This document shows positions 1 to 64,000 of a stretch of DNA of 64,000 bases, piece by piece. The position numbers were made by a program, and so were the translations under genes. The notes under the pieces are model-generated. The model did no database searches, was not told the origin of the DNA, and worked only from the letters and a program-made list of their open reading frames with translations. Within the stretch, counting starts at the first letter, position 1. Every line of letters begins with the position of its first letter. The DNA lies in assembly GCF_000379825.1 (NCBI RefSeq), contig NZ_KB903833.1:125022-189021 (forward strand), written 5' to 3'. The DNA comes from Longispora albida DSM 44784 (GTDB lineage Bacteria > Actinomycetota > Actinomycetes > Mycobacteriales > Micromonosporaceae).

Positions 1-726
1 CGTTTCCAATGCGGACAGTTCCTCGTTGACTTCAATACGAAGCGCTTGGAATGTCCGTTTCGCAGGATGCCCACCCGTCCGGCGGGCCGCGGCCGGAATC
101 GACTCGCGGACCAGCTCGGCCAGGCGGGACGACGAGGTCAGCCGCTCACGGCTCCGCTCGCGCACGATGGCGGCGGCTACCCTGGACGCGAACTTCTCCT
201 CGCCGTAGACCCGGAGGATCCGGGCCAGGTCACCGGCGGAGTATTCGTTGACGATGTCCTCTGCGGTACGGCCCCTGGTCGGGTCCATCCGCATGTCCAG
301 CGGGGCGTCCTGCGCGTAGGCGAAGCCACGGCTGGCCTCGTCGAGCTGCAGTGAGGACACCCCGAGGTCGAAGAGCGCCGCGTCGATCCGCTCGTAGCCG
401 AGCCGGTCGAGCACGCTGGTGAACTCGTCGTAGACCGCGTGCACCGGGCGGAACCGGTCGCCGAAGGGCGCGAGGCGCTCGGCGGAACGACGGTGCGCTT
501 CCGGGTCACGGTCGAGGCCCACGACGGTGAGCTGGGGAAATGCCTGGAGAAGTGCCTCGGTGTGCCCACCGAGCCCGAGAGTGGCGTCCACGCAGACGGC
601 TTCGCGGCCTTCGAGGGACGGGGTCAGGATCCTGAGGATCCGGTCGAGGAGGACGGGCACGTGGGTGCCTCGCGTGTGCTCCACCGCGGCCTCGGCCGGC
701 CGGCGTCGTGGTGCGCGGTCCTTCAT
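1..726 (-). CDS. rsmH: RsmH, 16S rRNA (cytosine-1402-N4)-methyltransferase, C-terminus beyond window
   Basis: Open from an ATG at 726 to the left edge, so about 242 of the family's usual ~310 residues are present. The SAM-binding loop DATLGLGGH lies near residues 47-55, followed by GLDRDPEA (~70), FDLGVSS (~119) and PLDMRMD (~142), all RsmH signatures. The enzyme methylates C1402 in the ribosomal P site. It lies downstream of mraZ on the same strand, the conserved start of the division/cell-wall (dcw) cluster; ftsL and the rest would lie to the left, off the window. A long hairpin sits between mraZ and this start. Identification is firm; only the C-terminus is missing. Confidence 0.95.
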
Positions 727-751
727 CTCAACCCCCCTTGTCCTCGGCTCC

Positions 752-805
752 GTGCCGCGAGATTTCCTGGCGCCGGGGAAGTGGCGCCAGGCAATCTCGC
801 GGCAC
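752..805. repeat. Long inverted repeat between mraZ and rsmH
   Basis: Arms 752-774 and 783-805 are 23 nt each and pair at 22 of 23 positions around an 8-nt loop. No T-run follows on either strand. It sits in the mraZ-rsmH intercistronic gap, so the leftward dcw transcript would carry it; it could be a processing, pausing or partial-termination structure. Confidence 0.75.
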
Positions 806-866
806 GGTCACCGCGCCTTCACGGCGTGTGTGACGCGCGCTGGGAAAACTGTGTCCCCGGCTCGCG

Positions 867-1298
867 TCAGAGCCCCCCGGGCAGCACCCCCTCCTCGATG
901 TCGGCGAAATCGTCTTCGCTTTCCTCGAGATAGGACGCCCATGCCGCCGCGTCCCAGATCTCCACCCGGCTGCTCGCCCCGATCACGACCAGATCCCGGT
1001 CGAGCCCCGCGTAGTTACGCAGGTGGACGGGCACTGTGACCCGGCCTTGCTTGTCCGGCACCTCGTCGTGCGCGCTGGCGAAGAACACCCGGCTGTACGC
1101 CCGAGCCGCCTTGTGCGTCATCGGCGTGGTGTGCAGCTGCTCGGCGATCCGCTTGAACTCAGCCATCGGGAACACGTAGAGGCAGTGTTCCTGCCCTTTC
1201 GTGATCACGAGACCTCCCGCGAGCTCATCCCGGAACTTGGCCGGCAGGATCAGCCGGCCCTTCTCGTCCAGGCGCGGGGTGTGCGTGCCGAGGAACAT
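867..1298 (-). CDS. mraZ: MraZ, transcriptional regulator of the dcw cluster
   Basis: 143 residues from ATG 1298, chosen over an upstream in-frame start at 1391 because [16 protein letters not shown] is the canonical MraZ N-terminus and GGGAGG stands just upstream of this ATG. It has two tandem AbrB/SpoVT-like swapped-hairpin domains, including [13 protein letters not shown] in the first half and [16 protein letters not shown] in the second. MraZ proteins bind tandem GTGGAG-type boxes and control their own operon. Three such boxes lie 62 bp upstream of this start. Confidence 0.95.
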
Positions 1299-1359
1299 CC
1301 GGCACCTCCCTGCCCCTGGGACGGAGTGACCGGCAGAGCCTCCCAGCCCCGCCAATGCG

Positions 1360-1385
1360 CTCCACTGTACTCCACTTCCCTCCAC
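1360..1385 (-). promoter_or_regulatory. Three tandem MraZ boxes upstream of mraZ
   Basis: On the minus strand GTGGAG occurs at 1380-1385, 1370-1375 and 1360-1365, an exact 10-bp period. This GTGGAG-N4-GTGGAG arrangement is the known actinobacterial MraZ recognition pattern and lies at the expected place, shortly upstream of the mraZ start. Confidence 0.85.
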
Positions 1386-1447
1386 CTGCAACGGCGAAAC
1401 AGCCCACTCCGAACCTGAAAGGCAGGTAAACGCCCAGGTCAGAGGGG

Positions 1448-1463
1448 GTGGAGGGGGGTGGAG
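1448..1463 (+). promoter_or_regulatory. Opposite-strand MraZ-like box pair
   Basis: GTGGAG at 1448-1453 and 1458-1463, the same 10-bp period as the mraZ promoter boxes but on the plus strand, between mraZ and the MFS gene. MraZ binding is inferred only from spacing and identity. Confidence 0.5.
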
Positions 1464-1541
1464 GGCAGAAGGGTTCCGCCGGTTGCGGTCGGCTAATCGA
1501 CAGCGTGTCGCCGCCCGTCAAACCACCATATTGGGGAAATT

Positions 1542-2795
1542 TCAGCTACTGAGGGAGGGCTCCTGAGCGGGTTTGGCGGCGGGGGTGGAGGGATGTGGAG
1601 GGGTGCGGAAGGCCGCTACGCCGGGCACCACGAGTACCACATAGGAAAAGAAGACGATCACTATCGCGGCCCCGATCCCGAGAGCCGGGACGCCGATCAC
1701 GCCGGCCAGCCAGGGGGTGAGCGCGAGGCCGATCGGGTTGAGCACGAAGGTCAGCAGAGTGTCGAGGGAGAACACCCTGCCCTGGAGCTCGGCCGGGAAC
1801 TCCTGCTGCAGGGCCGAGATCCACAGGGCGAAGAAGACGGAGATGCCGGCGGCGCCCAGTACCTGGAAGCCGAGGTATATCCACAGTGGAAGCGGGAGGG
1901 CCAGGCCCAGGCACATCGGGGCGAAGAGCGCCACGGCGTGCATGGCCGACAGGCCGGGCAGTTTCGGCCGGTACCTGAGCATCAGCAGCGAGCCGACGAC
2001 GCTTCCCGCGCCCTGGCAGAACGCGAGCGCCCCGTAGCCCGCCGCCCCGTACCGGTCGAGCGCCACGATCGGCAGCAGCACGGCGATCGGCGCGAATCCC
2101 GCGAGCACCTGTACCGTGCCCTGCCCCATCACCACGGCCACCCACGGCCGGGCCCACACGGCCCTGACGCCGTCGGCGAGCTCGCCGAAGAACTCACGGA
2201 ACGGGTTGGCCCCCGACGGACGCTCCCCGACGCGGGGCAGCCGGATGAACAACAGCGTGACGATGGAGATGGCGAACGTCGCCCCGTCCACCGCGAACGC
2301 CCACTTCGGGCCGACCGTGGCGACCAGCAGGCCTGCGAGCGCGCCGCCGAGCGCGAAGGCGCCCTTGTTGAGCAGGCCCTGCATCGCGTTGGCCTGCCGG
2401 AGCTGTTCGGGCTCGAGGAGCTGGGACAGCGAGGCGCGGAAGGCCGGGAGGTACAGCGCGGAGCCGAGCCCGCCGAGCACCGAGAGGGTACCGAGGACGG
2501 CGAGCGGGGCCTTGCCGGCCAGCAGCACGTAGCCGACGACGACGGACAGCCGGATCGCGTCACCGAGCGCCATGACGAGCGTGCGCGAGTACCGGTCGGC
2601 GATCACCCCGCCGAACAGTGTCGCGACGGCGAAGCCGACCGAGTAGCAGGCCAGGACGAGGCCGAAGGCCGACTTCCCGTAGTGCGCGAGGACCAGGGTC
2701 GCCATCGCGATCGGGGTCATGCCGTCGCCGAGGACGCTCACGGCTTGGCCGAGCCAGAAGGTCATGAACCGCCGATTGGCGAAGAGATCACGCAC
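1542..2795 (-). CDS. MFS transporter, probable efflux pump
   Basis: 417 residues, a normal length for a 12-helix major facilitator. The inter-helix 2-3 signature GGVIADRYSR (motif A) is near residue 60 and hydrophobic helices recur to residue ~390. The N-terminus (FANRRFMTFWLGQAVSVLGDG) and overall pattern match the MFS_3/EntS-like exporter group, which usually exports drugs or siderophores. Substrate is not predictable. The tail after ~395 is Pro/Ala/Ser-rich and cytosolic. The gene is read leftward toward mraZ and is divergent from murT, with about 115 bp between the starts. Confidence 0.85.
   Translation of the reverse strand: MRDLFANRRFMTFWLGQAVSVLGDGMTPIAMATLVLAHYGKSAFGLVLACYSVGFAVATLFGGVIADRYSRTLVMALGDAIRLSVVVGYVLLAGKAPLAVLGTLSVLGGLGSALYLPAFRASLSQLLEPEQLRQANAMQGLLNKGAFALGGALAGLLVATVGPKWAFAVDGATFAISIVTLLFIRLPRVGERPSGANPFREFFGELADGVRAVWARPWVAVVMGQGTVQVLAGFAPIAVLLPIVALDRYGAAGYGALAFCQGAGSVVGSLLMLRYRPKLPGLSAMHAVALFAPMCLGLALPLPLWIYLGFQVLGAAGISVFFALWISALQQEFPAELQGRVFSLDTLLTFVLNPIGLALTPWLAGVIGVPALGIGAAIVIVFFSYVVLVVPGVAAFRTPPHPSTPAAKPAQEPSLSS
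1585..1600 (+). promoter_or_regulatory. Second opposite-strand MraZ-like box pair within the MFS 3' end
   Basis: GTGGAG at 1585-1590 and 1595-1600, again 10 bp apart, within the last codons of the MFS gene (a Pro/Ser/Thr-rich tail). It may be a real extra site or a by-product of the proline codons. Confidence 0.35.
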
Positions 2796-2910
2796 CGTGC
2801 CAGGCTCCGGCGATCCGGCCGGGTACGCAACTGGATTTGCGCGGGGCAGGCGCGCGAGGGGTACAGGGGCAGGCGGAGGCTGGGTTGGCGCGCGCGGCTA
2901 GGCTGGGGCG

Positions 2911-4149
2911 GTGACCGCTGATCTGCCCCTGCGGGCCAAGCTCGCCACCACCCTGCTGAAGAGCGCCGCGGCGCTGTCGAGGGCCACCGGCCGCGGCGAC
3001 GGCTCCGTGATCGGCGGCCGGGTCGGGCTGAAAGTCGAGCCCCAGCTCCTCGCGCTGCTCGCCAGGGGGCGGCAGGTCGCCCTGGTCAGCGGGACGAACG
3101 GGAAGACGACGACCACCCGGTTCGTCGCGGCGGCGATGGGCGTGCTGGGCGAGGTCGCCACGAACAGCTTCGGCGCGAACATGCCGACCGGCCACACCAC
3201 GGCTCTCGCCCAGGCTCCGGCGAAGGCGAAGCTGGCCGTGCTGGAGGTCGACGAGCACTACCTGCGGCACGTCCTGCCCCAGACCCAGCCCAGGGTCGTC
3301 GCCCTGCTCAACCTCTCCCGCGACCAGATGGACCGCGCGATGGAGGTCGGCATGATGGCCGAGACCTGGCGCGGGGTGCTGTCCGGTGTGGACACCCACG
3401 TCGTCGCCAACTGCGACGACCCGATGATCGTGTGGGCGGCCTCGGCCGCGAAGTCCGTGACCTGGGTGGCGGCGGGGCAGCGCTGGCAGGAGGACTCCTT
3501 CGTCTGCCCGAACTGCGGGCGGCACCTCGACCGGCAGGGCGCCGGCTGGGCCTGCCCAGGGTGTGAGCTGCGCCGGCCGGTACCGCAGTGGTCGCTGGAC
3601 GAGGCCGGTGCGGTGATCGCGCCGGACGGGCGGCGGTTCGAGGTCACGCTGCAGCTGCCGGGGCGGGTCAACAAGGCGAACGCCGCGACGGCGCTGGCCG
3701 TGGCCGCCCAGTTCGGCGTCGACCCGGCGCACGCGCTCCCCCGGCTCGCGCAGGTCGCGTCGATCGCCGGGCGGTACGCGACGGTGGTGAAGGACGGGCA
3801 CACCATCCGGCTGCTGCTCGCCAAGAACCCGGCCGGCTGGCTGGAGGCTCTCGACATGGTCGAGCCGGGCTGCCCCGTCCTGCTGGCGATCAACGCGCGG
3901 GACCCCGACGGGCTCGACACGTCCTGGCTGTACGACGTGGACTTCAGCCCGCTGCACGGCCGGCGGGTGCTGGTCTGCGGGGACCGGGCATACGACCTGT
4001 GCGTGCGGCTGGACATCAACGAGGTCGCCTTCGAGCACGTTCCGGACTTCCCGGCCGCGCTGCGTGCGGCCGGGCCGGGGCGGCTGGAGGTCGTCGCCAA
4101 CTACACAGCGTTCCAGGACATCCGAGCGGAGCTTGACCGTGTCAACTGA
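2911..4149 (+). CDS. murT: MurT, lipid II isoglutaminyl synthase, Mur-ligase-like subunit
   Basis: 412 residues from GTG 2911. The ATP loop GTNGKTTTT is at residues 61-69. A four-cysteine zinc ribbon (C199, C202, C215, C218) is inserted in the Mur ligase middle domain, as is typical of MurT. The C-terminal third is the DUF1727 domain (VEPGCPVLLAINARDPDGLDTSWLYD). With GatD it amidates the D-Glu of lipid II stem peptides to D-isoGln in the cytoplasm. Its 3' end overlaps gatD by 11 nt, so translation is probably coupled. Confidence 0.95.
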   Translation: MTADLPLRAKLATTLLKSAAALSRATGRGDGSVIGGRVGLKVEPQLLALLARGRQVALVSGTNGKTTTTRFVAAAMGVLGEVATNSFGANMPTGHTTALAQAPAKAKLAVLEVDEHYLRHVLPQTQPRVVALLNLSRDQMDRAMEVGMMAETWRGVLSGVDTHVVANCDDPMIVWAASAAKSVTWVAAGQRWQEDSFVCPNCGRHLDRQGAGWACPGCELRRPVPQWSLDEAGAVIAPDGRRFEVTLQLPGRVNKANAATALAVAAQFGVDPAHALPRLAQVASIAGRYATVVKDGHTIRLLLAKNPAGWLEALDMVEPGCPVLLAINARDPDGLDTSWLYDVDFSPLHGRRVLVCGDRAYDLCVRLDINEVAFEHVPDFPAALRAAGPGRLEVVANYTAFQDIRAELDRVN

Positions 4150-4843
4150 GGCTATCCGGCTGGTGTGGGTCTACCCGGATCTGCTGTCCACGTACGGCGA
4201 CCGGGGCAACCTGCTCATCCTCGAGCAGCGGGCGCGGCGGCGCGGGCTGGCCGTCGAGGCCATGGGCGTCAACTACGACCAGGCGCTCCCGGAGAGCGGC
4301 GACATCTACCTGCTCGGCGGGGGCGAGGACCGGCCGCAGGTGCTGGCTGCCGAGCGGCTGCGCGCGGACGGTGGCCTGGGCCGGGCCGTGGCGCGGGGCG
4401 CCGCGGTGTTCGCGGTGTGCGCCGGGTACCAGCTGCTGGGGAACTCGTTCTACGGCAACGGTGAGCAGTACGCCGGGCTGGAGCTGGTGGACATGCGGTC
4501 CGACCGGGGCGAGACCCGGGCCGTCGGCGAGCTGTCAGGTGAGGTGACGCCGGAGCTGGGTGTGCCGGCGCTGACCGGCTTCGAGAACCACGGCGGGCGC
4601 ACGCATCTCGGGCCGGGCGTCCGTCCACTCGCGACGGTCACGCACGGGATCGGCAACGACGGGGCGACCGAGGGCGTGTGGTCGGGGCGGATGCTCGGGA
4701 CCTACCTGCACGGGCCGGCGCTGGCACGGAATCCGGCACTGGCCGACTTGCTGCTGTCGTGGATCGTGGGGGCCGCGCTGCCGCCGCTGGCCGACGAGTG
4801 GCCGTCCAAGCTGCGCGGGGAGCGGCTGGCCGCCCTCCGGTAA
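4139..4843 (+). CDS. gatD: GatD, glutaminase subunit of lipid II isoglutaminyl synthase
   Basis: 234 residues from GTG 4139, preceded by GCGGAG; the in-frame ATG at 4064 is deep in murT and rejected. Class I glutamine-amidotransferase (CobB/CobQ-like) fold with the nucleophile Cys94 in AVCAGYQLLG, the same number as in Staphylococcus aureus GatD, and the catalytic His ~191 in YLHGPAL. It hydrolyses glutamine and feeds ammonia to MurT. The overlap with murT supports formation of the MurT-GatD complex. Confidence 0.95.
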   Translation: MSTEAIRLVWVYPDLLSTYGDRGNLLILEQRARRRGLAVEAMGVNYDQALPESGDIYLLGGGEDRPQVLAAERLRADGGLGRAVARGAAVFAVCAGYQLLGNSFYGNGEQYAGLELVDMRSDRGETRAVGELSGEVTPELGVPALTGFENHGGRTHLGPGVRPLATVTHGIGNDGATEGVWSGRMLGTYLHGPALARNPALADLLLSWIVGAALPPLADEWPSKLRGERLAALR

Positions 4844-4903
4844 GGGTTTGAAGATCTTGGTTGAACCCCGGACAGTGAGCGGCCGGCGGGGGACGATCGA
4901 GGT

Positions 4904-5215
4904 ATGAAGACCTACGAGCTGGGCGAGATCATCGCGGAGCGTCAGCTCACCGCCCACCACGCCGACGGCAAGACCTATCCGGTACTGCTCAGGATCGGCA
5001 AACCGGCCCCCGACCCGGCCACGCCGGGCGACTGGTACTGCGCGCACCAGATCAGCGGGGTCGGCGACGGGGAGATCCGGGCGATCTTCGGCGTGGACGC
5101 GCTCCAGGCGCTGACCCTGACGCTCCAGAGCGTGCGGGAACTGCTGGCCCAGGACGCTGCGGCCGAGGGTGTCCAGCTGACGTGGCTGGGGTCGGACGAG
5201 CTGGCGCTGGTGTGA
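4904..5215 (+). CDS. Conserved hypothetical protein, small soluble domain
   Basis: 103 residues starting MKTYELGEII, with a short purine-rich GAGG element ahead of the ATG. It has alternating beta-type segments (YPVLLRIGKPAPDP, WYCAHQISGVGDG) and a C-terminal helix (DALQALTLTLQSVRELL); no signal peptide or membrane segment. The pattern resembles the family I recall as DUF6968, but the name is uncertain and no function is known. It is probably monocistronic: about 60 bp separate it from gatD and it is followed by a gap before the Cys-rich peptide gene. Confidence 0.7.
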   Translation: MKTYELGEIIAERQLTAHHADGKTYPVLLRIGKPAPDPATPGDWYCAHQISGVGDGEIRAIFGVDALQALTLTLQSVRELLAQDAAAEGVQLTWLGSDELALV

Positions 5216-5363
5216 GCTGAGCCTTGCGCTTCGCCGGGGGGCTCCGGGGGCGCTGGCGGGTGCCGGGGGCTGCGATTCCGGTACAAAATTATGGGTTTGG
5301 GGTTTGGTGGGCCTTTCTTGGCCTGCGGCTCGTTGCTGGAGGCTGCCAGGTTGGGCGGAGTGA

Positions 5364-5391
5364 TTGACTTGGGCAACTGTCCACATAGACT
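5364..5391 (+). promoter_or_regulatory. Sigma-70-type promoter of the Cys-rich peptide gene
   Basis: TTGACT at 5364-5369 and TAGACT at 5386-5391 with a 16-bp spacer, near-consensus for an actinobacterial housekeeping promoter. Initiation near 5397 would give a leader of about 25 nt before the ATG at 5422. Confidence 0.7.
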
Positions 5392-5409
5392 TTCATGACT
5401 GTCTATGTG
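5382..5409. promoter_or_regulatory. Perfect palindromic operator over the -10 and start region
   Basis: CACATAGAC (5382-5390) and GTCTATGTG (5401-5409) are perfect 9-bp inverted arms around 10 nt. The left arm overlaps the -10 element and the right arm ends 13 bp before the start codon and directly abuts the Shine-Dalgarno region. The position fits a repressor operator; an RNA hairpin masking the ribosome site is the alternative. Confidence 0.7.
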
Positions 5410-5421
5410 ATGGAGGTTGCC

Positions 5422-5616
5422 ATGCTGGGGAAGCTGACTGACCGGATGCTCGGGCTGCTCGTGCCGAAGGCGCGTGCCGCCGCCGCGTCCTGCTGGGTGG
5501 ACGCGACGAACTGTGAGCGGTGCGCCGGGGCGTACGTACGGAAGGTCACCTGGTACCTGTGCTCGGACGGGTCCGCCTACCGGACCGTCACGGCGTGCCG
5601 GCTCGGCGGCTGCTGA
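5422..5616 (+). CDS. Cysteine-rich small peptide of unknown function
   Basis: 64 residues from ATG 5422; GGAGG seven bases upstream decides this start over the ATG at 5395, which lies inside the palindrome. An N-terminal amphipathic stretch (MLGKLTDRMLGLLVPKARAAAA) precedes a region with six Cys (positions 24, 31, 34, 48, 59, 64), including CERC and a terminal CRLGGC. No lipobox or TM helix. It has its own promoter and operator-like palindrome upstream and a strong terminator downstream. It could be a modified-peptide precursor, a metal-binding protein or a disulfide-rich secreted factor; no maturase gene is adjacent, so none of these is asserted. Confidence 0.7.
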   Translation: MLGKLTDRMLGLLVPKARAAAASCWVDATNCERCAGAYVRKVTWYLCSDGSAYRTVTACRLGGC

Positions 5617-5639
5617 GGTTGCTGAGCACGCAGGGAGAA

Positions 5640-5669
5640 GGGGGTGGCCCGGAAGCCACCCCCTCTTCT
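5640..5669. terminator. Bidirectional terminator between the Cys-rich gene and leuS
   Basis: GGGGGTGGC (5640-5648) pairs perfectly with GCCACCCCC (5655-5663), loop 6 nt, followed by TCTTCT on plus and AGAA-type flank on minus. It serves two convergent genes. Confidence 0.8.
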
Positions 5670-5695
5670 GTGCCCTGCGTCAGGCGTGCCTGGGA

Positions 5696-8494
<2,799 letters not shown>

Positions 8495-8572
8495 CGTCTC
8501 TTTCCGCCTCGTGGGTGTTGGGGTTGGCCTGGTCGGTGCCCGGTCCCCGGGCGGCCCCCGATTCGGGGCATG

Positions 8573-8596
8573 AAAAAACCCCTCACGCAGGAGGGG
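8573..8596 (-). terminator. leuS attenuator terminator
   Basis: On the minus strand CCCCTC (8596-8591), a 6-nt loop, GAGGGG (8584-8579) and then six T (8578-8573). This is a classical intrinsic terminator between the leader peptide and leuS, about 80 bp before the leuS start. Confidence 0.9.
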
Positions 8597-8597
8597 T

Positions 8598-8632
8598 AGC
8601 CGTGCTGTGGAGGACCTCCGGTCAGCACGGCT
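8598..8632 (-). promoter_or_regulatory. Upstream hairpin of the leuS attenuator
   Basis: Ten-bp perfect arms (8623-8632 with 8598-8607), with an inner GGAGG/CCTCC palindrome in the loop (8609-8619). The leader stop codon lies at the base of the left arm. The inner GGAGG could instead pair with CCTCC of the terminator's left arm, giving a mutually exclusive antiterminator. Confidence 0.75.
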
Positions 8633-8660
8633 TGCTAAGGAGCAGGAAGAACCTAGCCAT
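8622..8660 (-). CDS. leuL: Leucine leader peptide [12 protein letters not shown]
   Basis: Twelve codons from ATG 8660 to TGA 8624-8622, with three adjacent Leu codons (CTG CTC CTT, 8645-8637). It ends inside the first hairpin, which precedes a U-tract terminator and then leuS. Ribosome stalling at the Leu codons under leucine starvation would block the first hairpin and favour readthrough into leuS. No Shine-Dalgarno precedes it; the -10 element lies six bases upstream, suggesting a leaderless mRNA that begins at this ATG. Confidence 0.85.
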
Positions 8661-8666
8661 GCTGGC

Positions 8667-8672
8667 ATCATA
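8667..8672 (-). promoter_or_regulatory. -10 element of the leuL-leuS transcript
   Basis: TATGAT on the minus strand, six bases before the leader ATG, so initiation would fall on or next to the A of that ATG. No convincing -35 is seen about 17 bp upstream. Confidence 0.6.
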
Positions 8673-8750
8673 ACTGGTATGGGCGCTCGGCGCTCAGACG
8701 CGTGGCGATCTTGGACAAACGGCGACTAATGTGATGGCGAGGACGAACAG

Positions 8751-9371
8751 ATGTCCGAAGACAAGCCAACCCCTACCGACGGAGAGCCCGACATGGCCCT
8801 GGCGATCGACTACCTCAGCGGCGGCATGACGCCCGAGGAGTACGAGGCGCTGCCGGAGGATGGCACACGCCGCGAGCTGATCGACGGAGTTCTGCACGTG
8901 ACCCCGACCCCCAGCATTCCCCACCAGACTTTCGCCGGGCTCCTCATGACCCAGCTTGCGCTGTCAGCACCTGAGGAATACCTCGTCACACAGGCTGTGG
9001 AGATCAAACTCAAGGAAACCCTGAGATACGTTCCCGACCTGCTGGTCGTCACGGCGGACGTCATGGATGCCGCCCGGCCCCCGTGCCGGGTCGCCCCCAG
9101 CCAGGTGATCCTCGCGGCAGAGATCGTTTCCCCGTCCACGACCAGCATGGACCGGATCACGAAACCGGCTCAGTACGCACAGGCAGGGATCCCCTGGTTC
9201 TGGCGGATCGAAACCCGGCCGACCCTGAGGGTCACGGCGCATCAGATCTCAGCGAATGGCGGGGTATACGAACTGGCCGGCGAGTTCAGCACGCGGATCA
9301 AGCTGGAGGATCCCTGGCCGATGGACATTGACCTCCAGCCACTCGCCAGGATGGCCCACCTGATGACCTGA
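8751..9371 (+). CDS. Uma2 family (DUF820) putative restriction-like nuclease
   Basis: 206 residues, preceded by a GAGG element. The Uma2/DUF820 PD-(D/E)XK-like core is visible: RRELIDGVLHV (~45-56), PDLLVVTADV (~95) and EIVSPSTTSMDRITKPAQYAQAGIPWFWRIE (~125-155; the EIVSPST...K element carries the predicted catalytic residues). These proteins are common in cyanobacteria and actinomycetes, often in many copies; the cellular role is unresolved. It is divergent from the leuS leader promoter and convergent with the GNAT gene. Confidence 0.85.
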   Translation: MSEDKPTPTDGEPDMALAIDYLSGGMTPEEYEALPEDGTRRELIDGVLHVTPTPSIPHQTFAGLLMTQLALSAPEEYLVTQAVEIKLKETLRYVPDLLVVTADVMDAARPPCRVAPSQVILAAEIVSPSTTSMDRITKPAQYAQAGIPWFWRIETRPTLRVTAHQISANGGVYELAGEFSTRIKLEDPWPMDIDLQPLARMAHLMT

Positions 9372-9418
9372 CCAGCCAGCGCGGCCAGTAGACACTGCCC
9401 CACGACCAGGGTGGCGAG

Positions 9419-9847
9419 TTACCGCTCCTGGTAGCCGAAGCGGGAGGACGCGGGGCGTTCCATGTACGAGTCGTCGGGCTTGGCGAAGCCGAACTTCCCG
9501 TACAGCCCGTGGGCGTCGGAGGTGTGCAGCATCCAGCGGAAGTTCTTGCCGGGGCCCTCGTCGATCATGGCTCGGACCAGCGCCTCGCCGATCTTGTGGC
9601 CACGGTAGGCGTCCTCGACGTACACGTCGGCGAGGTACGCGAGGGCGAGGCCGTCGGACAGTGCCCGGGCGAAGCCGATCATCCTGCCGTCGGCGAAGGC
9701 CCCCACGACCCGCCAGGCGCCGTCGACGTGGACGTCGAAGTCGGCGCGGGTCCGCCACCGTCCCCAGTAGACATGCTCGGAGAGGTAGGCGTAGGCAGCG
9801 TCCCGGTCGATGCGCGCCGGGTCGTCAGTGATCTCGAAGTCGATCAT
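9419..9847 (-). CDS. GNAT family N-acetyltransferase
   Basis: 142 residues. GNAT core: the beta4-alpha3 acetyl-CoA region LAYLADVYVEDAYRGHKIGEALVRAMI (~70-96) and the C-terminal motif B segment GLYGKFGFAKPDDSYMERP. Substrate unknown. It lies downstream of the GPP34 gene with a 28-bp gap and may be the tail of the amide-utilisation operon transcript or separate. Confidence 0.88.
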   Translation of the reverse strand: MIDFEITDDPARIDRDAAYAYLSEHVYWGRWRTRADFDVHVDGAWRVVGAFADGRMIGFARALSDGLALAYLADVYVEDAYRGHKIGEALVRAMIDEGPGKNFRWMLHTSDAHGLYGKFGFAKPDDSYMERPASSRFGYQER

Positions 9848-9875
9848 CCTGCGAATGTAGCTCGGCCCGGCGGGG

Positions 9876-10469
9876 TCACCGGTAGGCGGACGTGGCGTTG
9901 GAGGCGATGGTGGCCGAGGCTGTCGTGACGATGGTGCGGAGTGCCGGGTGCAGGGCGCCGGCGAGGGCGGAGACGGTTTTCGGTACGCCGTCGAGGAAGG
10001 CCCTGCCCTCGATCTGGAGTACCTGGGCCAGGCAGATCAGCGCCGCGTCGGCCTCGGTCAGCTCGCCGGCGTGGACGGCGTAGCGGAGCCGGGCGCGGAG
10101 GCGGCCCAGGAGTTCGGGGTCGGCCGGTTCTAGCTTGGTCACCGGGACCAGGAGCTTGCGGGTGGTGACGCGGCGGAGCGTGCCGGAGGCGAGGAGGCCG
10201 CCGGAGACCCGGTCCCACGCGTCGGAGCCGATGATCCGCAGCCACTCCCCCAGTGCCGTGTCCGGGGACGTGATCAGCGCACCGAGGACGCTGTCGGCGA
10301 AGGGCCAGCCGGTGGGCTGACGGTCGTAGATGGCCAGCCTGCCGTGCTCGCTCACGCCGATCCGGCCGGAGAGGACCAGGTCGGCGAGCAGTCCCGCACC
10401 GAGGGCGATGCCGAGGTGCGGGACGTGCACGTGCCCGTTGCCGAGGAAGAACAGATCGTCAGCGATCAT
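9876..10469 (-). CDS. GPP34 family (GOLPH3-like) phosphoprotein
   Basis: 197 residues, the usual length of bacterial GPP34 proteins. N-terminal MIADDLFFLG and the helical repeats with LLADLVLSGRI and AVHAGELTEADAALICLAQ fit the family, which in eukaryotes binds PI4P. Many actinomycetes encode several copies with no established function. It starts 7 bp after the acetamidase stop, so it is probably cotranscribed. Confidence 0.85.
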   Translation of the reverse strand: MIADDLFFLGNGHVHVPHLGIALGAGLLADLVLSGRIGVSEHGRLAIYDRQPTGWPFADSVLGALITSPDTALGEWLRIIGSDAWDRVSGGLLASGTLRRVTTRKLLVPVTKLEPADPELLGRLRARLRYAVHAGELTEADAALICLAQVLQIEGRAFLDGVPKTVSALAGALHPALRTIVTTASATIASNATSAYR

Positions 10470-10475
10470 GCAGGA

Positions 10476-11465
10476 TCACAGGCTCCTGGCGAGAGCGCGG
10501 AGCCTGGCGTGGGTGCCCTCGTACGGCGTGCCGCCGAGCAGGTAGCGCTTCGGCAGCTTGGCGACCATCGTGTACGCGGGATCGCACACGTTCCCGACGG
10601 GAGCCTCCCCGGCCTGGCTGACGAGCTGGTACGCGTCGAGGGCGTCGAGCCCGGTCAGGCCGCAGGCCCAGGTGACCAGGTCGTGCTGGCTGAGCCGGTA
10701 GGCGTCCTCCAGCGGGCGGGCCGAGCCGGTCGACATGATCGCGTCGTCGGTCTCCAGCCTCGGCCACGGCGTCGTGTACCCCTTGACCAGGTCCACGATC
10801 ACCACGGTGTTCATGGCCGACTCGACGGCCGTCCCGCACACCTCGCCGTGGCCCTGCCGGGCGTGCCCGTCGCCGAGGGAGAACATGGCACCCGGCACGT
10901 TCACGCCGAAGTACGCGGTCACGCCGGCCCGGAGTTCCGGGCTGTCCATGTTGCCGCCGTGCGCGCCAGGCGTGATGGTCATCCGGGCCTCGCTGGCGGC
11001 CGGGGCCACGCCGGCCGTGCCGTGCATCGGGTCGAGGGGAAGCTCCACTGTGTACTCGGAGTTCCGCGCGCTGTACACGACGACACCGCGCGCCAGGTCC
11101 AGGTCGTAGACCCAGACGCGTTCCTCCAGGGCGGGCTGGAGGGTCGCGAAGCCGGTCAGCGCCCCGAAGTGCGGGAACGTCGTCGACACCGCCCGGTCCC
11201 GCGCCGGGGTGATCGACACGAAGTGCACGGCCAGCGTGTCACCGGGCTCGGCGCCCTCGACGTGGAAGGGGCCGGTGACCGGGTTCAGGTACGGGAACTG
11301 GCACACCTGGGACGGCAGGTCGCCGAAGCCGAGCACCCTGCCGCCGAAGCAGTCCTCCGTGTAGACGGCCAGGGCGTCGCCGGGCCGGACCCGGGCGACG
11401 GGCGGCCTGCCGCCGAAGGTGTACGCGTAGTCTTCCGGCTGCGGCCGGTACGTGATCAGGTTCAA
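10476..11465 (-). CDS. Acetamidase/formamidase family amidohydrolase
   Basis: About 329 residues from a proposed TTG at 11465 (reading LNLITYRP), which overlaps the permease stop as TTGA; an ATG at 11543 would overlap the permease by 82 nt and adds unlikely residues. FmdA/AmdA family features include GDTLAVHFVSI, the Gly/His-rich ITPGAHGGNMDSPELRAG and LGDGHARQGHGEVCGTAVE, a metal/active-site region. It hydrolyses short amides to acid and ammonia. Neighbours (permease, AmiC-like sensor, MarR) support amide uptake and use. The start codon is the uncertain part. Confidence 0.88.
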   Translation of the reverse strand: MNLITYRPQPEDYAYTFGGRPPVARVRPGDALAVYTEDCFGGRVLGFGDLPSQVCQFPYLNPVTGPFHVEGAEPGDTLAVHFVSITPARDRAVSTTFPHFGALTGFATLQPALEERVWVYDLDLARGVVVYSARNSEYTVELPLDPMHGTAGVAPAASEARMTITPGAHGGNMDSPELRAGVTAYFGVNVPGAMFSLGDGHARQGHGEVCGTAVESAMNTVVIVDLVKGYTTPWPRLETDDAIMSTGSARPLEDAYRLSQHDLVTWACGLTGLDALDAYQLVSQAGEAPVGNVCDPAYTMVAKLPKRYLLGGTPYEGTHARLRALARSL

Positions 11466-12835
11466 GAGCCCATCCCGGAGAGCTTCGGCTTGCGTCCCGT
11501 CAGGTACAGGATGACGAGGATAACCACCCCGGCCCCCAGCCACGCCAGTCCCGCGCGGATCGCCGACAGGTCGGCGTGGAACACGATCGCGGCGAGGATG
11601 CCGAAGCCGATCAGCGGGAGTACCAGGTGGCGCAGGTAGTCGCGGCTGCGGTTGCGGAGCACGTGGTGCCAGATCACCGAGATGTGCAGGACTCCGAAGG
11701 CGATCAGCGCGCCGAAGTTGATGAGCGAGCTGAGCAGCGGGATGCCGTCGGCCCGGCTGTTGACGTACAGGCCGAGGGCCAGTGACAGGGCGGAGACGAG
11801 GAAGACGGCGTTGGCCGGCACGCCCCGCCGCACGCTGATCTTCGCGAGGAAGCGGGGCAGCTGCCGGTCACGGGCCATCGCGTAGATCAGCCGGGACGTG
11901 GCGACCTGCGCGACGAGCGAGTCGGCGAAGCCCCAGGCGATCGCGGTGGTCACGGCGGTGAGTACTGCCAGCCAGTGGCCGCCGGCCACCTCCGCCGCGT
12001 CGTAGAAGGCCGTGCCTGCCGGGTCGCCGTCCTTGATCAGGGCCGCCGGGTCCTTCACGAACATCGAAGCCACCCAGGTCTGCACGATGAACAGCAGGCC
12101 CGCGAGGCCGAGTGCCGCGATCATCGACCGGCCGAGCTGGCGTTCCTCCTCCTTGTTCTCCTCCGCGAGCATCGCGATGCCGTCGAAGCCCAGGAAGGAC
12201 AGCGCGGCGACCGAGACCGCGCCGAGGATCAGGGACCAGGAGAACTGGTCGCCGTTGTAGAGGACGGTCATCGCCTTGCCGGTGCCCTTGCCGGCCAGCA
12301 GGCCGCCGATGCCCACCGCCAGGAAGATCGCGAGGACGATCAGCTCACCGGCCAGCAGTACCTTGGTGACGGTCGCGGTGAGCTTGATGCCGAGCAGGTT
12401 GACGGCGGTGTTGACCACGACGAAGCCGACCAGCCACAGCCAGATCGGCACGGCGGGGATCGTGGAGTGCATGGCGACCGAGGCGATCAGGTACAGCAGG
12501 CCCGGGATCATCAGGTAGTCGAGCAGGATGGCCCAGCCCGCCAGGAAACCGACCGGCGGCGCGATGCCCCGGCCGGCGTAGCTGTACACGGACCCGGCGA
12601 CCGGGAACGCCCGCGACATCTGCACATAGGACAGTGCCGTGAACATCATCGCGACGGCACCGATGGCGTAGGCGAGCGCCACCATGCCGCCCGAACGCTG
12701 GTACACGCCGCCGAAGATGCCGAACGGCGCGATCGGGACCATGAAGATCAGGCCGTAGAACAGCAGGTCCGTGAACGTGAGCGAGCGGCGTAGTTCCTGG
12801 GTGTACCCGAACCGCTCCAGCGAGGGGGATGCCAT
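11462..12835 (-). CDS. APC superfamily amino acid/amide permease
   Basis: 457 residues with about 12 hydrophobic helices from residue ~25 to ~450. The N-terminal helix-1 region (LTFTDLLFYGLIFMVPIAPFGIFGGVYQRSGG) and AFPVAGSVYSYAGRGI are typical APC signatures. It lies between the AmiC-like protein and the acetamidase, so an amide, amine or amino acid substrate is likely. The stop codon overlaps the proposed acetamidase start. Confidence 0.9.
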   Translation of the reverse strand: MASPSLERFGYTQELRRSLTFTDLLFYGLIFMVPIAPFGIFGGVYQRSGGMVALAYAIGAVAMMFTALSYVQMSRAFPVAGSVYSYAGRGIAPPVGFLAGWAILLDYLMIPGLLYLIASVAMHSTIPAVPIWLWLVGFVVVNTAVNLLGIKLTATVTKVLLAGELIVLAIFLAVGIGGLLAGKGTGKAMTVLYNGDQFSWSLILGAVSVAALSFLGFDGIAMLAEENKEEERQLGRSMIAALGLAGLLFIVQTWVASMFVKDPAALIKDGDPAGTAFYDAAEVAGGHWLAVLTAVTTAIAWGFADSLVAQVATSRLIYAMARDRQLPRFLAKISVRRGVPANAVFLVSALSLALGLYVNSRADGIPLLSSLINFGALIAFGVLHISVIWHHVLRNRSRDYLRHLVLPLIGFGILAAIVFHADLSAIRAGLAWLGAGVVILVILYLTGRKPKLSGMGS

Positions 12836-12857
12836 TGGCGCACAGTAGCCCCAAAGC

Positions 12858-12869
12858 TTTCTGCAGAAA
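12858..12869. promoter_or_regulatory. 12-bp perfect palindrome before the permease gene
   Basis: TTTCTGCAGAAA, A/T-rich relative to its surroundings, in the 39-bp gap between the AmiC-like stop and the permease ATG. It is a candidate regulator site or RNA structure; no evidence for either. Confidence 0.35.
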
Positions 12870-12874
12870 AGATT

Positions 12875-13972
12875 TCACGAGAAAGTTTTAACGATCTCAA
12901 AGAACAGGCCATCCGCCCTGGCCAGGTATGTTGCTTGCCGCACGTGCCTGTCCACGAGAGTCAGAACTCCCCGGCCACCAGCAGCACTCACCCCGTCCGA
13001 CACCGGGTCGATGTCCGCCGCGTGCAGGCTGCCGGCATTGTTCACCAGCGCGGCCAGCAACTGGAAACCCCCGTAGCAGCCCTCAGCGTGGCCGCCGGGA
13101 ACAGGAGCATGAAAACCAAACTCTTTCTCGTACCTGGCGGAAAAGGCCGATTCCCGGCCGGCGAAATAACCGAGGCTCGCGTACAGCTCTCCCGAGTCGT
13201 CGCCCCCGCAGCCGAGCAGCCCGTTCTCCTCCAGCGCGGCGGCGAACCGGGTCACCCGGCCGGCCAGCCCGCTGGCCGCGAACGCCCGGTTGAAGGTGAC
13301 GAGGTCCGCGCCGATCAGGGTGAGCAGCACGATGTCGGCCCCCGACCTGGCGATCACGTCGACCAGCGGCTGCGGGTCGTCCAGCCCGCGCGGGACACAC
13401 CGCTCGGCGACCACGTCCCCGCCGGCCGAGCGCACGTACGCGCGGGCGGCGGCGTGGAGCTTGCGGGGCCAGACATAGTCGTTGCCCACCATCGCCCAGC
13501 GGGTGCGCCGGCGGCGTACAAAATAATGAATTTGAGGTCTTAATTGGTTTTCCGGGGTTTCACCGAGCAGATAGAGGCCCGGGGACGTCTCGCCGCCCTC
13601 GTATGGTGGCGTGTAGACGTAGGGCAGTGAGCGGGGCACGGCCTGCGCGAGGGCCACCCTGACGTCGCTGGCATGTGTGCCGACCAGGGCATGGATCGCT
13701 CCGGCCCCGGCGAGGTCCCTGACGTCGGACACCACCTCCGCCGGGCTGCGTCCGCTGTCGACCAGCACCAGCTCCACCGGCCGGCCGAGCAGGCCAGGGC
13801 CGGCGTTGATCTCGGCCGCGGCGAGCCTCGCGCAGTTCAGGGCGGCCGGGCCGACCATGCCGAGCGTGCCGGACAGGGGCACGGCGAAGCCGACCCGCAG
13901 AGCCTCCCCAGGTTCCGGCGCGAGCACTTTCGCTTCCAGCAGGTCGCTGATCACGGTCACATCGCCGGGCAT
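12875..13972 (-). CDS. AmiC-like amide-binding protein without signal peptide
   Basis: 365 residues from ATG 13972 (MPGDVTVISDLLEAK), chosen because the longer frame to 14266 runs antisense through marR. Type I periplasmic-binding fold: ALRVGFAVPLSGTLGMVGPAALN at the start and the YTPPYEGGETSPGLYLLGETPENQ and GNDYVWPRK segments align by eye with Pseudomonas AmiC (YPTPYEGFEYSP, GSDYIYPRE). No export signal, so it should be cytosolic like AmiC, which senses short amides. It is the first gene of an apparent operon with the permease and acetamidase, divergent from marR by 45 bp. Confidence 0.85.
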   Translation of the reverse strand: MPGDVTVISDLLEAKVLAPEPGEALRVGFAVPLSGTLGMVGPAALNCARLAAAEINAGPGLLGRPVELVLVDSGRSPAEVVSDVRDLAGAGAIHALVGTHASDVRVALAQAVPRSLPYVYTPPYEGGETSPGLYLLGETPENQLRPQIHYFVRRRRTRWAMVGNDYVWPRKLHAAARAYVRSAGGDVVAERCVPRGLDDPQPLVDVIARSGADIVLLTLIGADLVTFNRAFAASGLAGRVTRFAAALEENGLLGCGGDDSGELYASLGYFAGRESAFSARYEKEFGFHAPVPGGHAEGCYGGFQLLAALVNNAGSLHAADIDPVSDGVSAAGGRGVLTLVDRHVRQATYLARADGLFFEIVKTFS

Positions 13973-14017
13973 CGGCCGAGTATCGTCCTGTGCAGACGGT
14001 CGGGGAAGGGGCAGCGG

Positions 14018-14446
14018 ATGCCAGTGAAACTGGAAGCGCACCTCGCCTACCTGCTGAGTGCCGCCGAACGCGCGATGCATCGCGACCTCACCGAACATCT
14101 CGGCGCAAACGGGCTGAACGTCGAACAATGGCGGATACTCAGCGCTCTCGCCGAAAACCCCGGGCAGCCGATGGGCGACCTGGCAGCGGCGGTGCTCATG
14201 CCGCACCCCACCGTGACGAAAGCCGTCGACCGGCTGGTCGACGCGGCCCTCGTCTACCGGCGACACGATCCGGCGGATCGTCGCAAAGTCGTCGTTTACC
14301 TCTCCGAGCGAGGGGCAGAATTACAGGACAGAGGCGCTGCGGCTGCGCGGGGGCAGCAGCGTGCGGTCCAGCGGGCACTGGGGGCCGGCCGGGCCGAACG
14401 GCTGATGCAGGACCTCGCCGATCTGGTCAGGATGATGGAGTCATGA
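14018..14446 (+). CDS. MarR family transcriptional regulator
   Basis: 142 residues from ATG 14018 with GGGGAAGGGG upstream. Winged-helix MarR domain: LNVEQWRILSALAENPGQPMGDLAAAVLMPHPTVTKAVDRLVDAALVYRRHDPADRRKVVVYLSERG (recognition helix ~65-80; DPxDRRKV wing ~90-97), flanked by dimerisation helices. Divergent from the AmiC-like gene with only 45 bp between starts, so it very likely controls the amide operon and itself; the ligand could be an amide. Confidence 0.92.
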   Translation: MPVKLEAHLAYLLSAAERAMHRDLTEHLGANGLNVEQWRILSALAENPGQPMGDLAAAVLMPHPTVTKAVDRLVDAALVYRRHDPADRRKVVVYLSERGAELQDRGAAAARGQQRAVQRALGAGRAERLMQDLADLVRMMES

Positions 14447-14668
14447 TCCGGTGTCACGATCGAGTCATGATCCAGTAAAGTCACCTGTCCTGTTCCTGGA
14501 CGGTAATAAAACCGTTGCCGCGCGGGGACGGGACACCACCGTTGATCTGAGAAAATTCCTCCCAGCTGACCAAACCCCCGGGCCAGCTGCCCAAGGCTTT
14601 CCCGGGCGACACATCCTTCGGCCAACACGAGATCCCTCCGGCCAACAAAGTGAATGAGGAGGCCACTG

Positions 14669-15694
<1,026 letters not shown>

Positions 15695-15696
15695 CC

Positions 15697-16998
15697 GTGC
15701 GCGAGGCACTGAGCGGCCTCACCACCCGCGGCAGGTCCTTCCTCGCCGCGGCGGGCGCGGCCGGCTTGTCCGCCATCCTCCTCGGCGAGAAGGACCTGCT
15801 CCGGATCGCCCTGCTCCTGGCGGCCGTGCCACTGCTGGCCGCGCTCTACGTGTCACGGACCAAGTACCGGCTGGCGTGCAGCCGGGTGCTCGACCCCCGC
15901 CGGGCCTCCGTCGGGGCCAGCGCCCGGGTCGTGCTCCGGCTCCAGAACATGTCCCGCATCCCGACCGGCACGATGCTGCTGGAGGACCGGCTGCCCTACG
16001 CCCTCGGGTCGCGGCCACGGCTCGTCCTCGAACGGCTCGGCGCGCACCAGACGTCGACCGTGGCGTACACGGTGCGGGCGGACGTGCGTGGCCGGTACGA
16101 GGTCGGGCCGCTGGTGGTCCGGCTGACCGACCCGTTCGGGCTGTGCGAGCTGACCCGCTCCTTCCCCTCCACCGACAACCTGACGGTCATCCCGCAGGTC
16201 ACCGCACTGCCCGAGATCAAGCTCGCCGGGGAGTACGCCGGGTCGGGCGAGAGCCGTGCCCGGTCGGTGGCCGTGCACGGCGAGGACGACACGGCGACCC
16301 GCGAGTACCGGCACGGCGACGACCTGCGCCGGGTGCACTGGCGCTCCACAGCCCGGGTCGGCGAGCTCATGGTCCGCCGCGAGGAGCAGCCCTGGGAGTC
16401 GAAGGCGACCATCGTCCTCGACACCCGCGGGACGGCCCACCGCGGCGAGGGCCCGGCCTCCAGCTTCGAGTGGTCGGTGTCCGCAGCGGCCAGCATCGCG
16501 CTGCACCTGCGCCGCGAGGGCTACAAGCTGCGGATGGTCACCGACACCGGAGCCGACATCGACGCCACCGAAGGCGACGGCGAAGGCGCGCTCCTGGACT
16601 ACCTGGCCGAGGTCAAGCTGGCCACCCGCCCCGACCTCAGCCGCCTCATGGAACGGATCCGGCGCCGCTCGGACGGCGGCCTGATCATCGCCGTCCTCGG
16701 CCTGGTCACCCCGGAGGAGGCCGAGCAGCTGGCCGGGCTGCGCCGCACCGGCTCGACCTGTGTGGCGCTCCTGCTCGACAGCACGTCCTGGCTCCAGCTG
16801 CCGCCCAGCCAGCGCGAGGCGGCCCAGCGAGCCCACGAGGCCTCCGCGCTCGCCCTGCTGCGGGCCGGCTGGCGGGTCGTGGGTGCCGGGCACGGCGCCA
16901 GGCTCCCCGCCCTCTGGCCGCAGGCCGCCCGCAGCAACCAGGGCTTCGCGTACCGGGCGGCGATGGCCGAGACCGTCTCGACGGGAGTGCAGTCATGA
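15697..16998 (+). CDS. DUF58 protein, von Willebrand-A-like membrane partner of MoxR
   Basis: 433 residues from GTG 15697, two bases after moxR. Two N-terminal TM segments (SFLAAAGAAGLSAILL, IALLLAAVPLLAALYV), then an extracytoplasmic-like beta region and the DUF58 core REYRHGDDLRRVHWRSTARVGELMVRREE (~205-235), followed by a vWA-like ATIVLDTRG segment. Its stop overlaps the next start as ATGA. MoxR-DUF58-transglutaminase triads are conserved in actinobacteria; a role in envelope assembly is inferred. Confidence 0.92.
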   Translation: MREALSGLTTRGRSFLAAAGAAGLSAILLGEKDLLRIALLLAAVPLLAALYVSRTKYRLACSRVLDPRRASVGASARVVLRLQNMSRIPTGTMLLEDRLPYALGSRPRLVLERLGAHQTSTVAYTVRADVRGRYEVGPLVVRLTDPFGLCELTRSFPSTDNLTVIPQVTALPEIKLAGEYAGSGESRARSVAVHGEDDTATREYRHGDDLRRVHWRSTARVGELMVRREEQPWESKATIVLDTRGTAHRGEGPASSFEWSVSAAASIALHLRREGYKLRMVTDTGADIDATEGDGEGALLDYLAEVKLATRPDLSRLMERIRRRSDGGLIIAVLGLVTPEEAEQLAGLRRTGSTCVALLLDSTSWLQLPPSQREAAQRAHEASALALLRAGWRVVGAGHGARLPALWPQAARSNQGFAYRAAMAETVSTGVQS

Positions 16999-19451
16999 GC
17001 CAGCGCAGGCATGTCGCGATCATCGCCGCGGTGGCGAGCCTGCTGGCCATCGCCCCGCTGACCACGGTCTTCGAGAGCTGGGGCTGGCTGGTCACCCTGT
17101 CGGTGATCGTGATCGTGCTCATCTCCGGTGCCGCGGTCACCGCGCGGGCGCTGCGCGCCCCGTCCTGGGCGCAGCCGCTGATCACCCTGGGCGTGCTGCT
17201 GCTCTTCCTCACGTCGCGGTTCAGCGGCGGGCACGCCATCGCGGGGATCATCCCCACCGGCGGGGTCTTCGGGCACTTCAACGAGCTGCTGACCCGGGCG
17301 GGCAACGACATCCAGGAAGTGGGCGTGCCTGCGCCCAGCCGCGAGGCCCTCCAGTTCCTCACCCTGCTCGGGGTGGGCGTGGTGGCCTGCCTGGTCGACC
17401 TGTTCGCCGTGACGCTGCGGCGGCCTGCCCTCGCCGGGCTGCCGATGCTGGCGATCTACTCGGTGCCGGTGGCCGTGATCGACACGGGTGTGCCGATCGT
17501 GCCGTTCGTGCTCGGGGCCGGCGGATACCTGTGGCTGCTGGTCGCGGACAACACCGACCGGGTGCGCCGCTGGGGCCGCCGGTTCAGCGGCGACGGCAAG
17601 GACATCGACGCCTGGGAACCCTCGCCGATGGCGGCAGCCGGGCGCAGGCTGGGCCTGGCCGGGCTGGCGATCGCGGTGGCGATCCCGCTGCTGATCCCGG
17701 GGCTCAGCTCGGGCTTCCTCGACAAGTTCGGCGTGATCAACGGCGGGGACGGCCCCGGAGGCTCCGGCTCCGGCCGCAGCGGCAACTCCACGGTGGTCAA
17801 CCCGATCACGCAGCTCAAAGGCTCGCTGATGCGCGACAGGAAGATCCCGATGGCCCGGGTGACCAGCGGCGACGACGGCTCAGCCACGTACCTGCGGCTG
17901 GCTGTCGCCGACAAGGTGACCCAGGCCGGATTCGAGCCCAGCTCGGCCAGCAGCGGATCGGTGAAGCCGCTCAACGCCATCCCGGACCCCGGGCTCGGCC
18001 TGCCTGCCGACGTGAAGCGCAAGGACCGGACTGCGACCATCGAGATCCTCGAACTCGAGGCCCGCTACCTGCCGGTGTTCGCCCGGCCGAAGGCCGTCAC
18101 GCTCGACACGAAGAAGACCAAGGGCAAGTGGGAGTACGACACCCGGACCAGCGCCATCTTCACGAACTCCGGGAACATACGCAGCGGCAAGTACACCGTG
18201 GCCTACTCCGACCTGACCTTCCCCAGTGACGGGCTCCGCAAGGCACCGAGCCTGTCCCCCGACGACGAGAACATGCGGCTCTACTCGAGCGTCCCGGCGA
18301 ACAGCTACGTCGCGAACGAGGTCGCCAGGCTCACGTCGGGGCAGAACACCCAGTACGACAAGGTCATGGCGATCTTCAACTACTTCGCCAAGGACAACGG
18401 GTTCGACTACACGCTGTCCACCAAGGAAGGCACCTCGGGCAGCGACATCGAGAACTTCCTGAAGAACAAGAAGGGCTACTGCGAGCAGTACGCCTCCTCG
18501 ATGGCGTGGATGGTCCGGCAGGCCAAGTTCCCGGCCCGGGTCGCCACCGGCTTCACCGTCGGCGACTCGGACCCGCTGGACCCGTCGAACAGCAAGAAGC
18601 GCATCGTCTCGAACTTCAACCTGCACGCCTGGGTCGAGGTGTACTTCGCCGGCTACGGCTGGGTGGTGTTCGACCCGACCCCGAGCAGCAACGTCACCGG
18701 CTCCATCGTCTACCCGTGGGCCCCGGACCCGAACAAGCCGTCCACCTCGCCCGGCACCGGCCAGGAGAACCAGGCCGACCCCGACGAGGAGACCGACCCG
18801 AACAAGGGCCCCAAGGAGAAGGGCGAGGACATCAGCACCGCCCCGATCCCGGCACCGTCCGGACCGGAGGCCAAGCCGGCCCAGTGGCCCTGGTACGCCC
18901 TCGGCACGCTGGCCGTCCTCCTGGTCCTGCTGGTCCCGGCAGCCGCCCGTGCGCTCCGGCGGCGGCAGCGGCTCAGCACCCGGGCAGGCGCGGCTGGTGA
19001 CCTGGCCGTCGCCAGGGAACGAGCACACGCAGCCTGGGCCGAATTCCTCGACCTGCTGGCCGACTACAAGGTCAGCGGAGAGACGAACGAGACCCCGAGG
19101 GCACTGGCGGCCCGGCTCACCGGCCACCGGGTCGGCGACCGGAGCTTCGCCGGGCTGCTCACCGGCCCGGCCGCCGACGGGGCCGCGCTGATCGCGACCG
19201 CCGAGGAACGGGCACGCTACGCCCGCAGCCCGATCACACCCGAGGGGCTGGAGGAGGCCGTGGCCGCCGTCCAGGCCGGGCTGCGAGCAGGCGCCGGGCG
19301 CAGCACGAAACTCGCCGCCACGCTGTTCCCGCCCTCCACTGTGGAGGGCTGGCGGCTGGGGCTGGCCTCGGCCGGCTACGCCATCCTCGAACGGGGCGGG
19401 CGGTTCCAGCGGCGGTTCGCGCCGAGCAGGCTGCTGCGCAGAGCGGGATAG
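16995..19451 (+). CDS. Membrane-anchored transglutaminase-like protease/crosslinker (TgpA-like)
   Basis: 818 residues from ATG 16995. About six N-terminal TM helices (to ~residue 245), a large extracytoplasmic region with a transglutaminase-like domain (Cys ~496 in KGYCEQYASSM, His in NLHAWVEVYF, Asp in WVVFDPTPSS), a Pro/Asp/Glu-rich linker, a further TM helix (YALGTLAVLLVLLVPAAARAL) and a cytosolic DUF4129-like tail. The catalytic triad is intact. Coupled to DUF58 and moxR; a terminator-like hairpin follows. Confidence 0.93.
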   Translation: MSQRRHVAIIAAVASLLAIAPLTTVFESWGWLVTLSVIVIVLISGAAVTARALRAPSWAQPLITLGVLLLFLTSRFSGGHAIAGIIPTGGVFGHFNELLTRAGNDIQEVGVPAPSREALQFLTLLGVGVVACLVDLFAVTLRRPALAGLPMLAIYSVPVAVIDTGVPIVPFVLGAGGYLWLLVADNTDRVRRWGRRFSGDGKDIDAWEPSPMAAAGRRLGLAGLAIAVAIPLLIPGLSSGFLDKFGVINGGDGPGGSGSGRSGNSTVVNPITQLKGSLMRDRKIPMARVTSGDDGSATYLRLAVADKVTQAGFEPSSASSGSVKPLNAIPDPGLGLPADVKRKDRTATIEILELEARYLPVFARPKAVTLDTKKTKGKWEYDTRTSAIFTNSGNIRSGKYTVAYSDLTFPSDGLRKAPSLSPDDENMRLYSSVPANSYVANEVARLTSGQNTQYDKVMAIFNYFAKDNGFDYTLSTKEGTSGSDIENFLKNKKGYCEQYASSMAWMVRQAKFPARVATGFTVGDSDPLDPSNSKKRIVSNFNLHAWVEVYFAGYGWVVFDPTPSSNVTGSIVYPWAPDPNKPSTSPGTGQENQADPDEETDPNKGPKEKGEDISTAPIPAPSGPEAKPAQWPWYALGTLAVLLVLLVPAAARALRRRQRLSTRAGAAGDLAVARERAHAAWAEFLDLLADYKVSGETNETPRALAARLTGHRVGDRSFAGLLTGPAADGAALIATAEERARYARSPITPEGLEEAVAAVQAGLRAGAGRSTKLAATLFPPSTVEGWRLGLASAGYAILERGGRFQRRFAPSRLLRRAG

Positions 19452-19474
19452 CGGCAGTTTCTGGGCTCTAGTGG

Positions 19475-19509
19475 TGATGGCTCCCTCCGGCCAGGTGGGA
19501 GCCATCACT
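19475..19509 (+). terminator. Hairpin terminator after the moxR operon
   Basis: GTGATGGCTCCC (19475-19486) pairs perfectly with GGGAGCCATCAC (19498-19509), loop 11 nt, 23 bp past the stop. The T-tract is weak, as often in actinomycetes. Confidence 0.75.
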
Positions 19510-19674
19510 GTTCCCGGCTTCGAGTGAGGCCGGAACAACACACTTGTACCACGGCGAGGGCATGAGTGGGGTGCTGGCGGCAGGGTGCCGGGGGCCCGGG
19601 TGTGGCTGCGGTCGGGTCAGGCTGAGGCCGGAGGCCGGCGCTGATCGGGGCCGGGGCGTGTCAGGGCAAGGTGA

Positions 19675-19716
19675 AGGCCCGGCGGGCGGAGACGGGGGTA
19701 CTCCGCGCCCGGGCCT
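19675..19716. terminator. Hairpin between convergent genes
   Basis: Imperfect GC-rich inverted repeat (19675-19691 with 19701-19716) just past the DUF3040 stop, between two convergent genes. Probably the terminator of the DUF3040 gene. Confidence 0.45.
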
Positions 19717-19731
19717 GATCAGGATCGGTGA

Positions 19732-20112
19732 CTAGTGGTCGTCCATCCGCCGCCGCCAGCGCTCTTCGAGCCGGTCGACGATGGAGGACCGTCGCTGGCG
19801 AGTCCGGCGGCTCGCCTGCCCGCCGACCGCGCGCAACTCGGGCCGATGCGCCCTGCGCTGCGACTGCAGTCCGAAGGCCGCTGCGCCCAGCATCACCACG
19901 AAACCGGCGACACCCAGCAGCGTCAGGTTGCTCACAGTTCCAAAAATCAGCAACGCGAGCCCGACGACCAAGAGCCCGCCCGCGGCCACCAGACGACGCC
20001 GGCTGCGGTAGCCGGGATCGCTGGCGCGCACCGCCGAGGCGAATTTGGGGTCATCGGCGAGCGACCGCTCGATCTCCTCGAACAGTCGCTGCTCATGCTC
20101 GGAGAGCGGCAC
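19732..20112 (-). CDS. DUF3040 membrane protein
   Basis: 126 residues. The N-terminal MPLSEHEQRLFEEIERSLADDPKFA is the DUF3040 signature, followed by two TM helices (LVAAGGLLVVGLALLIFG and LTLLGVAGFVVMLGAAAFGL) and a basic C-terminal tail. It is widespread in actinobacteria, commonly near dinB and mraZ; function unknown. Confidence 0.92.
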   Translation of the reverse strand: MPLSEHEQRLFEEIERSLADDPKFASAVRASDPGYRSRRRLVAAGGLLVVGLALLIFGTVSNLTLLGVAGFVVMLGAAAFGLQSQRRAHRPELRAVGGQASRRTRQRRSSIVDRLEERWRRRMDDH

Positions 20113-20509
20113 GGCACTCCTCCCCGGTCGTCGAGCCGACCCGGGGCGGGTCGGCGGACCGCGCAGCCGATCGGCTGCTTAGTGGCCAGTCTACGAGGGG
20201 TCCATCGAGTCGGAAAGCATGATGTTGGCCAGAGATTCGCTCAGCCGGCCTTCAGCTTCCCAACCCGGGGTGTAACGGACCTTAACCCGGTGTCACCCCT
20301 CTATCCTGCCACCTTCCGGGCGGTAGCGGGCAGCCGATCGGCGGGTGAGAGTTCACAACCTTTCAGCCCCAGGGTCACGTTGCCCGGATCATCCCTGGTC
20401 AAGGCTTTGATACGTGGCCAGGAACGAATTTCTGCCTGCGGCGGATGCGTTCCCGGGATGGCTGGGCCCTCGCCGGGGAGGCGCGCGGGACGGTGCCGGG
20501 CGGCCCGGA
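20113..20509. other. Non-coding stretch between DUF3040 and dinB
   Basis: About 400 bp between the DUF3040 start and the dinB stop. It should hold the DUF3040 promoter (leftward) and the dinB 3' end. Less GC-rich patches occur around 20215-20300. No convincing ORF, tRNA or strong hairpin was seen. Confidence 0.5.
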
Positions 20510-21772
20510 TCAGGCGGAGGATGCGGCGGTGCCGGGGTCCTCACGAGGACGCAGCAGGCTGGCGGGGCGGATGGCCGCGGAGCCGAAGCGGGCCGTGACG
20601 GCGTCGGCGGCCTGGTCGGCCTCGCGCCAGCCGTGCTCCGGCTCGCCGAGCGTGAGCTGCCGAGGAGTACCGGCGGCCTCGACCAGGCTCTCGATCCGGA
20701 CCCCGATCAGGCGGACGGGGCGGGCGCCCTGAGTCGCGCGCAGCGTCTCGTACAGCCCCCAGACCGTCTCGAAGACCTCCCGGGTCACGTCGGTGGCCAC
20801 GGCCAGCGTCCGCGAACGGCTGACGGTCGTGAAGTCGTCGTACCGCACCTTGAGCGCGACGGTGCGGCCGGTCAGAGCTGCCGAGCGCAGCCGCCGGGTG
20901 GACTGCTGTGCCAGGCCGAGCAGCGCCCGTCGGAGCTGGTCAGGATCGGTGACGTCCACGTCGAACGTCGTCTCGGCGCCGATCGACTTCTCCGCGGCGC
21001 GCGTCGTGACCCGGCGCTCGTCGCGGCCCCAGGACAGCTCGTGGACGTGCCGGCCCGCCGCCTCGCCGAGCGCTGAGCGCAGGGAGGCCGGCGGGGCGTT
21101 GGCGACATCCCTGACCAGGGTCAGGCCGAGCCGCCTCAGGACCTCGGCAGTCCGCTCCCCCACACCCCACAGCGCCCCGACGGGAAGCGGGTGCAGGAAG
21201 TCGAGCATGAGGGCCCTGGGGACGATGAGCAGGCCGTCGGGCTTGGCCCGCGTCGAGGCCAGCTTGGCGAGGAACTTGTTCTGCGCGACGCCGACGGAAC
21301 AGGTCAGGCCCAGCTCGCCCGCGACCCGGGCCCGGAGCCGCTGAGCGATGGCGCCCGGCGAGCCGAACAGGCGGACCGCGCCGGAAACGTCCAGGAACGC
21401 CTCGTCGACCGACAGCTGCTCGACGAGCGGGGTCACGTCACGGAACATCGCCATGACCAGCTTCGACACCGCCGAATACTCCGTGAAGTCCGGCGGGAGA
21501 TACACACCCTGCGGGCAGGCGCGGCGGGCACGGGCCATCGGCATGGCGCTGCGGACCCCGAACGTGCGGGCCTCGTAGCTGGCGGCGCTGACGACGCCAC
21601 GCGGGCCGAGGCCGCCGACGATCACGGGGCGGCCGCGGAGCTCCGGGCGGCGGCGCAGCTCGACGGACGCGTAGAAGGCGTCCATGTCGACGTGCAGGAT
21701 CGGGCAGCCCGCATCGTCGGCGCCCGGCCCGAAGCGGGCGTCGCGCTCACGGGGGACGGGCTGACGGCTCAC
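20510..21772 (-). CDS. dinB: DNA polymerase IV (Y-family translesion polymerase)
   Basis: 420 residues. Y-family palm motifs HVDMDAFYASVE (~28-38) and LSVDEAFLDVSG (~120) supply the catalytic acidic residues; the HhH region ALWGVGERTAEVLRRLG and the little-finger domain follow. QLTLGE near residue 375 is a good beta-clamp binding motif. Performs error-prone or lesion bypass synthesis. Full length. Confidence 0.95.
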   Translation of the reverse strand: MSRQPVPRERDARFGPGADDAGCPILHVDMDAFYASVELRRRPELRGRPVIVGGLGPRGVVSAASYEARTFGVRSAMPMARARRACPQGVYLPPDFTEYSAVSKLVMAMFRDVTPLVEQLSVDEAFLDVSGAVRLFGSPGAIAQRLRARVAGELGLTCSVGVAQNKFLAKLASTRAKPDGLLIVPRALMLDFLHPLPVGALWGVGERTAEVLRRLGLTLVRDVANAPPASLRSALGEAAGRHVHELSWGRDERRVTTRAAEKSIGAETTFDVDVTDPDQLRRALLGLAQQSTRRLRSAALTGRTVALKVRYDDFTTVSRSRTLAVATDVTREVFETVWGLYETLRATQGARPVRLIGVRIESLVEAAGTPRQLTLGEPEHGWREADQAADAVTARFGSAAIRPASLLRPREDPGTAASSA

Positions 21773-21781
21773 GGGAGCAAG

Positions 21782-22903
21782 CTACCTGGCGGGTACGACA
21801 ATCAGCGGGATGCCGGTCTCGGCGGGGCTGATGGCACCGTGGTACCCGACGAGCATGGCCTCGAGCGGCTCCGTCGTGGCGCAGACGACGGCCTGAGCCC
21901 CCTGGCACACCACGACGAGGTCACCGATGCGCGGCAGGTGCGCCGGAGCCACCTCGCCGTACCAGCCGGTGTCCACGGCTTCCTCACGGGTGAGGATCAG
22001 CGGCTCGGGGCCGAGAACGGCGCGCCAGGCAGCGGCGACGTCAGCGGTCGCGCCGGGTGTGGTGTGGACGTACCGGACGCGGGCCTCGCCGGTCAGGACG
22101 CGGACCCCGGACCGCAGGCCGGGAATCGCGTCGAAGTCGACCTTGCCGGACTCCGGGATGTCGACCATGCCGTGGTCGGCGGTGACGATCAGCGCCGTGC
22201 CGGCCGGAAGCTCGGTGGCCAGCCGGTTGAGCAGCTCGTCGACGGCGGCGACCTCGGCCAGCCACTGCGGGGAGCCGATCCCGAACCGGTGCCCGGCCGC
22301 GTCGACCGCCGGGTGGTACCCGTAGACGAGGTCGGCGTCGCTGGACAGGATCTGGTCGGCGAGGGTGTCGAGCGAGGCACCGTGGTACGGCGCGCCCCGG
22401 TACGCCGAGCGGGTGAGGCCGCTGCCCTCGTACGCGGCGGGGGCGAAGACGGCTGTCCGGAGGCCCGCCAGCTCGAACTGGGTACTGAGTGGCTGCCAGA
22501 GAGCCGGGTCGGGCTCGTCCATCCACTGGATGTGCGTGAGGACCTGGTCGGAGCCGGGCACGTTGACCCGGAAGCCGACGATGCCGTGCGCGCCGGGCAG
22601 GGCACCCGTGCCGAAGCTGACCAGGCTGGTGGGCGTGGTGGACGGGAAACCGCACCGGATCTCGTCGACGCGGCCCAGGCGGCCGGCCAGGATGTCGCCG
22701 ACGGTGGGGGCGGCGGGCCCGGCCTGCCGCAGCAGGTGGTACCCGAAGCCGTCGATGAGCAGGACGACAGCACGGCGGGCACCGGCCAGGCCGATCGGGT
22801 CGGTGCGGCCGGTGAGGGCGGAGAGCGTACCGGGCAGGACTTCCGCGAGGCTGCCGATCCGGGGGCCGGCGGGTGGCCCGCTGCTGGTGACGGCTTCTGG
22901 CAT
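21782..22903 (-). CDS. Alkaline-phosphatase-superfamily phosphodiesterase (nucleotide pyrophosphatase-like)
   Basis: 373 residues without a signal peptide. The family metal ligands and nucleophile are visible: VLLIDGFGYHLL (Asp), the Thr region FPSTTPTSLVSFGTG, YHPAVDAAGHRFG (Asp/His) and LIVTADHGM (Asp-His). This matches the type I phosphodiesterase/nucleotide pyrophosphatase family. Substrate unknown. Nine bp separate it from the dinB start downstream, so they may be cotranscribed. Confidence 0.9.
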   Translation of the reverse strand: MPEAVTSSGPPAGPRIGSLAEVLPGTLSALTGRTDPIGLAGARRAVVLLIDGFGYHLLRQAGPAAPTVGDILAGRLGRVDEIRCGFPSTTPTSLVSFGTGALPGAHGIVGFRVNVPGSDQVLTHIQWMDEPDPALWQPLSTQFELAGLRTAVFAPAAYEGSGLTRSAYRGAPYHGASLDTLADQILSSDADLVYGYHPAVDAAGHRFGIGSPQWLAEVAAVDELLNRLATELPAGTALIVTADHGMVDIPESGKVDFDAIPGLRSGVRVLTGEARVRYVHTTPGATADVAAAWRAVLGPEPLILTREEAVDTGWYGEVAPAHLPRIGDLVVVCQGAQAVVCATTEPLEAMLVGYHGAISPAETGIPLIVVPAR

Positions 22904-23088
22904 GGGTTCCTCGCGCTGGGTGGTGGGGCGGCGGCGTCCTTGCTGGTGGGTGTGGTGTGTCTTCTGGAGTGGCCGCTGGGGGGGTGCCGGTTGGGGTTGT
23001 CGGCCGGGGCGGTGGTGCCCTTTCCGGCCCGGGTGCCGGCCGGGCGGGTGCTGGTGGCCTTGTCAGGTGGGGTGGCCGGTGGGGGTGG

Positions 23089-23823
23089 TCAGGATTTGCG
23101 GGCCAGGAAGTGGAGCTGGGTGGCGATGTCGCGGTACGGGGGGACGGCTGCGGTAGCGAGCTCGAAGCGGAGCAGCGCGTCGTAGGCACCCGGCTCCGAG
23201 TCGAGGAGCGCGCCGGGGACCAGGTCGGTGGCGACCCGGACGCCGTGAAGCTGCTCGACGGCGAGCCCGGCCGCGGAGAGCAGGCTGGAGGCCGAGTCAG
23301 CGTCGAACCTGCGCAGCAGCGTGTCCTTCGGGCCGGAACGGCCGCCGGGGTCGGTGAACGTCGCCAGGGCGGCCGGCAGCTGGCCAGCGATCGCCCGGGC
23401 CAGCGCGGCCGCCGCCCGGTTGGCGACGAGCACGCTGGCGGCCCCGCCGGGACGCAGCGCGTCGGCCAGGTCGCTGACGACAGCCTCCGGGTCGTCGACG
23501 AACTCCAGGACGCTGTGGCAGAGGATCAGGTCGACGCCGCCGTCCGGCACGAGATCCGCGAGCCGGTCAGCGTCGCCCTGCACACCGGTGATCCGCTCGG
23601 CGACACCAGCTTCGGCTGCCCGGCGGGTGAGCGCGGCCAGGGCGTCGGGGCTGGCGTCCACCACCGTCACCGAGTGCCCGGCCTCGGCCAGCGGAACCGC
23701 GAAACCGCCCGTCCCGCCGCCGACGTCGACGATGGTCAGCTTCTCGCCCCCGCGGCGCTCCAGCTCGGCGCGCAGGACCGCCCAGACAACGGCGGTACGC
23801 GGGGCAGCGTGGGTACGCTCCAC
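23089..23823 (-). CDS. Class I SAM-dependent methyltransferase (internal start)
   Basis: 244 residues from GTG 23823, supported by GGAGAAAGAG three bases upstream. SAM motif I IVDVGGGTGGFAVPLA (~26-41), motif II VTVVDASPDALAAL, acidic GDADRL, and LILCHSVLEFVDDPEAVV. Resembles small-molecule/quinone-type methyltransferases; substrate unknown. Its frame is continuous with the upstream M23 frame, but the start region and lack of any linker function favour independent translation. Confidence 0.85.
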   Translation of the reverse strand: MERTHAAPRTAVVWAVLRAELERRGGEKLTIVDVGGGTGGFAVPLAEAGHSVTVVDASPDALAALTRRAAEAGVAERITGVQGDADRLADLVPDGGVDLILCHSVLEFVDDPEAVVSDLADALRPGGAASVLVANRAAAALARAIAGQLPAALATFTDPGGRSGPKDTLLRRFDADSASSLLSAAGLAVEQLHGVRVATDLVPGALLDSEPGAYDALLRFELATAAVPPYRDIATQLHFLARKS

Positions 23824-24462
23824 GGCTCTTTCTCCGTTCGTCGACGTCAACGTATGGAGCCTAACTGTCTGGGCGGACGCCGTGGTTGCGGCGGGGAGCG
23901 GTTGGGCCGAGGGAACGGTGGTGTGGGTGGCTGTGAGGCGGGTGGGTGGGAGCAGGCGGACTCGGGCGCGGTTCAGGAGGGCCAGTGGGTCGAGGTACGT
24001 GCGGCCGCGTCTGAGGCCCCAGTGCAGGCATGCGGGAGCCGGGCAGCCTTCGTGGCCGGGATCGAGGGTGCCGATCGGGTCTCCGGTGCTGAGCTGCTGA
24101 CCTGCCGAGACGGTGGTGGTGACGGGCTGGTACGTGGTGAGCAGGCCGTTGGGGTGGGCGATGCTGACGACTCCGGTACCGGCGACTGTCCCGGCGAAGT
24201 GGACGGTGCCCGGGCCAGCCGCGCGGACCTGCTGGCCAGGCGAGCCTCCGAGATCCACTCCACGGTGGCCCGGTAGCCAGGGCTTGGGCGGAGGGTCGAA
24301 CCTGCGGTGAATCCGGGGACTGCCGTCGAGGGGCCAGCCGAAGCGCCCGGGAGGAGGTGGGGGCGCCTCGGCTCGTACAAAGTGAAGGGTTTCGGGGTTT
24401 GGGGGTTGGGCTGGTTGAAGGAGGAGGGTGGTGGTGAGGAGGAGGGGGAGGAGTTTGGGCAT
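23089..24462 (-). CDS. M23/LytM peptidase frame running on into a methyltransferase
   Basis: A 457-codon frame. Residues 1-16 (MPKLLPLLLTTTLLLQ) look like a signal peptide. Residues ~40-165 are an M23 domain: HRGVDLGG carries the HxxxD zinc ligands and CLHWGLRRG the final His. Residues ~214-457 are a cytosolic class I methyltransferase with its own ribosome site. No stop separates the two. A secreted peptidase fused to a SAM enzyme is implausible, so this is most likely loss of the M23 stop codon, a tolerated overlap, or a sequence error. The M23 gene is normally found near xerC/dprA in actinobacteria, as here. Confidence 0.7.
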   Translation of the reverse strand: MPKLLPLLLTTTLLLQPAQPPNPETLHFVRAEAPPPPPGRFGWPLDGSPRIHRRFDPPPKPWLPGHRGVDLGGSPGQQVRAAGPGTVHFAGTVAGTGVVSIAHPNGLLTTYQPVTTTVSAGQQLSTGDPIGTLDPGHEGCPAPACLHWGLRRGRTYLDPLALLNRARVRLLPPTRLTATHTTVPSAQPLPAATTASAQTVRLHTLTSTNGERAVERTHAAPRTAVVWAVLRAELERRGGEKLTIVDVGGGTGGFAVPLAEAGHSVTVVDASPDALAALTRRAAEAGVAERITGVQGDADRLADLVPDGGVDLILCHSVLEFVDDPEAVVSDLADALRPGGAASVLVANRAAAALARAIAGQLPAALATFTDPGGRSGPKDTLLRRFDADSASSLLSAAGLAVEQLHGVRVATDLVPGALLDSEPGAYDALLRFELATAAVPPYRDIATQLHFLARKS

Positions 24463-24532
24463 GAGCGCAGGATGCGCCTGTGAGGGGTGGAGGTTGGTTC
24501 CCTTGTGGACAGCGCGTGGGGGTGTGGAAAAC

Positions 24533-25696
24533 TCAGAGGGCTGTGAGCTGCTTGTTCAGCGTTTCCGCGCACCGGGCGTACTCGCCGGGGTGGTTGTAGA
24601 CCTGGGCGGAGATGCGGACGAAGGCCTGGTCCCGCCAGTAGTTCATCGCTAGTTCGAGCTTGGCTTCCTCTGCCACCTTGTCGCGGAACCTCGTGAGGTC
24701 CCCCGCGCTGGTGAACATGCCGGCGGGCAACGGGAGGAGGCGCATGGCGATCGGGGTTGAGGCTGGCGGGCCGGCGGGCAAGTTCAGGGCTTCGGCGATG
24801 ATGCGCTGGCCATAGGCGGCGAGGGCGGCGTTGTGTGCCCTGACCTGGTCGGCGCCGAGCTGGTTGAGGACGGCGATTCCAGCCGGAGCTGCCAGCCAGC
24901 CGGTGTAGTCGGCGGTCGCCTGCCATTCGACGGAGCCCGGGAAACCCGCGTTGTCCTCCCAGGACACGACCACGGGCCGGATCTGGTCACGCCAGCGGGG
25001 CTTGATGACGAGCGCCGCGGTGCCGCGAGGGGCATAGGCCCATTTGTGCAGGTTACCCAGCCAGAAATCGGCGCCGAGGGCCGTCACGTCCACGGGCAGC
25101 ATGCCCGGGGCGTGGGCGGCGTCGACCATGACTGGCACCCCTGCTTCGCCCATGGCCGCGACGATCCGCTCGACGGGCATCACCTTGGCGGTTGGTGAGG
25201 TGATGTGGTCGACCATGAGGAGCCGGGTGCGAGGAGTGACGGCCGACTGCAGAGCCGCCACTATCTCGTCATCTGTGGCGTCCAGGTCGATCGGCACGGT
25301 GACGACCTCAGCACCGGAACGAGCACATGCCCTGGTCAGACCCCAGACCACCGTGCCGTACGCATGATCGGTGACGATGACTTGATCGTCGTTCGTGAGG
25401 GGAACTGACTCGGCGACGATCTGCGCGGCGGTGGTGGCGTTCGGGACGAGGGCGGTGAGAGCCGGGTCCGCACCGAGGAAACCGGCGATCGCATGCCGGG
25501 CGTCCGCGACGAGACCGTGGATCTCGCGTGCGAAGAAGCGCATCGGGTTCGCTTCCATCCGCTCCCGGAACTCGCGCTGTACGGCCTGGACGGGCAGCGG
25601 CACCGTGCCGTACGAGCCGTGGTTCAGGTGAGCGACCGACGGATCGATCGAGAACAGTTCGCGGGCACTGGGCAGGGGCTGCGGAGGCAGGATCAT
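24533..25696 (-). CDS. PLP-dependent aminotransferase class V (isopenicillin-N epimerase-like)
   Basis: 387 residues. Fold-type I features: NHGSYGTVPLPVQ at the N-terminus, VMVDAAHAPGMLPVDVTALGADFWLGNLHKWAYAPRGTAAL with the Schiff-base Lys in LHKW (~residue 218) and the Asp of DAAH. Closest by pattern to the CefD/isopenicillin-N epimerase-type class V group; real substrate unknown. Between xerC and the M23 gene, separated by about 70-80 bp on each side. Confidence 0.88.
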   Translation of the reverse strand: MILPPQPLPSARELFSIDPSVAHLNHGSYGTVPLPVQAVQREFRERMEANPMRFFAREIHGLVADARHAIAGFLGADPALTALVPNATTAAQIVAESVPLTNDDQVIVTDHAYGTVVWGLTRACARSGAEVVTVPIDLDATDDEIVAALQSAVTPRTRLLMVDHITSPTAKVMPVERIVAAMGEAGVPVMVDAAHAPGMLPVDVTALGADFWLGNLHKWAYAPRGTAALVIKPRWRDQIRPVVVSWEDNAGFPGSVEWQATADYTGWLAAPAGIAVLNQLGADQVRAHNAALAAYGQRIIAEALNLPAGPPASTPIAMRLLPLPAGMFTSAGDLTRFRDKVAEEAKLELAMNYWRDQAFVRISAQVYNHPGEYARCAETLNKQLTAL

Positions 25697-25776
25697 GGAA
25701 CTTGATCCTATGCGGGGGCTGGGATGGCGGGTGGCAGGCGGGTCCTGGTCCCTGCCGTTGGCAGAGCCACGAGCAG

Positions 25777-26778
25777 TCAGGCTCGGGGGTGGGCCTGCTG
25801 GAAGGCCGAGCGGAGGCGTTCGACGGAGACGTGGGTGTAGACCTGCGTTGAGGCCAGGGAAGCGTGCCCCAGCAGTTCCTGTACCGAGCGGAGGTCCGCG
25901 CCGCCTTCCAGAAGGTGGGTGGCGGTGGCGTGCCTCAGGTCGTGAGGCGACTGGTGCGGGAGGCCCCGGTCGGCTGCCGCCCTGTTCACGATGCGGCGAG
26001 CGCTGGAGGGGTTGAGACGGCGGCCTTTGTCTCCCAGAAGGAGGGCATGACCGGATGCTTGCCCGGTTGTGGTCGCGGTCTGCGGGCGGGGGCTTTGCTG
26101 CGCTGCCTGGAGGAGGGCCGGGCGGGCGTGGGTCAGGTACGCGGTGAGGGCGCGGTCAGCGGGGACGCCATAAGGGACGGTGCGCTCCTTCGCTCCCTTG
26201 CCGAAAACCCGGAGGACGCGGCGCTCGCGGTCGACGTCGTCCAGGTCTAGGCCGCAGAGTTCGCTGACCCGGATGCCTGAGGCGTAGAGCAGTTCCAGGA
26301 CCAGGTGGTCTCGGAGGGTGGTGGGTGGGAGGCCGTCGGGTAGGGCCGGGGCCGGGGTGGTGGGTTGCGGGGTGACCAGGTGGGTGACCTGGTCGGGGCG
26401 TAGGACCGTGGGGAGGGTGCGCTGCGGTTTGGGGCTGGCCAGGAGCTGGCCGGGGTCGGTGGGTAGCAGGCCCAGGCGGTGCGCCCACGAGCAGAAGACC
26501 CGGGCCGCGGCGGCCCGCCTGGCGATACTCGACCGGGCTGCGCCGTTCTCGCGGAGAGCTGCGAGCCAGGCTCGGAGGATCCGGATGTCCAGTGTGGAGA
26601 TGTCTGTGACGTCCATAGACGCCGCTTGCGTGAGAAGCGAGACGACATCGGCGGTGTAGGCGCGGACGGTGTGCACGGAGCGGTTTCGCTCGGCGGCGAG
26701 GAAGCGGGCGAACTCGTCCACGCAGTCCCGGAGGGGAGGCGGGAGGAGCTGGTGCTGGCGCTCCACTCGGGGGTTCAT
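25777..26778 (-). CDS. xerC: Tyrosine recombinase XerC
   Basis: 333 residues. SAM-like N-terminal domain and a catalytic domain with Arg in YASGIRVSELCGL, Lys in GKGAKERTVP, HxLR-type SPHDLRHATATHLLEGGADLR, second His in LGHASLASTQVYTHV with the nucleophile Tyr. It should act at dif with XerD in chromosome dimer resolution. The chromosomal neighbourhood (dprA, yifB, yraN) argues that it is the housekeeping recombinase, not a phage integrase. Confidence 0.93.
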   Translation of the reverse strand: MNPRVERQHQLLPPPLRDCVDEFARFLAAERNRSVHTVRAYTADVVSLLTQAASMDVTDISTLDIRILRAWLAALRENGAARSSIARRAAAARVFCSWAHRLGLLPTDPGQLLASPKPQRTLPTVLRPDQVTHLVTPQPTTPAPALPDGLPPTTLRDHLVLELLYASGIRVSELCGLDLDDVDRERRVLRVFGKGAKERTVPYGVPADRALTAYLTHARPALLQAAQQSPRPQTATTTGQASGHALLLGDKGRRLNPSSARRIVNRAAADRGLPHQSPHDLRHATATHLLEGGADLRSVQELLGHASLASTQVYTHVSVERLRSAFQQAHPRA

Positions 26779-26792
26779 TCCTTGAGGTTAGT

Positions 26793-26876
26793 GGGGGTGG
26801 GGGGTGGAGGGGCGGGTTGAGGCTGATCTCCGCGGGGCCTTTGGGGCCCTCCCCCACCCCCTCCCCTCCCTCCCCC
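26793..26876. repeat. G-run/C-run cassette between dprA and xerC
   Basis: Plus-strand G-runs at 26793-26816 face a C-rich tract at 26847-26876, making a long near-complementary stem. On the minus (coding) strand the dprA-proximal half has at least five G-runs of 3-5 with single-base spacers, a strong G-quadruplex pattern. It lies in the xerC leader. Confidence 0.6.
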
Positions 26877-26898
26877 TCTGCGTTCCTAGCTCATTTCG

Positions 26899-28107
26899 TC
26901 ACGCGGGTTTGCCCGGCGGGCGGGTACGCCGGGGAGCCCTCCGGGTGCGTAACCTGCCCGGCGGGTCCTCTGTGACAAGCTGCCGTGCGATCAGGCTTGG
27001 CAGGTTCCGGCGTGCCTCGGCTGGTGAGATCCCCGCGCTGGCCGCGACCTCCTCCAGGCTTCTCGACCGGGTTAGGGGTATCGAATCCAGCAGGCGGGCA
27101 GCAGCCGGTTCAAGCCCGTCGCGTTCGTTACCCGGCCCGCGTGGCGGCATCGCGAGATACTCACCGATCCGCCCAGCCTCTTCGAGAACCTGTTCCGCAC
27201 TGGTCACCAGCCGGGCATTGCAGTCACGGATCTCGCTGTGCGTACCAGCGCTCATCAGCGAGTTCGCCGGCCCGGGGCAAGCCATCACCGGCCGTCCGAG
27301 TTGCCGTGCCCGGCGGGCGGTACTGCGCGCCCCACTACGCGCCGCCGCCTCCACGAGAACGGTGCCCCGGCTGAGCGCCGCGATGAGCCGGTTGCGTACG
27401 AGGAACCTGGTCCGGTGCGGCGTGGCTCCCGGCGGCCACTCGGTGATCAGCAGCCCCTCTTCGGCGACCTGGTCGAAGAGGCTCGCGTGGCCGAGTGGGT
27501 AGATGGTGTCGATCCCGCAGGCCAGGACCACCGCGGTCAGCCCGCCAGCGGTCAGCGCCCCGCGGTGCGCAGCCGCGTCGATCCCGTACGCGCCGCCGGA
27601 CACGACAGCCCATTCCCGCCGTGCGAGGTCGTAGCCGAGCTCTGTGGCGAGCCGCGTGCCGTAGTTGCTGGCCGCTCGGGAGCCGACGATGGCTATGGAT
27701 CGGTCCAGTGCTTCGGCGACCGGGTGCCGTCCTCGTACCCAGAGGCAGATTGGCGGCTGGCTGTCGCGTTCCGCTGACGAGGTCCGCGCCAGATCGTCCA
27801 CACTGGACGGCCAGTCCGCGTCCTCCGGGGTGATGAGCCGGGCTCCTAGTCGTTCCGCCGCTTCGATGGCTGTCGTGGCCACCTCTTCGGGTTCGCGGCC
27901 GCCGAGCCGGGCTCTGGCCGCTGCGCCGAGGGCGGCGAGCTGGGCAGGGGCGCCGGAGGACCGGGCTTCGGGCGGCGCGGTCAGCAGCATGTCGAGTGCC
28001 TGTTCCGGGCCTGCCGTTGCCAGGAGCTGGCCGAGCAGCGTGTTGCCTGGTTCGATCAGGCAGGCCAGCGCGACGCGGGCGAGCCGGGTGTTCGCGGGGG
28101 TGTTCAT
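26899..28107 (-). CDS. dprA: DprA, DNA-processing protein
   Basis: 402 residues. Rossmann-like core AIVGSRAASNYGTRLATELGYDLARREWAVVSGGAYGIDAAAHRGAL (~145-190) and VLVEAAARSGARSTARRA, followed by a C-terminal winged helix. Loads RecA on ssDNA in transformation or recombination. Its start overlaps the yifB stop as ATGA, so translation is coupled. Confidence 0.95.
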   Translation of the reverse strand: MNTPANTRLARVALACLIEPGNTLLGQLLATAGPEQALDMLLTAPPEARSSGAPAQLAALGAAARARLGGREPEEVATTAIEAAERLGARLITPEDADWPSSVDDLARTSSAERDSQPPICLWVRGRHPVAEALDRSIAIVGSRAASNYGTRLATELGYDLARREWAVVSGGAYGIDAAAHRGALTAGGLTAVVLACGIDTIYPLGHASLFDQVAEEGLLITEWPPGATPHRTRFLVRNRLIAALSRGTVLVEAAARSGARSTARRARQLGRPVMACPGPANSLMSAGTHSEIRDCNARLVTSAEQVLEEAGRIGEYLAMPPRGPGNERDGLEPAAARLLDSIPLTRSRSLEEVAASAGISPAEARRNLPSLIARQLVTEDPPGRLRTRRAPRRTRPPGKPA

Positions 28108-29612
28108 GGCGCGTTCCTCATTCTCAGGTGGATGGCTTCGGCGATGTCTTCGCGGTCCGGGGAGGGCCGGCCCGCCAGGTCGGCGATGGTCCAGGCGACG
28201 CGGAGCACCCGGTCGTAGCCGCGCGCCGACAGCAGGCCGAGGTCGAGGTGCCGGGTGAGGTCGGCTGTGACGGGCAGCGGGAGCCGCCAGGGCTGGGCCC
28301 GGAGCGCCCGGCCTGGTACTTCACTGTTGGTCCGCCAGCCCCATTCCAGCCATCTGGCCTGCGCGGCGGCACGGGCCTTGGCTGCCCGGGCAGCGACCTC
28401 GGCCGAGCTGTCGGGTACTGACTCGGACAGCAGGTCGGCAGCCGCGACAGGTTCAAGGGTGAGCTGGATGTCGACCCGGTCGAGCAGCGGCCCGGACAGC
28501 CTGCCGAGGAACCTGCGGCGTGCCAGCGAACTGCACTCACACGCCCTCGGCCCGGCAGCGCACCCGCAGGGGTTGGCGGCGATGACGAGCTGTGGCCTGG
28601 CCGGGTACTCGATGGTCCCCTGAACCCTCAGCAGCTGGACCCGGCCCGACTCCAGCGGCTGCCGTAACGCTTCGAGCGCGCCGCTCTGGAACAGCGGGGC
28701 CTCGTCGAGGAAGAGCACTCCCCGGTGCGCCAGGGTGACCGCTCCCGGCCGGGCAAGCCCGCTGCCACCTCCGACCAGCGCCGCCGGGCTGCTCGTGTGG
28801 TGGGGCGCCTGGTACGGCGGGCGGCGGATGAGGCCGGCTTCCGGCAGCAGGCCGGCGATGGAGTGCACGGCCGTGACTTCGAGCGCTGAGGCGTCGTCGA
28901 GTTCGGGGAGGAGCCCCGGCATGCACTCGGCCAGCAGGGTCTTCCCGGCTCCGGGTGGCCCGATCATGGCCAGGTTGTGCCCGCCTGCCGCCGCGATCTC
29001 CAGGCCCCACCGGGCCGTCTCCTGTCCGGCCACTGTGGCCAGGTCACCCGCTGGCGGGGCTGGGCTGTCACCGGCCGGTTCCGCCGCCGGCAGCCGCGTA
29101 CCTTCCCTGAAGTGGGACAGCAGGCCCCCGAGGGTGCTGGCCGGGGAAACCGCGATGCCGGGCACGAGAGCCGCCTCCCTGGCATTGCCCGCCGGGACGA
29201 TGGCCCGTGCGATGCCGGCCCTGGCCGCGGCGAGGACCGCAGGCAGCACTCCTGGCACCGGGCGGATCTGGCCGTCGAGGCCCAGCTCGCCGATCAGCAG
29301 GATGCCGTCGACCGCGTGGGCCGGCAACGACTCGTCGGCGCTGAGCAGCGCGATCGCGATCGGCAGGTCGAACCCTGAGCCGAACTTCGGCAGCGAGGCC
29401 GGAAGCAGGTTGACCGTGGCACGGTGCCGTGGCCACAGCTCCCCGGAGTTCAGGACGGCGGCGCGCACCCTGTCCCTGGCCTGTTGCAGGGCCGCGTCGG
29501 GAAGACCGGTCAGCAGCAGGCCTGGCAGCCCGCTGGTGACGTCGGCCTCCACCTCGACCAGCCGGCCCTCCGCGCCCTGGAGCGCTGCCGCTGTGACTCG
29601 CGCGTACCCCAT
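28104..29612 (-). CDS. yifB: YifB/ComM family Mg-chelatase-like AAA+ ATPase
   Basis: 502 residues from ATG 29612 (MGYARVTAAALQGAEG); the frame extends to 29720 but that part is inside yraN. N-terminal Lon-protease-like S5 domain, then MIGPPGAGKTLLAECMPGLLP (Walker A), HRGVLFLDEAPLF (Walker B), ANPCGCAAGPRACEC with a Cys cluster, and DRVDIQLTLEPV. ComM-type helicase implicated in branch migration during transformation. TGATG overlap with yraN and ATGA overlap with dprA. Confidence 0.95.
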   Translation of the reverse strand: MGYARVTAAALQGAEGRLVEVEADVTSGLPGLLLTGLPDAALQQARDRVRAAVLNSGELWPRHRATVNLLPASLPKFGSGFDLPIAIALLSADESLPAHAVDGILLIGELGLDGQIRPVPGVLPAVLAAARAGIARAIVPAGNAREAALVPGIAVSPASTLGGLLSHFREGTRLPAAEPAGDSPAPPAGDLATVAGQETARWGLEIAAAGGHNLAMIGPPGAGKTLLAECMPGLLPELDDASALEVTAVHSIAGLLPEAGLIRRPPYQAPHHTSSPAALVGGGSGLARPGAVTLAHRGVLFLDEAPLFQSGALEALRQPLESGRVQLLRVQGTIEYPARPQLVIAANPCGCAAGPRACECSSLARRRFLGRLSGPLLDRVDIQLTLEPVAAADLLSESVPDSSAEVAARAAKARAAAQARWLEWGWRTNSEVPGRALRAQPWRLPLPVTADLTRHLDLGLLSARGYDRVLRVAWTIADLAGRPSPDREDIAEAIHLRMRNAP

Positions 29613-29965
29613 CAGAACGCCCCGCGCAGGTACTCGACCTTCGCCGGCCCCCGCCGCTGTGGCCAGACGCTCAGCACGTCGAACCGGACAGCACCCGGCT
29701 CCGGCCTGCCGTCGAGCCATCGGCTGGCGAGGCTGCGGAGCTGGTCCTGTTTCCGCAGGGTGATGGCTTCCGCCGGGTGCCCGTACCCGGCGCCGCGCCG
29801 GGTCTTCACCTCACAGATGACGAGAACGTCCCCGTCGGCCGCGATGATGTCCAGCTCGCCGTAGCGGCGCCGCCAGTTGCGGGCCACGATCCGCATGCCC
29901 GCCTCGGCCAGGTAGCGGGCCGCGACGCGCTCGCCGTACCGCCCGACTCCGTTTCTCGCCCCCAC
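29612..29965 (-). CDS. yraN: YraN (UPF0102) nuclease-like protein
   Basis: 117 residues. Holliday-junction-resolvase-like fold: GRYGERVAARYLAEAG, NWRRRYGELDIIAADGDVLVICEVKTRRGAGYG with Glu/Asp/Glu-x-Lys positions of a PD-(D/E)XK site. First gene of a yraN-yifB-dprA block with overlapping stop/start codons; it is also the last recognisable core gene before the accessory island. Confidence 0.93.
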   Translation of the reverse strand: MGARNGVGRYGERVAARYLAEAGMRIVARNWRRRYGELDIIAADGDVLVICEVKTRRGAGYGHPAEAITLRKQDQLRSLASRWLDGRPEPGAVRFDVLSVWPQRRGPAKVEYLRGAF

Positions 29966-30029
29966 GTGTTCCTCCTCCGCTGGCGGGTCGTGGGGTTACT
30001 GTGCGGGGCGGGGAGTCCACAGTGCCGGT

Positions 30030-30118
30030 GCCTGTGGATAAACATCCACCCTTGCCGAACAGGGGAAATAAAGATCAACTAGCGGGTCTGGTTATGGATG
30101 TGCACAGCCTGTGGATAA
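30030..30118 (+). repeat. Two direct repeats containing perfect DnaA boxes
   Basis: GCCTGTGGATAA occurs at 30030-30041 and 30107-30118. Each contains TGTGGATAA, the complement of the consensus DnaA box TTATCCACA. An A/T-richer patch (AAATAAAGATCAACTAG, ~30066) lies between them. The site lies between yraN and the graspetide cluster, at the junction of core and accessory DNA. Confidence 0.65.
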
Positions 30119-30133
30119 CTTCGTGCGAGAAAT

Positions 30134-30166
30134 GCCCCCGCCGGGTAGCTGGTACCCAGCGGGGGC
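30134..30166 (-). terminator. Terminator of the graspetide operon
   Basis: GCCCCCGC (30134-30141) and GCGGGGGC (30159-30166), with further pairing inside (GGGTA/TACCC). On the minus strand it is followed by ATTTCTC. It lies 8 bp past the methyltransferase stop. Confidence 0.8.
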
Positions 30167-30174
30167 CGTGGGTT

Positions 30175-31299
30175 CTAACGCCAGTCGTTGTCAGGTTCGT
30201 CGATCCAGTAACGGGCGGGCCAGTGGGTGCTGGCAGTGATGCCGAACCGCTCACGGTCCGGGCGGCCGTGCTTATCCCATGTGGCGGCGGTGCGCTCGAT
30301 CTGTGCCCAGACACGGCGGGGGCCGCCCTCGGTCACGGTGCCGCTGCTGTCGAGTTCGGCCCAGGATTCACCGGCCCGGATGTACAGCTTTTCTGGCCCG
30401 TGGTCGTAGCTGATGGTGCCCGGGGCGGTGATGTGGGGTTCGTCGAGCTGGACCACGAACCTGAACCCTGGGTCGTCGAGGATGGCTGGGTCAAGGCTGC
30501 TGGGCCGGGTGGTGCTGTTGGTGTGGTCGCGGTCGCGGATGAGGGTTCCGCCATCGCGTAGAGGGTTGCCGACTGCTGCCCTGAGCCACATGAAGTGGCC
30601 TGGCTCTGCCAGGAACCGGCCGACCACAGTGTCAACGGCAACCCGATCGAGGACCACGAGGCTGCTTGTCAGCTCGCCACGGATGTCGGTCACGATGCGG
30701 CCTGCCCGGTGAAGCTGGCTGATCCACGCGGACGGGATCGCGGGGACGGCGCAGGTGGCGATGATCCGGTCGTAGGGGGCGTGCTCTGGCATGCCGAGTG
30801 ATCCGTCGCCTGACGTGAGGTGCGGGTGGTAGCCGAGGACGGCGAGCCGTTCGCGCGCGATGGCAACGAGTGACGGGTCGATGTCGATGCTGGCGACGTG
30901 GGTGTCTCCGAGGTGGTAGCACAGCAGGGCGGCGTTGTAGCCGGTACCGGTGCCGATCTCCAGCACCCTCTGCCCGGGTTGCGCGCCGAGTAGTTGCAGC
31001 ATGCGGGCCATGAGGCTTGGGCGGGTTGACGAACTGGTCGGGAACGTGAGGTCGGCGTCGGGCGCCTGTGCCCGCTGGGTGACCAGGGATTCATCCGAGT
31101 AAACCCCGTCGAGCCATTCGCCGCGCAGGTCAGGCTCAGCGCTGGAGACGAGGGCGTTGTCTGGGTAGCGGTAGAAGCGGGGTACGAACAGGTGCCGTGG
31201 CACGTCCTCGAATGCCGTGCGCCAGCCGGGTTCCAGTACGCCGAGGGCGTCGAGCTGGGCGGCCAGCGCGCGGGAGTGTGCGCGCCATTCGTTGGTCAT
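30175..31299 (-). CDS. PIMT-like methyltransferase of an ATP-grasp peptide maturase system
   Basis: 374 residues from ATG 31299 (MTNEWRAHSRALAAQL), overlapping the ATP-grasp stop as TGATG. The N-terminal half is protein-isoaspartate-methyltransferase-like: VPRHLFVPRFYRYPDNALVSS, then motif I VLEIGTGTGYNAALLCYHLG (~110) and IDIDPSLVAIAR. The C-terminal ~170 residues are the extra domain seen in the methyltransferases linked to graspetide clusters (the TIGR04188-like group, from memory). In fuscimiditide-type systems such an enzyme converts an Asp of the crosslinked peptide to aspartimide/isoAsp; the same is inferred here. Confidence 0.88.
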   Translation of the reverse strand: MTNEWRAHSRALAAQLDALGVLEPGWRTAFEDVPRHLFVPRFYRYPDNALVSSAEPDLRGEWLDGVYSDESLVTQRAQAPDADLTFPTSSSTRPSLMARMLQLLGAQPGQRVLEIGTGTGYNAALLCYHLGDTHVASIDIDPSLVAIARERLAVLGYHPHLTSGDGSLGMPEHAPYDRIIATCAVPAIPSAWISQLHRAGRIVTDIRGELTSSLVVLDRVAVDTVVGRFLAEPGHFMWLRAAVGNPLRDGGTLIRDRDHTNSTTRPSSLDPAILDDPGFRFVVQLDEPHITAPGTISYDHGPEKLYIRAGESWAELDSSGTVTEGGPRRVWAQIERTAATWDKHGRPDRERFGITASTHWPARYWIDEPDNDWR

Positions 31300-32264
31300 C
31301 AGCGGGTTCCGTTCATGAGCAGGTTGGCCAGGGTTGCGGCGATCGGAGCCCCGGTTTCGTCTTCGAGCCAGCCCCACTGCCCCATCGGATTGCCTTCCAG
31401 GAACCACCACGTTCCGGCGGGGTCGACCACGAAGTCAAACGCGCAGTAGGTCAGGCCGAAGGTAGCCATGTAGGCGGTGAGCTGGCTTGTGACATGTCGC
31501 GGTGTGTCAATGAGTTCGTAGCGCAGCGCGCCGAAGTCCGAGCGCCAGTCCACGTGAGCACGGTCGCTGTCAGCGTGGATCGCCACGGACAGCGGAGTCG
31601 CACCGATCATCGTGACCCGGACCTCGTAGCTTTTCGGTACCCAGGCTTGGAACAGGTGCGCGGTGACAGCGAGCTGTGCGGGGTCGACGGCGGCAGGATC
31701 GACTCTGGTCGTGTAGGTCATGAGGGGTTCAGCGCCCTCTGTGAGCACGATCGACGAGAGGGTCTTGCACACGATGGGGCTGCCAAGTGCTGCCGCCCAT
31801 TCGGCGAGCTGGGCGTAGTTGCTGGTGATCAGCGTCTTGGGAACGTTGAGCCCGCACCGGATCGCCGTGCACAGCCCGAGGGGCTTGTACTCGGCGGCGG
31901 CGACCCGGTGCGGGTGGTTGACCCACACAGCATCGAGGGAGGCGAGCACGCCCCCGAGCCCGAGGCGGGCCTCGACGGTCGCGAACACGGCATCGCCGTC
32001 CGACAACCCTTCCGGGAGAACGAACTTGGTGGGCCGCCGGTAGTACACGCTTCCGATCTCCCCCAGGTTCACGGTTACGTCATCGCCGTACAGCACCCCC
32101 TGCCAGCCGGCTTCCCCCGTTGATGCCGCCAGGTACAGGTGCCGGGGGAAGTCGCCGGTGTCCATGCAAACCACACGCGCAGCCCGCTTGCGCAGCGCAT
32201 AAACCACCGCATCGGCGGTTGAGTCGTCATGGGCGGTCAGCACGAGAATCGTGTTCGCGGTCAT
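31299..32264 (-). CDS. tgmB: ATP-grasp graspetide maturase (TgmB-like)
   Basis: 321 residues from ATG 32264 with GGGGAG upstream. ATP-grasp ligase of the peptide-maturase type: N-terminal VLVLTAHDDSTADAVVYAL, then NVPKTLITSNYAQLAEWAAALGSPIVCKTLSS with the ATP-binding Lys, FQAWVPKSYEVRVTMIG, and the metal-binding C-terminal CAFDFVVDPAGTWWFLEGNPMGQWGWLE (Asp, Glu, Asn ligands). These enzymes join Ser/Thr hydroxyl or Lys side chains to Asp/Glu in a precursor. It sits between the precursor gene and the methyltransferase. Confidence 0.92.
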   Translation of the reverse strand: MTANTILVLTAHDDSTADAVVYALRKRAARVVCMDTGDFPRHLYLAASTGEAGWQGVLYGDDVTVNLGEIGSVYYRRPTKFVLPEGLSDGDAVFATVEARLGLGGVLASLDAVWVNHPHRVAAAEYKPLGLCTAIRCGLNVPKTLITSNYAQLAEWAAALGSPIVCKTLSSIVLTEGAEPLMTYTTRVDPAAVDPAQLAVTAHLFQAWVPKSYEVRVTMIGATPLSVAIHADSDRAHVDWRSDFGALRYELIDTPRHVTSQLTAYMATFGLTYCAFDFVVDPAGTWWFLEGNPMGQWGWLEDETGAPIAATLANLLMNGTR

Positions 32265-32279
32265 CGAGGCTCCCCGTTC

Positions 32280-32555
32280 CTACGTGTCTGTCGTGACGAC
32301 GGTGTTCGTGTCGCTCGTGACTTTGCCGTCCGCAGAGATCTCGGTCGGGTCCTTGCGTGTGTTGCTCGTGCTGACGGTGTCGTGGTTCTTGCTGGCGGGC
32401 TGCATCGGGCGTGCCAGGGTCGCGGCAAACGGGCGCAGCGCCCCGGGCGTGTGGGCAATCGGGTGAGTGACGCCGCCACGCTCGCTGAGCGGCAGCAGCG
32501 ACCCGCCCGGAACCAGGGGGTCAACCCTGGTGTCCCGGCTGTGCAGGGGGTGCAT
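32280..32555 (-). CDS. tgmA: Putative ATP-grasp-modified RiPP precursor (TgmA-like)
   Basis: 91 residues from ATG 32555, with AAGGAGG eight bases upstream. The leader contains the RPF motif (GALRPFAATLARPM, ~38-51) typical of ATP-grasp target peptides; the tail after ~70 is rich in Thr and Asp (SADGK, then VTSDTNTVVTTDT to the end), the expected ester donor/acceptor mix. Fifteen bp before tgmB. Short, low-complexity and located directly upstream of the maturase, as precursors are. Ring pattern cannot be assigned from one sequence. Confidence 0.85.
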   Translation of the reverse strand: MHPLHSRDTRVDPLVPGGSLLPLSERGGVTHPIAHTPGALRPFAATLARPMQPASKNHDTVSTSNTRKDPTEISADGKVTSDTNTVVTTDT

Positions 32556-32600
32556 GTCTGTTCCTCCTTCAGGATGTGCATTTCCTTTGTGCGGCAGGTC

Positions 32601-33332
32601 CTATGCGGCGAGGAATGCCGCCGCACGTGCCGGAACCTGCACGATGGTGATCGCGCGGCGCAGCGCCCACGCGACGTTGTCGACGGTCACCCCGCCCGGG
32701 GTCACAGCGCGCGCCGTGCCCCAGTGCGAGTGACCACAGAACACATGGCTGGCGCCCCCGAGGTCAGCCGCGACGCCCAGCAGCCGGTTCCCGAGCTTCC
32801 ACTCAGCGGCCCGGTCACCGACCGTGATACCAACGCAGGGGGCGTAATGGAAAACGGCGATCTTCACATCGGTGTTCAGCGACGAGAGAGAGGTAGCGAT
32901 CTTCACGGCGGCCTCAGCGTGTTCTGAGTCAGCGGTCGGCCCCCACCCGCCGGGGAACCCTTTGCCGCCCGCGATCCCGATGGTGACGCCCCGGACGGCG
33001 AGCGTCGTCGCCCCGTTGTCCAGGATGGTCACTCCGGCATCGGTGAGGATGGCTGTCAGGTCGGCGATCTCGCGCGGCGATCGACCGTTCGTGTCGTGGT
33101 TGCCGAGGACTGCGACTTTCGGCAGCTTGCTGCGTGACAGGTCAGCGGCGACGCTGTACGCCTGCTCCCGGCGGCCTGCCTGGGTAAGGTCCCCGGGCAG
33201 AAGCAGCAGGTCAGCCCCGGCGTCCTCCGCGCGGAGGAACTCATCAGCGAGGGATTCGGGGTAGCTGTGGTGTCCCCGGTGCAGGTCGGACACGGCGGCG
33301 ATGCGTGCGGACATTGCGTACTCCATGATCAT
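32601..33332 (-). CDS. Metallophosphoesterase
   Basis: 243 residues from ATG 33332, chosen because it overlaps the preceding small gene's stop as ATGA and has GGAGG nine bases ahead; an ATG at 33314 is an alternative. Calcineurin-like motifs in order: SDLHRGHH, LLLLPGDLTQ, VLGNHDTNGR, VFHYAP and VFCGHSHWG, giving the full dimetal set. Substrate unknown. It lies upstream of tgmA in the same direction with a 45-bp gap carrying the tgmA ribosome site, so it could be an accessory of the graspetide transcript. Confidence 0.9.
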   Translation of the reverse strand: MIMEYAMSARIAAVSDLHRGHHSYPESLADEFLRAEDAGADLLLLPGDLTQAGRREQAYSVAADLSRSKLPKVAVLGNHDTNGRSPREIADLTAILTDAGVTILDNGATTLAVRGVTIGIAGGKGFPGGWGPTADSEHAEAAVKIATSLSSLNTDVKIAVFHYAPCVGITVGDRAAEWKLGNRLLGVAADLGGASHVFCGHSHWGTARAVTPGGVTVDNVAWALRRAITIVQVPARAAAFLAA

Positions 33333-33517
33333 GGTCCGGTGCCTCCGGCGAGGTCGATGCGCCGGGAACCTGGGGTAGCTGGAAAAGTGTGGTAGACGCC
33401 GGGCTGCGCGGCGCAGGTCCGCACAACCGTTCCGGCGAGCTGCCCAGGGGGCATGCGCCCCAGCTCGGCAGCGGTATAGGTAGCCAGCGAGCCGGGGCAG
33501 CAAGCCTGCTTGTCCAC
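33329..33517 (-). CDS. Small hypothetical protein coupled to the metallophosphoesterase
   Basis: 62 residues from GTG 33517 with AGGAGG six bases upstream, stop overlapping the next start as ATGA. Reads MDKQACCPGSLATYTAAELG then a Gly/Pro-rich tail; a Cys pair near the N-terminus, no TM helix. Not recognised. The excellent ribosome site and the coupling make it a real gene. Confidence 0.7.
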   Translation of the reverse strand: MDKQACCPGSLATYTAAELGRMPPGQLAGTVVRTCAAQPGVYHTFPATPGSRRIDLAGGTGP

Positions 33518-33538
33518 GTCTTGCCTCCTATGTGGACT

Positions 33539-33584
33539 GTGGCGGGGTGGCCTGGGGACAGATGTCCCTGCACTTCCCCGCCAC
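33539..33584 (-). terminator. Hairpin in the gap before the 62-aa gene
   Basis: GTGGCGGGG (33539-33547) and CCCCGCCAC (33576-33584) enclose an inner GGGACA/TGTCCC stem. It separates the 88-aa gene (minus, ending 33593) from the downstream pair. No T-run. Confidence 0.5.
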
Positions 33585-33592
33585 GGGGGCGG

Positions 33593-33859
33593 TCAGGAAT
33601 AGGCAGACGTGGCCCGGTATAGGCCCGAGGCGTTCACGAACACACTGCGGCGGGCAGTCGCCTCACCACGCTCGTTGAGCTGGTATCCCTCAACCCACAA
33701 CCAACCAGCCACAGTGGACTTGCGCGGCGCCACCTTCGTCGCGCGCACCGTCAGCCCGCGTGCGAACTGAGGGCTGGCCTTATCGGTCAGCCAGAGCACG
33801 TCGCCCGGCTGCGGGGCACGATCCAGCAACCGGAAACGTGCGAGCAAGGCCGTCGTCAT
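33593..33859 (-). CDS. Hypothetical protein, SH3/PilZ-like small beta domain
   Basis: 88 residues, mostly beta-type: QPGDVLWLTDKASPQFARGLTVRATKVA, GWLWVEGYQLNERGE, RRSVFVN. The GDVLWL...RVTxV organisation resembles the 85-residue protein encoded at 36667-36924, suggesting related domains within this island. Start overlaps the upstream stop (ATGA). Function unknown. Confidence 0.65.
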   Translation of the reverse strand: MTTALLARFRLLDRAPQPGDVLWLTDKASPQFARGLTVRATKVAPRKSTVAGWLWVEGYQLNERGEATARRSVFVNASGLYRATSAYS

Positions 33860-34221
33860 GCCGAGACCCAGCCGCGCGCATTGAACTGCGGTTCACGGCG
33901 CACGGGTGCACTGTGCCGCCCCTCGCCGAGCATCAGCCGGAACGCCCGGCTCAGCAGCGGCGCAGAGGCCGGACGCTCGGCGACCTCGACGGGAATTGTC
34001 ATGTGCAACAGGTAGTCACGGGCCGCGACGGCAGAACGGCATGGAGACGAAACCTTGCAGATAGCGCACCGCCCCCCGCGCTCGGTGCTGTGTTCCCGCA
34101 GCGCACGGCGGGCCTGGTCAGCGCCCAAGTACAACGAGAGCGGCGGAACCGGCGCGACACCGATAGCCCTCGGCGGCCAGCCGTGGGAAACTGGGGGCGA
34201 GTCGAGCTGGTGATTCCTCAT
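33856..34221 (-). CDS. Hypothetical actinomycete protein with CxxC...PC motif
   Basis: 121 residues from ATG 34221 (MRNHQLDSPPVS), chosen for a GAAAGG ribosome site. The middle has GGRCAICKVSSPCRSAVAARDYLL, a CxxCx5C pattern found in many small actinomycete proteins next to regulators, probably a metal site. C-terminal half basic. Overlaps the next gene by 4 nt. No function known. Confidence 0.65.
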   Translation of the reverse strand: MRNHQLDSPPVSHGWPPRAIGVAPVPPLSLYLGADQARRALREHSTERGGRCAICKVSSPCRSAVAARDYLLHMTIPVEVAERPASAPLLSRAFRLMLGEGRHSAPVRREPQFNARGWVSA

Positions 34222-34289
34222 GGGTGTTGCCCTTTCGCTCTGGCCGGGGCGGGCGCTGGGAGCCAACCGATCGCCCGCCCCGGTGCTGT

Positions 34290-34520
34290 TTAGACCGCTG
34301 GCATATCGCCAGCGGGTAGCGCCCTGAGGTACCGCGTGATGTCCTCAGCATTTTCGAGCGCGTGATCGATAAGCGTAGTAAGGCCCGAGTTGCGTGGGTC
34401 TGCCAGCATTAGGGCAGCTTGGGCGCGGTCAATGCTCACGGCCAGGTTGCGCGAGTGAAACAGTGCCCGGCTGATCTTCTCCAGCGCGCGTGCACACTCT
34501 TGCGGCGATTCGATCGCCAT
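34290..34520 (-). CDS. Small alpha-helical hypothetical protein
   Basis: 76 residues from ATG 34520, with GGGAGG eight bases upstream; the frame reaches back to 34589 but would cross the operator. All-helical (QECARALEKISRALFHSRNLAVSIDRAQAALML ... LIDHALENAEDITRYLRAL). First gene of the leftward group divergent from the GntR gene and probably controlled by the operator between them. Confidence 0.65.
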   Translation of the reverse strand: MAIESPQECARALEKISRALFHSRNLAVSIDRAQAALMLADPRNSGLTTLIDHALENAEDITRYLRALPAGDMPAV

Positions 34521-34574
34521 GCCCGTTCCTCCCGTAGCCGATCGCTTACATGGGCTGACTTGCCGTGACGTTGG

Positions 34575-34642
34575 ATAGGTACCAATCATTTATGTGACCA
34601 CGGCCGCAGTCAAGCACTGAGCTAGATTTGGTTGGTACCTAT
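34575..34642. promoter_or_regulatory. Paired GntR operator in a divergent promoter region
   Basis: ATAGGTACCAA at 34575-34585 and its exact inverse complement TTGGTACCTAT at 34632-34642; each half contains the palindrome GGTACC. The centres are 57 bp apart. Right copy directly precedes the GntR ribosome site, left copy faces the small leftward gene. Confidence 0.75.
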
Positions 34643-34658
34643 ACCGGAGGATGGCAGC

Positions 34659-35438
34659 GTGACCCTGTACCGCAAGATCGCGTCAGAACTACGCGGCCAG
34701 ATCGCCGGCGGGCAACTGAACCCCGGCGACAAGCTGCCCACCGAGCCTCAGCTCGTCGAGATGTACAAGGTGTCGCGCAATACGGTCCGGCTCGCTATCG
34801 CCCAGCTCGTGAACGAGGGCCTGATCTCCGTGCAACCAGGTCGCGGCTTCGGCACCGTCGTTCGCGATCGAGTCGTGCTGACCTACCACGCCTCCCGCGC
34901 CGAACAGGTCGACGTCCTGGTCGCCGAGTCCGACGCCTACGTGACAGAGGTGCGAGACCAGGGACGGACGCCCACCCAAACCTTCGAGTTAAGGATCGAG
35001 GCCGTATCCGCCGAAATCGCGGAACGGCTGGAGATCGTCGAGGGCGACTCGGTGGTCGTAAGGTGCTGCACACGCAGCGTGAACGGCGAGCCAACGTCTA
35101 CGCAGGACACCTACTACCCGATGTGGCTTGCCCATGAAGTACCAGAGCTGATGAGCCCAACAGACATCGCGCAGGGCACAACGAGGCTACTCGCCGACAA
35201 GGGATTCCAGCAGCCCGCCGAGATTGACGAACTGCTGGCCAGGATGCCAACGCCAGCAGAGGTGCAGCGCCTTGGCCTTCCGGCAGGAACACCGATCATG
35301 GAGTACTACCGCACAGGGCTTCTGGCCGATGGGCGGCCGGTCCGCGTCACGACCATCGTTTTCCGGGGTGACGCGAACCGCGTGGTTTACACCCTCGGAG
35401 ACCCCAGCGTCTTCGCCCGGCGCGAGGCTGGCGAATGA
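34659..35438 (+). CDS. GntR/HutC family regulator with UTRA domain
   Basis: 259 residues from GTG 34659 with GGAGG eight bases upstream. N-terminal winged helix: YRKIASELRGQIAGGQLNPGDKLPTEPQLVEMYKVSRNTVRLAIAQLVNEGLISVQPGRGFGTVV; C-terminal UTRA effector domain with the closing MEYYRTGLLADGRPVRVTTIVFRGDANRVVY. Likely binds the GGTACC pair upstream and controls itself and the divergent genes leading toward the graspetide cluster. ATGA overlap with the GNAT gene. Confidence 0.92.
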   Translation: MTLYRKIASELRGQIAGGQLNPGDKLPTEPQLVEMYKVSRNTVRLAIAQLVNEGLISVQPGRGFGTVVRDRVVLTYHASRAEQVDVLVAESDAYVTEVRDQGRTPTQTFELRIEAVSAEIAERLEIVEGDSVVVRCCTRSVNGEPTSTQDTYYPMWLAHEVPELMSPTDIAQGTTRLLADKGFQQPAEIDELLARMPTPAEVQRLGLPAGTPIMEYYRTGLLADGRPVRVTTIVFRGDANRVVYTLGDPSVFARREAGE

Positions 35439-35986
35439 TCGTCACACGCGCGACGCTGGCTGACGTCGAGGTGATCATGTCATGGCGCCGTGAACGCGTC
35501 GCCTGGCTGGCAGCACGCGGCGAGGATCAGTGGTCGATCCCTCTCCCCACGTCAGCGATTGCCGCCACCGTTCAGTCAGGCCAGACATGGATGGTGTGGG
35601 ACGGCGACGATCCCGCCGCAACGCTCACCCTCACTGGATACACAGACCTCGACGACCTGTGGAAGCCCGATCGAGACCCCGAGGCTCTGTGGTACGCAGA
35701 GGACGACCCCGCTGACGCTTTGTACGTCGCAAAGATGATGGTGCCCCGGCGGCGCGCAGGCACAAACCTCGGGGCGGAAATGCTCGACTGGGCAGGCGGG
35801 CAAGCTTACCTCGCGGGGCTGACTTGGCTACGCCTTGATGCGTGGACCACCAACCCGCGACTGCACGCCTACTACGTCGGACAAGGGTTTCACCATGTGC
35901 GAACGATCGAAACCAGGGTCAGCGGGGCCTGCTTCCAACGGGCAACACAGCCCTACCTTGGGCGCCTACTGAAGACTGAAGGCTAA
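35435..35986 (+). CDS. GNAT family N-acetyltransferase
   Basis: 183 residues, overlapping the GntR stop by 4 nt. GNAT core: LYVAKMMVPRRRAGTNLGAEMLDWAGGQAYLAGLTWLRLDAWTTNPRLHAYYVGQGFHHVRTIE (acetyl-CoA loop RRRAGTNLG, C-terminal NxxLHAYYxxxGF). Substrate unknown. Base composition is less GC-biased than the core genes, in keeping with the accessory setting. Confidence 0.88.
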   Translation: MIVTRATLADVEVIMSWRRERVAWLAARGEDQWSIPLPTSAIAATVQSGQTWMVWDGDDPAATLTLTGYTDLDDLWKPDRDPEALWYAEDDPADALYVAKMMVPRRRAGTNLGAEMLDWAGGQAYLAGLTWLRLDAWTTNPRLHAYYVGQGFHHVRTIETRVSGACFQRATQPYLGRLLKTEG

Positions 35987-36014
35987 GGGCGGCTCCCCGG
36001 TAGCGGGGCCGCCC
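35987..36014. terminator. Terminator between convergent GNAT and DUF2637-like genes
   Basis: GGGCGGCTCCCCG (35987-35999) pairs with GCGGGGCCGCCC (36003-36014), one bulge, followed by CTCCTT on the plus strand. Confidence 0.75.
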
Positions 36015-36037
36015 CTCCTTCGGGTTGGAATGACAGG

Positions 36038-36592
36038 TCAGGCCGGGCGGGGTGCGATGCGGCGGATGTAGGCAGTGGACGAGGTGAGGGCGGCAGCGAT
36101 TGCTGCCTCGCTGAGATCCGGGAGCGCGGCGCGGATCTTGTAGATGACGGCAGCGGTCTGCGGTGCGGTGCGCTGGCCTTTCGGGGGCAGGTCGGCGAGC
36201 AGGGCGGCGAGAATCTGGTCCTGGGCCAGTGGGGCGGCCGACTCAGGTTCGGGCTGCGGCTCGGGTTCGGCGAGCTGGTGCACGCGCCAGCACACCAGCG
36301 GCGGCACGGCGGACACGACGACGGTGAGGGCGACCAATCCGGGCTGCGACCAGTCGGCGTGCACGAGGTGGGCGGCGATCTGGGCGACGATGGCCAGCCC
36401 CAGCGCCCAGGCGACATCGCGGGAGCGGCCTCGCATGATCGCGGCCCACATGTAGGCGTCAAGTCCCACGGGAAACAGCACGGCGGCCATGACCGGGAAC
36501 CCGATCACGACGGCGAGGTCGTACTCGCCCCGGGCGGCGAGCGCTGCGGTGGCGAGCATCGAAACCCAGCGGAGAACAGCGACGGCGGACAT
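36038..36592 (-). CDS. DUF2637-like membrane protein
   Basis: 184 residues from ATG 36592. Four hydrophobic segments (VSMLATAALAARG, LAVVIGFPVMAAVLFPVGLDAYMWAAIM, VAWALGLAIVAQIAAHLVH, GLVALTVVVSAVPPLVCWRVHQL), then a Pro/Glu linker and a C-terminal helical domain that looks DNA-binding (DLSEAAIAAALTSSTAYIRRI). The arrangement matches DUF2637 proteins encoded by actinomycete integrative elements, often beside GntR regulators and spread genes. Role unknown. Confidence 0.7.
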   Translation of the reverse strand: MSAVAVLRWVSMLATAALAARGEYDLAVVIGFPVMAAVLFPVGLDAYMWAAIMRGRSRDVAWALGLAIVAQIAAHLVHADWSQPGLVALTVVVSAVPPLVCWRVHQLAEPEPQPEPESAAPLAQDQILAALLADLPPKGQRTAPQTAAVIYKIRAALPDLSEAAIAAALTSSTAYIRRIAPRPA

Positions 36593-36666
36593 GCGGGGGC
36601 TCCAGTCAGGATGGTCGGGCGCAGGGCAGGAAGGGTGCCGGGGCGGCGGGTACCGCCCCGGGCGGG

Positions 36667-36924
36667 CTACGGCTGGGGACGGCTGATGAGCACAGCCTCG
36701 CCTGCTACGACGTAGCAGCAGCGGGGCGCGGACTGGCCGGCTCGCTCGCGTCCGTCCTTGCGGAGCGTGAGCCCGTAGACGAACCGGCGGCCCAGGCGGC
36801 AGGGGCCGTGGTCCACGCTGGTCACCCGGATCGTGTATCCGCTGCGGCGTCCCCCGAGGTCTGCGCTTGCGGGGATGTGCAGGATGTCGCCGACGCGAAG
36901 GTCGTTGCCGTTGGCCGTGGTCAT
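36667..36924 (-). CDS. Hypothetical protein, small beta-rich domain
   Basis: 85 residues from ATG 36924 (MTTANGNDLRVGDIL), chosen for GGAGGAG just upstream; ATG 36945 is an alternative. RVGDILHIP...GYTIRVTSVDHG...FVYGLTL...GEAVLI reads as a small beta barrel, similar in plan to the product of 33593-33859. Divergent from the HTH gene at 37036 across the repeat array. Confidence 0.6.
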   Translation of the reverse strand: MTTANGNDLRVGDILHIPASADLGGRRSGYTIRVTSVDHGPCRLGRRFVYGLTLRKDGRERAGQSAPRCCYVVAGEAVLISRPQP

Positions 36925-36948
36925 GTCGCTCCTCCACTCGCTCATGAT

Positions 36949-37020
36949 GCCACATCAGTAGGCCACATCATGAGGCATTAAGTCAACTGATGCGGCCTAC
37001 TCGTGTGGCCTACTGGTGTG
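36949..37020. repeat. Symmetric array of 13-bp repeats (consensus TGATGTGGCCTAC)
   Basis: Plus-strand copies at 36988-37000 (TGATGCGGCCTAC) and 37001-37013 (TCGTGTGGCCTAC), plus a partial copy at 37014-37020. Minus-strand copies at 36970-36958 and a partial at 36957-36949. AGTAGGCCACA (36957-36967) and TGTGGCCTACT (37004-37014) form a perfect 11-bp inverted repeat. The A/T-richer centre has TTGACT on minus. It lies between divergent genes, so it is an operator or iteron-like array. Confidence 0.7.
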
Positions 37021-37035
37021 TGAGACGATGGCGGC

Positions 37036-37242
37036 ATGAGCGGCGATGCTGAATTCCCCGAGCGCAGGGCGGTCCGTGAGGCGGCCGAGGCGCTGCGCGC
37101 GGCAGCCCCCCGGCTGCATGACGCAGTGATTGCGGCGGCTCGCGCTGGTGTGCGGCAGGCCGACATCGTGCTCGACTCTGGGTACTCCCGCGAGCAGGTG
37201 CGGCGCATCCTTCGCGAGGCAGGCATCGGGCCGAGCCGGTAG
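37036..37242 (+). CDS. Small helix-turn-helix-like protein
   Basis: 68 residues. Two helices in the first half, then VRQADIVLDSGYSREQVRRILREAGI, a plausible HTH (turn at SGYS). No strong Shine-Dalgarno (GGCGGC only). It sits directly beside the 13-bp repeat array, which makes it the natural candidate to bind it. Not assigned to a known family. Confidence 0.6.
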   Translation: MSGDAEFPERRAVREAAEALRAAAPRLHDAVIAAARAGVRQADIVLDSGYSREQVRRILREAGIGPSR

Positions 37243-37247
37243 GACGC

Positions 37248-37294
37248 AAAAAGCCCCGCCCCGCCGACCCTGTTACAGGTCAGCGAGGCGGGGC
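37248..37294 (-). terminator. Terminator of the leftward prophage late operon
   Basis: GCCCCGCC (37253-37260) with GGCGGGGC (37287-37294), inner GACCCTG/CAGGTC pairing, then five T on the minus strand (37252-37248). First strong terminator after the leftward phage genes. Confidence 0.85.
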
Positions 37295-37311
37295 GTCGTG
37301 TGCAGCGGGTG

Positions 37312-37557
37312 TTACTCGGCTCGGATGAGCGGGGTTCCGTCGCGGTCGCGCGGGTCGGCGACAGGCGTTACCCGGGGCCGGACCACACCGAGGTACACCG
37401 CGAGGTCAGCAACAGCGGCGACCGCGAGGACGAGGGCGGCGACCTGCGATTCGTCGAGCGGGACCAGGCGCAGTGCGACCAGGGCGAGTAGAACGGCCTT
37501 GGTGGTGACGGAGATGGCCGCGCCAAGCGCGGTCGGGGTCAGGGTGGCGGGGTTCAA
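37312..37557 (-). CDS. Two-helix holin-like protein
   Basis: 81 residues from a TTG at 37557, confirmed by AAGGAG six bases upstream and a TTGA overlap with the previous stop. Two hydrophobic helices (TALGAAISVTTKAVLLALVALRLV and ESQVAALVLAVAAVADLAVYLGVV) with a short acidic turn between them and a charged tail: a class II holin layout. Last gene of the lysis cassette. Confidence 0.65.
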   Translation of the reverse strand: MNPATLTPTALGAAISVTTKAVLLALVALRLVPLDESQVAALVLAVAAVADLAVYLGVVRPRVTPVADPRDRDGTPLIRAE

Positions 37558-37841
37558 CGTTTCTCCTTCGTGAGGGTGTCGATGACGGCGCGGAGGCGGG
37601 CGATTTCGGTGCGGGCGTCGGCCAGCTCGGCGGCCATGCGCTGCATCTCGGTGCGCAGCTCGACAGCGAGCGCACCGGCGGCGTCAGCGACGGCCTGGGC
37701 AGCTTGTGCCCGCAGGGCGTCACGTTCGGCGTAGAGCCGGGCTATCTCGGCGGTGCGGGCGCGGCGGGCGAGCAGGGCGGCGATGATGCTAGAGACAGCC
37801 CCGGTCCCGAGTAGCGCAACGATCAGTTCCGGGGCGGCCAC
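37554..37841 (-). CDS. Membrane-anchored coiled-coil protein of the lysis cassette
   Basis: 95 residues from GTG 37841 with AAGGAG upstream. One N-terminal TM helix (LIVALLGTGAVSSIIAALLA) followed by a long coiled coil to the C-terminus (ARTAEIARLYAERDAL...TEMQRMAAELADARTEIARLRAVIDTL). Location between endolysin and holin suggests a second holin or an envelope-disrupting accessory. Confidence 0.6.
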   Translation of the reverse strand: MAAPELIVALLGTGAVSSIIAALLARRARTAEIARLYAERDALRAQAAQAVADAAGALAVELRTEMQRMAAELADARTEIARLRAVIDTLTKEKR

Positions 37842-37843
37842 GG

Positions 37844-38728
37844 TTACTCCTTGAGGCGTGCGGCCTGCGCGTCAAGCACGGCCTTGGCGACTTCTGCGGC
37901 GGTCGGGGGCTTGGGTAGGTACGGGGCGACGGCTGCGGCGAGCGCGGCCGGATCAATGCCGCCGGTTGCCTGCTTGTCGAGGCGCTGCTCGATCCCGGTC
38001 ACCTTGCCAGTGAGCGCGCCGATAGCCGCCTGGGCTTCGCGGACGAGAGCGCTGGTGTTGCTGTGCGCGAGAGCATTGGAGTTGACCGCTCCGCCGCGTG
38101 CTGCGGCCTGGTCGTAGACGGCGCCGTCGCCGCCGGCCCTGACCCAGTCGGCGCGGGACGGCGCCCAGTTGTCGAACAGCAGCTTGAGGCGGAAGTCCTG
38201 TACGGGGTCCACGTCTTCGGGTTCCTTCACGGGTTCGGGGTTGGGGCTGGTGTTGCCGGTGATGACCGACAGCACAGCGGACATGGCCTCGGGGCTGCCC
38301 GCGTGCTGGCGGAGGAAACTGATGTGGACATGCCACAGATGGCTGTCGTCGGATGTGGCCGGGTGTCCGTGGTAGGTGTCCCAGCCGGTCACGTCGCGGC
38401 CGTTGAGAGTGCCGTAGAACTCGCGGCAGTAGTTGAGCCTGGGGTCGTTCTGGTCTTTGGCTGAGGCGAGCAGCCGACCAGTGACGAGCCGCATGTCGGC
38501 GGGGTTCATGTTCATGTCGACGGCGCTGGCCCAGGTCGCCTGGCCTGCCCGGTCCTCGGGTAGCTGCACGCTGTAGTTCGACGTGGGCTGGTCTTCACGG
38601 CTGATGTGATAGCCGCCGGTGCGGGCGTGCGCCGGGTCGCCGACGATGCCGGAGCAGACCGCGGAGGCGATGGCCGTTTCCCACGCGTCGGCGAACTGCC
38701 TCATGGCTGGGGTGGCGATGGTGGTCAC
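37844..38728 (-). CDS. Phage endolysin with M15-type peptidase domain
   Basis: 294 residues from GTG 38728. The N-terminal ~155 residues form a D-Ala-D-Ala-carboxypeptidase-like (M15) domain: HARTGGYHISRED (His), SAVDMNM (Asp) and HLWHVHISF (His pair) supply the zinc ligands and catalytic residues. The C-terminal half has a linker and helical repeats (SALVREAQAAIGALTGKVTGIEQRLDK), perhaps for wall binding or oligomerisation. Cuts peptidoglycan peptides at lysis. Confidence 0.82.
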   Translation of the reverse strand: MTTIATPAMRQFADAWETAIASAVCSGIVGDPAHARTGGYHISREDQPTSNYSVQLPEDRAGQATWASAVDMNMNPADMRLVTGRLLASAKDQNDPRLNYCREFYGTLNGRDVTGWDTYHGHPATSDDSHLWHVHISFLRQHAGSPEAMSAVLSVITGNTSPNPEPVKEPEDVDPVQDFRLKLLFDNWAPSRADWVRAGGDGAVYDQAAARGGAVNSNALAHSNTSALVREAQAAIGALTGKVTGIEQRLDKQATGGIDPAALAAAVAPYLPKPPTAAEVAKAVLDAQAARLKE

Positions 38729-38823
38729 AGCGTGGTGTCCTCCCTGGTGGCGGGCATGGTGAGGGGGCGCACGCGTGCGGGGCGCGGCGCTGGGGCGGGT
38801 TGCGCGGGGTGGCTACGGTGGCA

Positions 38824-38861
38824 GGGCGGCTGGCGCCTTCCCCCGTGGGTGCCAGCCGCCC
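38824..38861 (-). terminator. Hairpin between tail and lysis modules
   Basis: GGGCGGCTGGC (38824-38834) pairs perfectly with GCCAGCCGCCC (38851-38861). It falls just past the last tail gene, in a 144-bp gap. No T-run; probably partial termination or mRNA protection. Confidence 0.65.
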
Positions 38862-38872
38862 CGCATGCGGGG

Positions 38873-39403
38873 TTAGCGGACGCGGCGGAGGCTGAACCGG
38901 GCCGGCACGGCACCGGCGGCTAGGAAGTTCAGCGGGCCTGCCGCGCCGTGGAACACCAGCACCTCGACGTAGGCGCCGGGCGTGGCGTCGAACTCCGCCG
39001 TCAGGGTGAACGGGGCGTGGTTCGACGGAAGTGCGTTGTACCGCTGGTCAGCGAGCCAGATACCGCCGCTGAGGCGGATGTGCGCCGCGCGCATCAGCCC
39101 TGTGCTGGTGTCCTGTAGCGCGAACGCTGCCGACACCACGTACGTCCCTGCGGCAGGCACGGTGAGCCTCATGGGGTAGTTCGCGAGATCGGCTGTTCCG
39201 GGCGTGGCTGTGGCGATGGCCTGCCACGGGATCGGGACCTCCGCCCCGGCTGCGACGGGGTAGTCGGTGGTGCGGGTGAGTACCGCGTACGCGCCGCGCA
39301 GCACCGCATCGTGGTCCTCGACGGCAGCGGCTACGGCGTTGATGTACTCCGGCGTTGCGACCTGCCCGTACTCCTGGGCCGGGAAATCAACGGGTGGTGT
39401 CAT
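38873..39403 (-). CDS. Phage tail fibre/minor tail protein, jelly-roll-like tip
   Basis: 176 residues from ATG 39403, ATGA overlap with the tail gene upstream. N-terminal helix (PEYINAVAAAVEDHDAVL), then a beta-rich domain (YPMRLTVPAAGTYVVSAAFALQDTSTG...RAAHIRLSGG...YVEVLVFHG) with a C1q/TNF-like look, common for receptor-binding tips. The last tail gene before lysis, fitting a host-recognition role. Inference only. Confidence 0.6.
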   Translation of the reverse strand: MTPPVDFPAQEYGQVATPEYINAVAAAVEDHDAVLRGAYAVLTRTTDYPVAAGAEVPIPWQAIATATPGTADLANYPMRLTVPAAGTYVVSAAFALQDTSTGLMRAAHIRLSGGIWLADQRYNALPSNHAPFTLTAEFDATPGAYVEVLVFHGAAGPLNFLAAGAVPARFSLRRVR

Positions 39404-41718
39404 GCGGTGATCCCCCATGCGTGTGTGCCCCACGCGCCTTGTCCCCAGCGCAGGACGGCCGGGGCGCGGCGTGCGGTGATGGTCTGCGTGTAGCCCGAGC
39501 TGCTGAGCCGGTCGGTGATGCCGCTGATCCAGTACTCGCCGTCGAGCGCGAGGCCATCGGGGTCGGTGACGCGTACCCGGTCGCCGAGCTGTAGCCGGGG
39601 GTCGCCGATGATGTCGAGGCCGGTGATGGCGGGCTGTGGCCAGGCGAGGTCGGACAGCAGCTCTGCGCCGAGGGCGTCGGCGACCTGCTGCGTCTGCACC
39701 CACGGCCCTGCCGGAAGGGTGAGAGGCTGCGGCCCGAACCGCTGCACGGACTTGGCGTCGGTGACAGTGTGCTCAACCTCAGGGCCGACGATCAGCGCGT
39801 ACCCGGCGACACTGATCGTCGGGGTGCCCGCCGTATTCGCGGTGTACAGCACGTCGCCCGTTCCGTTGGTGAGCAGGAGACGTGCTTTCGTGGCCTGCCA
39901 CTCCACGACCATGCCCGTCTCACCCGTCCCCGGATCTCCGGTGCCGTCAGGGTTACGGGCCAGGGTGACCTGTGTGGACGGTGCCGGGAGGCCGATGCTC
40001 ACCGGATCGATGGCGTAGGCGGGTTTGGTGAACGCGACCCACAGCTCGATCCGGCTGCGCGGCTCGATCCGGTGCACCTCCGTGCTCTCGTACAGCAGCG
40101 ACGATGCCAGGTCGCGGCGCACCGGCCGGTAGGTGACGGTGATCTGATTGCGTACCCGGTCGAGTTCATCAGCCGACGCCAGGCCCAGCAGCGAGTTCGC
40201 TGCGGTGAGGGCGCGTACCGGGGTGTGTGCCCGGCGGGACGCCGCGCGGGTCCGGTAGTGGAACACGCCCTGTTCGTCGAGCATCACGGTCGCCTGCTCG
40301 GCGGCGGCGAGTTCCTTAAGCAGCGCCCACGCCTCACGCGGCGTGTGATCGAGCACCCCGACAAGATCGAGAGCCGAGGTGTCCAGCCGCGCCGTGGGAA
40401 CGAACCCCGGCTCGTGCGGCCACTGCACGCCGGTGCGGTGCCAGATCATGACCTCACACACCGGCTGATACGCGGTGAAAGCAGCTCGCAGGTTCAGCGG
40501 GGCCAGCCCTGCGGGGTCAAACGTCGCCGTGGTCTCGGTGCCGTTGAGGAAGAACCTCACCTGCCCGGCGGCAAGGTCGAGGCTCACACCCGCGTGGTGC
40601 CATCCGCCGTCATCGGGCACGGCCGGCCCGTACACGTCGCGGTAGACCGTGCCCGGCCCGCCCTCCGGCCCGCTGGGGTTGTAGGCGTAGCGCATGCACA
40701 GCCGATGATCGGCACCTGCACCAAGCCACAGGGAACCCTTGAAAACGTTGGGCTTGGACCCAGCGAACGCCGTGTAGCCCGCGCGCAGCCGCGCACCGTC
40801 CGGGAGCGGCTCGTTTCGGCGGCGGGTCCACCAGGCGACCGTCACACGCTGCCAGGTCCGGGTACCCGAAGGCATACCCGGCGGCTCGGCCGGGGTGCAG
40901 GCGACTTCCGCTGACTGCCAGCCGACCGTGCCAGGCTTCGCGTCGGCGGCGAGCACGTACCTGCCCGGGATGAACGCCGGGGCGGCGGGTGCTGAGCCGA
41001 AGGAGTTCGGTGCGGTGCTGTACGCGCGGCCCAGTCCGATCACGGTGCTGAACTCCGAACCGTTGACCCGGTACGGGTGCGTCGAGCCCCACATCGGGGC
41101 GTACACATCCGGTTCAGCGCCGCGCGGCGCGGCGTCGAACGTGATCGCCGCCCCGCCCCGCGCAGCACGCGCACCGTAGGCGATCAGTCCGGCGATCCAC
41201 GTGCCTGACAGGCCAGCGGATGTTTCCACGGCTGGGACTGCGGTGGTGTGGCGGAAGAACTCCCGGTAGTCCAGGGCGTCGAGCTTCACTGTGCGGCGGG
41301 CAGCATCCGCTGTGACGGACCGCGTGAGGCCAGTGAAGCGCCTGAGGTACTGCGTCCCGGTAGCGGTCATCATGCCGATGTCAGCCGTGACCGGCCGCGC
41401 GAGGCGTTCCCGCCCGGCCAGAGGCGAGGCTGGGTTGGTGCGGGAAAACCACCAGGCGGCGTGCCGGGCGCTGTCGGCCGGATCGCCGATCGTCAGTTCA
41501 GCGGACAGGGCAGCGGCGGCGGCCCCCTCAGTGAGAGCGACCTCGTCGGGCAGTTCACCCGACAGTGCCCGGTCCACGCTGATACTCCCTACCTGGGCCG
41601 ACAGGTCGTCGATCCCGCTGCCGTACCCGTCGCCGTCCCAGTCCGCCCGCAGCCGCAGCACCGGGCGGCGCTCCGGGGACTCGATCGCTGCGGCCAGCTC
41701 GGTCGAGGCGGGAAGCAT
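39400..41718 (-). CDS. Phage minor tail protein with LamG-like insertion
   Basis: 772 residues. The N-terminal ~190 and C-terminal ~300 residues look like a baseplate/distal-tail hub; residues ~250-430 contain a concanavalin/LamG-like sandwich (GWHHAGVSLDLAAGQVRFFLNGTETTATFD is typical). The C-terminus ends in WGQGAWGTHAWG. Likely carbohydrate contact on the host surface. Position downstream of the tape measure and distal tail gene fits. Confidence 0.75.
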   Translation of the reverse strand: MLPASTELAAAIESPERRPVLRLRADWDGDGYGSGIDDLSAQVGSISVDRALSGELPDEVALTEGAAAAALSAELTIGDPADSARHAAWWFSRTNPASPLAGRERLARPVTADIGMMTATGTQYLRRFTGLTRSVTADAARRTVKLDALDYREFFRHTTAVPAVETSAGLSGTWIAGLIAYGARAARGGAAITFDAAPRGAEPDVYAPMWGSTHPYRVNGSEFSTVIGLGRAYSTAPNSFGSAPAAPAFIPGRYVLAADAKPGTVGWQSAEVACTPAEPPGMPSGTRTWQRVTVAWWTRRRNEPLPDGARLRAGYTAFAGSKPNVFKGSLWLGAGADHRLCMRYAYNPSGPEGGPGTVYRDVYGPAVPDDGGWHHAGVSLDLAAGQVRFFLNGTETTATFDPAGLAPLNLRAAFTAYQPVCEVMIWHRTGVQWPHEPGFVPTARLDTSALDLVGVLDHTPREAWALLKELAAAEQATVMLDEQGVFHYRTRAASRRAHTPVRALTAANSLLGLASADELDRVRNQITVTYRPVRRDLASSLLYESTEVHRIEPRSRIELWVAFTKPAYAIDPVSIGLPAPSTQVTLARNPDGTGDPGTGETGMVVEWQATKARLLLTNGTGDVLYTANTAGTPTISVAGYALIVGPEVEHTVTDAKSVQRFGPQPLTLPAGPWVQTQQVADALGAELLSDLAWPQPAITGLDIIGDPRLQLGDRVRVTDPDGLALDGEYWISGITDRLSSSGYTQTITARRAPAVLRWGQGAWGTHAWGITA

Positions 41719-42566
41719 CAGCCCACCTCCGCAAGGGTCATCTCAGCGTCGTGCAGGTCAGCCCACGGGTACGTGTCGGTGAGGGACGTGATGGACACAC
41801 GCGGCACGCCACGACCAGGCCGCCACGGCCCCGCCGTCGCGGACAGGTCAGCGCGCAGCGCGTCAACCGCAACGACAGTCGCCGCTGTGACGGTCGACGG
41901 GGTGGCCTTGATCATGACCGCAGCCCACGCTGCCCCGGCGGGGAACGTGCCGGTGAAGGAGAGCCGTGTCCAGGCCGCCGCGACAGTCGCGGCAGCACCG
42001 GCGAACGTTCCGGTGCCGCCTGTTGCGGTGAGCCAGGTTCCTGCGAGGCGCAGCTCGACGGCGCGCGTAGACCGCACCGATGCGGACACCGCGAGGGGCA
42101 GCCCAGCGGCCCCGGGCAGAGTCTCGGCAGCGAGTACCCCGCCGGCCGGTGAGGCTGGCAGCGACCACTCAACCACCCTCAGCCCGTGCACCGGCTGGTA
42201 TCCGGATGGCATGACCGAAGCGAGGGACTCCCCTGCCCCGGCCACGCTGAACCCGGCAACGCCAGCCAGCACGTCGCTGCCGCTGGCGGCGTTGGGCGTG
42301 AAGTAGTTCCACGGCACATCCTGCGGCAGCATCAGGAACGGGCCGCGCCCCTGCGTGTGGAACGCCTCCAGAATGGCGTACTGGGCATCGGTGAGTGCCC
42401 GCCACGCCAGGCTGTACGTGCGGCGAGGCTGGCCCGTGTAGTCGATCGCCCTGCCACCGCCCAGCGTCCGGTGCTCGCCGAGCATGGGCTCCGCAGTTGC
42501 CTGCACGCCCCGCAGCGGCGGCGGCAGGGCGGTGAGGTTCCCGGTGGTGCCGAGGTACAGGGGCAT
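41718..42566 (-). CDS. Phage distal tail/minor tail protein
   Basis: 282 residues. First half resembles distal tail proteins (GTTGNLTALPPPLRGVQATAEPM...RRTYSLAWRALTDAQYAILEAFHTQGRGPFLMLPQDVPWNYF); the second half is a carbohydrate-binding-like beta sandwich (VRSTRAVELRLAGTWLTATGGTGTF). TGATG overlap with the next gene. Immediately downstream of the tape measure, where Dit-type proteins sit. Confidence 0.72.
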   Translation of the reverse strand: MPLYLGTTGNLTALPPPLRGVQATAEPMLGEHRTLGGGRAIDYTGQPRRTYSLAWRALTDAQYAILEAFHTQGRGPFLMLPQDVPWNYFTPNAASGSDVLAGVAGFSVAGAGESLASVMPSGYQPVHGLRVVEWSLPASPAGGVLAAETLPGAAGLPLAVSASVRSTRAVELRLAGTWLTATGGTGTFAGAAATVAAAWTRLSFTGTFPAGAAWAAVMIKATPSTVTAATVVAVDALRADLSATAGPWRPGRGVPRVSITSLTDTYPWADLHDAEMTLAEVG

Positions 42567-42567
42567 G

Positions 42568-45078
42568 TCAGCCTCTCCGGTTCAGGTACCGGTCACCGGT
42601 ACGGGCTGCGGCGGCCACTGCCTCGGGCCGCTGGGTCAGCACGCCCTCGACCATGTCGCTGACCGCGCGTTCTCCAATCTGGACAGTCACGTAAACCGGC
42701 CCGCCGCCGCCCGCGCCGAGCATCCCGGCCAGGCGGTTCAGTGGAATCACGGCCTCGTCCTGGCCGCCCTCGCCGACCACGGCCAGCCGCCCGCCCGGGG
42801 TCGCCGGGACGATGCCGCCCTTAGCCAGCATCGGAATGTCGGGGAACAGGTCCGGCACCGAGAACCCCTGGCCTCCGATGCCGGGCACCCAGTCCGGGAT
42901 ACGGATCGAGAACCCGAGGTCCAACCTGTTCCACAGGCTGATCAAGAAGTTCAGCCCGGACCGTCCGGCGCTGACCAGGCCGTCGAACAGGCCAGACGCC
43001 GCCGACGTGATGCGGCCCTTGAGCCCGAGCACGAACCCGACGAACGAGTCGATCTTGGATGAGATCCAGCCGAGCGCGGCCGACGCCCCGTCGAAGATCA
43101 TCCGGAAGTAGCCGATCACCAGGTCACGAGCCCAGCGCAGCACGCCGAGCAGCAGGTCCCAGGCACCCCGCCAGATCGACAGGATGAAATTCAGGTACCA
43201 GGTGACGGCGGCGACGATCCACGACCACACAGTTTTGATCGCGCCCCAGACGGCCTCCCAGGCCGCCACGGTCGCCTTTTTCACGGTGTCCCAGTTGGCA
43301 ATGATCAGCGCCACCACTGCGATCACGAACGCGATGACCCAGCCGATCGGCCCCATCGCCACCACCCACGCGGCGGCCATCCGTGCGGCCTGCATGAGGC
43401 TCTGAGTACCCATGAGAATCCAGCCGCCCACCATCCGGGCGAACGTCAGGGACGCGACACCAGCGGCCTGCGCCTGGGCGGCCTGTATGACCAGCCACGC
43501 GGCGGCCGAGCGGGCGGCCTGAACGCCGGACTGCACGGCCAGCAGTACCCAGCCCGCGACGTGACGGGCGAACGTCACAGCGGCCGTGGCAGCGGAGCGG
43601 ACCGCGCCGCCGTCCATGAGCGCGTACGCGACGAGCAGGCGGCCGGCGTTCCAGATCGCTTGTGCGCCAAGGAAAATCCAGCGCGCCACCATCGCCACGA
43701 CCTGAGCGGAGTGCACAGCGGCGGCACGGATCGCGGCGACTTGCGTCATCACCCACGCGGCGGCCGTCTTGACGCCGGTGACGGTGGCCGTGACGCCCAG
43801 GGCGATCAGGTGCGGCAGGAAGATCGCGGCGATGATCCCGGCGACGACTTGCAGCGGCACCTTGTTGGCGTCGACCCAGTGATAGAAGTCCGATAGGGCC
43901 GGGATGATGTCGCCAGAGATGAATCCGGCCACCAGCTTCACGGACGGCCCGAAGTTGGCCGACAGGTAGCCGGTGACCTCCTTCAGTACCGGCAGGCCCT
44001 TACCACCGACGAAATCGACGAACGCCGTCTGCACCTGCCGTTTGAACGCCTCAAGGCTGCTGGCTGCCGTGTCGTGCAGCGTCGCGCCAGCCTTGTCGGT
44101 GGCTCCGGTGAGCTGGCCGAGGCCGGCAACGGCGCTGCTGGGGTCCAGCGCGTACAGCGCACCCTGCAAGTCCTCGGACTTGGTGCCGAACAGCCCGAAC
44201 GCGACAGTGGCGGCGTCCGCCTTGCCTTGGGTCTTGCGCAGCCGGTCGAGCACCTCGTCGAGGGCTGCGGCAGCGGCCGGGCCGCCCTTGGCGACCGCCG
44301 CGCGCATCTTGTCGGCGTTGAGGCCAAGGGCGGCGAAGCTTGCCGCTGACTCGGCGGTCCCTTCAACAGCGCGGATCGCGAACTCTTTCAAGGCGTCCGC
44401 TGCAACATCGCTGTCCCTGGCACCGGCCTTGATCGCCTGTGACAGCAGCCCGAGGGCCTGCGGTCCGGACAGCCCGAGCTTGGCGAACTGAACCGAGTAC
44501 TCGTTGAACGTGTCAACGAGGTCGTCAGCCTTGTTCGCGCCGTTCTGCGCGCCGGCCGTGATCAGGTCGAACGCTTCCTTGGCGTTCTTCGCCAGGCCGT
44601 TGCGGAGGATGTTGCCGACCGCTGTCGCCGTTCGGCCGACTTCCTCGCCAAGCACCTCGGCCACGGTCAGCAGCCCGCCCGACACCTGCTTGATCTCAGC
44701 GACCGTAGCGTCACGGCCCAGGATGCCGTTCTGGGTAGCAGCGCGGATGGCGTCGCTGACCCCTGCTAGGGATTCGCCGTAGCCTGCGGAGTACAGCGCC
44801 CCGGCTGCCTGCCCGTACCGCTTGGCCTCAGGGCCGGTAGCGCCGAGCTGGGCGGTCAGCCTGGCGTTCGCCGCCTCGGTGTCCATCGCCCCGGCCAGCC
44901 CGCCGACGAGAGCGGCCCCGATGGCGATGCCGGCCGCAGCCGCCGCGATGGCCCCGGCTTTGAGGGTGCCGAGCAGACCCTCGAACGCGCCCTCTGTCTC
45001 GTCAAGCCCCTTGCGGGCCTGGCTGCTGTCGATCGAGACCGTGCCGAACAACTCACCGACGTTGAGGGCCACGAGCAC
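42568..45078 (-). CDS. Phage tape measure protein
   Basis: 836 residues from GTG 45078; a GTG two codons later (45072) has the better GAGGGG spacing. N-terminal helices, a TMP core (SGGLLTVAEVLGEEVGRTATAVGNIL), then from ~430 to ~590 hydrophobic helices with an approximate 40-residue repeat (AARSAAAWLV...FARMVGGWILMGTQSLMQAARMAAAWVV), and a C-terminal tail-tip region with GGGGPVYVTVQIG. At about 0.15 nm per residue this predicts a tail near 125 nm. Acts as ruler and in DNA delivery. Confidence 0.9.
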   Translation of the reverse strand: MLVALNVGELFGTVSIDSSQARKGLDETEGAFEGLLGTLKAGAIAAAAAGIAIGAALVGGLAGAMDTEAANARLTAQLGATGPEAKRYGQAAGALYSAGYGESLAGVSDAIRAATQNGILGRDATVAEIKQVSGGLLTVAEVLGEEVGRTATAVGNILRNGLAKNAKEAFDLITAGAQNGANKADDLVDTFNEYSVQFAKLGLSGPQALGLLSQAIKAGARDSDVAADALKEFAIRAVEGTAESAASFAALGLNADKMRAAVAKGGPAAAAALDEVLDRLRKTQGKADAATVAFGLFGTKSEDLQGALYALDPSSAVAGLGQLTGATDKAGATLHDTAASSLEAFKRQVQTAFVDFVGGKGLPVLKEVTGYLSANFGPSVKLVAGFISGDIIPALSDFYHWVDANKVPLQVVAGIIAAIFLPHLIALGVTATVTGVKTAAAWVMTQVAAIRAAAVHSAQVVAMVARWIFLGAQAIWNAGRLLVAYALMDGGAVRSAATAAVTFARHVAGWVLLAVQSGVQAARSAAAWLVIQAAQAQAAGVASLTFARMVGGWILMGTQSLMQAARMAAAWVVAMGPIGWVIAFVIAVVALIIANWDTVKKATVAAWEAVWGAIKTVWSWIVAAVTWYLNFILSIWRGAWDLLLGVLRWARDLVIGYFRMIFDGASAALGWISSKIDSFVGFVLGLKGRITSAASGLFDGLVSAGRSGLNFLISLWNRLDLGFSIRIPDWVPGIGGQGFSVPDLFPDIPMLAKGGIVPATPGGRLAVVGEGGQDEAVIPLNRLAGMLGAGGGGPVYVTVQIGERAVSDMVEGVLTQRPEAVAAAARTGDRYLNRRG

Positions 45079-45098
45079 CCCCTCGGCGCGTTGTTCAG

Positions 45099-45742
45099 TT
45101 AGGTCGAGTGCAGCGCGGCCCGGATCTTGCCGGGGTCATCCACAACGGACAGTTCAGGCCCGGCGACGTGCCGGAACACGGAGTGTTCGCTCAGGCCGTG
45201 CATCAGGGCGCGGAACTCGGCTACGTCCAGGGCCGCGAGCTGCTCGCCCGTGATGCCGTACTCCCGGCGGAAGTCGGCCAGGATCAGCGACCAGTGCGAC
45301 CGCGTGACCTGCCACCAGCGCGGCGGGCCGCCCGGTTGCCCGGCGCCTGCGCTTTTCCCGCTGCGGCCTTGGCTGCGGTGGCCTCGGCGACCCGGGCGGC
45401 GATCTCGTCGAACGTCACGACCTGGCCGCTGGCGCGAGCGAACCCGTAGGCCAGCAGGATTTGGAACTGGGCCATGTCGCAGCCGGCCCGGCTCCACTCG
45501 TCGAGAGCGTCCTCGCCCCAGACCATCGCGACGAGCCGCCGCGTGTCGCCGAGGTCTTCGGAGTCGGCCAGCCGGTCGCGTTCGTACAGCACCTGCAGGG
45601 GCAGCGACATGGGGACGGGGACCAGCGCGCCGAAGATGCGGGCGCGGGGCTGGGTGCGGCCTGTGGTGTGCCGCTGCCAGAACGCGTCGAAGTCCTCAAC
45701 CTCGGTGGCGGGGTCGGTGCTCGGGTGAAGGTGCTCGGTCAC
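45099..45742 (-). CDS. Tail assembly chaperone GT (programmed -1 frameshift product)
   Basis: Read from GTG 45742 in frame 0 to the slippery heptamer GGGAAAA (45359-45353), then in the -1 frame to the stop at 45099: 130 residues of G plus 84 of T, 214 in all. The T part (WWQVTRSHWSLILADFRREYGITGEQLAALDVAEFRALMHGLSEHS) is typical of siphophage T domains, which contact the tape measure or major tail protein. A start for T alone is not evident. Confidence 0.85.
45284..45742 (-). CDS. Tail assembly chaperone G
   Basis: 152 residues from GTG 45742, two bases past the major tail protein stop, with GAGG upstream. Sequence DFDAFWQRHTTGRTQPRARIFGALVPVPMSLPLQVLYERDRL and a helical region (DMAQFQILLAYGFARASGQVVTFDEIAARV) match actinophage G-type chaperones. 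The unshifted product ends in a basic Arg/Gly tail. Coats the tape measure before tail tube polymerisation. Confidence 0.82.
   Translation of the reverse strand: MTEHLHPSTDPATEVEDFDAFWQRHTTGRTQPRARIFGALVPVPMSLPLQVLYERDRLADSEDLGDTRRLVAMVWGEDALDEWSRAGCDMAQFQILLAYGFARASGQVVTFDEIAARVAEATAAKAAAGKAQAPGNRAARRAGGRSRGRTGR
45353..45359 (-). promoter_or_regulatory. Slippery heptamer GGGAAAA for -1 frameshifting
   Basis: In the G frame it reads G GGA AAA (codons Gly-Lys), the canonical X XXY YYZ layout, like lambda's G GGA AAG. It lies 70 nt before the end of the G frame, and the -1 frame opens directly into T. Confidence 0.88.
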
Positions 45743-45744
45743 GG

Positions 45745-46203
45745 CTACGGCCTCGCCATCGTGGTCTTGGGTCCGGATCGGGTGAACGTGCAGGACCACG
45801 AGGCTTTGTCGTTGTTGCCGCCGCCGGTGTCGCCGACCGACACGTACGCGGTCCACACTTCCCAGATCGTCTCGCCGGGGGCAGCGAAACGGACCTGGCC
45901 CAGCGACAGGTTCCCGACCTTGGTGCCAAGCGCTTCCACGAGCTTCTGGCCTGGCTCCGGCTGCCCGGTCGCCGGGTCGGTGAGCCGGAAGCCTTCCAAC
46001 TGGAGCGAGGCCCCGCGCTGCATGACCTGGCCTTCGTACTCGCCAGCGGACACGAACGACGTGGTGTCGGTGGTCTCCTCGTTCTCGCTGCGCGAAAGCG
46101 TGAAGGTGTTCAGGCCGCCGATCTCGGTCCAGACCGGGGTGGCGGCCCCGTCGCTGATCTGGAACACGCAGTCACGCGCGTTGTACTTCACAGGTGGTGC
46201 CAC
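45745..46203 (-). CDS. Phage major tail protein
   Basis: 152 residues from GTG 46203. Tail-tube type: NARDCVFQISDGAATPVWTEIGGLNTFTLSRSENEETTDTTSFVSAGEYEGQVMQRGASLQLEGFRLTDP is the characteristic pattern of actinophage tube proteins. Just upstream of the frameshifted chaperones, as in other siphophages. Forms stacked hexameric rings. Confidence 0.88.
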   Translation of the reverse strand: MAPPVKYNARDCVFQISDGAATPVWTEIGGLNTFTLSRSENEETTDTTSFVSAGEYEGQVMQRGASLQLEGFRLTDPATGQPEPGQKLVEALGTKVGNLSLGQVRFAAPGETIWEVWTAYVSVGDTGGGNNDKASWSCTFTRSGPKTTMARP

Positions 46204-46218
46204 GGTTCCCCCGTTGTT

Positions 46219-46638
46219 CTAGGTGCGATGCGCCGAGGCGGCGCGGATCTCGGTGCGGAAGTTGACGGCGAACCGGCGGCGGCCCGACTCGTCGAGGCCC
46301 AGCGGCACGGGGCCGGACTGCACCCCGGCGCAGGACAGCAGGTGCGTCCCTCCGGGCAGGCGCAGCGGGCCGAGGCCGTGCAGGGCGTCGTACACGGCGG
46401 CGGCCAGGTCGGCGGCGGCCTGGGTGCTTGCGGGCCCGCGCACCGTGACCTGTACCGACGGCTCGTCGTAGCCGAGGCCGGTGTCAGACTCGGGGCCCGC
46501 GTACAGGGCGACGGCGACGGCCAGGTCCGGCGCGGGCGGCAGGTCGTCAAGGAATACGTTGCCGCTCGCACTGGTCGCGCTGTAGGTGACCAGCCCAGCG
46601 GTGGCTAGGTACCGCGCCAGGCCGTCAGCCAGTCCCAC
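46219..46638 (-). CDS. Phage tail terminator / head-tail completion protein
   Basis: 139 residues. SDTGLGYDEPSVQVTVRGPASTQAAADLAAAVYDALHGLGPLRLPGG and the final VNFRTEIR match the minor-capsid/tail-terminator family (lambda U-like). Immediately upstream of the major tail protein, the usual place. Caps the tail tube at the head end. Confidence 0.8.
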   Translation of the reverse strand: MGLADGLARYLATAGLVTYSATSASGNVFLDDLPPAPDLAVAVALYAGPESDTGLGYDEPSVQVTVRGPASTQAAADLAAAVYDALHGLGPLRLPGGTHLLSCAGVQSGPVPLGLDESGRRRFAVNFRTEIRAASAHRT

Positions 46639-46777
46639 CCGCGGCCTTCCGCTTGGGCTCGGCGGGCTGCTGCTCGCCGGGGCGGTGCCAGTCCGCAGAC
46701 GCCGCTAGGCGGCGGTCCTCTGTGGAGTTAGGGACGGTGCGGGCCTGCTCGCCGCTGGTGTGCTGCCAGAGTGTCAC
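46625..46777 (-). CDS. 50-residue phage protein in the connector module
   Basis: GTG 46777 overlaps the preceding stop (GTGA) and has AGGAGA eight bases upstream; the stop lies 14 nt inside the next gene. Reads MTLWQHTSGEQARTVPNS then basic/Pro-rich residues. Soluble, no TM. Not recognised; the couplings on both sides indicate a real gene of the head-tail region. Confidence 0.65.
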   Translation of the reverse strand: MTLWQHTSGEQARTVPNSTEDRRLAASADWHRPGEQQPAEPKRKAAGGTG

Positions 46778-47145
46778 GATAGGTGTCTCCTGATCTGCTG
46801 GGCGATGACCTGCCCGGCGATGCGGCGGGCTGCGACGATCGGGTCCTCCAGGTACTTGGCTTTGCGGCCCGGACCGTGGTGCATGGTGAGGCGCTCGTGT
46901 TGCACGATCGCCAGCGCCACCGTCGCGCCGGGCGGCGAGTCGTAGGTGATGAACCCGGTAGCACCGGTGCTGCTGGCCCGGACGAAGGTTCTGCCCGTGG
47001 CGCGAAGGTCGCCGCCGTCGAGGGGCACGAACCCCTGGGCCTCGTCGAAGATGAACCGGGCCACGGTGCGGACACCTGCGACGACACCGGCCTGTAGCGC
47101 GTCGAGGGCTTCGTCGCCCCGCCAGCGGAGCTGAAAGCGGCTCAC
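46774..47145 (-). CDS. HK97 gp10-like tail completion protein
   Basis: 123 residues from GTG 47145; the frame runs to 47292 but that part is antisense to the lipoprotein gene. Pattern SRFQLRWRGDEALDALQAGVVAGVRTVARFIFDEAQGFVPLDGGDL...GFITYDSPPGATVALAIVQHERLTMHHGPGRKAKYLEDPI is the gp10/minor-tail family. Helps join head and tail. Its start faces away from the reversed lipoprotein gene with 43 bp between. Confidence 0.8.
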   Translation of the reverse strand: MSRFQLRWRGDEALDALQAGVVAGVRTVARFIFDEAQGFVPLDGGDLRATGRTFVRASSTGATGFITYDSPPGATVALAIVQHERLTMHHGPGRKAKYLEDPIVAARRIAGQVIAQQIRRHLS

Positions 47146-47188
47146 GAGCGGCCCCCTGTCCACTGTGGCGGGCCGATAGGCTCCCGGG

Positions 47189-47572
47189 ATGCGGAAAGTG
47201 AAGATGGTGACCTTGCTGGGCCTGGCCGCGCTGCTGGCGGCGGGCTGTTCGCCGGGGACGGACCAGACGCCCGGGGCGGCCCCCGCCACCACTCAGGGGC
47301 CTTCGCTTGCGGCCACGGCGTCGCGGGTCCTGCCCCAGCCCGACGAGGCCCAGAAATCCGGGTACCTAGCTGCCGTAAAGGTGATTGACCCTCGGCTCGC
47401 GGAGAAGCCCGACCGCGCTGTCAGCCACGGCCGGGATATCTGCCTCGACCTCAAGTCATCCCGTGACAAGGCGGTCCGGCTGGCCGCGCAGCGTGACGAG
47501 GTCACACCGGCCGTGGCGGAGAAACTGGTCGCCGCAGCGATCAAGCACCTGTGCCCCTCGGGCAGCTACTAG
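47189..47572 (+). CDS. Reversed moron: small lipoprotein (DUF732-like)
   Basis: 127 residues. MRKVKMVTLLGLAALLAAGC is a clear lipoprotein signal with the lipobox Cys at 20, then a Pro/Thr/Ala-rich linker and a helical domain (YLAAVKVIDPRLAEKPDRAVSHGRDICLDLKSS...VAEKLVAAAIKHLCP) with two Cys, resembling DUF732. It is the only plus-strand gene among the leftward head-tail genes. TAGGCT at 47177-47182 lies six bases before the ATG, suggesting its own leaderless promoter. Expected to be expressed in the lysogen and to sit on the outer face of the membrane; superinfection exclusion is a possibility. Confidence 0.8.
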   Translation: MRKVKMVTLLGLAALLAAGCSPGTDQTPGAAPATTQGPSLAATASRVLPQPDEAQKSGYLAAVKVIDPRLAEKPDRAVSHGRDICLDLKSSRDKAVRLAAQRDEVTPAVAEKLVAAAIKHLCPSGSY

Positions 47573-47871
47573 CGCAGCCTCACCTCAACGTGATGCGGCC
47601 CAGCCCGGCCCGGGATGACGGCCACGGTGACGGCGGTCAGTACCCGGCCGCCGATGGTGACCCTGGCGCCGGCGGCGATCGGGGTGCCCAGCGGCAGGAA
47701 CAGCCGCGCGGTCGCCGGGGCCTGCTCGCCGAGGTTGTCGCGGAGCAGCTCGGCGGCGTCCTCGATCCGGCACCTGCTTGCCACCCCGGGCCCGAACAGC
47801 GGCCCGGTCGCGGAGTGTCCGGCGGGCGGCTCGATCAGGCAGGTGTCGCCGAGCAGGTGGTCGATGCTCAT
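47569..47871 (-). CDS. Phage head closure (stopper)-like protein
   Basis: 100 residues, beta-rich (DTCLIEPPAG...ATARLFLPLGTPIAAGARVTIGGRVLTAVTVAVIPG...HHVEVRLR), the pattern of small head-completion/stopper proteins. Its stop overlaps the convergent lipoprotein stop at CTAG, and its start overlaps the adaptor stop. Position between adaptor and gp10-like gene supports the call. Confidence 0.7.
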   Translation of the reverse strand: MSIDHLLGDTCLIEPPAGHSATGPLFGPGVASRCRIEDAAELLRDNLGEQAPATARLFLPLGTPIAAGARVTIGGRVLTAVTVAVIPGRAGPHHVEVRLR

Positions 47872-48395
47872 GCGCGGTCCGGGAGCCGGTAGCGGTCCAG
47901 GACCAGCCGCTCGACGGGTTCCAGCGCCGGGGTGCCCGGCGTGCTGGCTGCCGTGGTGTAGCTGTACGCCCCGATGGCCTCTTGCCGGTACGCGGCTGGG
48001 GTGGCGGCGTGACGTGCGGCAACGGAGACGACCATCGCGGCCACGTCGTCGGGGACCGGGTCGTACCCGTGGCCGAACGTGACCTCGACAGCCCGAAACT
48101 GGTCAGGCCAGCCGGCCCGCCGCCGCAGCACCCCGGCCGCCGACCATTCGTAATCGGTGACCGGGATGCCGTCGACCTTCACCGTGTGCACGGCGGTCAG
48201 CAGCAGCGTCGGCAGCAGCAGGATCATCGACCCGTCGCCGTCGAGGACTGCCGACGCGTCCGGCTCGGCGGAGATGTTCCAGCCGCAGTAGCCCCGGACC
48301 TCGGTTGAGGCGACCAGCAGCAGGGCGGCTGCGTTGGCTGGTACCGGGGCAGTCGTGTAGTCCGGCCACTGGGCGACCGTGACCAGCCCGGCCAC
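47868..48395 (-). CDS. Phage head-tail adaptor (gp6-like)
   Basis: 175 residues from GTG 48395. Helix-rich connector pattern: AAALLLVASTEVRGYCGWNISAEPD, a beta hairpin (TVKVDGIPVTDYEWSAAGVLRRRAGWP), VEVTFGHGYDPVPDDVAAMVVSVAARHAATP and a final helix with EPVERLVLDRYRLP. Matches actinophage head-to-tail adaptors binding the portal ring. Confidence 0.82.
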   Translation of the reverse strand: MAGLVTVAQWPDYTTAPVPANAAALLLVASTEVRGYCGWNISAEPDASAVLDGDGSMILLLPTLLLTAVHTVKVDGIPVTDYEWSAAGVLRRRAGWPDQFRAVEVTFGHGYDPVPDDVAAMVVSVAARHAATPAAYRQEAIGAYSYTTAASTPGTPALEPVERLVLDRYRLPDRA

Positions 48396-48398
48396 GGC

Positions 48399-48569
48399 TC
48401 AGCCCTCAGCAGGCGGGCGGGCCGCCGTCTTCTTTTGCGCGCGGGCCGGTACTGCGGGCGGCCCGGTGGCTGGGGCGGGGAGGCCCCGCTCGGCGGCATC
48501 GGCGGCCGACAGCAGCAGGGTCGTGGCAACGCCGTTGACGACCACGTCGTACGGGTACAGCTCAGACAT
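48399..48569 (-). CDS. 56-residue phage protein between capsid and adaptor
   Basis: ATG 48569 to TGA 48399, GGGGGTG upstream. A short beta/helix start (MSELYPYDVVVNGVATTLLLSAADAAERG) followed by a Pro/Ala/Lys-rich tail. Small genes in this position are usual in siphophages. Function not known. Confidence 0.65.
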   Translation of the reverse strand: MSELYPYDVVVNGVATTLLLSAADAAERGLPAPATGPPAVPARAQKKTAARPPAEG

Positions 48570-48581
48570 CGGCACCACCCC

Positions 48582-49925
48582 CTACAGCCCGGTCACGGTG
48601 CAGAACGCGGAGGGGCGGGTCACGGCGAACGCGACTCGTTCCTCGGCCAGCAGCGCCACCAGGTTCCGGATGAAGAAATCGGCGTGCGCGTCGGAGATGG
48701 TGACCGTGGTCTGTTCCCGGTCCCACAGCACGGCTTTGGAGAAGTCGGCCACGAGGCCGGTGCCGGCGGGCATGATCTCGGACTCGACGACCGGGACGCC
48801 CCACGCGGTGCGGGGCCCGATGCCCCACGGGCCCGAGCCGAAGTAGCGGCCCTGGGTGTCCTTGAGCAGGTCGAGCTTTTCGACCTCGACCGGGTTGAGG
48901 ACGATGCCGCTGGGTGCGACCCGGCCGACCGTGCGGGCCTTGGTGATCGCCTTGCGCAGCGCATCGGGGAAGGTGTCCGCGCCCTTGGCGATCGTCTGGA
49001 TACCCGAGGTGCCGAGGATGCCGGGCAGGTTCTCGCCGACACCCGAGCCGTTGAGGATCTGTGCCTCTTCGGTCTCGGCCAGGTCGGCGGCCAGCTCGTC
49101 ACGGATCAGGCCCTCAAGCTGGGCCACGTCCGCCAAGGCGCGCTTGGTGGCCGGCACCCACTCGGCGAGCGTCTTCACGGTCGCCGTGCGGCGGGCGAAC
49201 GCCCAGGACCCCTCGGGCTTGTACCCGCCAGCCGGGTCGTTGACGAGCGCGCCAGCGCCACCCGGGGCGGTCGGCGGGGCCGAGCTGGTCGCCTCGGGCA
49301 CCGGGGCGGCGGCGTTGGTGTGGCTCGTCTGAACGACGTACTCGACGGTGTCCGACGTGGTGCGCCGTACCGAGATCAGGTCGCGGACGGTCAGTGCCCG
49401 GCGCCCGAGCATCTCGACGATGTCGGTGCGTTCCGGGACCACGAACGGGCCGGCGCTGGTCGGCGAGCCGCCGACGAACAGGGCCTTACGCGGAAGGTCG
49501 ACGGGGATCGGGTCGGACTGCACCCGCGCCCGGTCGGGCACCCGGACCTGGCCGTACTCGTCACGGCCGAACGCGCCCATCAGGCTCTTGAACTGAGCAC
49601 TGCCGACGACCTGTAGGCCGAGGCTCGCGGCCTTGGCGCGGGTCGGGTCCTCGCCCTGGGCACCGAGGTCGCCGCGGGCGGTGTCGATGTCGTCGAGGCC
49701 AAGGTCGGCGGCGAGCTGGTCGGCGCGCTTGAGCAGGTCCTGATCCCGGCGCGCGGCCTTGATCTGCTCGACGAGCTGACCGGCGGCGTCAAGGTGCCCG
49801 GTGTACTCGGCGAACTCGTTGCTGTTCATGTCGCGGCCCTCGTCGAGGGCCTTGGTGGCGATGGCCTTAGCTGCTGCAAGGGCCGTGTTCGCCTCGTTCT
49901 TGAGGCGGGCGAGCTTGGCGGACAA
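48582..49925 (-). CDS. Major capsid protein, HK97 fold
   Basis: 447 residues from TTG 49925, supported by GGGGAG eight bases upstream. The N-terminal ~100 residues are a coiled-coil delta/scaffold domain (AKLARLKNEANTALAAAKAIATKALDEG...LVEQIKAARRDQDLLKRAD), expected to be removed by the neighbouring protease. The HK97 core includes VKTLAEWVPATKRALADVAQLEGLIRDELAADLAETEEAQILNGSGVGENLPGIL and GVPVVESEIMPAGTGLV. Builds the icosahedral shell. Confidence 0.92.
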   Translation of the reverse strand: MSAKLARLKNEANTALAAAKAIATKALDEGRDMNSNEFAEYTGHLDAAGQLVEQIKAARRDQDLLKRADQLAADLGLDDIDTARGDLGAQGEDPTRAKAASLGLQVVGSAQFKSLMGAFGRDEYGQVRVPDRARVQSDPIPVDLPRKALFVGGSPTSAGPFVVPERTDIVEMLGRRALTVRDLISVRRTTSDTVEYVVQTSHTNAAAPVPEATSSAPPTAPGGAGALVNDPAGGYKPEGSWAFARRTATVKTLAEWVPATKRALADVAQLEGLIRDELAADLAETEEAQILNGSGVGENLPGILGTSGIQTIAKGADTFPDALRKAITKARTVGRVAPSGIVLNPVEVEKLDLLKDTQGRYFGSGPWGIGPRTAWGVPVVESEIMPAGTGLVADFSKAVLWDREQTTVTISDAHADFFIRNLVALLAEERVAFAVTRPSAFCTVTGL

Positions 49926-49988
49926 GGTGGTACTCCCCGTGAACAGGGCGCAGCGCGGCCCGGGGGCCGGTGCGCGGGTGAAGGGTGA

Positions 49989-50681
49989 CTAGGCGGCGTC
50001 GAGCGCCAGGTCGAGCGCCAGCTCGGCGGCGGTGTCACGACGGGGCCGGGGCAGCACCTTGACCCGTGCGGGTTCCTCGGTGTCCGGGGCGTGGCCGTGG
50101 ATGGCCTTGCTCTGGCAGGCCGCGCCCAGGCGGACAGCGGCGTCGTGCATGTGCTGTAGGTCGGCCAGGTCGGTCGTGCTGTTGCGGCGGCCTTCCTTGA
50201 CGGCCAGCAGGCTCGTCGCCTGGTTGGCGCCGATCAGCGTCGGGCCGACCTCGTACACCTTGAGCTTGCGCAGCTCCAGCACGTCGGCCCCCTCGTGCAC
50301 ACCTGGGGCGGCGTCGAGGATGTCGTACGCGAAACTGAACTGGGTAACCCTGCGGCCTTTGAGCAGCCGGTACACCTGGGCCGCTTTGGGGGCGTCGAGG
50401 TCGAGCAGGCCCCGGACCCAGAGGCCCTCGCCGGTCTCGGCGGCCTCGATCACGTGCCCGATGTGGTAGTCCGGATCGTCCGACCGGTGACTCCAGATGA
50501 TCGGGATGGGGTCGCCGCTGGCCTCCCACTCGGCCAGGGTGTCCGTGAACGCTCCCGGCATGACCTTGTCACCGACCGAGTCGACATTGCCGAACACGGA
50601 GACGATCGCCTCGAACTCCCCGGCGGGGGCCTCGGGGCCGCCGGCCTGCTTGATCCGGGCACGGCAGGTCTTGAGCAGCAC
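49989..50681 (-). CDS. HK97-family prohead protease
   Basis: 230 residues from GTG 50681, which shares its G with the portal stop (TAGTG) and has GGGAGG eight bases upstream. S78 protease pattern: EFEAIVSVFGNVDSVGDKVMPGAF, IIWSHRSDDPDYHIGHV (catalytic His) and VTQFSFAYDI (catalytic Ser), then an Arg/Pro-rich tail. Cleaves scaffold domains during capsid maturation. Confidence 0.9.
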   Translation of the reverse strand: MLLKTCRARIKQAGGPEAPAGEFEAIVSVFGNVDSVGDKVMPGAFTDTLAEWEASGDPIPIIWSHRSDDPDYHIGHVIEAAETGEGLWVRGLLDLDAPKAAQVYRLLKGRRVTQFSFAYDILDAAPGVHEGADVLELRKLKVYEVGPTLIGANQATSLLAVKEGRRNSTTDLADLQHMHDAAVRLGAACQSKAIHGHAPDTEEPARVKVLPRPRRDTAAELALDLALDAA

Positions 50682-52597
50682 TAGGAATCCTCCCGGTCGG
50701 CGGTGGTCAGGCGCATGTCGCAGGTGCAGCCGGCCCGGTCGTCCTCGTCGAGGACCCGGTCGCCCGGCCACCGCGCGCCGTTGCTGAACTTGGTGCCGAT
50801 CGCTGCGGCCTCGCCGTCCATACGGGCGTGCGAGCTGCGCGGCCTGCTGCTGGTGACCACCCAGGTTTTGTGTGTGAACCCGGCGTGCGGGCCGGCGTCC
50901 TCGGCGGCGAACCCCGAGACGTTGGTGGCCTGCGTGATGGCGATCTGCCGGGCGCGTACCTGCTGGGCGGCCGTGAACAACGCCGTCAGCTCGGCGAGCG
51001 GATCGGCGGCGGCCTGTGCGGCGGCGACCTGTTCGACGGTGGCCTCGTTGATGGCCTCGGCGGCGTGCTCGGCGTTGGCGGCCAGCCAGCCGGTCATGGC
51101 GTCCAGCGCGGCGGCCTGGTCGAGGTCGCCCCCGGCGGCCAGCCCGGCGACGACCCCGGCAGCGTACTGCTGGTTGATGCCGAGCAGCAGCTCGGCCAGC
51201 TCCGGGTTCCACCGGTCCGGGTCGAGCAGGTCATCAGCCGCAGCCTTGGCCCCGGCCCTCGACAGCACCGCCCGGGACTGCCGCGCGAAGAACCCGGCGA
51301 GCTGCTCGGCGGCCTCGTCGACCAGCTGGCCGGGCGCGGCCTTCACCCGGACCCACCTGCCCGCCTTGCTGCGGCGGGCCTTGGGCGGCGGCGCGGAATC
51401 CCTCGGGCTGGCTTGCCCGCCCACCGTCACGTTCAGCGGGACAATCAGCTCGTCCCCGCCGGGCACGGTCGGCAGGTTGTTCCTCGCCCTGGCCTCGTTC
51501 GCGGTCATCCACGGTCGCCCGACCGAGGTGCTGAACGCGGTGGCCTGCTCGGTGAACGAGCCGTTGAGCTTGGCAGCGAGGTTGAACTCGACGTACACCC
51601 GGTTCGCGTCGGGCAGGTCGGGGACGAGCTGAGCCTCGATCACCTGCGTGATCTGTTCCAGCCACGGCCCCAGGGTGTCCGAGTAGAGCTGGCGGTGCTG
51701 CTGCTCCACATTGGAGAAAGTTGCGTGATCGAGAATGCCGACCATCGGGGGCGGGATGTGGAACGCGCTGGCGACCTCTTCCCTGGTCAGCCTGCGGGCC
51801 TCGATGTACTGGGCGTCGGCGGGCGAGATGGCCGCCGGGGTGAAGCTCATGCCGTCCTCAAGCACCGGCGTCCCGCCAACCTGCGGGCCGTCGCCGGTGT
51901 ACTGCGACTGCCAGGACTGCCGGAACCGCTGGCGCGCGGGGTCCGACCAGTTCGGGGCGTCCACGGGCCGGGACAGGTAGCCGCTCACCCTGGCCCCGTT
52001 GCGCCAGAGCTGCTCGCGGTAGGCACCGGCGGCGTAGTCCTCGGCCAGGACCTGGCGCAGTGTCTCGATCGGGGAGCTGCCCCAACCCGACGTACTGGGG
52101 TCGTAGCCGTGGAAGTGGACGACCTCGTCGGCCGTGAAGGTGTGCACTCCCCGGCCCCCGGCGAACTCGTACATGGCCGGCGACACCCAGCTCGGGCCGA
52201 CCGGGCGGACCATCCGGGGCGGCAGCCGCAGCAGCCCGAGCCCCGACGCGCCCCGGACCTTGAGCCAGAAAGCGTTGTCGAACAGGGCGAGGTCTTGGAC
52301 CAGGGCGTCGATCAACTGGTACCGGGTGACGCGCGGCCAGGGCGAGCCCAGCAGCACCGCGAGGGGGTGCTCGGCAAGGCGCTGCCGGTCGGTGTCGCTG
52401 ACCCTGCGGAACACTCCCAGGCCCAGTTGGGCGATGTTGCGGCCCAGGAAGCTAATCACGGTGCGCACCTGCGGCTGGGCCCGCCAGATCTGCGCGTAGT
52501 CGCTGACGAGGTTGTCCGACAGCCGCAGGTGCGTCGAGCCGGCGGCGATCGGGGCGGCCAGGGTGGCGATCTGGCCCGAGGACACAACGAACGCCAC
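50681..52597 (-). CDS. Portal protein fused to a MuF-like domain
   Basis: 638 residues from GTG 52597. Residues ~1-400 are an HK97-type portal (VRTVISFLGRNIAQLGLGVFRR, DNAFWLKVRG, WRNGARVSGYLSRP, PPPMVGILDHATFSNVEQQHRQLYSDTL). After a basic linker, ~430-638 match the phage Mu gpF head-morphogenesis domain, ending HKTWVVTSSRPRSSHARMDGE and CTCDM with a Cys pair. In most phages these are two genes; here they are one frame without a stop. Confidence 0.88.
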   Translation of the reverse strand: MAFVVSSGQIATLAAPIAAGSTHLRLSDNLVSDYAQIWRAQPQVRTVISFLGRNIAQLGLGVFRRVSDTDRQRLAEHPLAVLLGSPWPRVTRYQLIDALVQDLALFDNAFWLKVRGASGLGLLRLPPRMVRPVGPSWVSPAMYEFAGGRGVHTFTADEVVHFHGYDPSTSGWGSSPIETLRQVLAEDYAAGAYREQLWRNGARVSGYLSRPVDAPNWSDPARQRFRQSWQSQYTGDGPQVGGTPVLEDGMSFTPAAISPADAQYIEARRLTREEVASAFHIPPPMVGILDHATFSNVEQQHRQLYSDTLGPWLEQITQVIEAQLVPDLPDANRVYVEFNLAAKLNGSFTEQATAFSTSVGRPWMTANEARARNNLPTVPGGDELIVPLNVTVGGQASPRDSAPPPKARRSKAGRWVRVKAAPGQLVDEAAEQLAGFFARQSRAVLSRAGAKAAADDLLDPDRWNPELAELLLGINQQYAAGVVAGLAAGGDLDQAAALDAMTGWLAANAEHAAEAINEATVEQVAAAQAAADPLAELTALFTAAQQVRARQIAITQATNVSGFAAEDAGPHAGFTHKTWVVTSSRPRSSHARMDGEAAAIGTKFSNGARWPGDRVLDEDDRAGCTCDMRLTTADREDS

Positions 52598-52611
52598 GCC
52601 GCCCCCTTGGG

Positions 52612-52827
52612 TTAGGTGATGAGCTGGATGAACTCGACGGCGCTGCGTTCGATGACGACCTCGCCGTCGACCGGGACCGGGGCACAGCCCGGCTCGTGCA
52701 AGGTGGCGTCACGCAGGATCAGCAGGGGCCCGGAGCGGGCGAACAGGATGCCGGCGAAAGCCTTGCCGCCGGTCAGGTTCACGATCGCCCGCCGTCGCAG
52801 CAGCCGCCGGAACGCGAACAGGGCCAC
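52612..52827 (-). CDS. Small phage head-module protein
   Basis: 71 residues from GTG 52827, one base after the TerL stop. Basic N-terminus then a small beta barrel pattern (AIVNLTGGKAFAGILFARSGPLLILRDATLHEPG...PVPVDGEVVIERSAVEFIQLI), resembling Sm/SH3-type folds. Such genes between terminase and portal are common in actinophages; function unknown. Confidence 0.68.
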   Translation of the reverse strand: MALFAFRRLLRRRAIVNLTGGKAFAGILFARSGPLLILRDATLHEPGCAPVPVDGEVVIERSAVEFIQLIT

Positions 52828-52828
52828 G

Positions 52829-54532
52829 TCACACCACCTCTAGGTCACGCTCGTCGTAAGCGCTGGTCTTGGGTTTGGGCGCGACCATCGCGCGGGCGAG
52901 GGCCGTCACCAGCGCCGAGATCCCGTCGATGTTGTCGCCGCTCTTTGCCTTGTCCGGCTTGACGTTGCCGGCGGCGTCCATCTGGACGGCGAGGTTGTCG
53001 AGCATCCACCGGGCCACTGGGTGACCGCCGTGCCGGACCACCGGCGCGCGGCTGGTTCCCTTGCGCAGCAACGTGTTCAGCTCTTTCAGCGGGGGCGACA
53101 TGCTGGCGTAGCCCTGCCCGATCGGCACCACCGGGGCCCCGGCCTCGGCTAGGTCCGTCACGAGCTGCGTGGCGTTCCAGCGGTCGTAGCCGAGCGCGGC
53201 GACCTGCAACAGGTCGAGGTCGGCGTCGATGCGCTGGCGGATGTGCCCGTAGTCGATCACGTCGCCCGGGGTCAGGGTGAGCAGGCCGTCGCGGTGCCAG
53301 ACACTCGCGTTGCCCGCCGTGCGCTTGTCCAGGTCGCCGAGGATCGCCTCGGGGGCCCAGAACCGGAACAGGCAGTCGTACCCGCCCGCGCCGTCCGGCA
53401 GCAGCCAGGCCAGCGCGGACAGGTCCGTCGTCCGGGAGAGGTCCAGGCCGCCGAACGCCACCCGCCCGGCGAGCTGCTGCTCGTCGAGCACCGGGCCAGC
53501 GTTGCGGTCCCACACCGCGAGGGGCAGGTACCGGGTCTGCTGCCGGGTCCTGATCCCGAGGTGCAGCCGCAGGTACGACGCCAGCTCGGCCGGGGTGTCG
53601 CGGGCCTTGGTTGCTTTGCCCGCCAGGTACTCGGCGGTCGGCGAGATGCCGTAGCCGGGGTTGGCCTTGCGCTGCGTCTCCGGGCTGAAAGGGTCGTCCC
53701 GCTCGCTGGCCCCCCAGATCACGCCGTACGTGGTCGGGTCGACCAGGGTTCCGGCGGCGAGCTGCTCGACCCGCCTTCTCTTCCGGCTGTAGATGGTGTT
53801 CGGCTTGCCTGCGTCGGCGGTCGTGATCAGGACCACGAGCGGCTGTTCCCGCGAGCCGGTGCCGGTCTCGATCGTCTCGACCAGGTCCGGCGTCGCGTGG
53901 ACGTGCAGCTCGTCGACCACGGCCGCGTGGACGTTCGCGCCGTGCAGTGCCTCGGCAACCGAGCTGACCACGGTGAAGTAGGACCCGGAGCGCGGGTGAA
54001 CTATCTTCTTGGCCAGTGCCCGGACGTGACCGGAGAGGGCCGGGGCGTGGCGGGCGAGCTGGCGTACCGGCTCGAACAGGTACGACGCCTGCCGCTCGGT
54101 GGTGGCGGCGGCGAGCACCTGCGCGCCGGGTTCCCCGTCGCCAGCCGTGAGGTAGATGGCCAGCCCGCCGGCCAAGGTCGTCTTGCCGTTCTTCCTCGGC
54201 ACATCGACGTAGCACTCGCGGATGATCCGCACCCAGCGCCCGGCCTCGTTCTGCCGTACCCAGCCCATGACGGGGGCGAGGATGTACGCCACCTGCCACG
54301 GGTCCGGGACGAGCGGCTGGCCGGCTAGCGCTCCCTGGGTGTGCCGCAGCAGCCCGAACGCCTTGAGGACCCGGTCGACACGCTCGGGGTCGAACCGGGC
54401 CCCGGGTAGCGTGCGCGGTTCCGGGGTCTTGTGCTTGGGCGGGCACGCCGGTAGCGGGATGCCCCGGCTGATCAGGTACCAGGCGACCTCGGGTGACAGC
54501 TTGATTTTCCGCAGTTGCGCCCGGCCCGGCAT
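52829..54532 (-). CDS. terL: Terminase large subunit
   Basis: 567 residues from ATG 54532; the open frame extends to 54802 but runs antisense-like through terS. ATPase: Walker A RKNGKTT (~113-119), Walker B HAAVVDELHVHA, coupling motif ITTADAGKP. Nuclease: FGGLDLSRTTDLSAL (Asp), ALGYDRWNATQL, and DGISALVTALARAM near the end. Translocates and cuts DNA at the portal. No clear ribosome site precedes the ATG, so the exact start is open. Confidence 0.92.
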   Translation of the reverse strand: MPGRAQLRKIKLSPEVAWYLISRGIPLPACPPKHKTPEPRTLPGARFDPERVDRVLKAFGLLRHTQGALAGQPLVPDPWQVAYILAPVMGWVRQNEAGRWVRIIRECYVDVPRKNGKTTLAGGLAIYLTAGDGEPGAQVLAAATTERQASYLFEPVRQLARHAPALSGHVRALAKKIVHPRSGSYFTVVSSVAEALHGANVHAAVVDELHVHATPDLVETIETGTGSREQPLVVLITTADAGKPNTIYSRKRRRVEQLAAGTLVDPTTYGVIWGASERDDPFSPETQRKANPGYGISPTAEYLAGKATKARDTPAELASYLRLHLGIRTRQQTRYLPLAVWDRNAGPVLDEQQLAGRVAFGGLDLSRTTDLSALAWLLPDGAGGYDCLFRFWAPEAILGDLDKRTAGNASVWHRDGLLTLTPGDVIDYGHIRQRIDADLDLLQVAALGYDRWNATQLVTDLAEAGAPVVPIGQGYASMSPPLKELNTLLRKGTSRAPVVRHGGHPVARWMLDNLAVQMDAAGNVKPDKAKSGDNIDGISALVTALARAMVAPKPKTSAYDERDLEVV

Positions 54533-54566
54533 CGGGTTCGCTGGCGGTTGCGCAACCGGGCCGAGG

Positions 54567-55034
54567 TCAGGCGAACGGGTTCTCGTCGTCGGGAGCACTG
54601 GTGTCCCCCTTGGCGAGCTTGCCCTCAGCGGCCGGGGTGAGTCCGAACTCAGCGCACCAGCTACGGAATTCCTTACCCGCGCGTTCCTCGATCCCGACCC
54701 ACGGCGCGGCCACCCTGCCCTGGGAGTTCTCGGCCAGCAGCCCGTGGGCCTGGCGCATGGCGACGGCCTGCCGCCACCGGGCGTAGGTCTCAGCCCCGAC
54801 ACGCAGGGCCGGGCCGTCCAGAACCTTCAAGAGCTGCAACTCCGGCAGGTGCGCAACCACCAGGTCCCACAGCTCTGCCGCTTCCGGCGAGAGGTCGTCA
54901 GGCCGGGAGGGCAGTTCGCGGGCGAACTCCGGGAGTTTCGCCACCTTCCGCCCGCCGGAGTCACGCCCCGGGGCGCGGCCTTCCAGCAGTTTCAGACCAG
55001 CAGGTTTGGGGGTGCGGCCGGTTGCGGCAGGCAC
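54567..55034 (-). CDS. terS: Terminase small subunit, P27 family
   Basis: 155 residues from GTG 55034, placed by GGGAGG seven bases upstream. P27 pattern: GRTPKPAGLKLLEGRAPGRD, ELPSRPDDLSPEAAELWDLVVAHLPELQLLKVLDGPALRVGAETYARWRQAV and EFRSWCAEFGLTPAAEGKL. Recognises phage DNA for packaging; directly upstream of terL by 34 bp. Confidence 0.9.
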   Translation of the reverse strand: MPAATGRTPKPAGLKLLEGRAPGRDSGGRKVAKLPEFARELPSRPDDLSPEAAELWDLVVAHLPELQLLKVLDGPALRVGAETYARWRQAVAMRQAHGLLAENSQGRVAAPWVGIEERAGKEFRSWCAEFGLTPAAEGKLAKGDTSAPDDENPFA

Positions 55035-55083
55035 GGCGGCACCTCCCATCATGGTTCCGGTCTCGGTGGTGCCGATGTGGCAG

Positions 55084-55911
55084 CTAGGTCCAGCACGCGC
55101 CGTTGTCGCAGGGCGCATCGTCTTCCGGTTCCAGCCCCGGCAACTCGTCCTGTGCCGGTGCGATGTCGTCGGCGAGCGGGCGCGCGGAACGCAGGAAGAA
55201 CACCGGGTCGCGACCCAGCTCGGCTCGGCGTGTGTTGAGCAGCGACTCAAGGTCGCAGGTTGCGGCGAACTGATCGGGCCTATCGCGGCGCATGATCGCC
55301 CAGTGCGCGCGGGTGTGCAGCGGGCAGAACCAGCACGACGACTTACCCGGTACCGGCAGCCCTGCGGCCCTGATGATCGACATGCAGTCCGCGCGGTTGA
55401 GGCGCAAGTCGAGCAGCGGATACGTCACGCGCTCGTACGGGTTGACCCAGCGGTTGTGCGCGCGGTGCATCTCGTCGAGGGAGATGCCCACCGCAACCGT
55501 CGCCGGATTCTCAGAGCTGGCCCCGTTCGCGCGCAGCCACCGACCGAGAACCTTGATCTTGAAGTCCGCCGTACACGACCTGGTGCCCGGCGAGCCGTTG
55601 CTCATCCTCACCGGGATCGGCAGCGACCGCGACCCTGGCCGGGTCAGGCGGCCGAGCAGCGTCTCGACCCGGCCGTCGCGGCGTACCCGGTCGAGCTGGT
55701 GTAGCGCGATCCCGTGCGCGGCGGCGTAGGGGGCCGCCACCTCGTGGACATAACGCAGGCTCGCCGGTTCCTCGCTGTCGTCGCCAACGTTGGCGAACAG
55801 GAAGGTGGGGAAGTCGATCCGGCCGGTCGCGGCGAGGACGAGCAGTGCGGTCGACTGCACACCGCCGCCGTAGGCGACGACGCGGATCGGGCCTCGGGTC
55901 GTGAGCATCAT
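55084..55911 (-). CDS. PAPS-reductase/DndC-like PP-loop protein
   Basis: 275 residues. PP-loop variant VVAYGGGVQSTALLVLA at the N-terminus (SGGxxS-type), Asp-rich FLFANVGDDSEEPASL, RSCTADFKIKVLGRWLR and CWFCPLHTRAHWAIM with three to four Cys that could bind Fe-S or zinc. Family members activate sulfate or sulfur on nucleotides; related proteins occur in many phages, some linked to DNA modification. Substrate unknown. Sits between terS and the reversed protease. Confidence 0.82.
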   Translation of the reverse strand: MMLTTRGPIRVVAYGGGVQSTALLVLAATGRIDFPTFLFANVGDDSEEPASLRYVHEVAAPYAAAHGIALHQLDRVRRDGRVETLLGRLTRPGSRSLPIPVRMSNGSPGTRSCTADFKIKVLGRWLRANGASSENPATVAVGISLDEMHRAHNRWVNPYERVTYPLLDLRLNRADCMSIIRAAGLPVPGKSSCWFCPLHTRAHWAIMRRDRPDQFAATCDLESLLNTRRAELGRDPVFFLRSARPLADDIAPAQDELPGLEPEDDAPCDNGACWT

Positions 55912-55969
55912 TCACCCCCGAGCCGAGTTGGAAAGTGGTATGACGAGCTAGTCCACTCGGAGGTGAACT

Positions 55970-56671
55970 TTGGAGACCAACCCAGCAACCGGCAAACTCC
56001 ACCAGACGGATCAGATCCGTGATCACGTCTTCCCGCTCTGCGTCTTCGATCATCAGACCGGCAAGGTAGTACGGATGTTGGGCTCAGCATTCCTCATCGG
56101 TGAGCGCCACTATGCCCTCACCGCAGCCCACTGCATACGCGGCGAAACAACGGGCTTGGCCGCCATGTTCATTCGAGATCGCGAATGGTATGCGTACGAC
56201 ATCGTCGCGTCGGCCATTCACCCCAGTGAAGACGTCGGGCTCGTCCGGCTGCAAGGAAGCGGCCTGACCTCCATGATGCGACTCTCGAAATCTCACTACC
56301 CTCAAGCACACCCGTACAAAAATTTCGGGTACCCCGAGGATGTGTACTACGAGATGGTCAAGGACGGAGCAGCCTTGATCCGGCCAGACCTCGTGTACAC
56401 CGAGGGCTACATCCGACGTCGCATCACGGACGTCCCGATGCCATTTCCCGGGCGATACTTCTTCGAGTTGAGCGCCATCTCCGACCCAGGTTCGTCCGGA
56501 AGCCCCGTGATGAAGATCAACCCCGGCAGCAAGATGGATGTGTTCGGTATCTACGTAGGCGAGCGCAGACGCGAACAGGGTGCGGCGGTCGGCTACGCGG
56601 TTCGGGTTGACGGGTTCGGGGATTGGCAGCCCGAGATCCTGGATAGGACGGTATACGAGGAATCACAGTGA
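55970..56671 (+). CDS. Reversed moron: trypsin-like serine protease
   Basis: 233 residues from TTG 55970, supported by GGAGG six bases upstream. Chymotrypsin-fold triad: His in YALTAAHCIRG (~54), Asp in HPSEDVGLVRL (~88), Ser in SDPGSSGSPVM (~175). No signal peptide, so cytosolic. It is the only plus-strand gene in this stretch, and its composition is visibly less GC-rich than the flanking genes, indicating separate acquisition. Cytosolic trypsin-like proteases of this type occur in anti-phage and stress-response systems; that role is inferred, not shown. Confidence 0.85.
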   Translation: METNPATGKLHQTDQIRDHVFPLCVFDHQTGKVVRMLGSAFLIGERHYALTAAHCIRGETTGLAAMFIRDREWYAYDIVASAIHPSEDVGLVRLQGSGLTSMMRLSKSHYPQAHPYKNFGYPEDVYYEMVKDGAALIRPDLVYTEGYIRRRITDVPMPFPGRYFFELSAISDPGSSGSPVMKINPGSKMDVFGIYVGERRREQGAAVGYAVRVDGFGDWQPEILDRTVYEESQ

Positions 56672-56802
56672 CAATGACTGTCCAACTGCATGGTTGAGGG
56701 CAGAAGGAGCCGACCGCAAGGGGGGTCTCTGGTTCTGAGCGTGTGTGCGCGTCACCACCCCGGACGGTCTCGCCCCTCACCGCGCCAGCGATTGCGACGC
56801 CC

Positions 56803-57210
56803 CTACCCCTCGGCCTCGTCGGCTTCGGCGGCCTGGTCGCGGTCGCGGTGCCAGCCGCCCGGTTGCAGGCGCGCCGTCTCGCTGCTGTGACAGCCGTGGC
56901 ACAAACCCCGGCCGAGTGCCGGGTCGCCGTGCGGGTCGACACCAGCCTCGATCAGCTCACGCAAGGACAGCGGGTAGTGATCGGCGTGCGCGGACAGCCG
57001 AAGCTGGCACACCTTGCAGATCGGGTTCTTGGCTAGAACCTGCCGCCGCCATGCCCGATGCCGGGCGCCGTATCCCCGCCTCACTGCTGACGGCCGCAGG
57101 TCCGGCAAGCGCTCGGCGTGCTCGGGGCAGCGGCGCTGTCCGCTGGGGACGAGTTCGGGGCAGGGGGGCCAGCCGCGCCAGGTGCAGGGGGTGGGGGGTC
57201 GCTGCGGCAT
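56803..57210 (-). CDS. HNH endonuclease
   Basis: 135 residues from ATG 57210, TGATG overlap with the methyltransferase. CKVCQLRLSAHADHYPLSLRELIEAGVDPHGDPALGRGLCHGCHSSETAR contains the two zinc-binding Cys pairs and the HNH His/Asn core. Phage HNH proteins of this size usually act with terminase in cohesive-end packaging; here two genes intervene before terS. Confidence 0.88.
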   Translation of the reverse strand: MPQRPPTPCTWRGWPPCPELVPSGQRRCPEHAERLPDLRPSAVRRGYGARHRAWRRQVLAKNPICKVCQLRLSAHADHYPLSLRELIEAGVDPHGDPALGRGLCHGCHSSETARLQPGGWHRDRDQAAEADEAEG

Positions 57211-58259
57211 CAGGCTCGCGCCAGTTCGGCGAGGTCGGCCAGCAGCAGTTTCACGGCGTGACTCGCCTGCAGGTTGACGACGCCGTTGCCGATCACGCGC
57301 AGGGCGCGGCTGTAGGTGGTGACAACGTCGGTGACGTAGCCGCCGCTCAGGCCCATCATCCACTCGGCGAACCGGGCGTTGAGGCGCGGTGCGGTGCGGC
57401 CCTGCTCGATCGGGTCGGGCGCCGGGCGTCCGGTGACCTGTTCCCACCGTGCGATGGCTGTGGCGTACTGGCCCCAGCGCGACCCTTCCTCGGCGGCGAG
57501 CTGCACGGCCACCCCGAGGGGCATCCCGCTCGCGCCCTTGCTGCGGCGGGCGGCCAGCAGCTTGTTCCGCGCTAGCCAGGACTCGGGGTTGTCGTTCAGC
57601 CCAAACGGGCTGCTGCGCAGGGTCGGCAGCAGGGAGACCGTGTTCGGCAACGACGAGATGTTCGGCAGCGGCGAGATCCCCCGCCCGTCGCGGGCCGCAG
57701 GGGTTGCCATCAGCGCCAGGTCTCGGTTTGCTGGCGGCGCGGCCGGTTCGGTGACGGGCAGTCCGTCGAGGCGGGAGGCGTCAACCGCGAGGATGAAAAC
57801 GCGCTGCCTGCGGTGGGGAGCGCCTACGTCCGACGCGCGGACGCTACGCCATGCGCCCAGATACCCGAGGGTGGAAAGGTCGCCGAGTACACGTCCGAAT
57901 CCCTTGCTGAGGTGCCCGGATACGTTCTCCAGCAACACGAATCGCGGTCGTAGCTGGCGAATGGCCGCAGCGATGGACGGCCAGATGTTGCGCGGGTCAT
58001 CTTCACCTCTGCGGGGTCCGGCCAGGCTGAACGGCTGGCAGGGGTAGCCGCCGACGATCCAGTCGACGGGTGGGGTTGCGGTCCAGTCAGCGAGCGTGAG
58101 GTCGCCGAGGTTCGGAACACCCGGGTAGCGGGCGGCGAGGACGGCGGAAGCGTGAGGGTCGGTTTCGGCGTGCCAGGCGATCGTGCCGCCGCCAAGGGCG
58201 TCAACCAGGCCGGCGTCTAACCCGCCGTATCCAGAGCAGAGGGAACCGATGGTGAGCAC
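57210..58259 (-). CDS. DNA (cytosine-5) methyltransferase
   Basis: 349 residues. Motif I TIGSLCSGYGGLDAGL, motif IV GGYPCQPFSLAGPRRGEDD with the catalytic Cys, motif VI FVLLENVSGHL, motif VIII APHRRQRVFILA and motif X VIGNGVVNLQASHAV. The long variable region after ~165 should hold target recognition. No cognate nuclease beside it except the HNH gene, so protection against host restriction is the simplest role. Confidence 0.93.
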   Translation of the reverse strand: MLTIGSLCSGYGGLDAGLVDALGGGTIAWHAETDPHASAVLAARYPGVPNLGDLTLADWTATPPVDWIVGGYPCQPFSLAGPRRGEDDPRNIWPSIAAAIRQLRPRFVLLENVSGHLSKGFGRVLGDLSTLGYLGAWRSVRASDVGAPHRRQRVFILAVDASRLDGLPVTEPAAPPANRDLALMATPAARDGRGISPLPNISSLPNTVSLLPTLRSSPFGLNDNPESWLARNKLLAARRSKGASGMPLGVAVQLAAEEGSRWGQYATAIARWEQVTGRPAPDPIEQGRTAPRLNARFAEWMMGLSGGYVTDVVTTYSRALRVIGNGVVNLQASHAVKLLLADLAELARA

Positions 58260-58348
58260 GCCCCACCTCCATGCCGCGACTCGACGGCCTCAAAGATGGG
58301 TGCTGTGTGTTGCCCGGTGCGGCCGGGCGGGGCGTGCTCGGGAACGCC

Positions 58349-58382
58349 GAGAGCCCCGGGCCGCTTGGGCTCCGGGGCTCTC
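58349..58382 (-). terminator. Hairpin between replication and methyltransferase genes
   Basis: GAGAGCCCCGG (58349-58359) and CCGGGGCTCTC (58372-58382), perfect 11-bp stem in the 175-bp gap before the methyltransferase. No T-run; may end or pause the early transcript. Confidence 0.65.
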
Positions 58383-58385
58383 TCG

Positions 58386-58398
58386 GGTGCAGTGCACC
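58386..58398. promoter_or_regulatory. Perfect 13-bp palindrome upstream of the methyltransferase
   Basis: GGTGCAGTGCACC, next to the hairpin, about 130 bp before the methyltransferase start. Candidate protein-binding site; the adjacent HTH gene is a possible partner. Confidence 0.4.
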
Positions 58399-58435
58399 AA
58401 CTCTGACTTGACAGTACTTCGGTGCTGGTCAGGGC

Positions 58436-58621
58436 TCAATGGATCTTGGGTGTGGCCTTGCTTACGAGCATGTGTTCCAGATCGTCGAACACGTAAAACG
58501 TCCTCCCGCCCTCGCGGTAGCGCTCCCAGTTGCGTTCGCTGGCCAGCCGGTACACCGTCCCGATAGGACGGCCGTAGATCTTGGAGATGTCGGCAGCCGT
58601 CAGCCCGAACCGCTTCGTCAC
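58436..58621 (-). CDS. Small helix-turn-helix (MerR/excisionase-like) protein
   Basis: 61 residues from GTG 58621 overlapping the upstream stop as GTGA. FGLTAADISKIYGRPIGTVYRLASERNWERYREGGRTFYVFDDLEHML reads as a winged helix of the excisionase/MerR type. Could regulate the flanking operons or act in excision. Confidence 0.7.
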   Translation of the reverse strand: MTKRFGLTAADISKIYGRPIGTVYRLASERNWERYREGGRTFYVFDDLEHMLVSKATPKIH

Positions 58622-59340
58622 GCGGCCACCGCCGTCCGGGCGGGCTTGAGTTCGTGCCAGCGGTCGCGGCCCCAGCGGTGGGCCTCGGGCTCCACGTCGC
58701 ACACCACCGCCGACCGCTCGGGCCGGTCCAGGTACACGTTCGCTGTGATCAGCCCTCCGCAGCCGACCACCACGCACGGCCCCAGCAACCGGCGGCGCGG
58801 CGGGTCCGGGTACGCCGCCTTGTCGGCGATGTGAACCAGGTCGCCGACCTCGGCGCACAGGTCCCCGGCCGCCGGGTGCGCGCACAGCCAGTCCAGGTGG
58901 CGGCGCAGGTACCCGGCAGTGGCCACAGCGTCGCTGCGGTAGCGGTAGACCCGGTTGGCTGGCCCGATGAACCCGTGGGGCATCTCGCACAGCCCCCAGG
59001 CCCCAGGCGGGCGGATACCACGCTCGTCAGCGACCATCCCGGCCCACTCAGCGAGGACAGCGAGGAGCTGGGCGCGGGCGTCACCGGCCGCAAGGTTCAG
59101 CGGGAGCCCCGGCTCCGAGGTGCCCGACACCTTGTCGTGCAGCCCGGTCGCGCGGATCATGGCCTGTTCGCAGTCAGCGGCCAGCCCCGGCAGGCTGGCC
59201 AGGTACTCGCCGAGGCGGTCGCGGCACACCCAGCAGACGCGCAGCCCGTCAGCAGCCGGGCGAGGGTCCGTGCGGCTCTTGTCCTCACGGTCGCGGCGGC
59301 AGCCTGCCGACTCGCACAACGTCATGTTCAGGGTCTTCAC
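58618..59340 (-). CDS. Hypothetical phage protein with zinc-ribbon-like Cys motifs
   Basis: 240 residues. N-terminal CESAGCRRDR and CWVCRDRL, a helical middle (DARAQLLAVLAEWAGMVADERG...AVATAGYLRRHLDWLCAHPAAGDLCAEVGDL), and C-terminal CVVVGCGGLITANVYL...VVCDVEPEAHRWGRDRW, probably two zinc sites. Frequent in actinophage early regions without a defined function. Overlaps RusA and the HTH gene by 4 nt. Confidence 0.65.
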   Translation of the reverse strand: MKTLNMTLCESAGCRRDREDKSRTDPRPAADGLRVCWVCRDRLGEYLASLPGLAADCEQAMIRATGLHDKVSGTSEPGLPLNLAAGDARAQLLAVLAEWAGMVADERGIRPPGAWGLCEMPHGFIGPANRVYRYRSDAVATAGYLRRHLDWLCAHPAAGDLCAEVGDLVHIADKAAYPDPPRRRLLGPCVVVGCGGLITANVYLDRPERSAVVCDVEPEAHRWGRDRWHELKPARTAVAA

Positions 59341-59774
59341 TCAGTCACCGTCCAGATCTGGATGTAGACGCCCGGGATGGGCAGGGCGAGCGGGTGCTCG
59401 TCGGGCCAGCACTTGGTGGCCGTCAGCTCGACGACCTGGCTGTCGTCGGCCCAGACCTTCGCGTCGGTGAGGGCGTCGAGCAGCGCACGGCCGAGCTTGT
59501 CGACATCGGGCCGCTTGCTCGGCCAGGTGCGGGTTTTCTTCGGCGCGCTCTTGGGCTTGGGCATGGTGGCCACGGCCATCACCTGCACCGGCCCGAGGTG
59601 CGGGGTGGTCTGCCCTGTGACGGCGAGGGCGGCGCGGGCGGCGGCGGTGACGGTCGCCCGCCACGGCCGCAGCCGGGGCGACGAGTCGATGAGGCGGCCC
59701 CCGCCGACGTGCCGCAGTGATCCCTGCGGGGCGGGGTTGCCGTAGGCGTACACGGCGAGCAGCAGCTCAGACAT
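59337..59774 (-). CDS. RusA family Holliday junction resolvase
   Basis: 145 residues from ATG 59774. RusA signature KRPDVDKLGRALLDALTDAKVWADDSQVVELTATK with the catalytic Asp residues and Lys. Resolves recombination intermediates before packaging. It belongs to the replication/recombination operon. Confidence 0.9.
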   Translation of the reverse strand: MSELLLAVYAYGNPAPQGSLRHVGGGRLIDSSPRLRPWRATVTAAARAALAVTGQTTPHLGPVQVMAVATMPKPKSAPKKTRTWPSKRPDVDKLGRALLDALTDAKVWADDSQVVELTATKCWPDEHPLALPIPGVYIQIWTVTE

Positions 59775-59785
59775 TGAAGGTCTCC

Positions 59786-60313
59786 TTAGAAGGGTGGGAT
59801 CTGGTCGACGGGGACGGCCCGCCACGGGGCCGGGATCTGGGTGCCGCGCTCGACCTGCCCGGCGTCGAGCAGGCGGCGGAGTGCGGCCTCGGTGGTCTCG
59901 ACGCTCATGCCGAGGCGGACGGCCACCCCGAACAGGTAGTCCGGCCCGTTGCGGACGAGGTGCCCACGGACCCGGGTGGCGTCCGGGTCGAGTTCCCGGG
60001 GCTGGCGCTGCTGCGGTACCGGCAGCACGGCCGGGGCGTGGTGCCCGGCGGCGATGGGCTGCCCGCACTGGTGGTCCACCACGACGGCACCGCTCAGGCT
60101 GGCCGCCCTGCCAGCGTCGCGGCGGACCAGCTCGCGGCCGACGATGCTGTACGTGCTGCGGCCTGCGAGCACGGCGTCCAGTTCCCCGGCCGGGGTGACG
60201 GGCTGCGGGTCGGCGTGGACGGGGACGCCCTCGGCGACACCGGCCAGAACCAGCACCCGGCAGCGGGGGCAGGTGTGCGGGAGCGCTGGGGTCGAGATCA
60301 TGTGGGTGGTCAC
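59786..60313 (-). CDS. Hypothetical protein with zinc motif and C-terminal winged helix
   Basis: 175 residues. CPRCRVLVLAGV at the N-terminus; C-terminal TRVRGHLVRNGPDYLFGVAVRLGMSVETTEAALRRLLDAGQVERG reads as a winged helix. Start overlaps the primase stop by 4 nt, 11 bp before rusA. Possibly a regulator or replication accessory; not recognised. Confidence 0.65.
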   Translation of the reverse strand: MTTHMISTPALPHTCPRCRVLVLAGVAEGVPVHADPQPVTPAGELDAVLAGRSTYSIVGRELVRRDAGRAASLSGAVVVDHQCGQPIAAGHHAPAVLPVPQQRQPRELDPDATRVRGHLVRNGPDYLFGVAVRLGMSVETTEAALRRLLDAGQVERGTQIPAPWRAVPVDQIPPF

Positions 60314-62919
60314 GCTGCGTTCTCTCCTTCACATCCGACGTGGGTGACGGCTCCCCGGTCGGCGAGCCACGGGTCGAGAAGGTCGCCGCAGCCGAGGCAC
60401 ACGGCGCGCTGGGGCGGCTGGGGTGACTTCGCCCTGGCGGGCTGGGCGAGGTCAGGTGTTTTCTGTTCGCCCTGGGGGCTCGCCGACCTCGCCCACCCCC
60501 CGTAGGGGAGGGGGGTGGTGGGCGAAGTCGCGGACGACCTCGCCCCGTCGATGGATGGGCGAAGTGGGGCGAGGTCAGGCGAGGTCGCCCCGAGAGCAGC
60601 CGCAAGAGGGGTTAGGGCTCGATCGCTGCCGATGTCGTCGGCCTCGCGGTAGGGCCGGGCCGAGGTGAAGATCCGCGCCCCGCGTGGTCCGGCGGCCTCC
60701 GTGAGGTAACCCTCGGTGACCAACTGCCGGACCGCTTTGCGCTTGGCTTCGCGGTTGCCGGGGACGCCGGACTCGATGGCGTTCATGGACCCGGGCGCGA
60801 ACTCGACGTACCTGGAGACCTTGTCCATGAGCGCGGTCGGGCGGAACTCGGCCCGCTCCCCCGAGGTCCCCGGGGCGGCGTTCTGCGGCGGCCCCACGGT
60901 GACGGCGATGCGGCCCGGGGTGCGGGAGTCGACGACCACCCGGGCCGCTTCCTGGCTGCGGTCGGTCTTGCGCCACGGGCCGCAGTGCGGGCGGACCGCG
61001 CCGGGCCGGTCCTTGGCGACACGCAGGGACACAGCGCCGAGCAGGCCACGGCCGAGTACCTCGACGACCTCGACCATGTAGGCCGCCCCATCGAGGGCTG
61101 CCATCTTCGCCTGCCCGCCGATAGCGAACCGGCCCCTGCTCTCGCTGTCCTTGCTGACGTGGTCGATGAGGACGACGGCGGCACCGGTGCGGCGGGCGAT
61201 CTGGCGCGGTACCTCGCGCATGAACGCGCTGACGTCGTCGTTGTCGGTGGAGCTGGCCCCGTGCAGCCCGAGGGCGTCCGTGACACCGTCCACAATGGCC
61301 AGGTCGCACGGTTCCATGAGCAACCGAACCCAAGCCTCGTGTTCGAGGACGTTGGCCCGGGGCGAGGACTCGGGCCGGACGTAGCGGAAGTTGTGGCGGA
61401 TGTCCTCGACGCCGGCCCCGAGTTCGAGCAGCCTGGCGACTACCGCGGCGGCGTCGGACTCGAAATCGAGGTACAGCACGGGCAGCCCCAGCGTCAGCAG
61501 CCGGGCGCATTCTGCTTGCGCCACAAGGCTTTTCCCCGACTCGGACTCACCGTGAAACGAGTGCACCCGGCCCGGGTACAGCAGCGCAGGCCCGTCGACC
61601 CGGGGGAACAGCGAGGCGGCCTCGGGCACGAACGTGCCGTCGAGGTGCGCGGTCAGGTCGACCGGCGCCCAGGTACGAACCGGCTCCGGCTCGTCCTCGA
61701 CCTGGCCGTCGCTGGGGGCTGCGGGGGCGACAAGAGCCAGCTTCGGCGGCGTGGCCGAAGCGGGCGGGGTGAGGACCCCGAGCGGCGCCGGGGCGGTGCG
61801 GTTGCTGGTTACGGCGTTCAGAACGGCGGCGGGCAGCGCGCGGGCTGCGGTGCTGGCGGTGATGCTGCCTGCGGCTGCGGCGGCGATGTCGCGGGCCGCC
61901 GCTTTCTCGTCTCCGCCGTGGTGCAGGTGCGCGAAGACGCGGCCCATCGTGAGTTTCTGCCCCGGGCCGCTGGGCAGCCCGGCGGCGTCGCTGTGCACGA
62001 CGAGCGTCGGGGTTCCGCCGTGCCCCGCTCGGGCGGAGTACGCAGAGGACGGGTCGCCGGGACGCCGCCACAGTTCCGCGCCGTCCCGCTCCCGGCCCAC
62101 CAGGGTCCATCCGGATGGGGCGAGGATGTCGGCCCAGGTGCAGCCGGCAGCGAGGGCGTCGAACGGGGTGCCGTCACCAGCGGGACCGGCAGCACGCGGT
62201 TCCGGGGCCGGAAGGCTCGGAGCCAGCGGCGCGGGTGCGGGCTGGGCGGCCTGAGCAGCTTCCAGGGCGGCGTACAGCTCGGGCAGGGTGAACGACACCC
62301 CATCGGCCCGCAGCAGCCTGCACGGACGCTGGAGGCCCTCTTTGCGGTTGACGGTGCCGGGGATGCGCAGCACCCGCGCCAGGTCCCCTACGCCGGTGCC
62401 GTAGTGCCAGCCGAGCCGCTCGGCTGCCGCACCGATGGCCTGCTGCCAGCCTGCTGATAGGGCGGCGACCTGTTCGAGGTCCCCGTCAATGACGTGCGGC
62501 ACGTCGAGCAGCCACAGTGGGTAGACGCCACCGCCGGAGTGGATCCACATCGATGGCTCGGGCAAGCCGGCGGCGGCGGCGATCTGGGCGGCGGCCTCGG
62601 GGTCCGGGGGCAGCGGGATGGGGGTGGTGGCGTGCCCGGGACCGTTGATGTCGATGTCGGCCCACAGGCCCGGGAACGCGAGCGACAGCTCGGCGCCGCC
62701 CCGGCCGGAGCGGGGACGTTCGGTCAGGGTGGTCATTCGGGCGTAGATGCCCTGGCAGCCCTCGGCGTCGAGCTGGGCGACGTAGTCGACGGCCTGGTCG
62801 AGCTGATCGGGCGCGTACACCTTGCCCTGCCAATTGTCAGTGGCAACGATGTTGAGCAGGCCGGGCGTCTCGCTGTACATCAGGTCGAACCAGTTGGCGA
62901 CGACTGCGCGATCGAACAC
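60310..62919 (-). CDS. Bifunctional primase-helicase (AEP-type primase plus RecA-like ATPase)
   Basis: 869 residues from GTG 62919 with GGGGAGGGG upstream; frame to 63369 rejected. Residues ~1-240: primase-like domain with WADIDI (D88, D90) and RIPGTVNRK. Residues ~445-640: AAA_25/RecA-like ATPase, Walker A GESESGKSL (~457-465), Walker B DLAIVDG (~539-545). A winged-helix segment and a low-complexity Ser/Pro region follow, ending in a Cys/His zinc motif (CLGCGD...HVGC). Single-protein replication engine typical of small actinophages and integrative plasmids. Confidence 0.88.
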   Translation of the reverse strand: MFDRAVVANWFDLMYSETPGLLNIVATDNWQGKVYAPDQLDQAVDYVAQLDAEGCQGIYARMTTLTERPRSGRGGAELSLAFPGLWADIDINGPGHATTPIPLPPDPEAAAQIAAAAGLPEPSMWIHSGGGVYPLWLLDVPHVIDGDLEQVAALSAGWQQAIGAAAERLGWHYGTGVGDLARVLRIPGTVNRKEGLQRPCRLLRADGVSFTLPELYAALEAAQAAQPAPAPLAPSLPAPEPRAAGPAGDGTPFDALAAGCTWADILAPSGWTLVGRERDGAELWRRPGDPSSAYSARAGHGGTPTLVVHSDAAGLPSGPGQKLTMGRVFAHLHHGGDEKAAARDIAAAAAGSITASTAARALPAAVLNAVTSNRTAPAPLGVLTPPASATPPKLALVAPAAPSDGQVEDEPEPVRTWAPVDLTAHLDGTFVPEAASLFPRVDGPALLYPGRVHSFHGESESGKSLVAQAECARLLTLGLPVLYLDFESDAAAVVARLLELGAGVEDIRHNFRYVRPESSPRANVLEHEAWVRLLMEPCDLAIVDGVTDALGLHGASSTDNDDVSAFMREVPRQIARRTGAAVVLIDHVSKDSESRGRFAIGGQAKMAALDGAAYMVEVVEVLGRGLLGAVSLRVAKDRPGAVRPHCGPWRKTDRSQEAARVVVDSRTPGRIAVTVGPPQNAAPGTSGERAEFRPTALMDKVSRYVEFAPGSMNAIESGVPGNREAKRKAVRQLVTEGYLTEAAGPRGARIFTSARPYREADDIGSDRALTPLAAALGATSPDLAPLRPSIDGARSSATSPTTPLPYGGWARSASPQGEQKTPDLAQPARAKSPQPPQRAVCLGCGDLLDPWLADRGAVTHVGCEGENAA

Positions 62920-63023
62920 TGTGGCCCCTCCCCAGGGTTGTGCTGGTCTGTCTGTGCGGCGCTCGGCCAGATGGCACCGCCCACCGGCCCCCGTAGACCG
63001 ATGGACGACGCGAACGGGCCGGG

Positions 63024-63572
63024 CTACTGGGCGCGCTGCTGCGCTGCGAGCTGCTCGGCGAGGGCACGCGCCTCGGGTCCGAGCTGCGCGAGCAGGGCCT
63101 CGGGAATCCCGCCCGCCGCTGCGGCCGGAGCGGCAGCCGGAACGGGAACGGCGGGCGGCGGGCTGGCCGGGGCCGCGACGGTGCGGGCGAACGTCGGGTT
63201 TGACGCGATCCACGCCTCCGCGCGGGATACGGCTGCCGCATCGCCGGTGGCGTCCGCGAGGGCGTACCCGGGCTGCTTGCCGGGCTGCGGCGGCGTCATG
63301 ACGACCCGCCCGAGAACCAGATCGCCGAGCTGGCGCTTGAGGCTGCCGACCGTAGGCCCGTTGAACCACAAGACATCCCGGGCGATCACGCCAGGCAGGC
63401 CGGTGACCGGGTCAGGGCTGTCGAGGTCAGCAAAGTCGACCTTGATCGCGTCCTTCTCCCCGAAGGTCGTCGCGATCTTCTCGACATACTCCGTGGGCCT
63501 GACGATCAGCAGCCGGCCGACCAGATCACGCATCGGGGCTTTTTCGCCCCCCGCTGATGGTGCTGCGAACAT
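63024..63572 (-). CDS. Phage replication-associated protein, possible ssDNA-binding
   Basis: 182 residues from ATG 63572, placed by AGGAG seven bases upstream. Central beta-type domain RDLVGRLLIVRPTEYVEKIATTFGEKDAIKVDFADLDSP...LWFNGPTVGSLKRQLGDLVLGRVVMTPP...GYALADATGDAAAVSRAEAW, a pattern seen in actinophage replication operons and likely OB-like; C-terminal Pro/Ala-rich tail and helix. Assignment as ssDNA-binding is by context only. Confidence 0.68.
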   Translation of the reverse strand: MFAAPSAGGEKAPMRDLVGRLLIVRPTEYVEKIATTFGEKDAIKVDFADLDSPDPVTGLPGVIARDVLWFNGPTVGSLKRQLGDLVLGRVVMTPPQPGKQPGYALADATGDAAAVSRAEAWIASNPTFARTVAAPASPPPAVPVPAAAPAAAAGGIPEALLAQLGPEARALAEQLAAQQRAQ

Positions 63573-63619
63573 GTGCGAACTCCTTTGTGGGTAGGGATTT
63601 GCAGCCAACGCCGCGCAGA

Positions 63620-64000
63620 TCAGGCAGCCAGAGCGCCAGGGCAGCCGTGGGCGTCAGCGGGGCCGGAGCCGGGCCGCCACGCCGGGCACCACGTGCAGGT
63701 AGCCGCAGGCGCGTCGGGCAGCAGCGCCCACCGCTCGGGGTGCGCGTCGAGATCGAGCAGCCGGGCCAGTGCACCGAGGCCGGACAGGCGGGCGAGGGCG
63801 TCCTCGGCAACAGCCGGGTCGTACGGCTCGGACCACACGTGCAGCCCGCTCAGCCACCCCGACCTGGGGTAGCAGGCCAGGGCGACCCGCTCGACGGAGA
63901 TGCCCTCACGGGCCAGCCCGTAGCCATAGAGCTGCACCTGCACCCTGTACTGGTCGCCAGGGCCGTCGCGCTTGATGGCCTTGAGGCTGTCCGCGCCGAG
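63620..64000 (-). CDS. PD-(D/E)XK (Cas4/YqaJ-like) nuclease, N-terminus beyond window
   Basis: Open to the right edge; 126 residues seen. LGADSLKAIKRDGPGDQYRVQVQLYGYGLAREGISVERVALACYPRSGWL matches the region after the catalytic KT in phage PD-(D/E)XK exonucleases (QxxxY motif: QVQLYGYG), and CTWCPAW...GCPG may complete an Fe-S/zinc Cys cluster. Probably a recombination exonuclease. Confidence 0.75.
   Translation of the reverse strand, partial: LGADSLKAIKRDGPGDQYRVQVQLYGYGLAREGISVERVALACYPRSGWLSGLHVWSEPYDPAVAEDALARLSGLGALARLLDLDAHPERWALLPDAPAATCTWCPAWRPGSGPADAHGCPGALAA

Follow-up and report, generated by a model that had tools for sequence, protein, structure and literature searches.

Fuscimiditide of Thermobifida fusca (ThfA/ThfB/ThfM) is produced from a precursor by a single ATP-grasp enzyme and a PIMT-like methyltransferase. 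According to the available part of PMC12291112, its inner ring is T7-D18, which gives a 10-residue loop, and its outer rung lies four positions further out on each side (T3-D22). Amycolimiditide and SsfA(BM) are likewise stem-loop graspimiditides with Thr-Asp esters and an Asp-Gly in the loop, and Gly follows the methylated loop Asp in the four characterised graspimiditides (accessible sections of PMC13001092). SsfA is thought to use the C-terminal carboxylate too (excerpt of PMC10787088). The enzyme class is not new in itself; it is already known.

Small RiPP clusters also occur in prophages. The section of PMC10023795 on prophage biosynthetic gene clusters gives putative clusters of actinobacterial prophages at 0.6% (13/2112), several of them for class I lanthipeptides, and names no graspetide. 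Anti-phage lanthipeptides of Actinomycetota are RiPPs that protect the cell against phages (available text of PMC12360287); unlike the cluster described here, they belong to another class and lie in host defence islands, not in phage cargo. No phage-borne graspetide was found in the open-access literature searched, including the accessible parts of PMC11118758, PMC11048544, PMC12360287, PMC8939145 and PMC10023795, which does not prove its absence from print. Here we describe a graspimiditide cluster of Longispora albida DSM 44784 that is probably the cargo of a temperate, tailed-phage-type prophage.

Gene content and class of the cluster

The window, a stretch of 64,000 nucleotides, encodes the cluster as three genes, all on its minus strand.

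32280..32555, minus strand: graspetide precursor, 91 aa; leader ~1-57, core ~58-91 (32283-32384)
31299..32264, minus strand: ATP-grasp ester ligase, 321 aa; TIGR04187, above cut-off
30175..31299, minus strand: PIMT-like methyltransferase, 374 aa, of which ~150 aa follow the PCMT domain; PF01135, and TIGR04188 below cut-off
30134..30166, minus strand: terminator hairpin, a 14-bp perfect hairpin that closes the operon

The initial annotation had described this trio, its tight spacing and a closing terminator, all of which hold. The precursor stop and the ATP-grasp start are 15 bp apart, and the ATP-grasp and methyltransferase genes overlap by one base at TGATG. The hairpin region has an energy of -37.9 kcal/mol (z -4.0) that none of 200 shuffles equalled; a terminator scan requiring a T tract did not list this hairpin. 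The three-gene graspetide cluster is thus confirmed, and it is more than a chance arrangement, since the trio recurs, including in a paralogue in the same genome (precursor 81% and ligase 87% identical to those of the window). The precursor leader carries the motifs LLPLSERGG and LRPF; the protein contains LRPFAATLARPM and ends in ...KVTSDTNTVVTTDT.

Family models, which the initial annotation had named as a check, agree on the ligase and only in part on its neighbours. The ATP-grasp protein matches TIGR04187 with an E-value of 1.2e-114 and 382.7 bits (cut-off 350). The methyltransferase matches TIGR04188 over model positions 1-357 of 363 (1.8e-103), with a score of 346.7 bits that is below the curated cut-off of 380, and Pfam PCMT at 3.8e-32 with a match ending at residue 223 of 374. 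The precursor falls into no family of NCBIfam or Pfam, and the GRASP_targ model TIGR04186 does not hit the locus even at E-values as high as 10; formally, this is one of the two outcomes that the initial annotation had named as refuting it. The model presumably covers only part of precursor diversity. Relatives with solved structures are 9bou, 5ig9, 5ig8, 7m4s and 7mgv for the ligase, and 1dl5 is the best one for the methyltransferase.

Judged by its sequence, the cluster is of the group 13 graspetide ("graspimiditide") type. The fuscimiditide-type class proposed at the outset, with nested esters and an aspartimide step, is supported by the enzyme families and by the conservation of the precursor tail in kin, where the Thr/Asp residues are retained; the second refuting outcome named at the outset, a tail lost in homologous clusters, was thus not observed. 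We also considered a known anti-phage defence system and dropped this reading: PADLOC, run on nine proteins, reported no defence system and generic matches alone (mad2 on the methyltransferase fold, 2.7e-17; PDC-S10 on a metallophosphatase, 5e-8; Csa3 on a GntR regulator, 2.5e-4).

Position within an integrated phage

The cluster lies inside a prophage of ~38.7 kb, at its right end. This setting is absent from the initial annotation.

29612-29965: host yraN (UPF0102), beyond attR
30031..30041, minus strand: right attachment core attR, TTATCCACAGG, from the comparison of four prophages
32601..33323, minus strand: calcineurin-like metallophosphatase gene (PF00149, 6.6e-13)
33593..34589, minus strand: three small open reading frames (88, 136 and 99 aa) with no family found; cargo or regulator module
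34632..35438, plus strand: divergent GntR/UTRA regulator (Pfam), 75% identical in prophage B
35435..35986, plus strand: acetyltransferase-like open reading frame, itself without a Pfam or PHROG match
42568..45078, minus strand: tape measure protein (PHROG, 1e-49)
48582..49925, minus strand: major head protein (PHROG, 9.7e-69)
50681..52597, minus strand: portal protein (PHROG, 3.6e-172)
52829..54802, minus strand: terminase large subunit (PHROG, 1.5e-136)
55970-56671: trypsin-like gene (Pfam Trypsin_2, 3.6e-10)
60310..63369, minus strand: primase/polymerase-like protein (PHROG)
L203:3520-4683 (~67398-68561 in window numbering), past the window end: integrase (PHROG)
~68688 in window numbering, past the window end: attL, which reads TTGTCCACACC, two bases off the core pattern

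From ~39 kb to the window end, the minus strand carries minor tail, tape measure, head, portal, terminase, DNA methyltransferase and primase genes. A PHROG match was obtained for eight of the ten proteins scanned, counting the integrase in L203, and for neither of two proteins at 36-38.7 kb. The acetyltransferase-like reading frame has a homologue (L207:5092-5640) that matches PF00583 at 9.4e-4, below the cut-off. In the 20 kb past the window (L203), the integrase is followed by host genes, namely DUF2469 and rnhB (both by Pfam) and a lepB-like gene recognised by eye. The cluster sits between attL and attR of an integrated phage that has an integrase and virion genes.

A search of both prophage margins for a long att repeat returned a best exact repeat of 14 bp, which we took as chance in this GC-rich DNA; the short att core emerged solely from the comparison of four prophages. 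An empty host site was sought around yraN in four outgroup genomes without success; DUF2469 was not in the surrounding 9-9.5 kb in any of them.

Related prophages in the genus

The genus sample consists of two genomes, that of the window (G000) and a sister genome (G001), which together hold five graspetide clusters. Four of the five are at the ends of related prophages. Besides its two clusters, G000 has an orphan TIGR04188-like methyltransferase without an adjacent ATP-grasp; G001 encodes three ligases. Regions of 59-84 kb around the four prophages were compared.

Prophage A: G001, yraN site (L206), 40.4 kb; ends in a cluster of another core type
Prophage B: G001, ssb site (L207), 40.5 kb
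Prophage C: G000, the paralogue, ssb site (L187), 39.1 kb
Prophage D: the window, yraN site, 38.7 kb

All four have an integrase at one end and the cluster at the other. They were found through their ligases, so that each carries a cluster by construction and no frequency is claimed.

Three stretches match between prophages A and B: 10,970 bp at the integrase end (98.6% identity), 4,026 bp in the lysis region (93.8%) and 4,185 bp at the cluster end (97.0%). The middle ~19.7 kb with the virion genes has no match of 150 bp at 1e-20. On the left, identity begins at TTGTCCACAGG in A and TTATCCACAGG in B; on the right it ends at TTATCCACAGG, beyond which lies yraN in one and ssb in the other. The breakpoints are the core TT[AG]TCCACAGG on both sides, on the right just past the cluster. 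This core occurs 10 times on both strands of the 261,223 bp compared: by hand count, A, B and C each contribute one through their left core, the right ends hold seven and none is elsewhere. In the right ends a second copy precedes the right core by 77 bp. Two of the eight prophage ends have an imperfect attachment core, the left end of the window prophage and the right end of C, where it reads GTGTCCACAGG and is one base off.

Virion or integrase hallmarks were detected by PHROG in all four prophages. Ten proteins scanned from A, B and C yielded integrase (A, C), terminase (A, B, C), portal (A, B) and tape measure (A, B, C). Common to all four are the integrase (62-65% identity to that of the window), a lysis-region reading frame whose homologue in C has a peptidoglycan-binding domain, the ligase and the methyltransferase. 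With the window terminase and portal, tblastn gave no match in A, B or C at 1e-4; the terminases nonetheless fall in one remote PHROG. The GntR and acetyltransferase-like genes are shared by the window prophage and B alone, and the metallophosphatase is present in the window prophage and C, not in A or B, and so goes with type-1 cargo. From this distribution, cargo of type 1 (C and window) and cargo of type 2 (A and B) each occur together with either regulator module. The constant place of the cluster among differing virion genes suggests that these phages benefit from it.

As tblastn matched the trypsin-like gene of the window prophage in none of the three other prophages, we do not put it forward as a leader protease of general use. 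No match to the structural genes of the four prophages was found in the 14 kb of L188 (G001), which holds the fifth cluster of the genus.

Conserved residues of the core peptide

A leader-only profile (A1) was used to choose kin of the precursor, so the core could not bias the choice. This profile detected the precursor type in 12 of 354 genomes of the family (15 places) and in 5 of 245 genomes drawn from the family of G474 (5 places). The core table comprises 12 distinct cores with a 10-residue loop, identical cores being merged (L151-L154; L156/L160). L157, L158 and L184 have 8-residue loops and were counted separately. L186, which matches the leader profile at E 3e-5, has an ambiguous loop anchor and was therefore removed ahead of the core count; under one anchor it also lacks the -4/+4 positions and retains -8/+8.

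32343..32345, minus strand: codon T71, predicted inner-ring nucleophile, partner D82; invariant in 12/12 loop-10 cores
32310..32312, minus strand: codon D82, predicted inner-ring acceptor; 12/12
32367..32369, minus strand: codon T63, predicted outer-ring nucleophile, partner D90, symmetric at -8/+8; 12/12
32286..32288, minus strand: codon D90, predicted outer-ring acceptor; 12/12
32325..32330, minus strand: codons D76-G77 of the loop, where methylation and aspartimide formation are predicted; invariant in 12/12

Seven residues (T60, T63, T71, D76, G77, D82 and D90) are invariant across the 12 loop-10 cores, and position 91 is S or T in all of them. Every one satisfies the graspimiditide core pattern of a Thr, a loop with Asp-Gly and then an Asp. 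T67 and D86 are both present in six (L148, L149, L150, L151, L156 and L161), both absent in six (the window, L147, L155, L182, L183 and L185) and mixed in none. The three loop-8 cores, read by eye, carry both residues at matching places, bringing the split to 9/6/0, a chance of 1 in 5005 if relatedness is ignored. As a control, seven pairs of N-arm and C-arm columns vary on both sides, and 67/86 is the only one of them with full concordance; a T or S at 66 tends to go without D at 86, with concordance in 1 of 12. The gapped cores fall into two well-supported clades of the ligase tree (100/99 and 98/94), and the paired state requires at least two changes, just one of which is forced by the starred branches. 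The state is thus clustered on the tree, and the independent evidence amounts to one or two events.

The simplest reading of these columns would be a nested ladder T71-D82, T67-D86 and T63-D90 from which the window lineage lacks the middle rung as a pair. The gapped core accordingly predicts two nested esters, T71-D82 and T63-D90, with an aspartimide at D76; D76-G77 has a loop position resembling that of the aspartimide site in the characterised graspimiditides (PMC13001092). The suggestion of the initial annotation that the topology may be new can now be put in specific terms, as a putative ladder without its middle rung, on the grounds of the paired absence of T67 and D86. Fuscimiditide has an inner loop of 10 residues as well, but its outer rung is at ±4, whereas here ±4 is absent and ±8 is predicted. 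T60 is invariant and has no Asp partner, and with the precedent of SsfA a third ester is possible. The product would then have at most three cross-links (two Asp acceptors and the C-terminus), compared, by description only, with four and five in amycolimiditide and SsfA(BM) (accessible parts of PMC13001092, PMC12291112 and PMC10787088). No gapped-ladder graspetide was found in the open-access literature searched, a body of text that does not include the 2023 survey of graspimiditide cores.

Related clusters in other genera and in virus collections

Ligases above the TIGR04187 cut-off are present in 30 of 300 genomes drawn from the family, 31 of 397 from the order and 46 of 394 from the class. 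A search with the proteins of the four prophages gave no structural-gene match at 1e-6 in 13 kin regions from other genera (L189-L200 and L202; 3.6-19 kb) or in the virus locus L208. Four of the 13 regions (L190, L195, L197 and L198) have an XRE-type regulator in common. The clusters in these 13 regions may be chromosomal or reside in unrelated elements.

In IMG/VR, a first scan with the window ligase alone returned one locus, L208, and a profile of 12 ligases returned 20 contigs with kin ligases, 16 of which encode a methyltransferase beside the ligase. Phage genes were scanned for fully in L208/L220 and also in L231, L221 and L219. On the L208/L220 contig (71.9 kb) the cluster is flanked on one side by an integrase and on the other by genes for minor tail, tape measure, portal (8e-167) and terminase, so that its position with respect to attP would equal that in the window phage. 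L231 has an integrase ~3 kb past the cluster, L221 a tail-fibre match ~8 kb before it, and L219 a replication-initiation match. By hand arithmetic, 12 of the 20 ligase loci are ≤5 kb from a contig end, a position that fits att-adjacent cargo and also host flank inside predicted proviruses and is not taken as proof. In INPHARED (50,697 records), tblastn of the ligase gave two distant matches (33% and 26%).

Discussion

We consider it likely that the graspimiditide cluster is prophage cargo and acts along the following pathway. The ligase would bind the LRPF-type leader, phosphorylate side chains of core Asp residues and then esterify them with upstream Thr residues. This would yield an inner ring T71-D82 around the 10-residue loop and an outer ring T63-D90, the middle rung (67/86) missing as a pair; a third ester might join the invariant T60 to the C-terminal carboxylate. 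The methyltransferase would methylate the loop residue D76, upon which the backbone amide of G77 may close an aspartimide that could open to isoAsp. A position beside the attachment site is typical of lysogenic-conversion cargo. For this reason, and because the position is kept despite differing virion genes, we favour a role in lysogenic conversion, possibly by competing with other phages or bacteria or by excluding them.

A host-encoded cluster that merely lies beside a phage attachment site, with the prophage ending before it, would explain why TIGR04187 ligases occur in all three genome draws, why L188 is outside any recognisable prophage and why the first search uncovered no long att repeat. 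It is difficult to reconcile with G001, where a 97% identical cluster occupies two unrelated host sites with the same core breakpoints on both flanks, or with the G000 paralogue, which has the same arrangement, and we regard it as very unlikely. The enzymes could also yield a pamtide-like product if the methyltransferase alone acted and the ligase were idle. PIMT-only RiPPs do exist (accessible parts of PMC13001092 and PMC10787088), but the ligase is intact and above the curated cut-off both here and in both genus kin, making such a product extremely improbable.

Two other explanations concern the gapped core. The precursor could be decaying, the absence of T67 and D86 being drift and T71-D82 the sole ester, as might be expected for a mobile and duplicated cluster whose paired state reflects one or two events only on the ligase tree. 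Yet T60, T63, D90 and the C-terminal S/T are retained in all six gapped cores, and all three genus copies keep open reading frames for both ligase and methyltransferase; we think decay unlikely. Use of T66 in place of T67 would account for the T or S at position 66 in five of the six gapped cores and in none of the ladder set. However, L185 has Asn at this position, and no gapped core offers an Asp or Glu at 83-89 as a partner, which leaves this substitution with quite a small chance of being correct.

The paired absence of T67 and D86 is a natural case of covariation that speaks for nested pairing, and the outer ring predicted from it has a size without description in the accessible parts of the literature compared. 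It is possible, and we propose it tentatively, that aspartimide graspetides are a recurrent lysogeny-linked cargo of temperate actinophages, held beside attP while virion genes are exchanged, that their product serves the phage-host partnership and that the gapped-ladder core is a distinct topology within this group. As anti-phage lanthipeptides are on record (available text of PMC12360287), phage exclusion is a reasonable first test. If the proposal is true, the product may exclude rival phages, kill non-lysogens or act as a signal, and this would be the first function for this orphan class.

Relatives of the precursor and ligase

A full-ladder precursor, with both T67 and D86 in its core, occurs in three near-identical copies in genome G1019 (L156, L160 and L161) and has a close relative on the IMG/VR contig L219. 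The precursor at L186 (G1067:C43) is a distant one; under one choice of anchor it lacks this -4/+4 pair and keeps the -8/+8 pair (T63/D90). Distant ATP-grasp relatives are found in two phage records, one from human faeces (MT835913.1, 33% identity) and one of a Leptospira phage (KF114876.1, 26%). Four further IMG/VR contigs encode ATP-grasp relatives (L234, L235, L237 and L238), with no methyltransferase match within the stretch examined.

Other genes of the window prophage

55970-56671, opposite strand, trypsin-like protease (Pfam Trypsin_2, 3.6e-10)
55084-55911, ORF with no Pfam match

A tblastn search of prophages A, B and C gave no match to the protease gene. The ORF is 91% identical to its counterpart in prophage C, whereas neighbouring phage genes are much less similar. 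By eye, it resembles PAPS reductase-like proteins.

Further loci and the attachment core

The Longispora albida genome also encodes an orphan TIGR04188-like methyltransferase with no adjoining ATP-grasp gene (L201 8518-9573; G000:C1, about 620.5 kb). In the sister genome, a cluster of type 1, the cargo type of prophage C and the window prophage, lies outside any recognisable prophage (L188 7407-9821; G001:C1, about 855 kb). It is preceded by an XRE/DUF397-like pair and followed by an attR-like GTGTCCACAGG, and is perhaps a prophage remnant.

Attachment core, TT[AG]TCCACA:
window 30031-30041
about 4810 in L203, the 20-kb region that follows the window end
ends of L187, L206 and L207 (prophages C, A and B)

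The core is present at two different host sites, yraN and ssb, and resembles the DnaA-box consensus. DnaA-box-like sequences may be the target of the prophage integrase.
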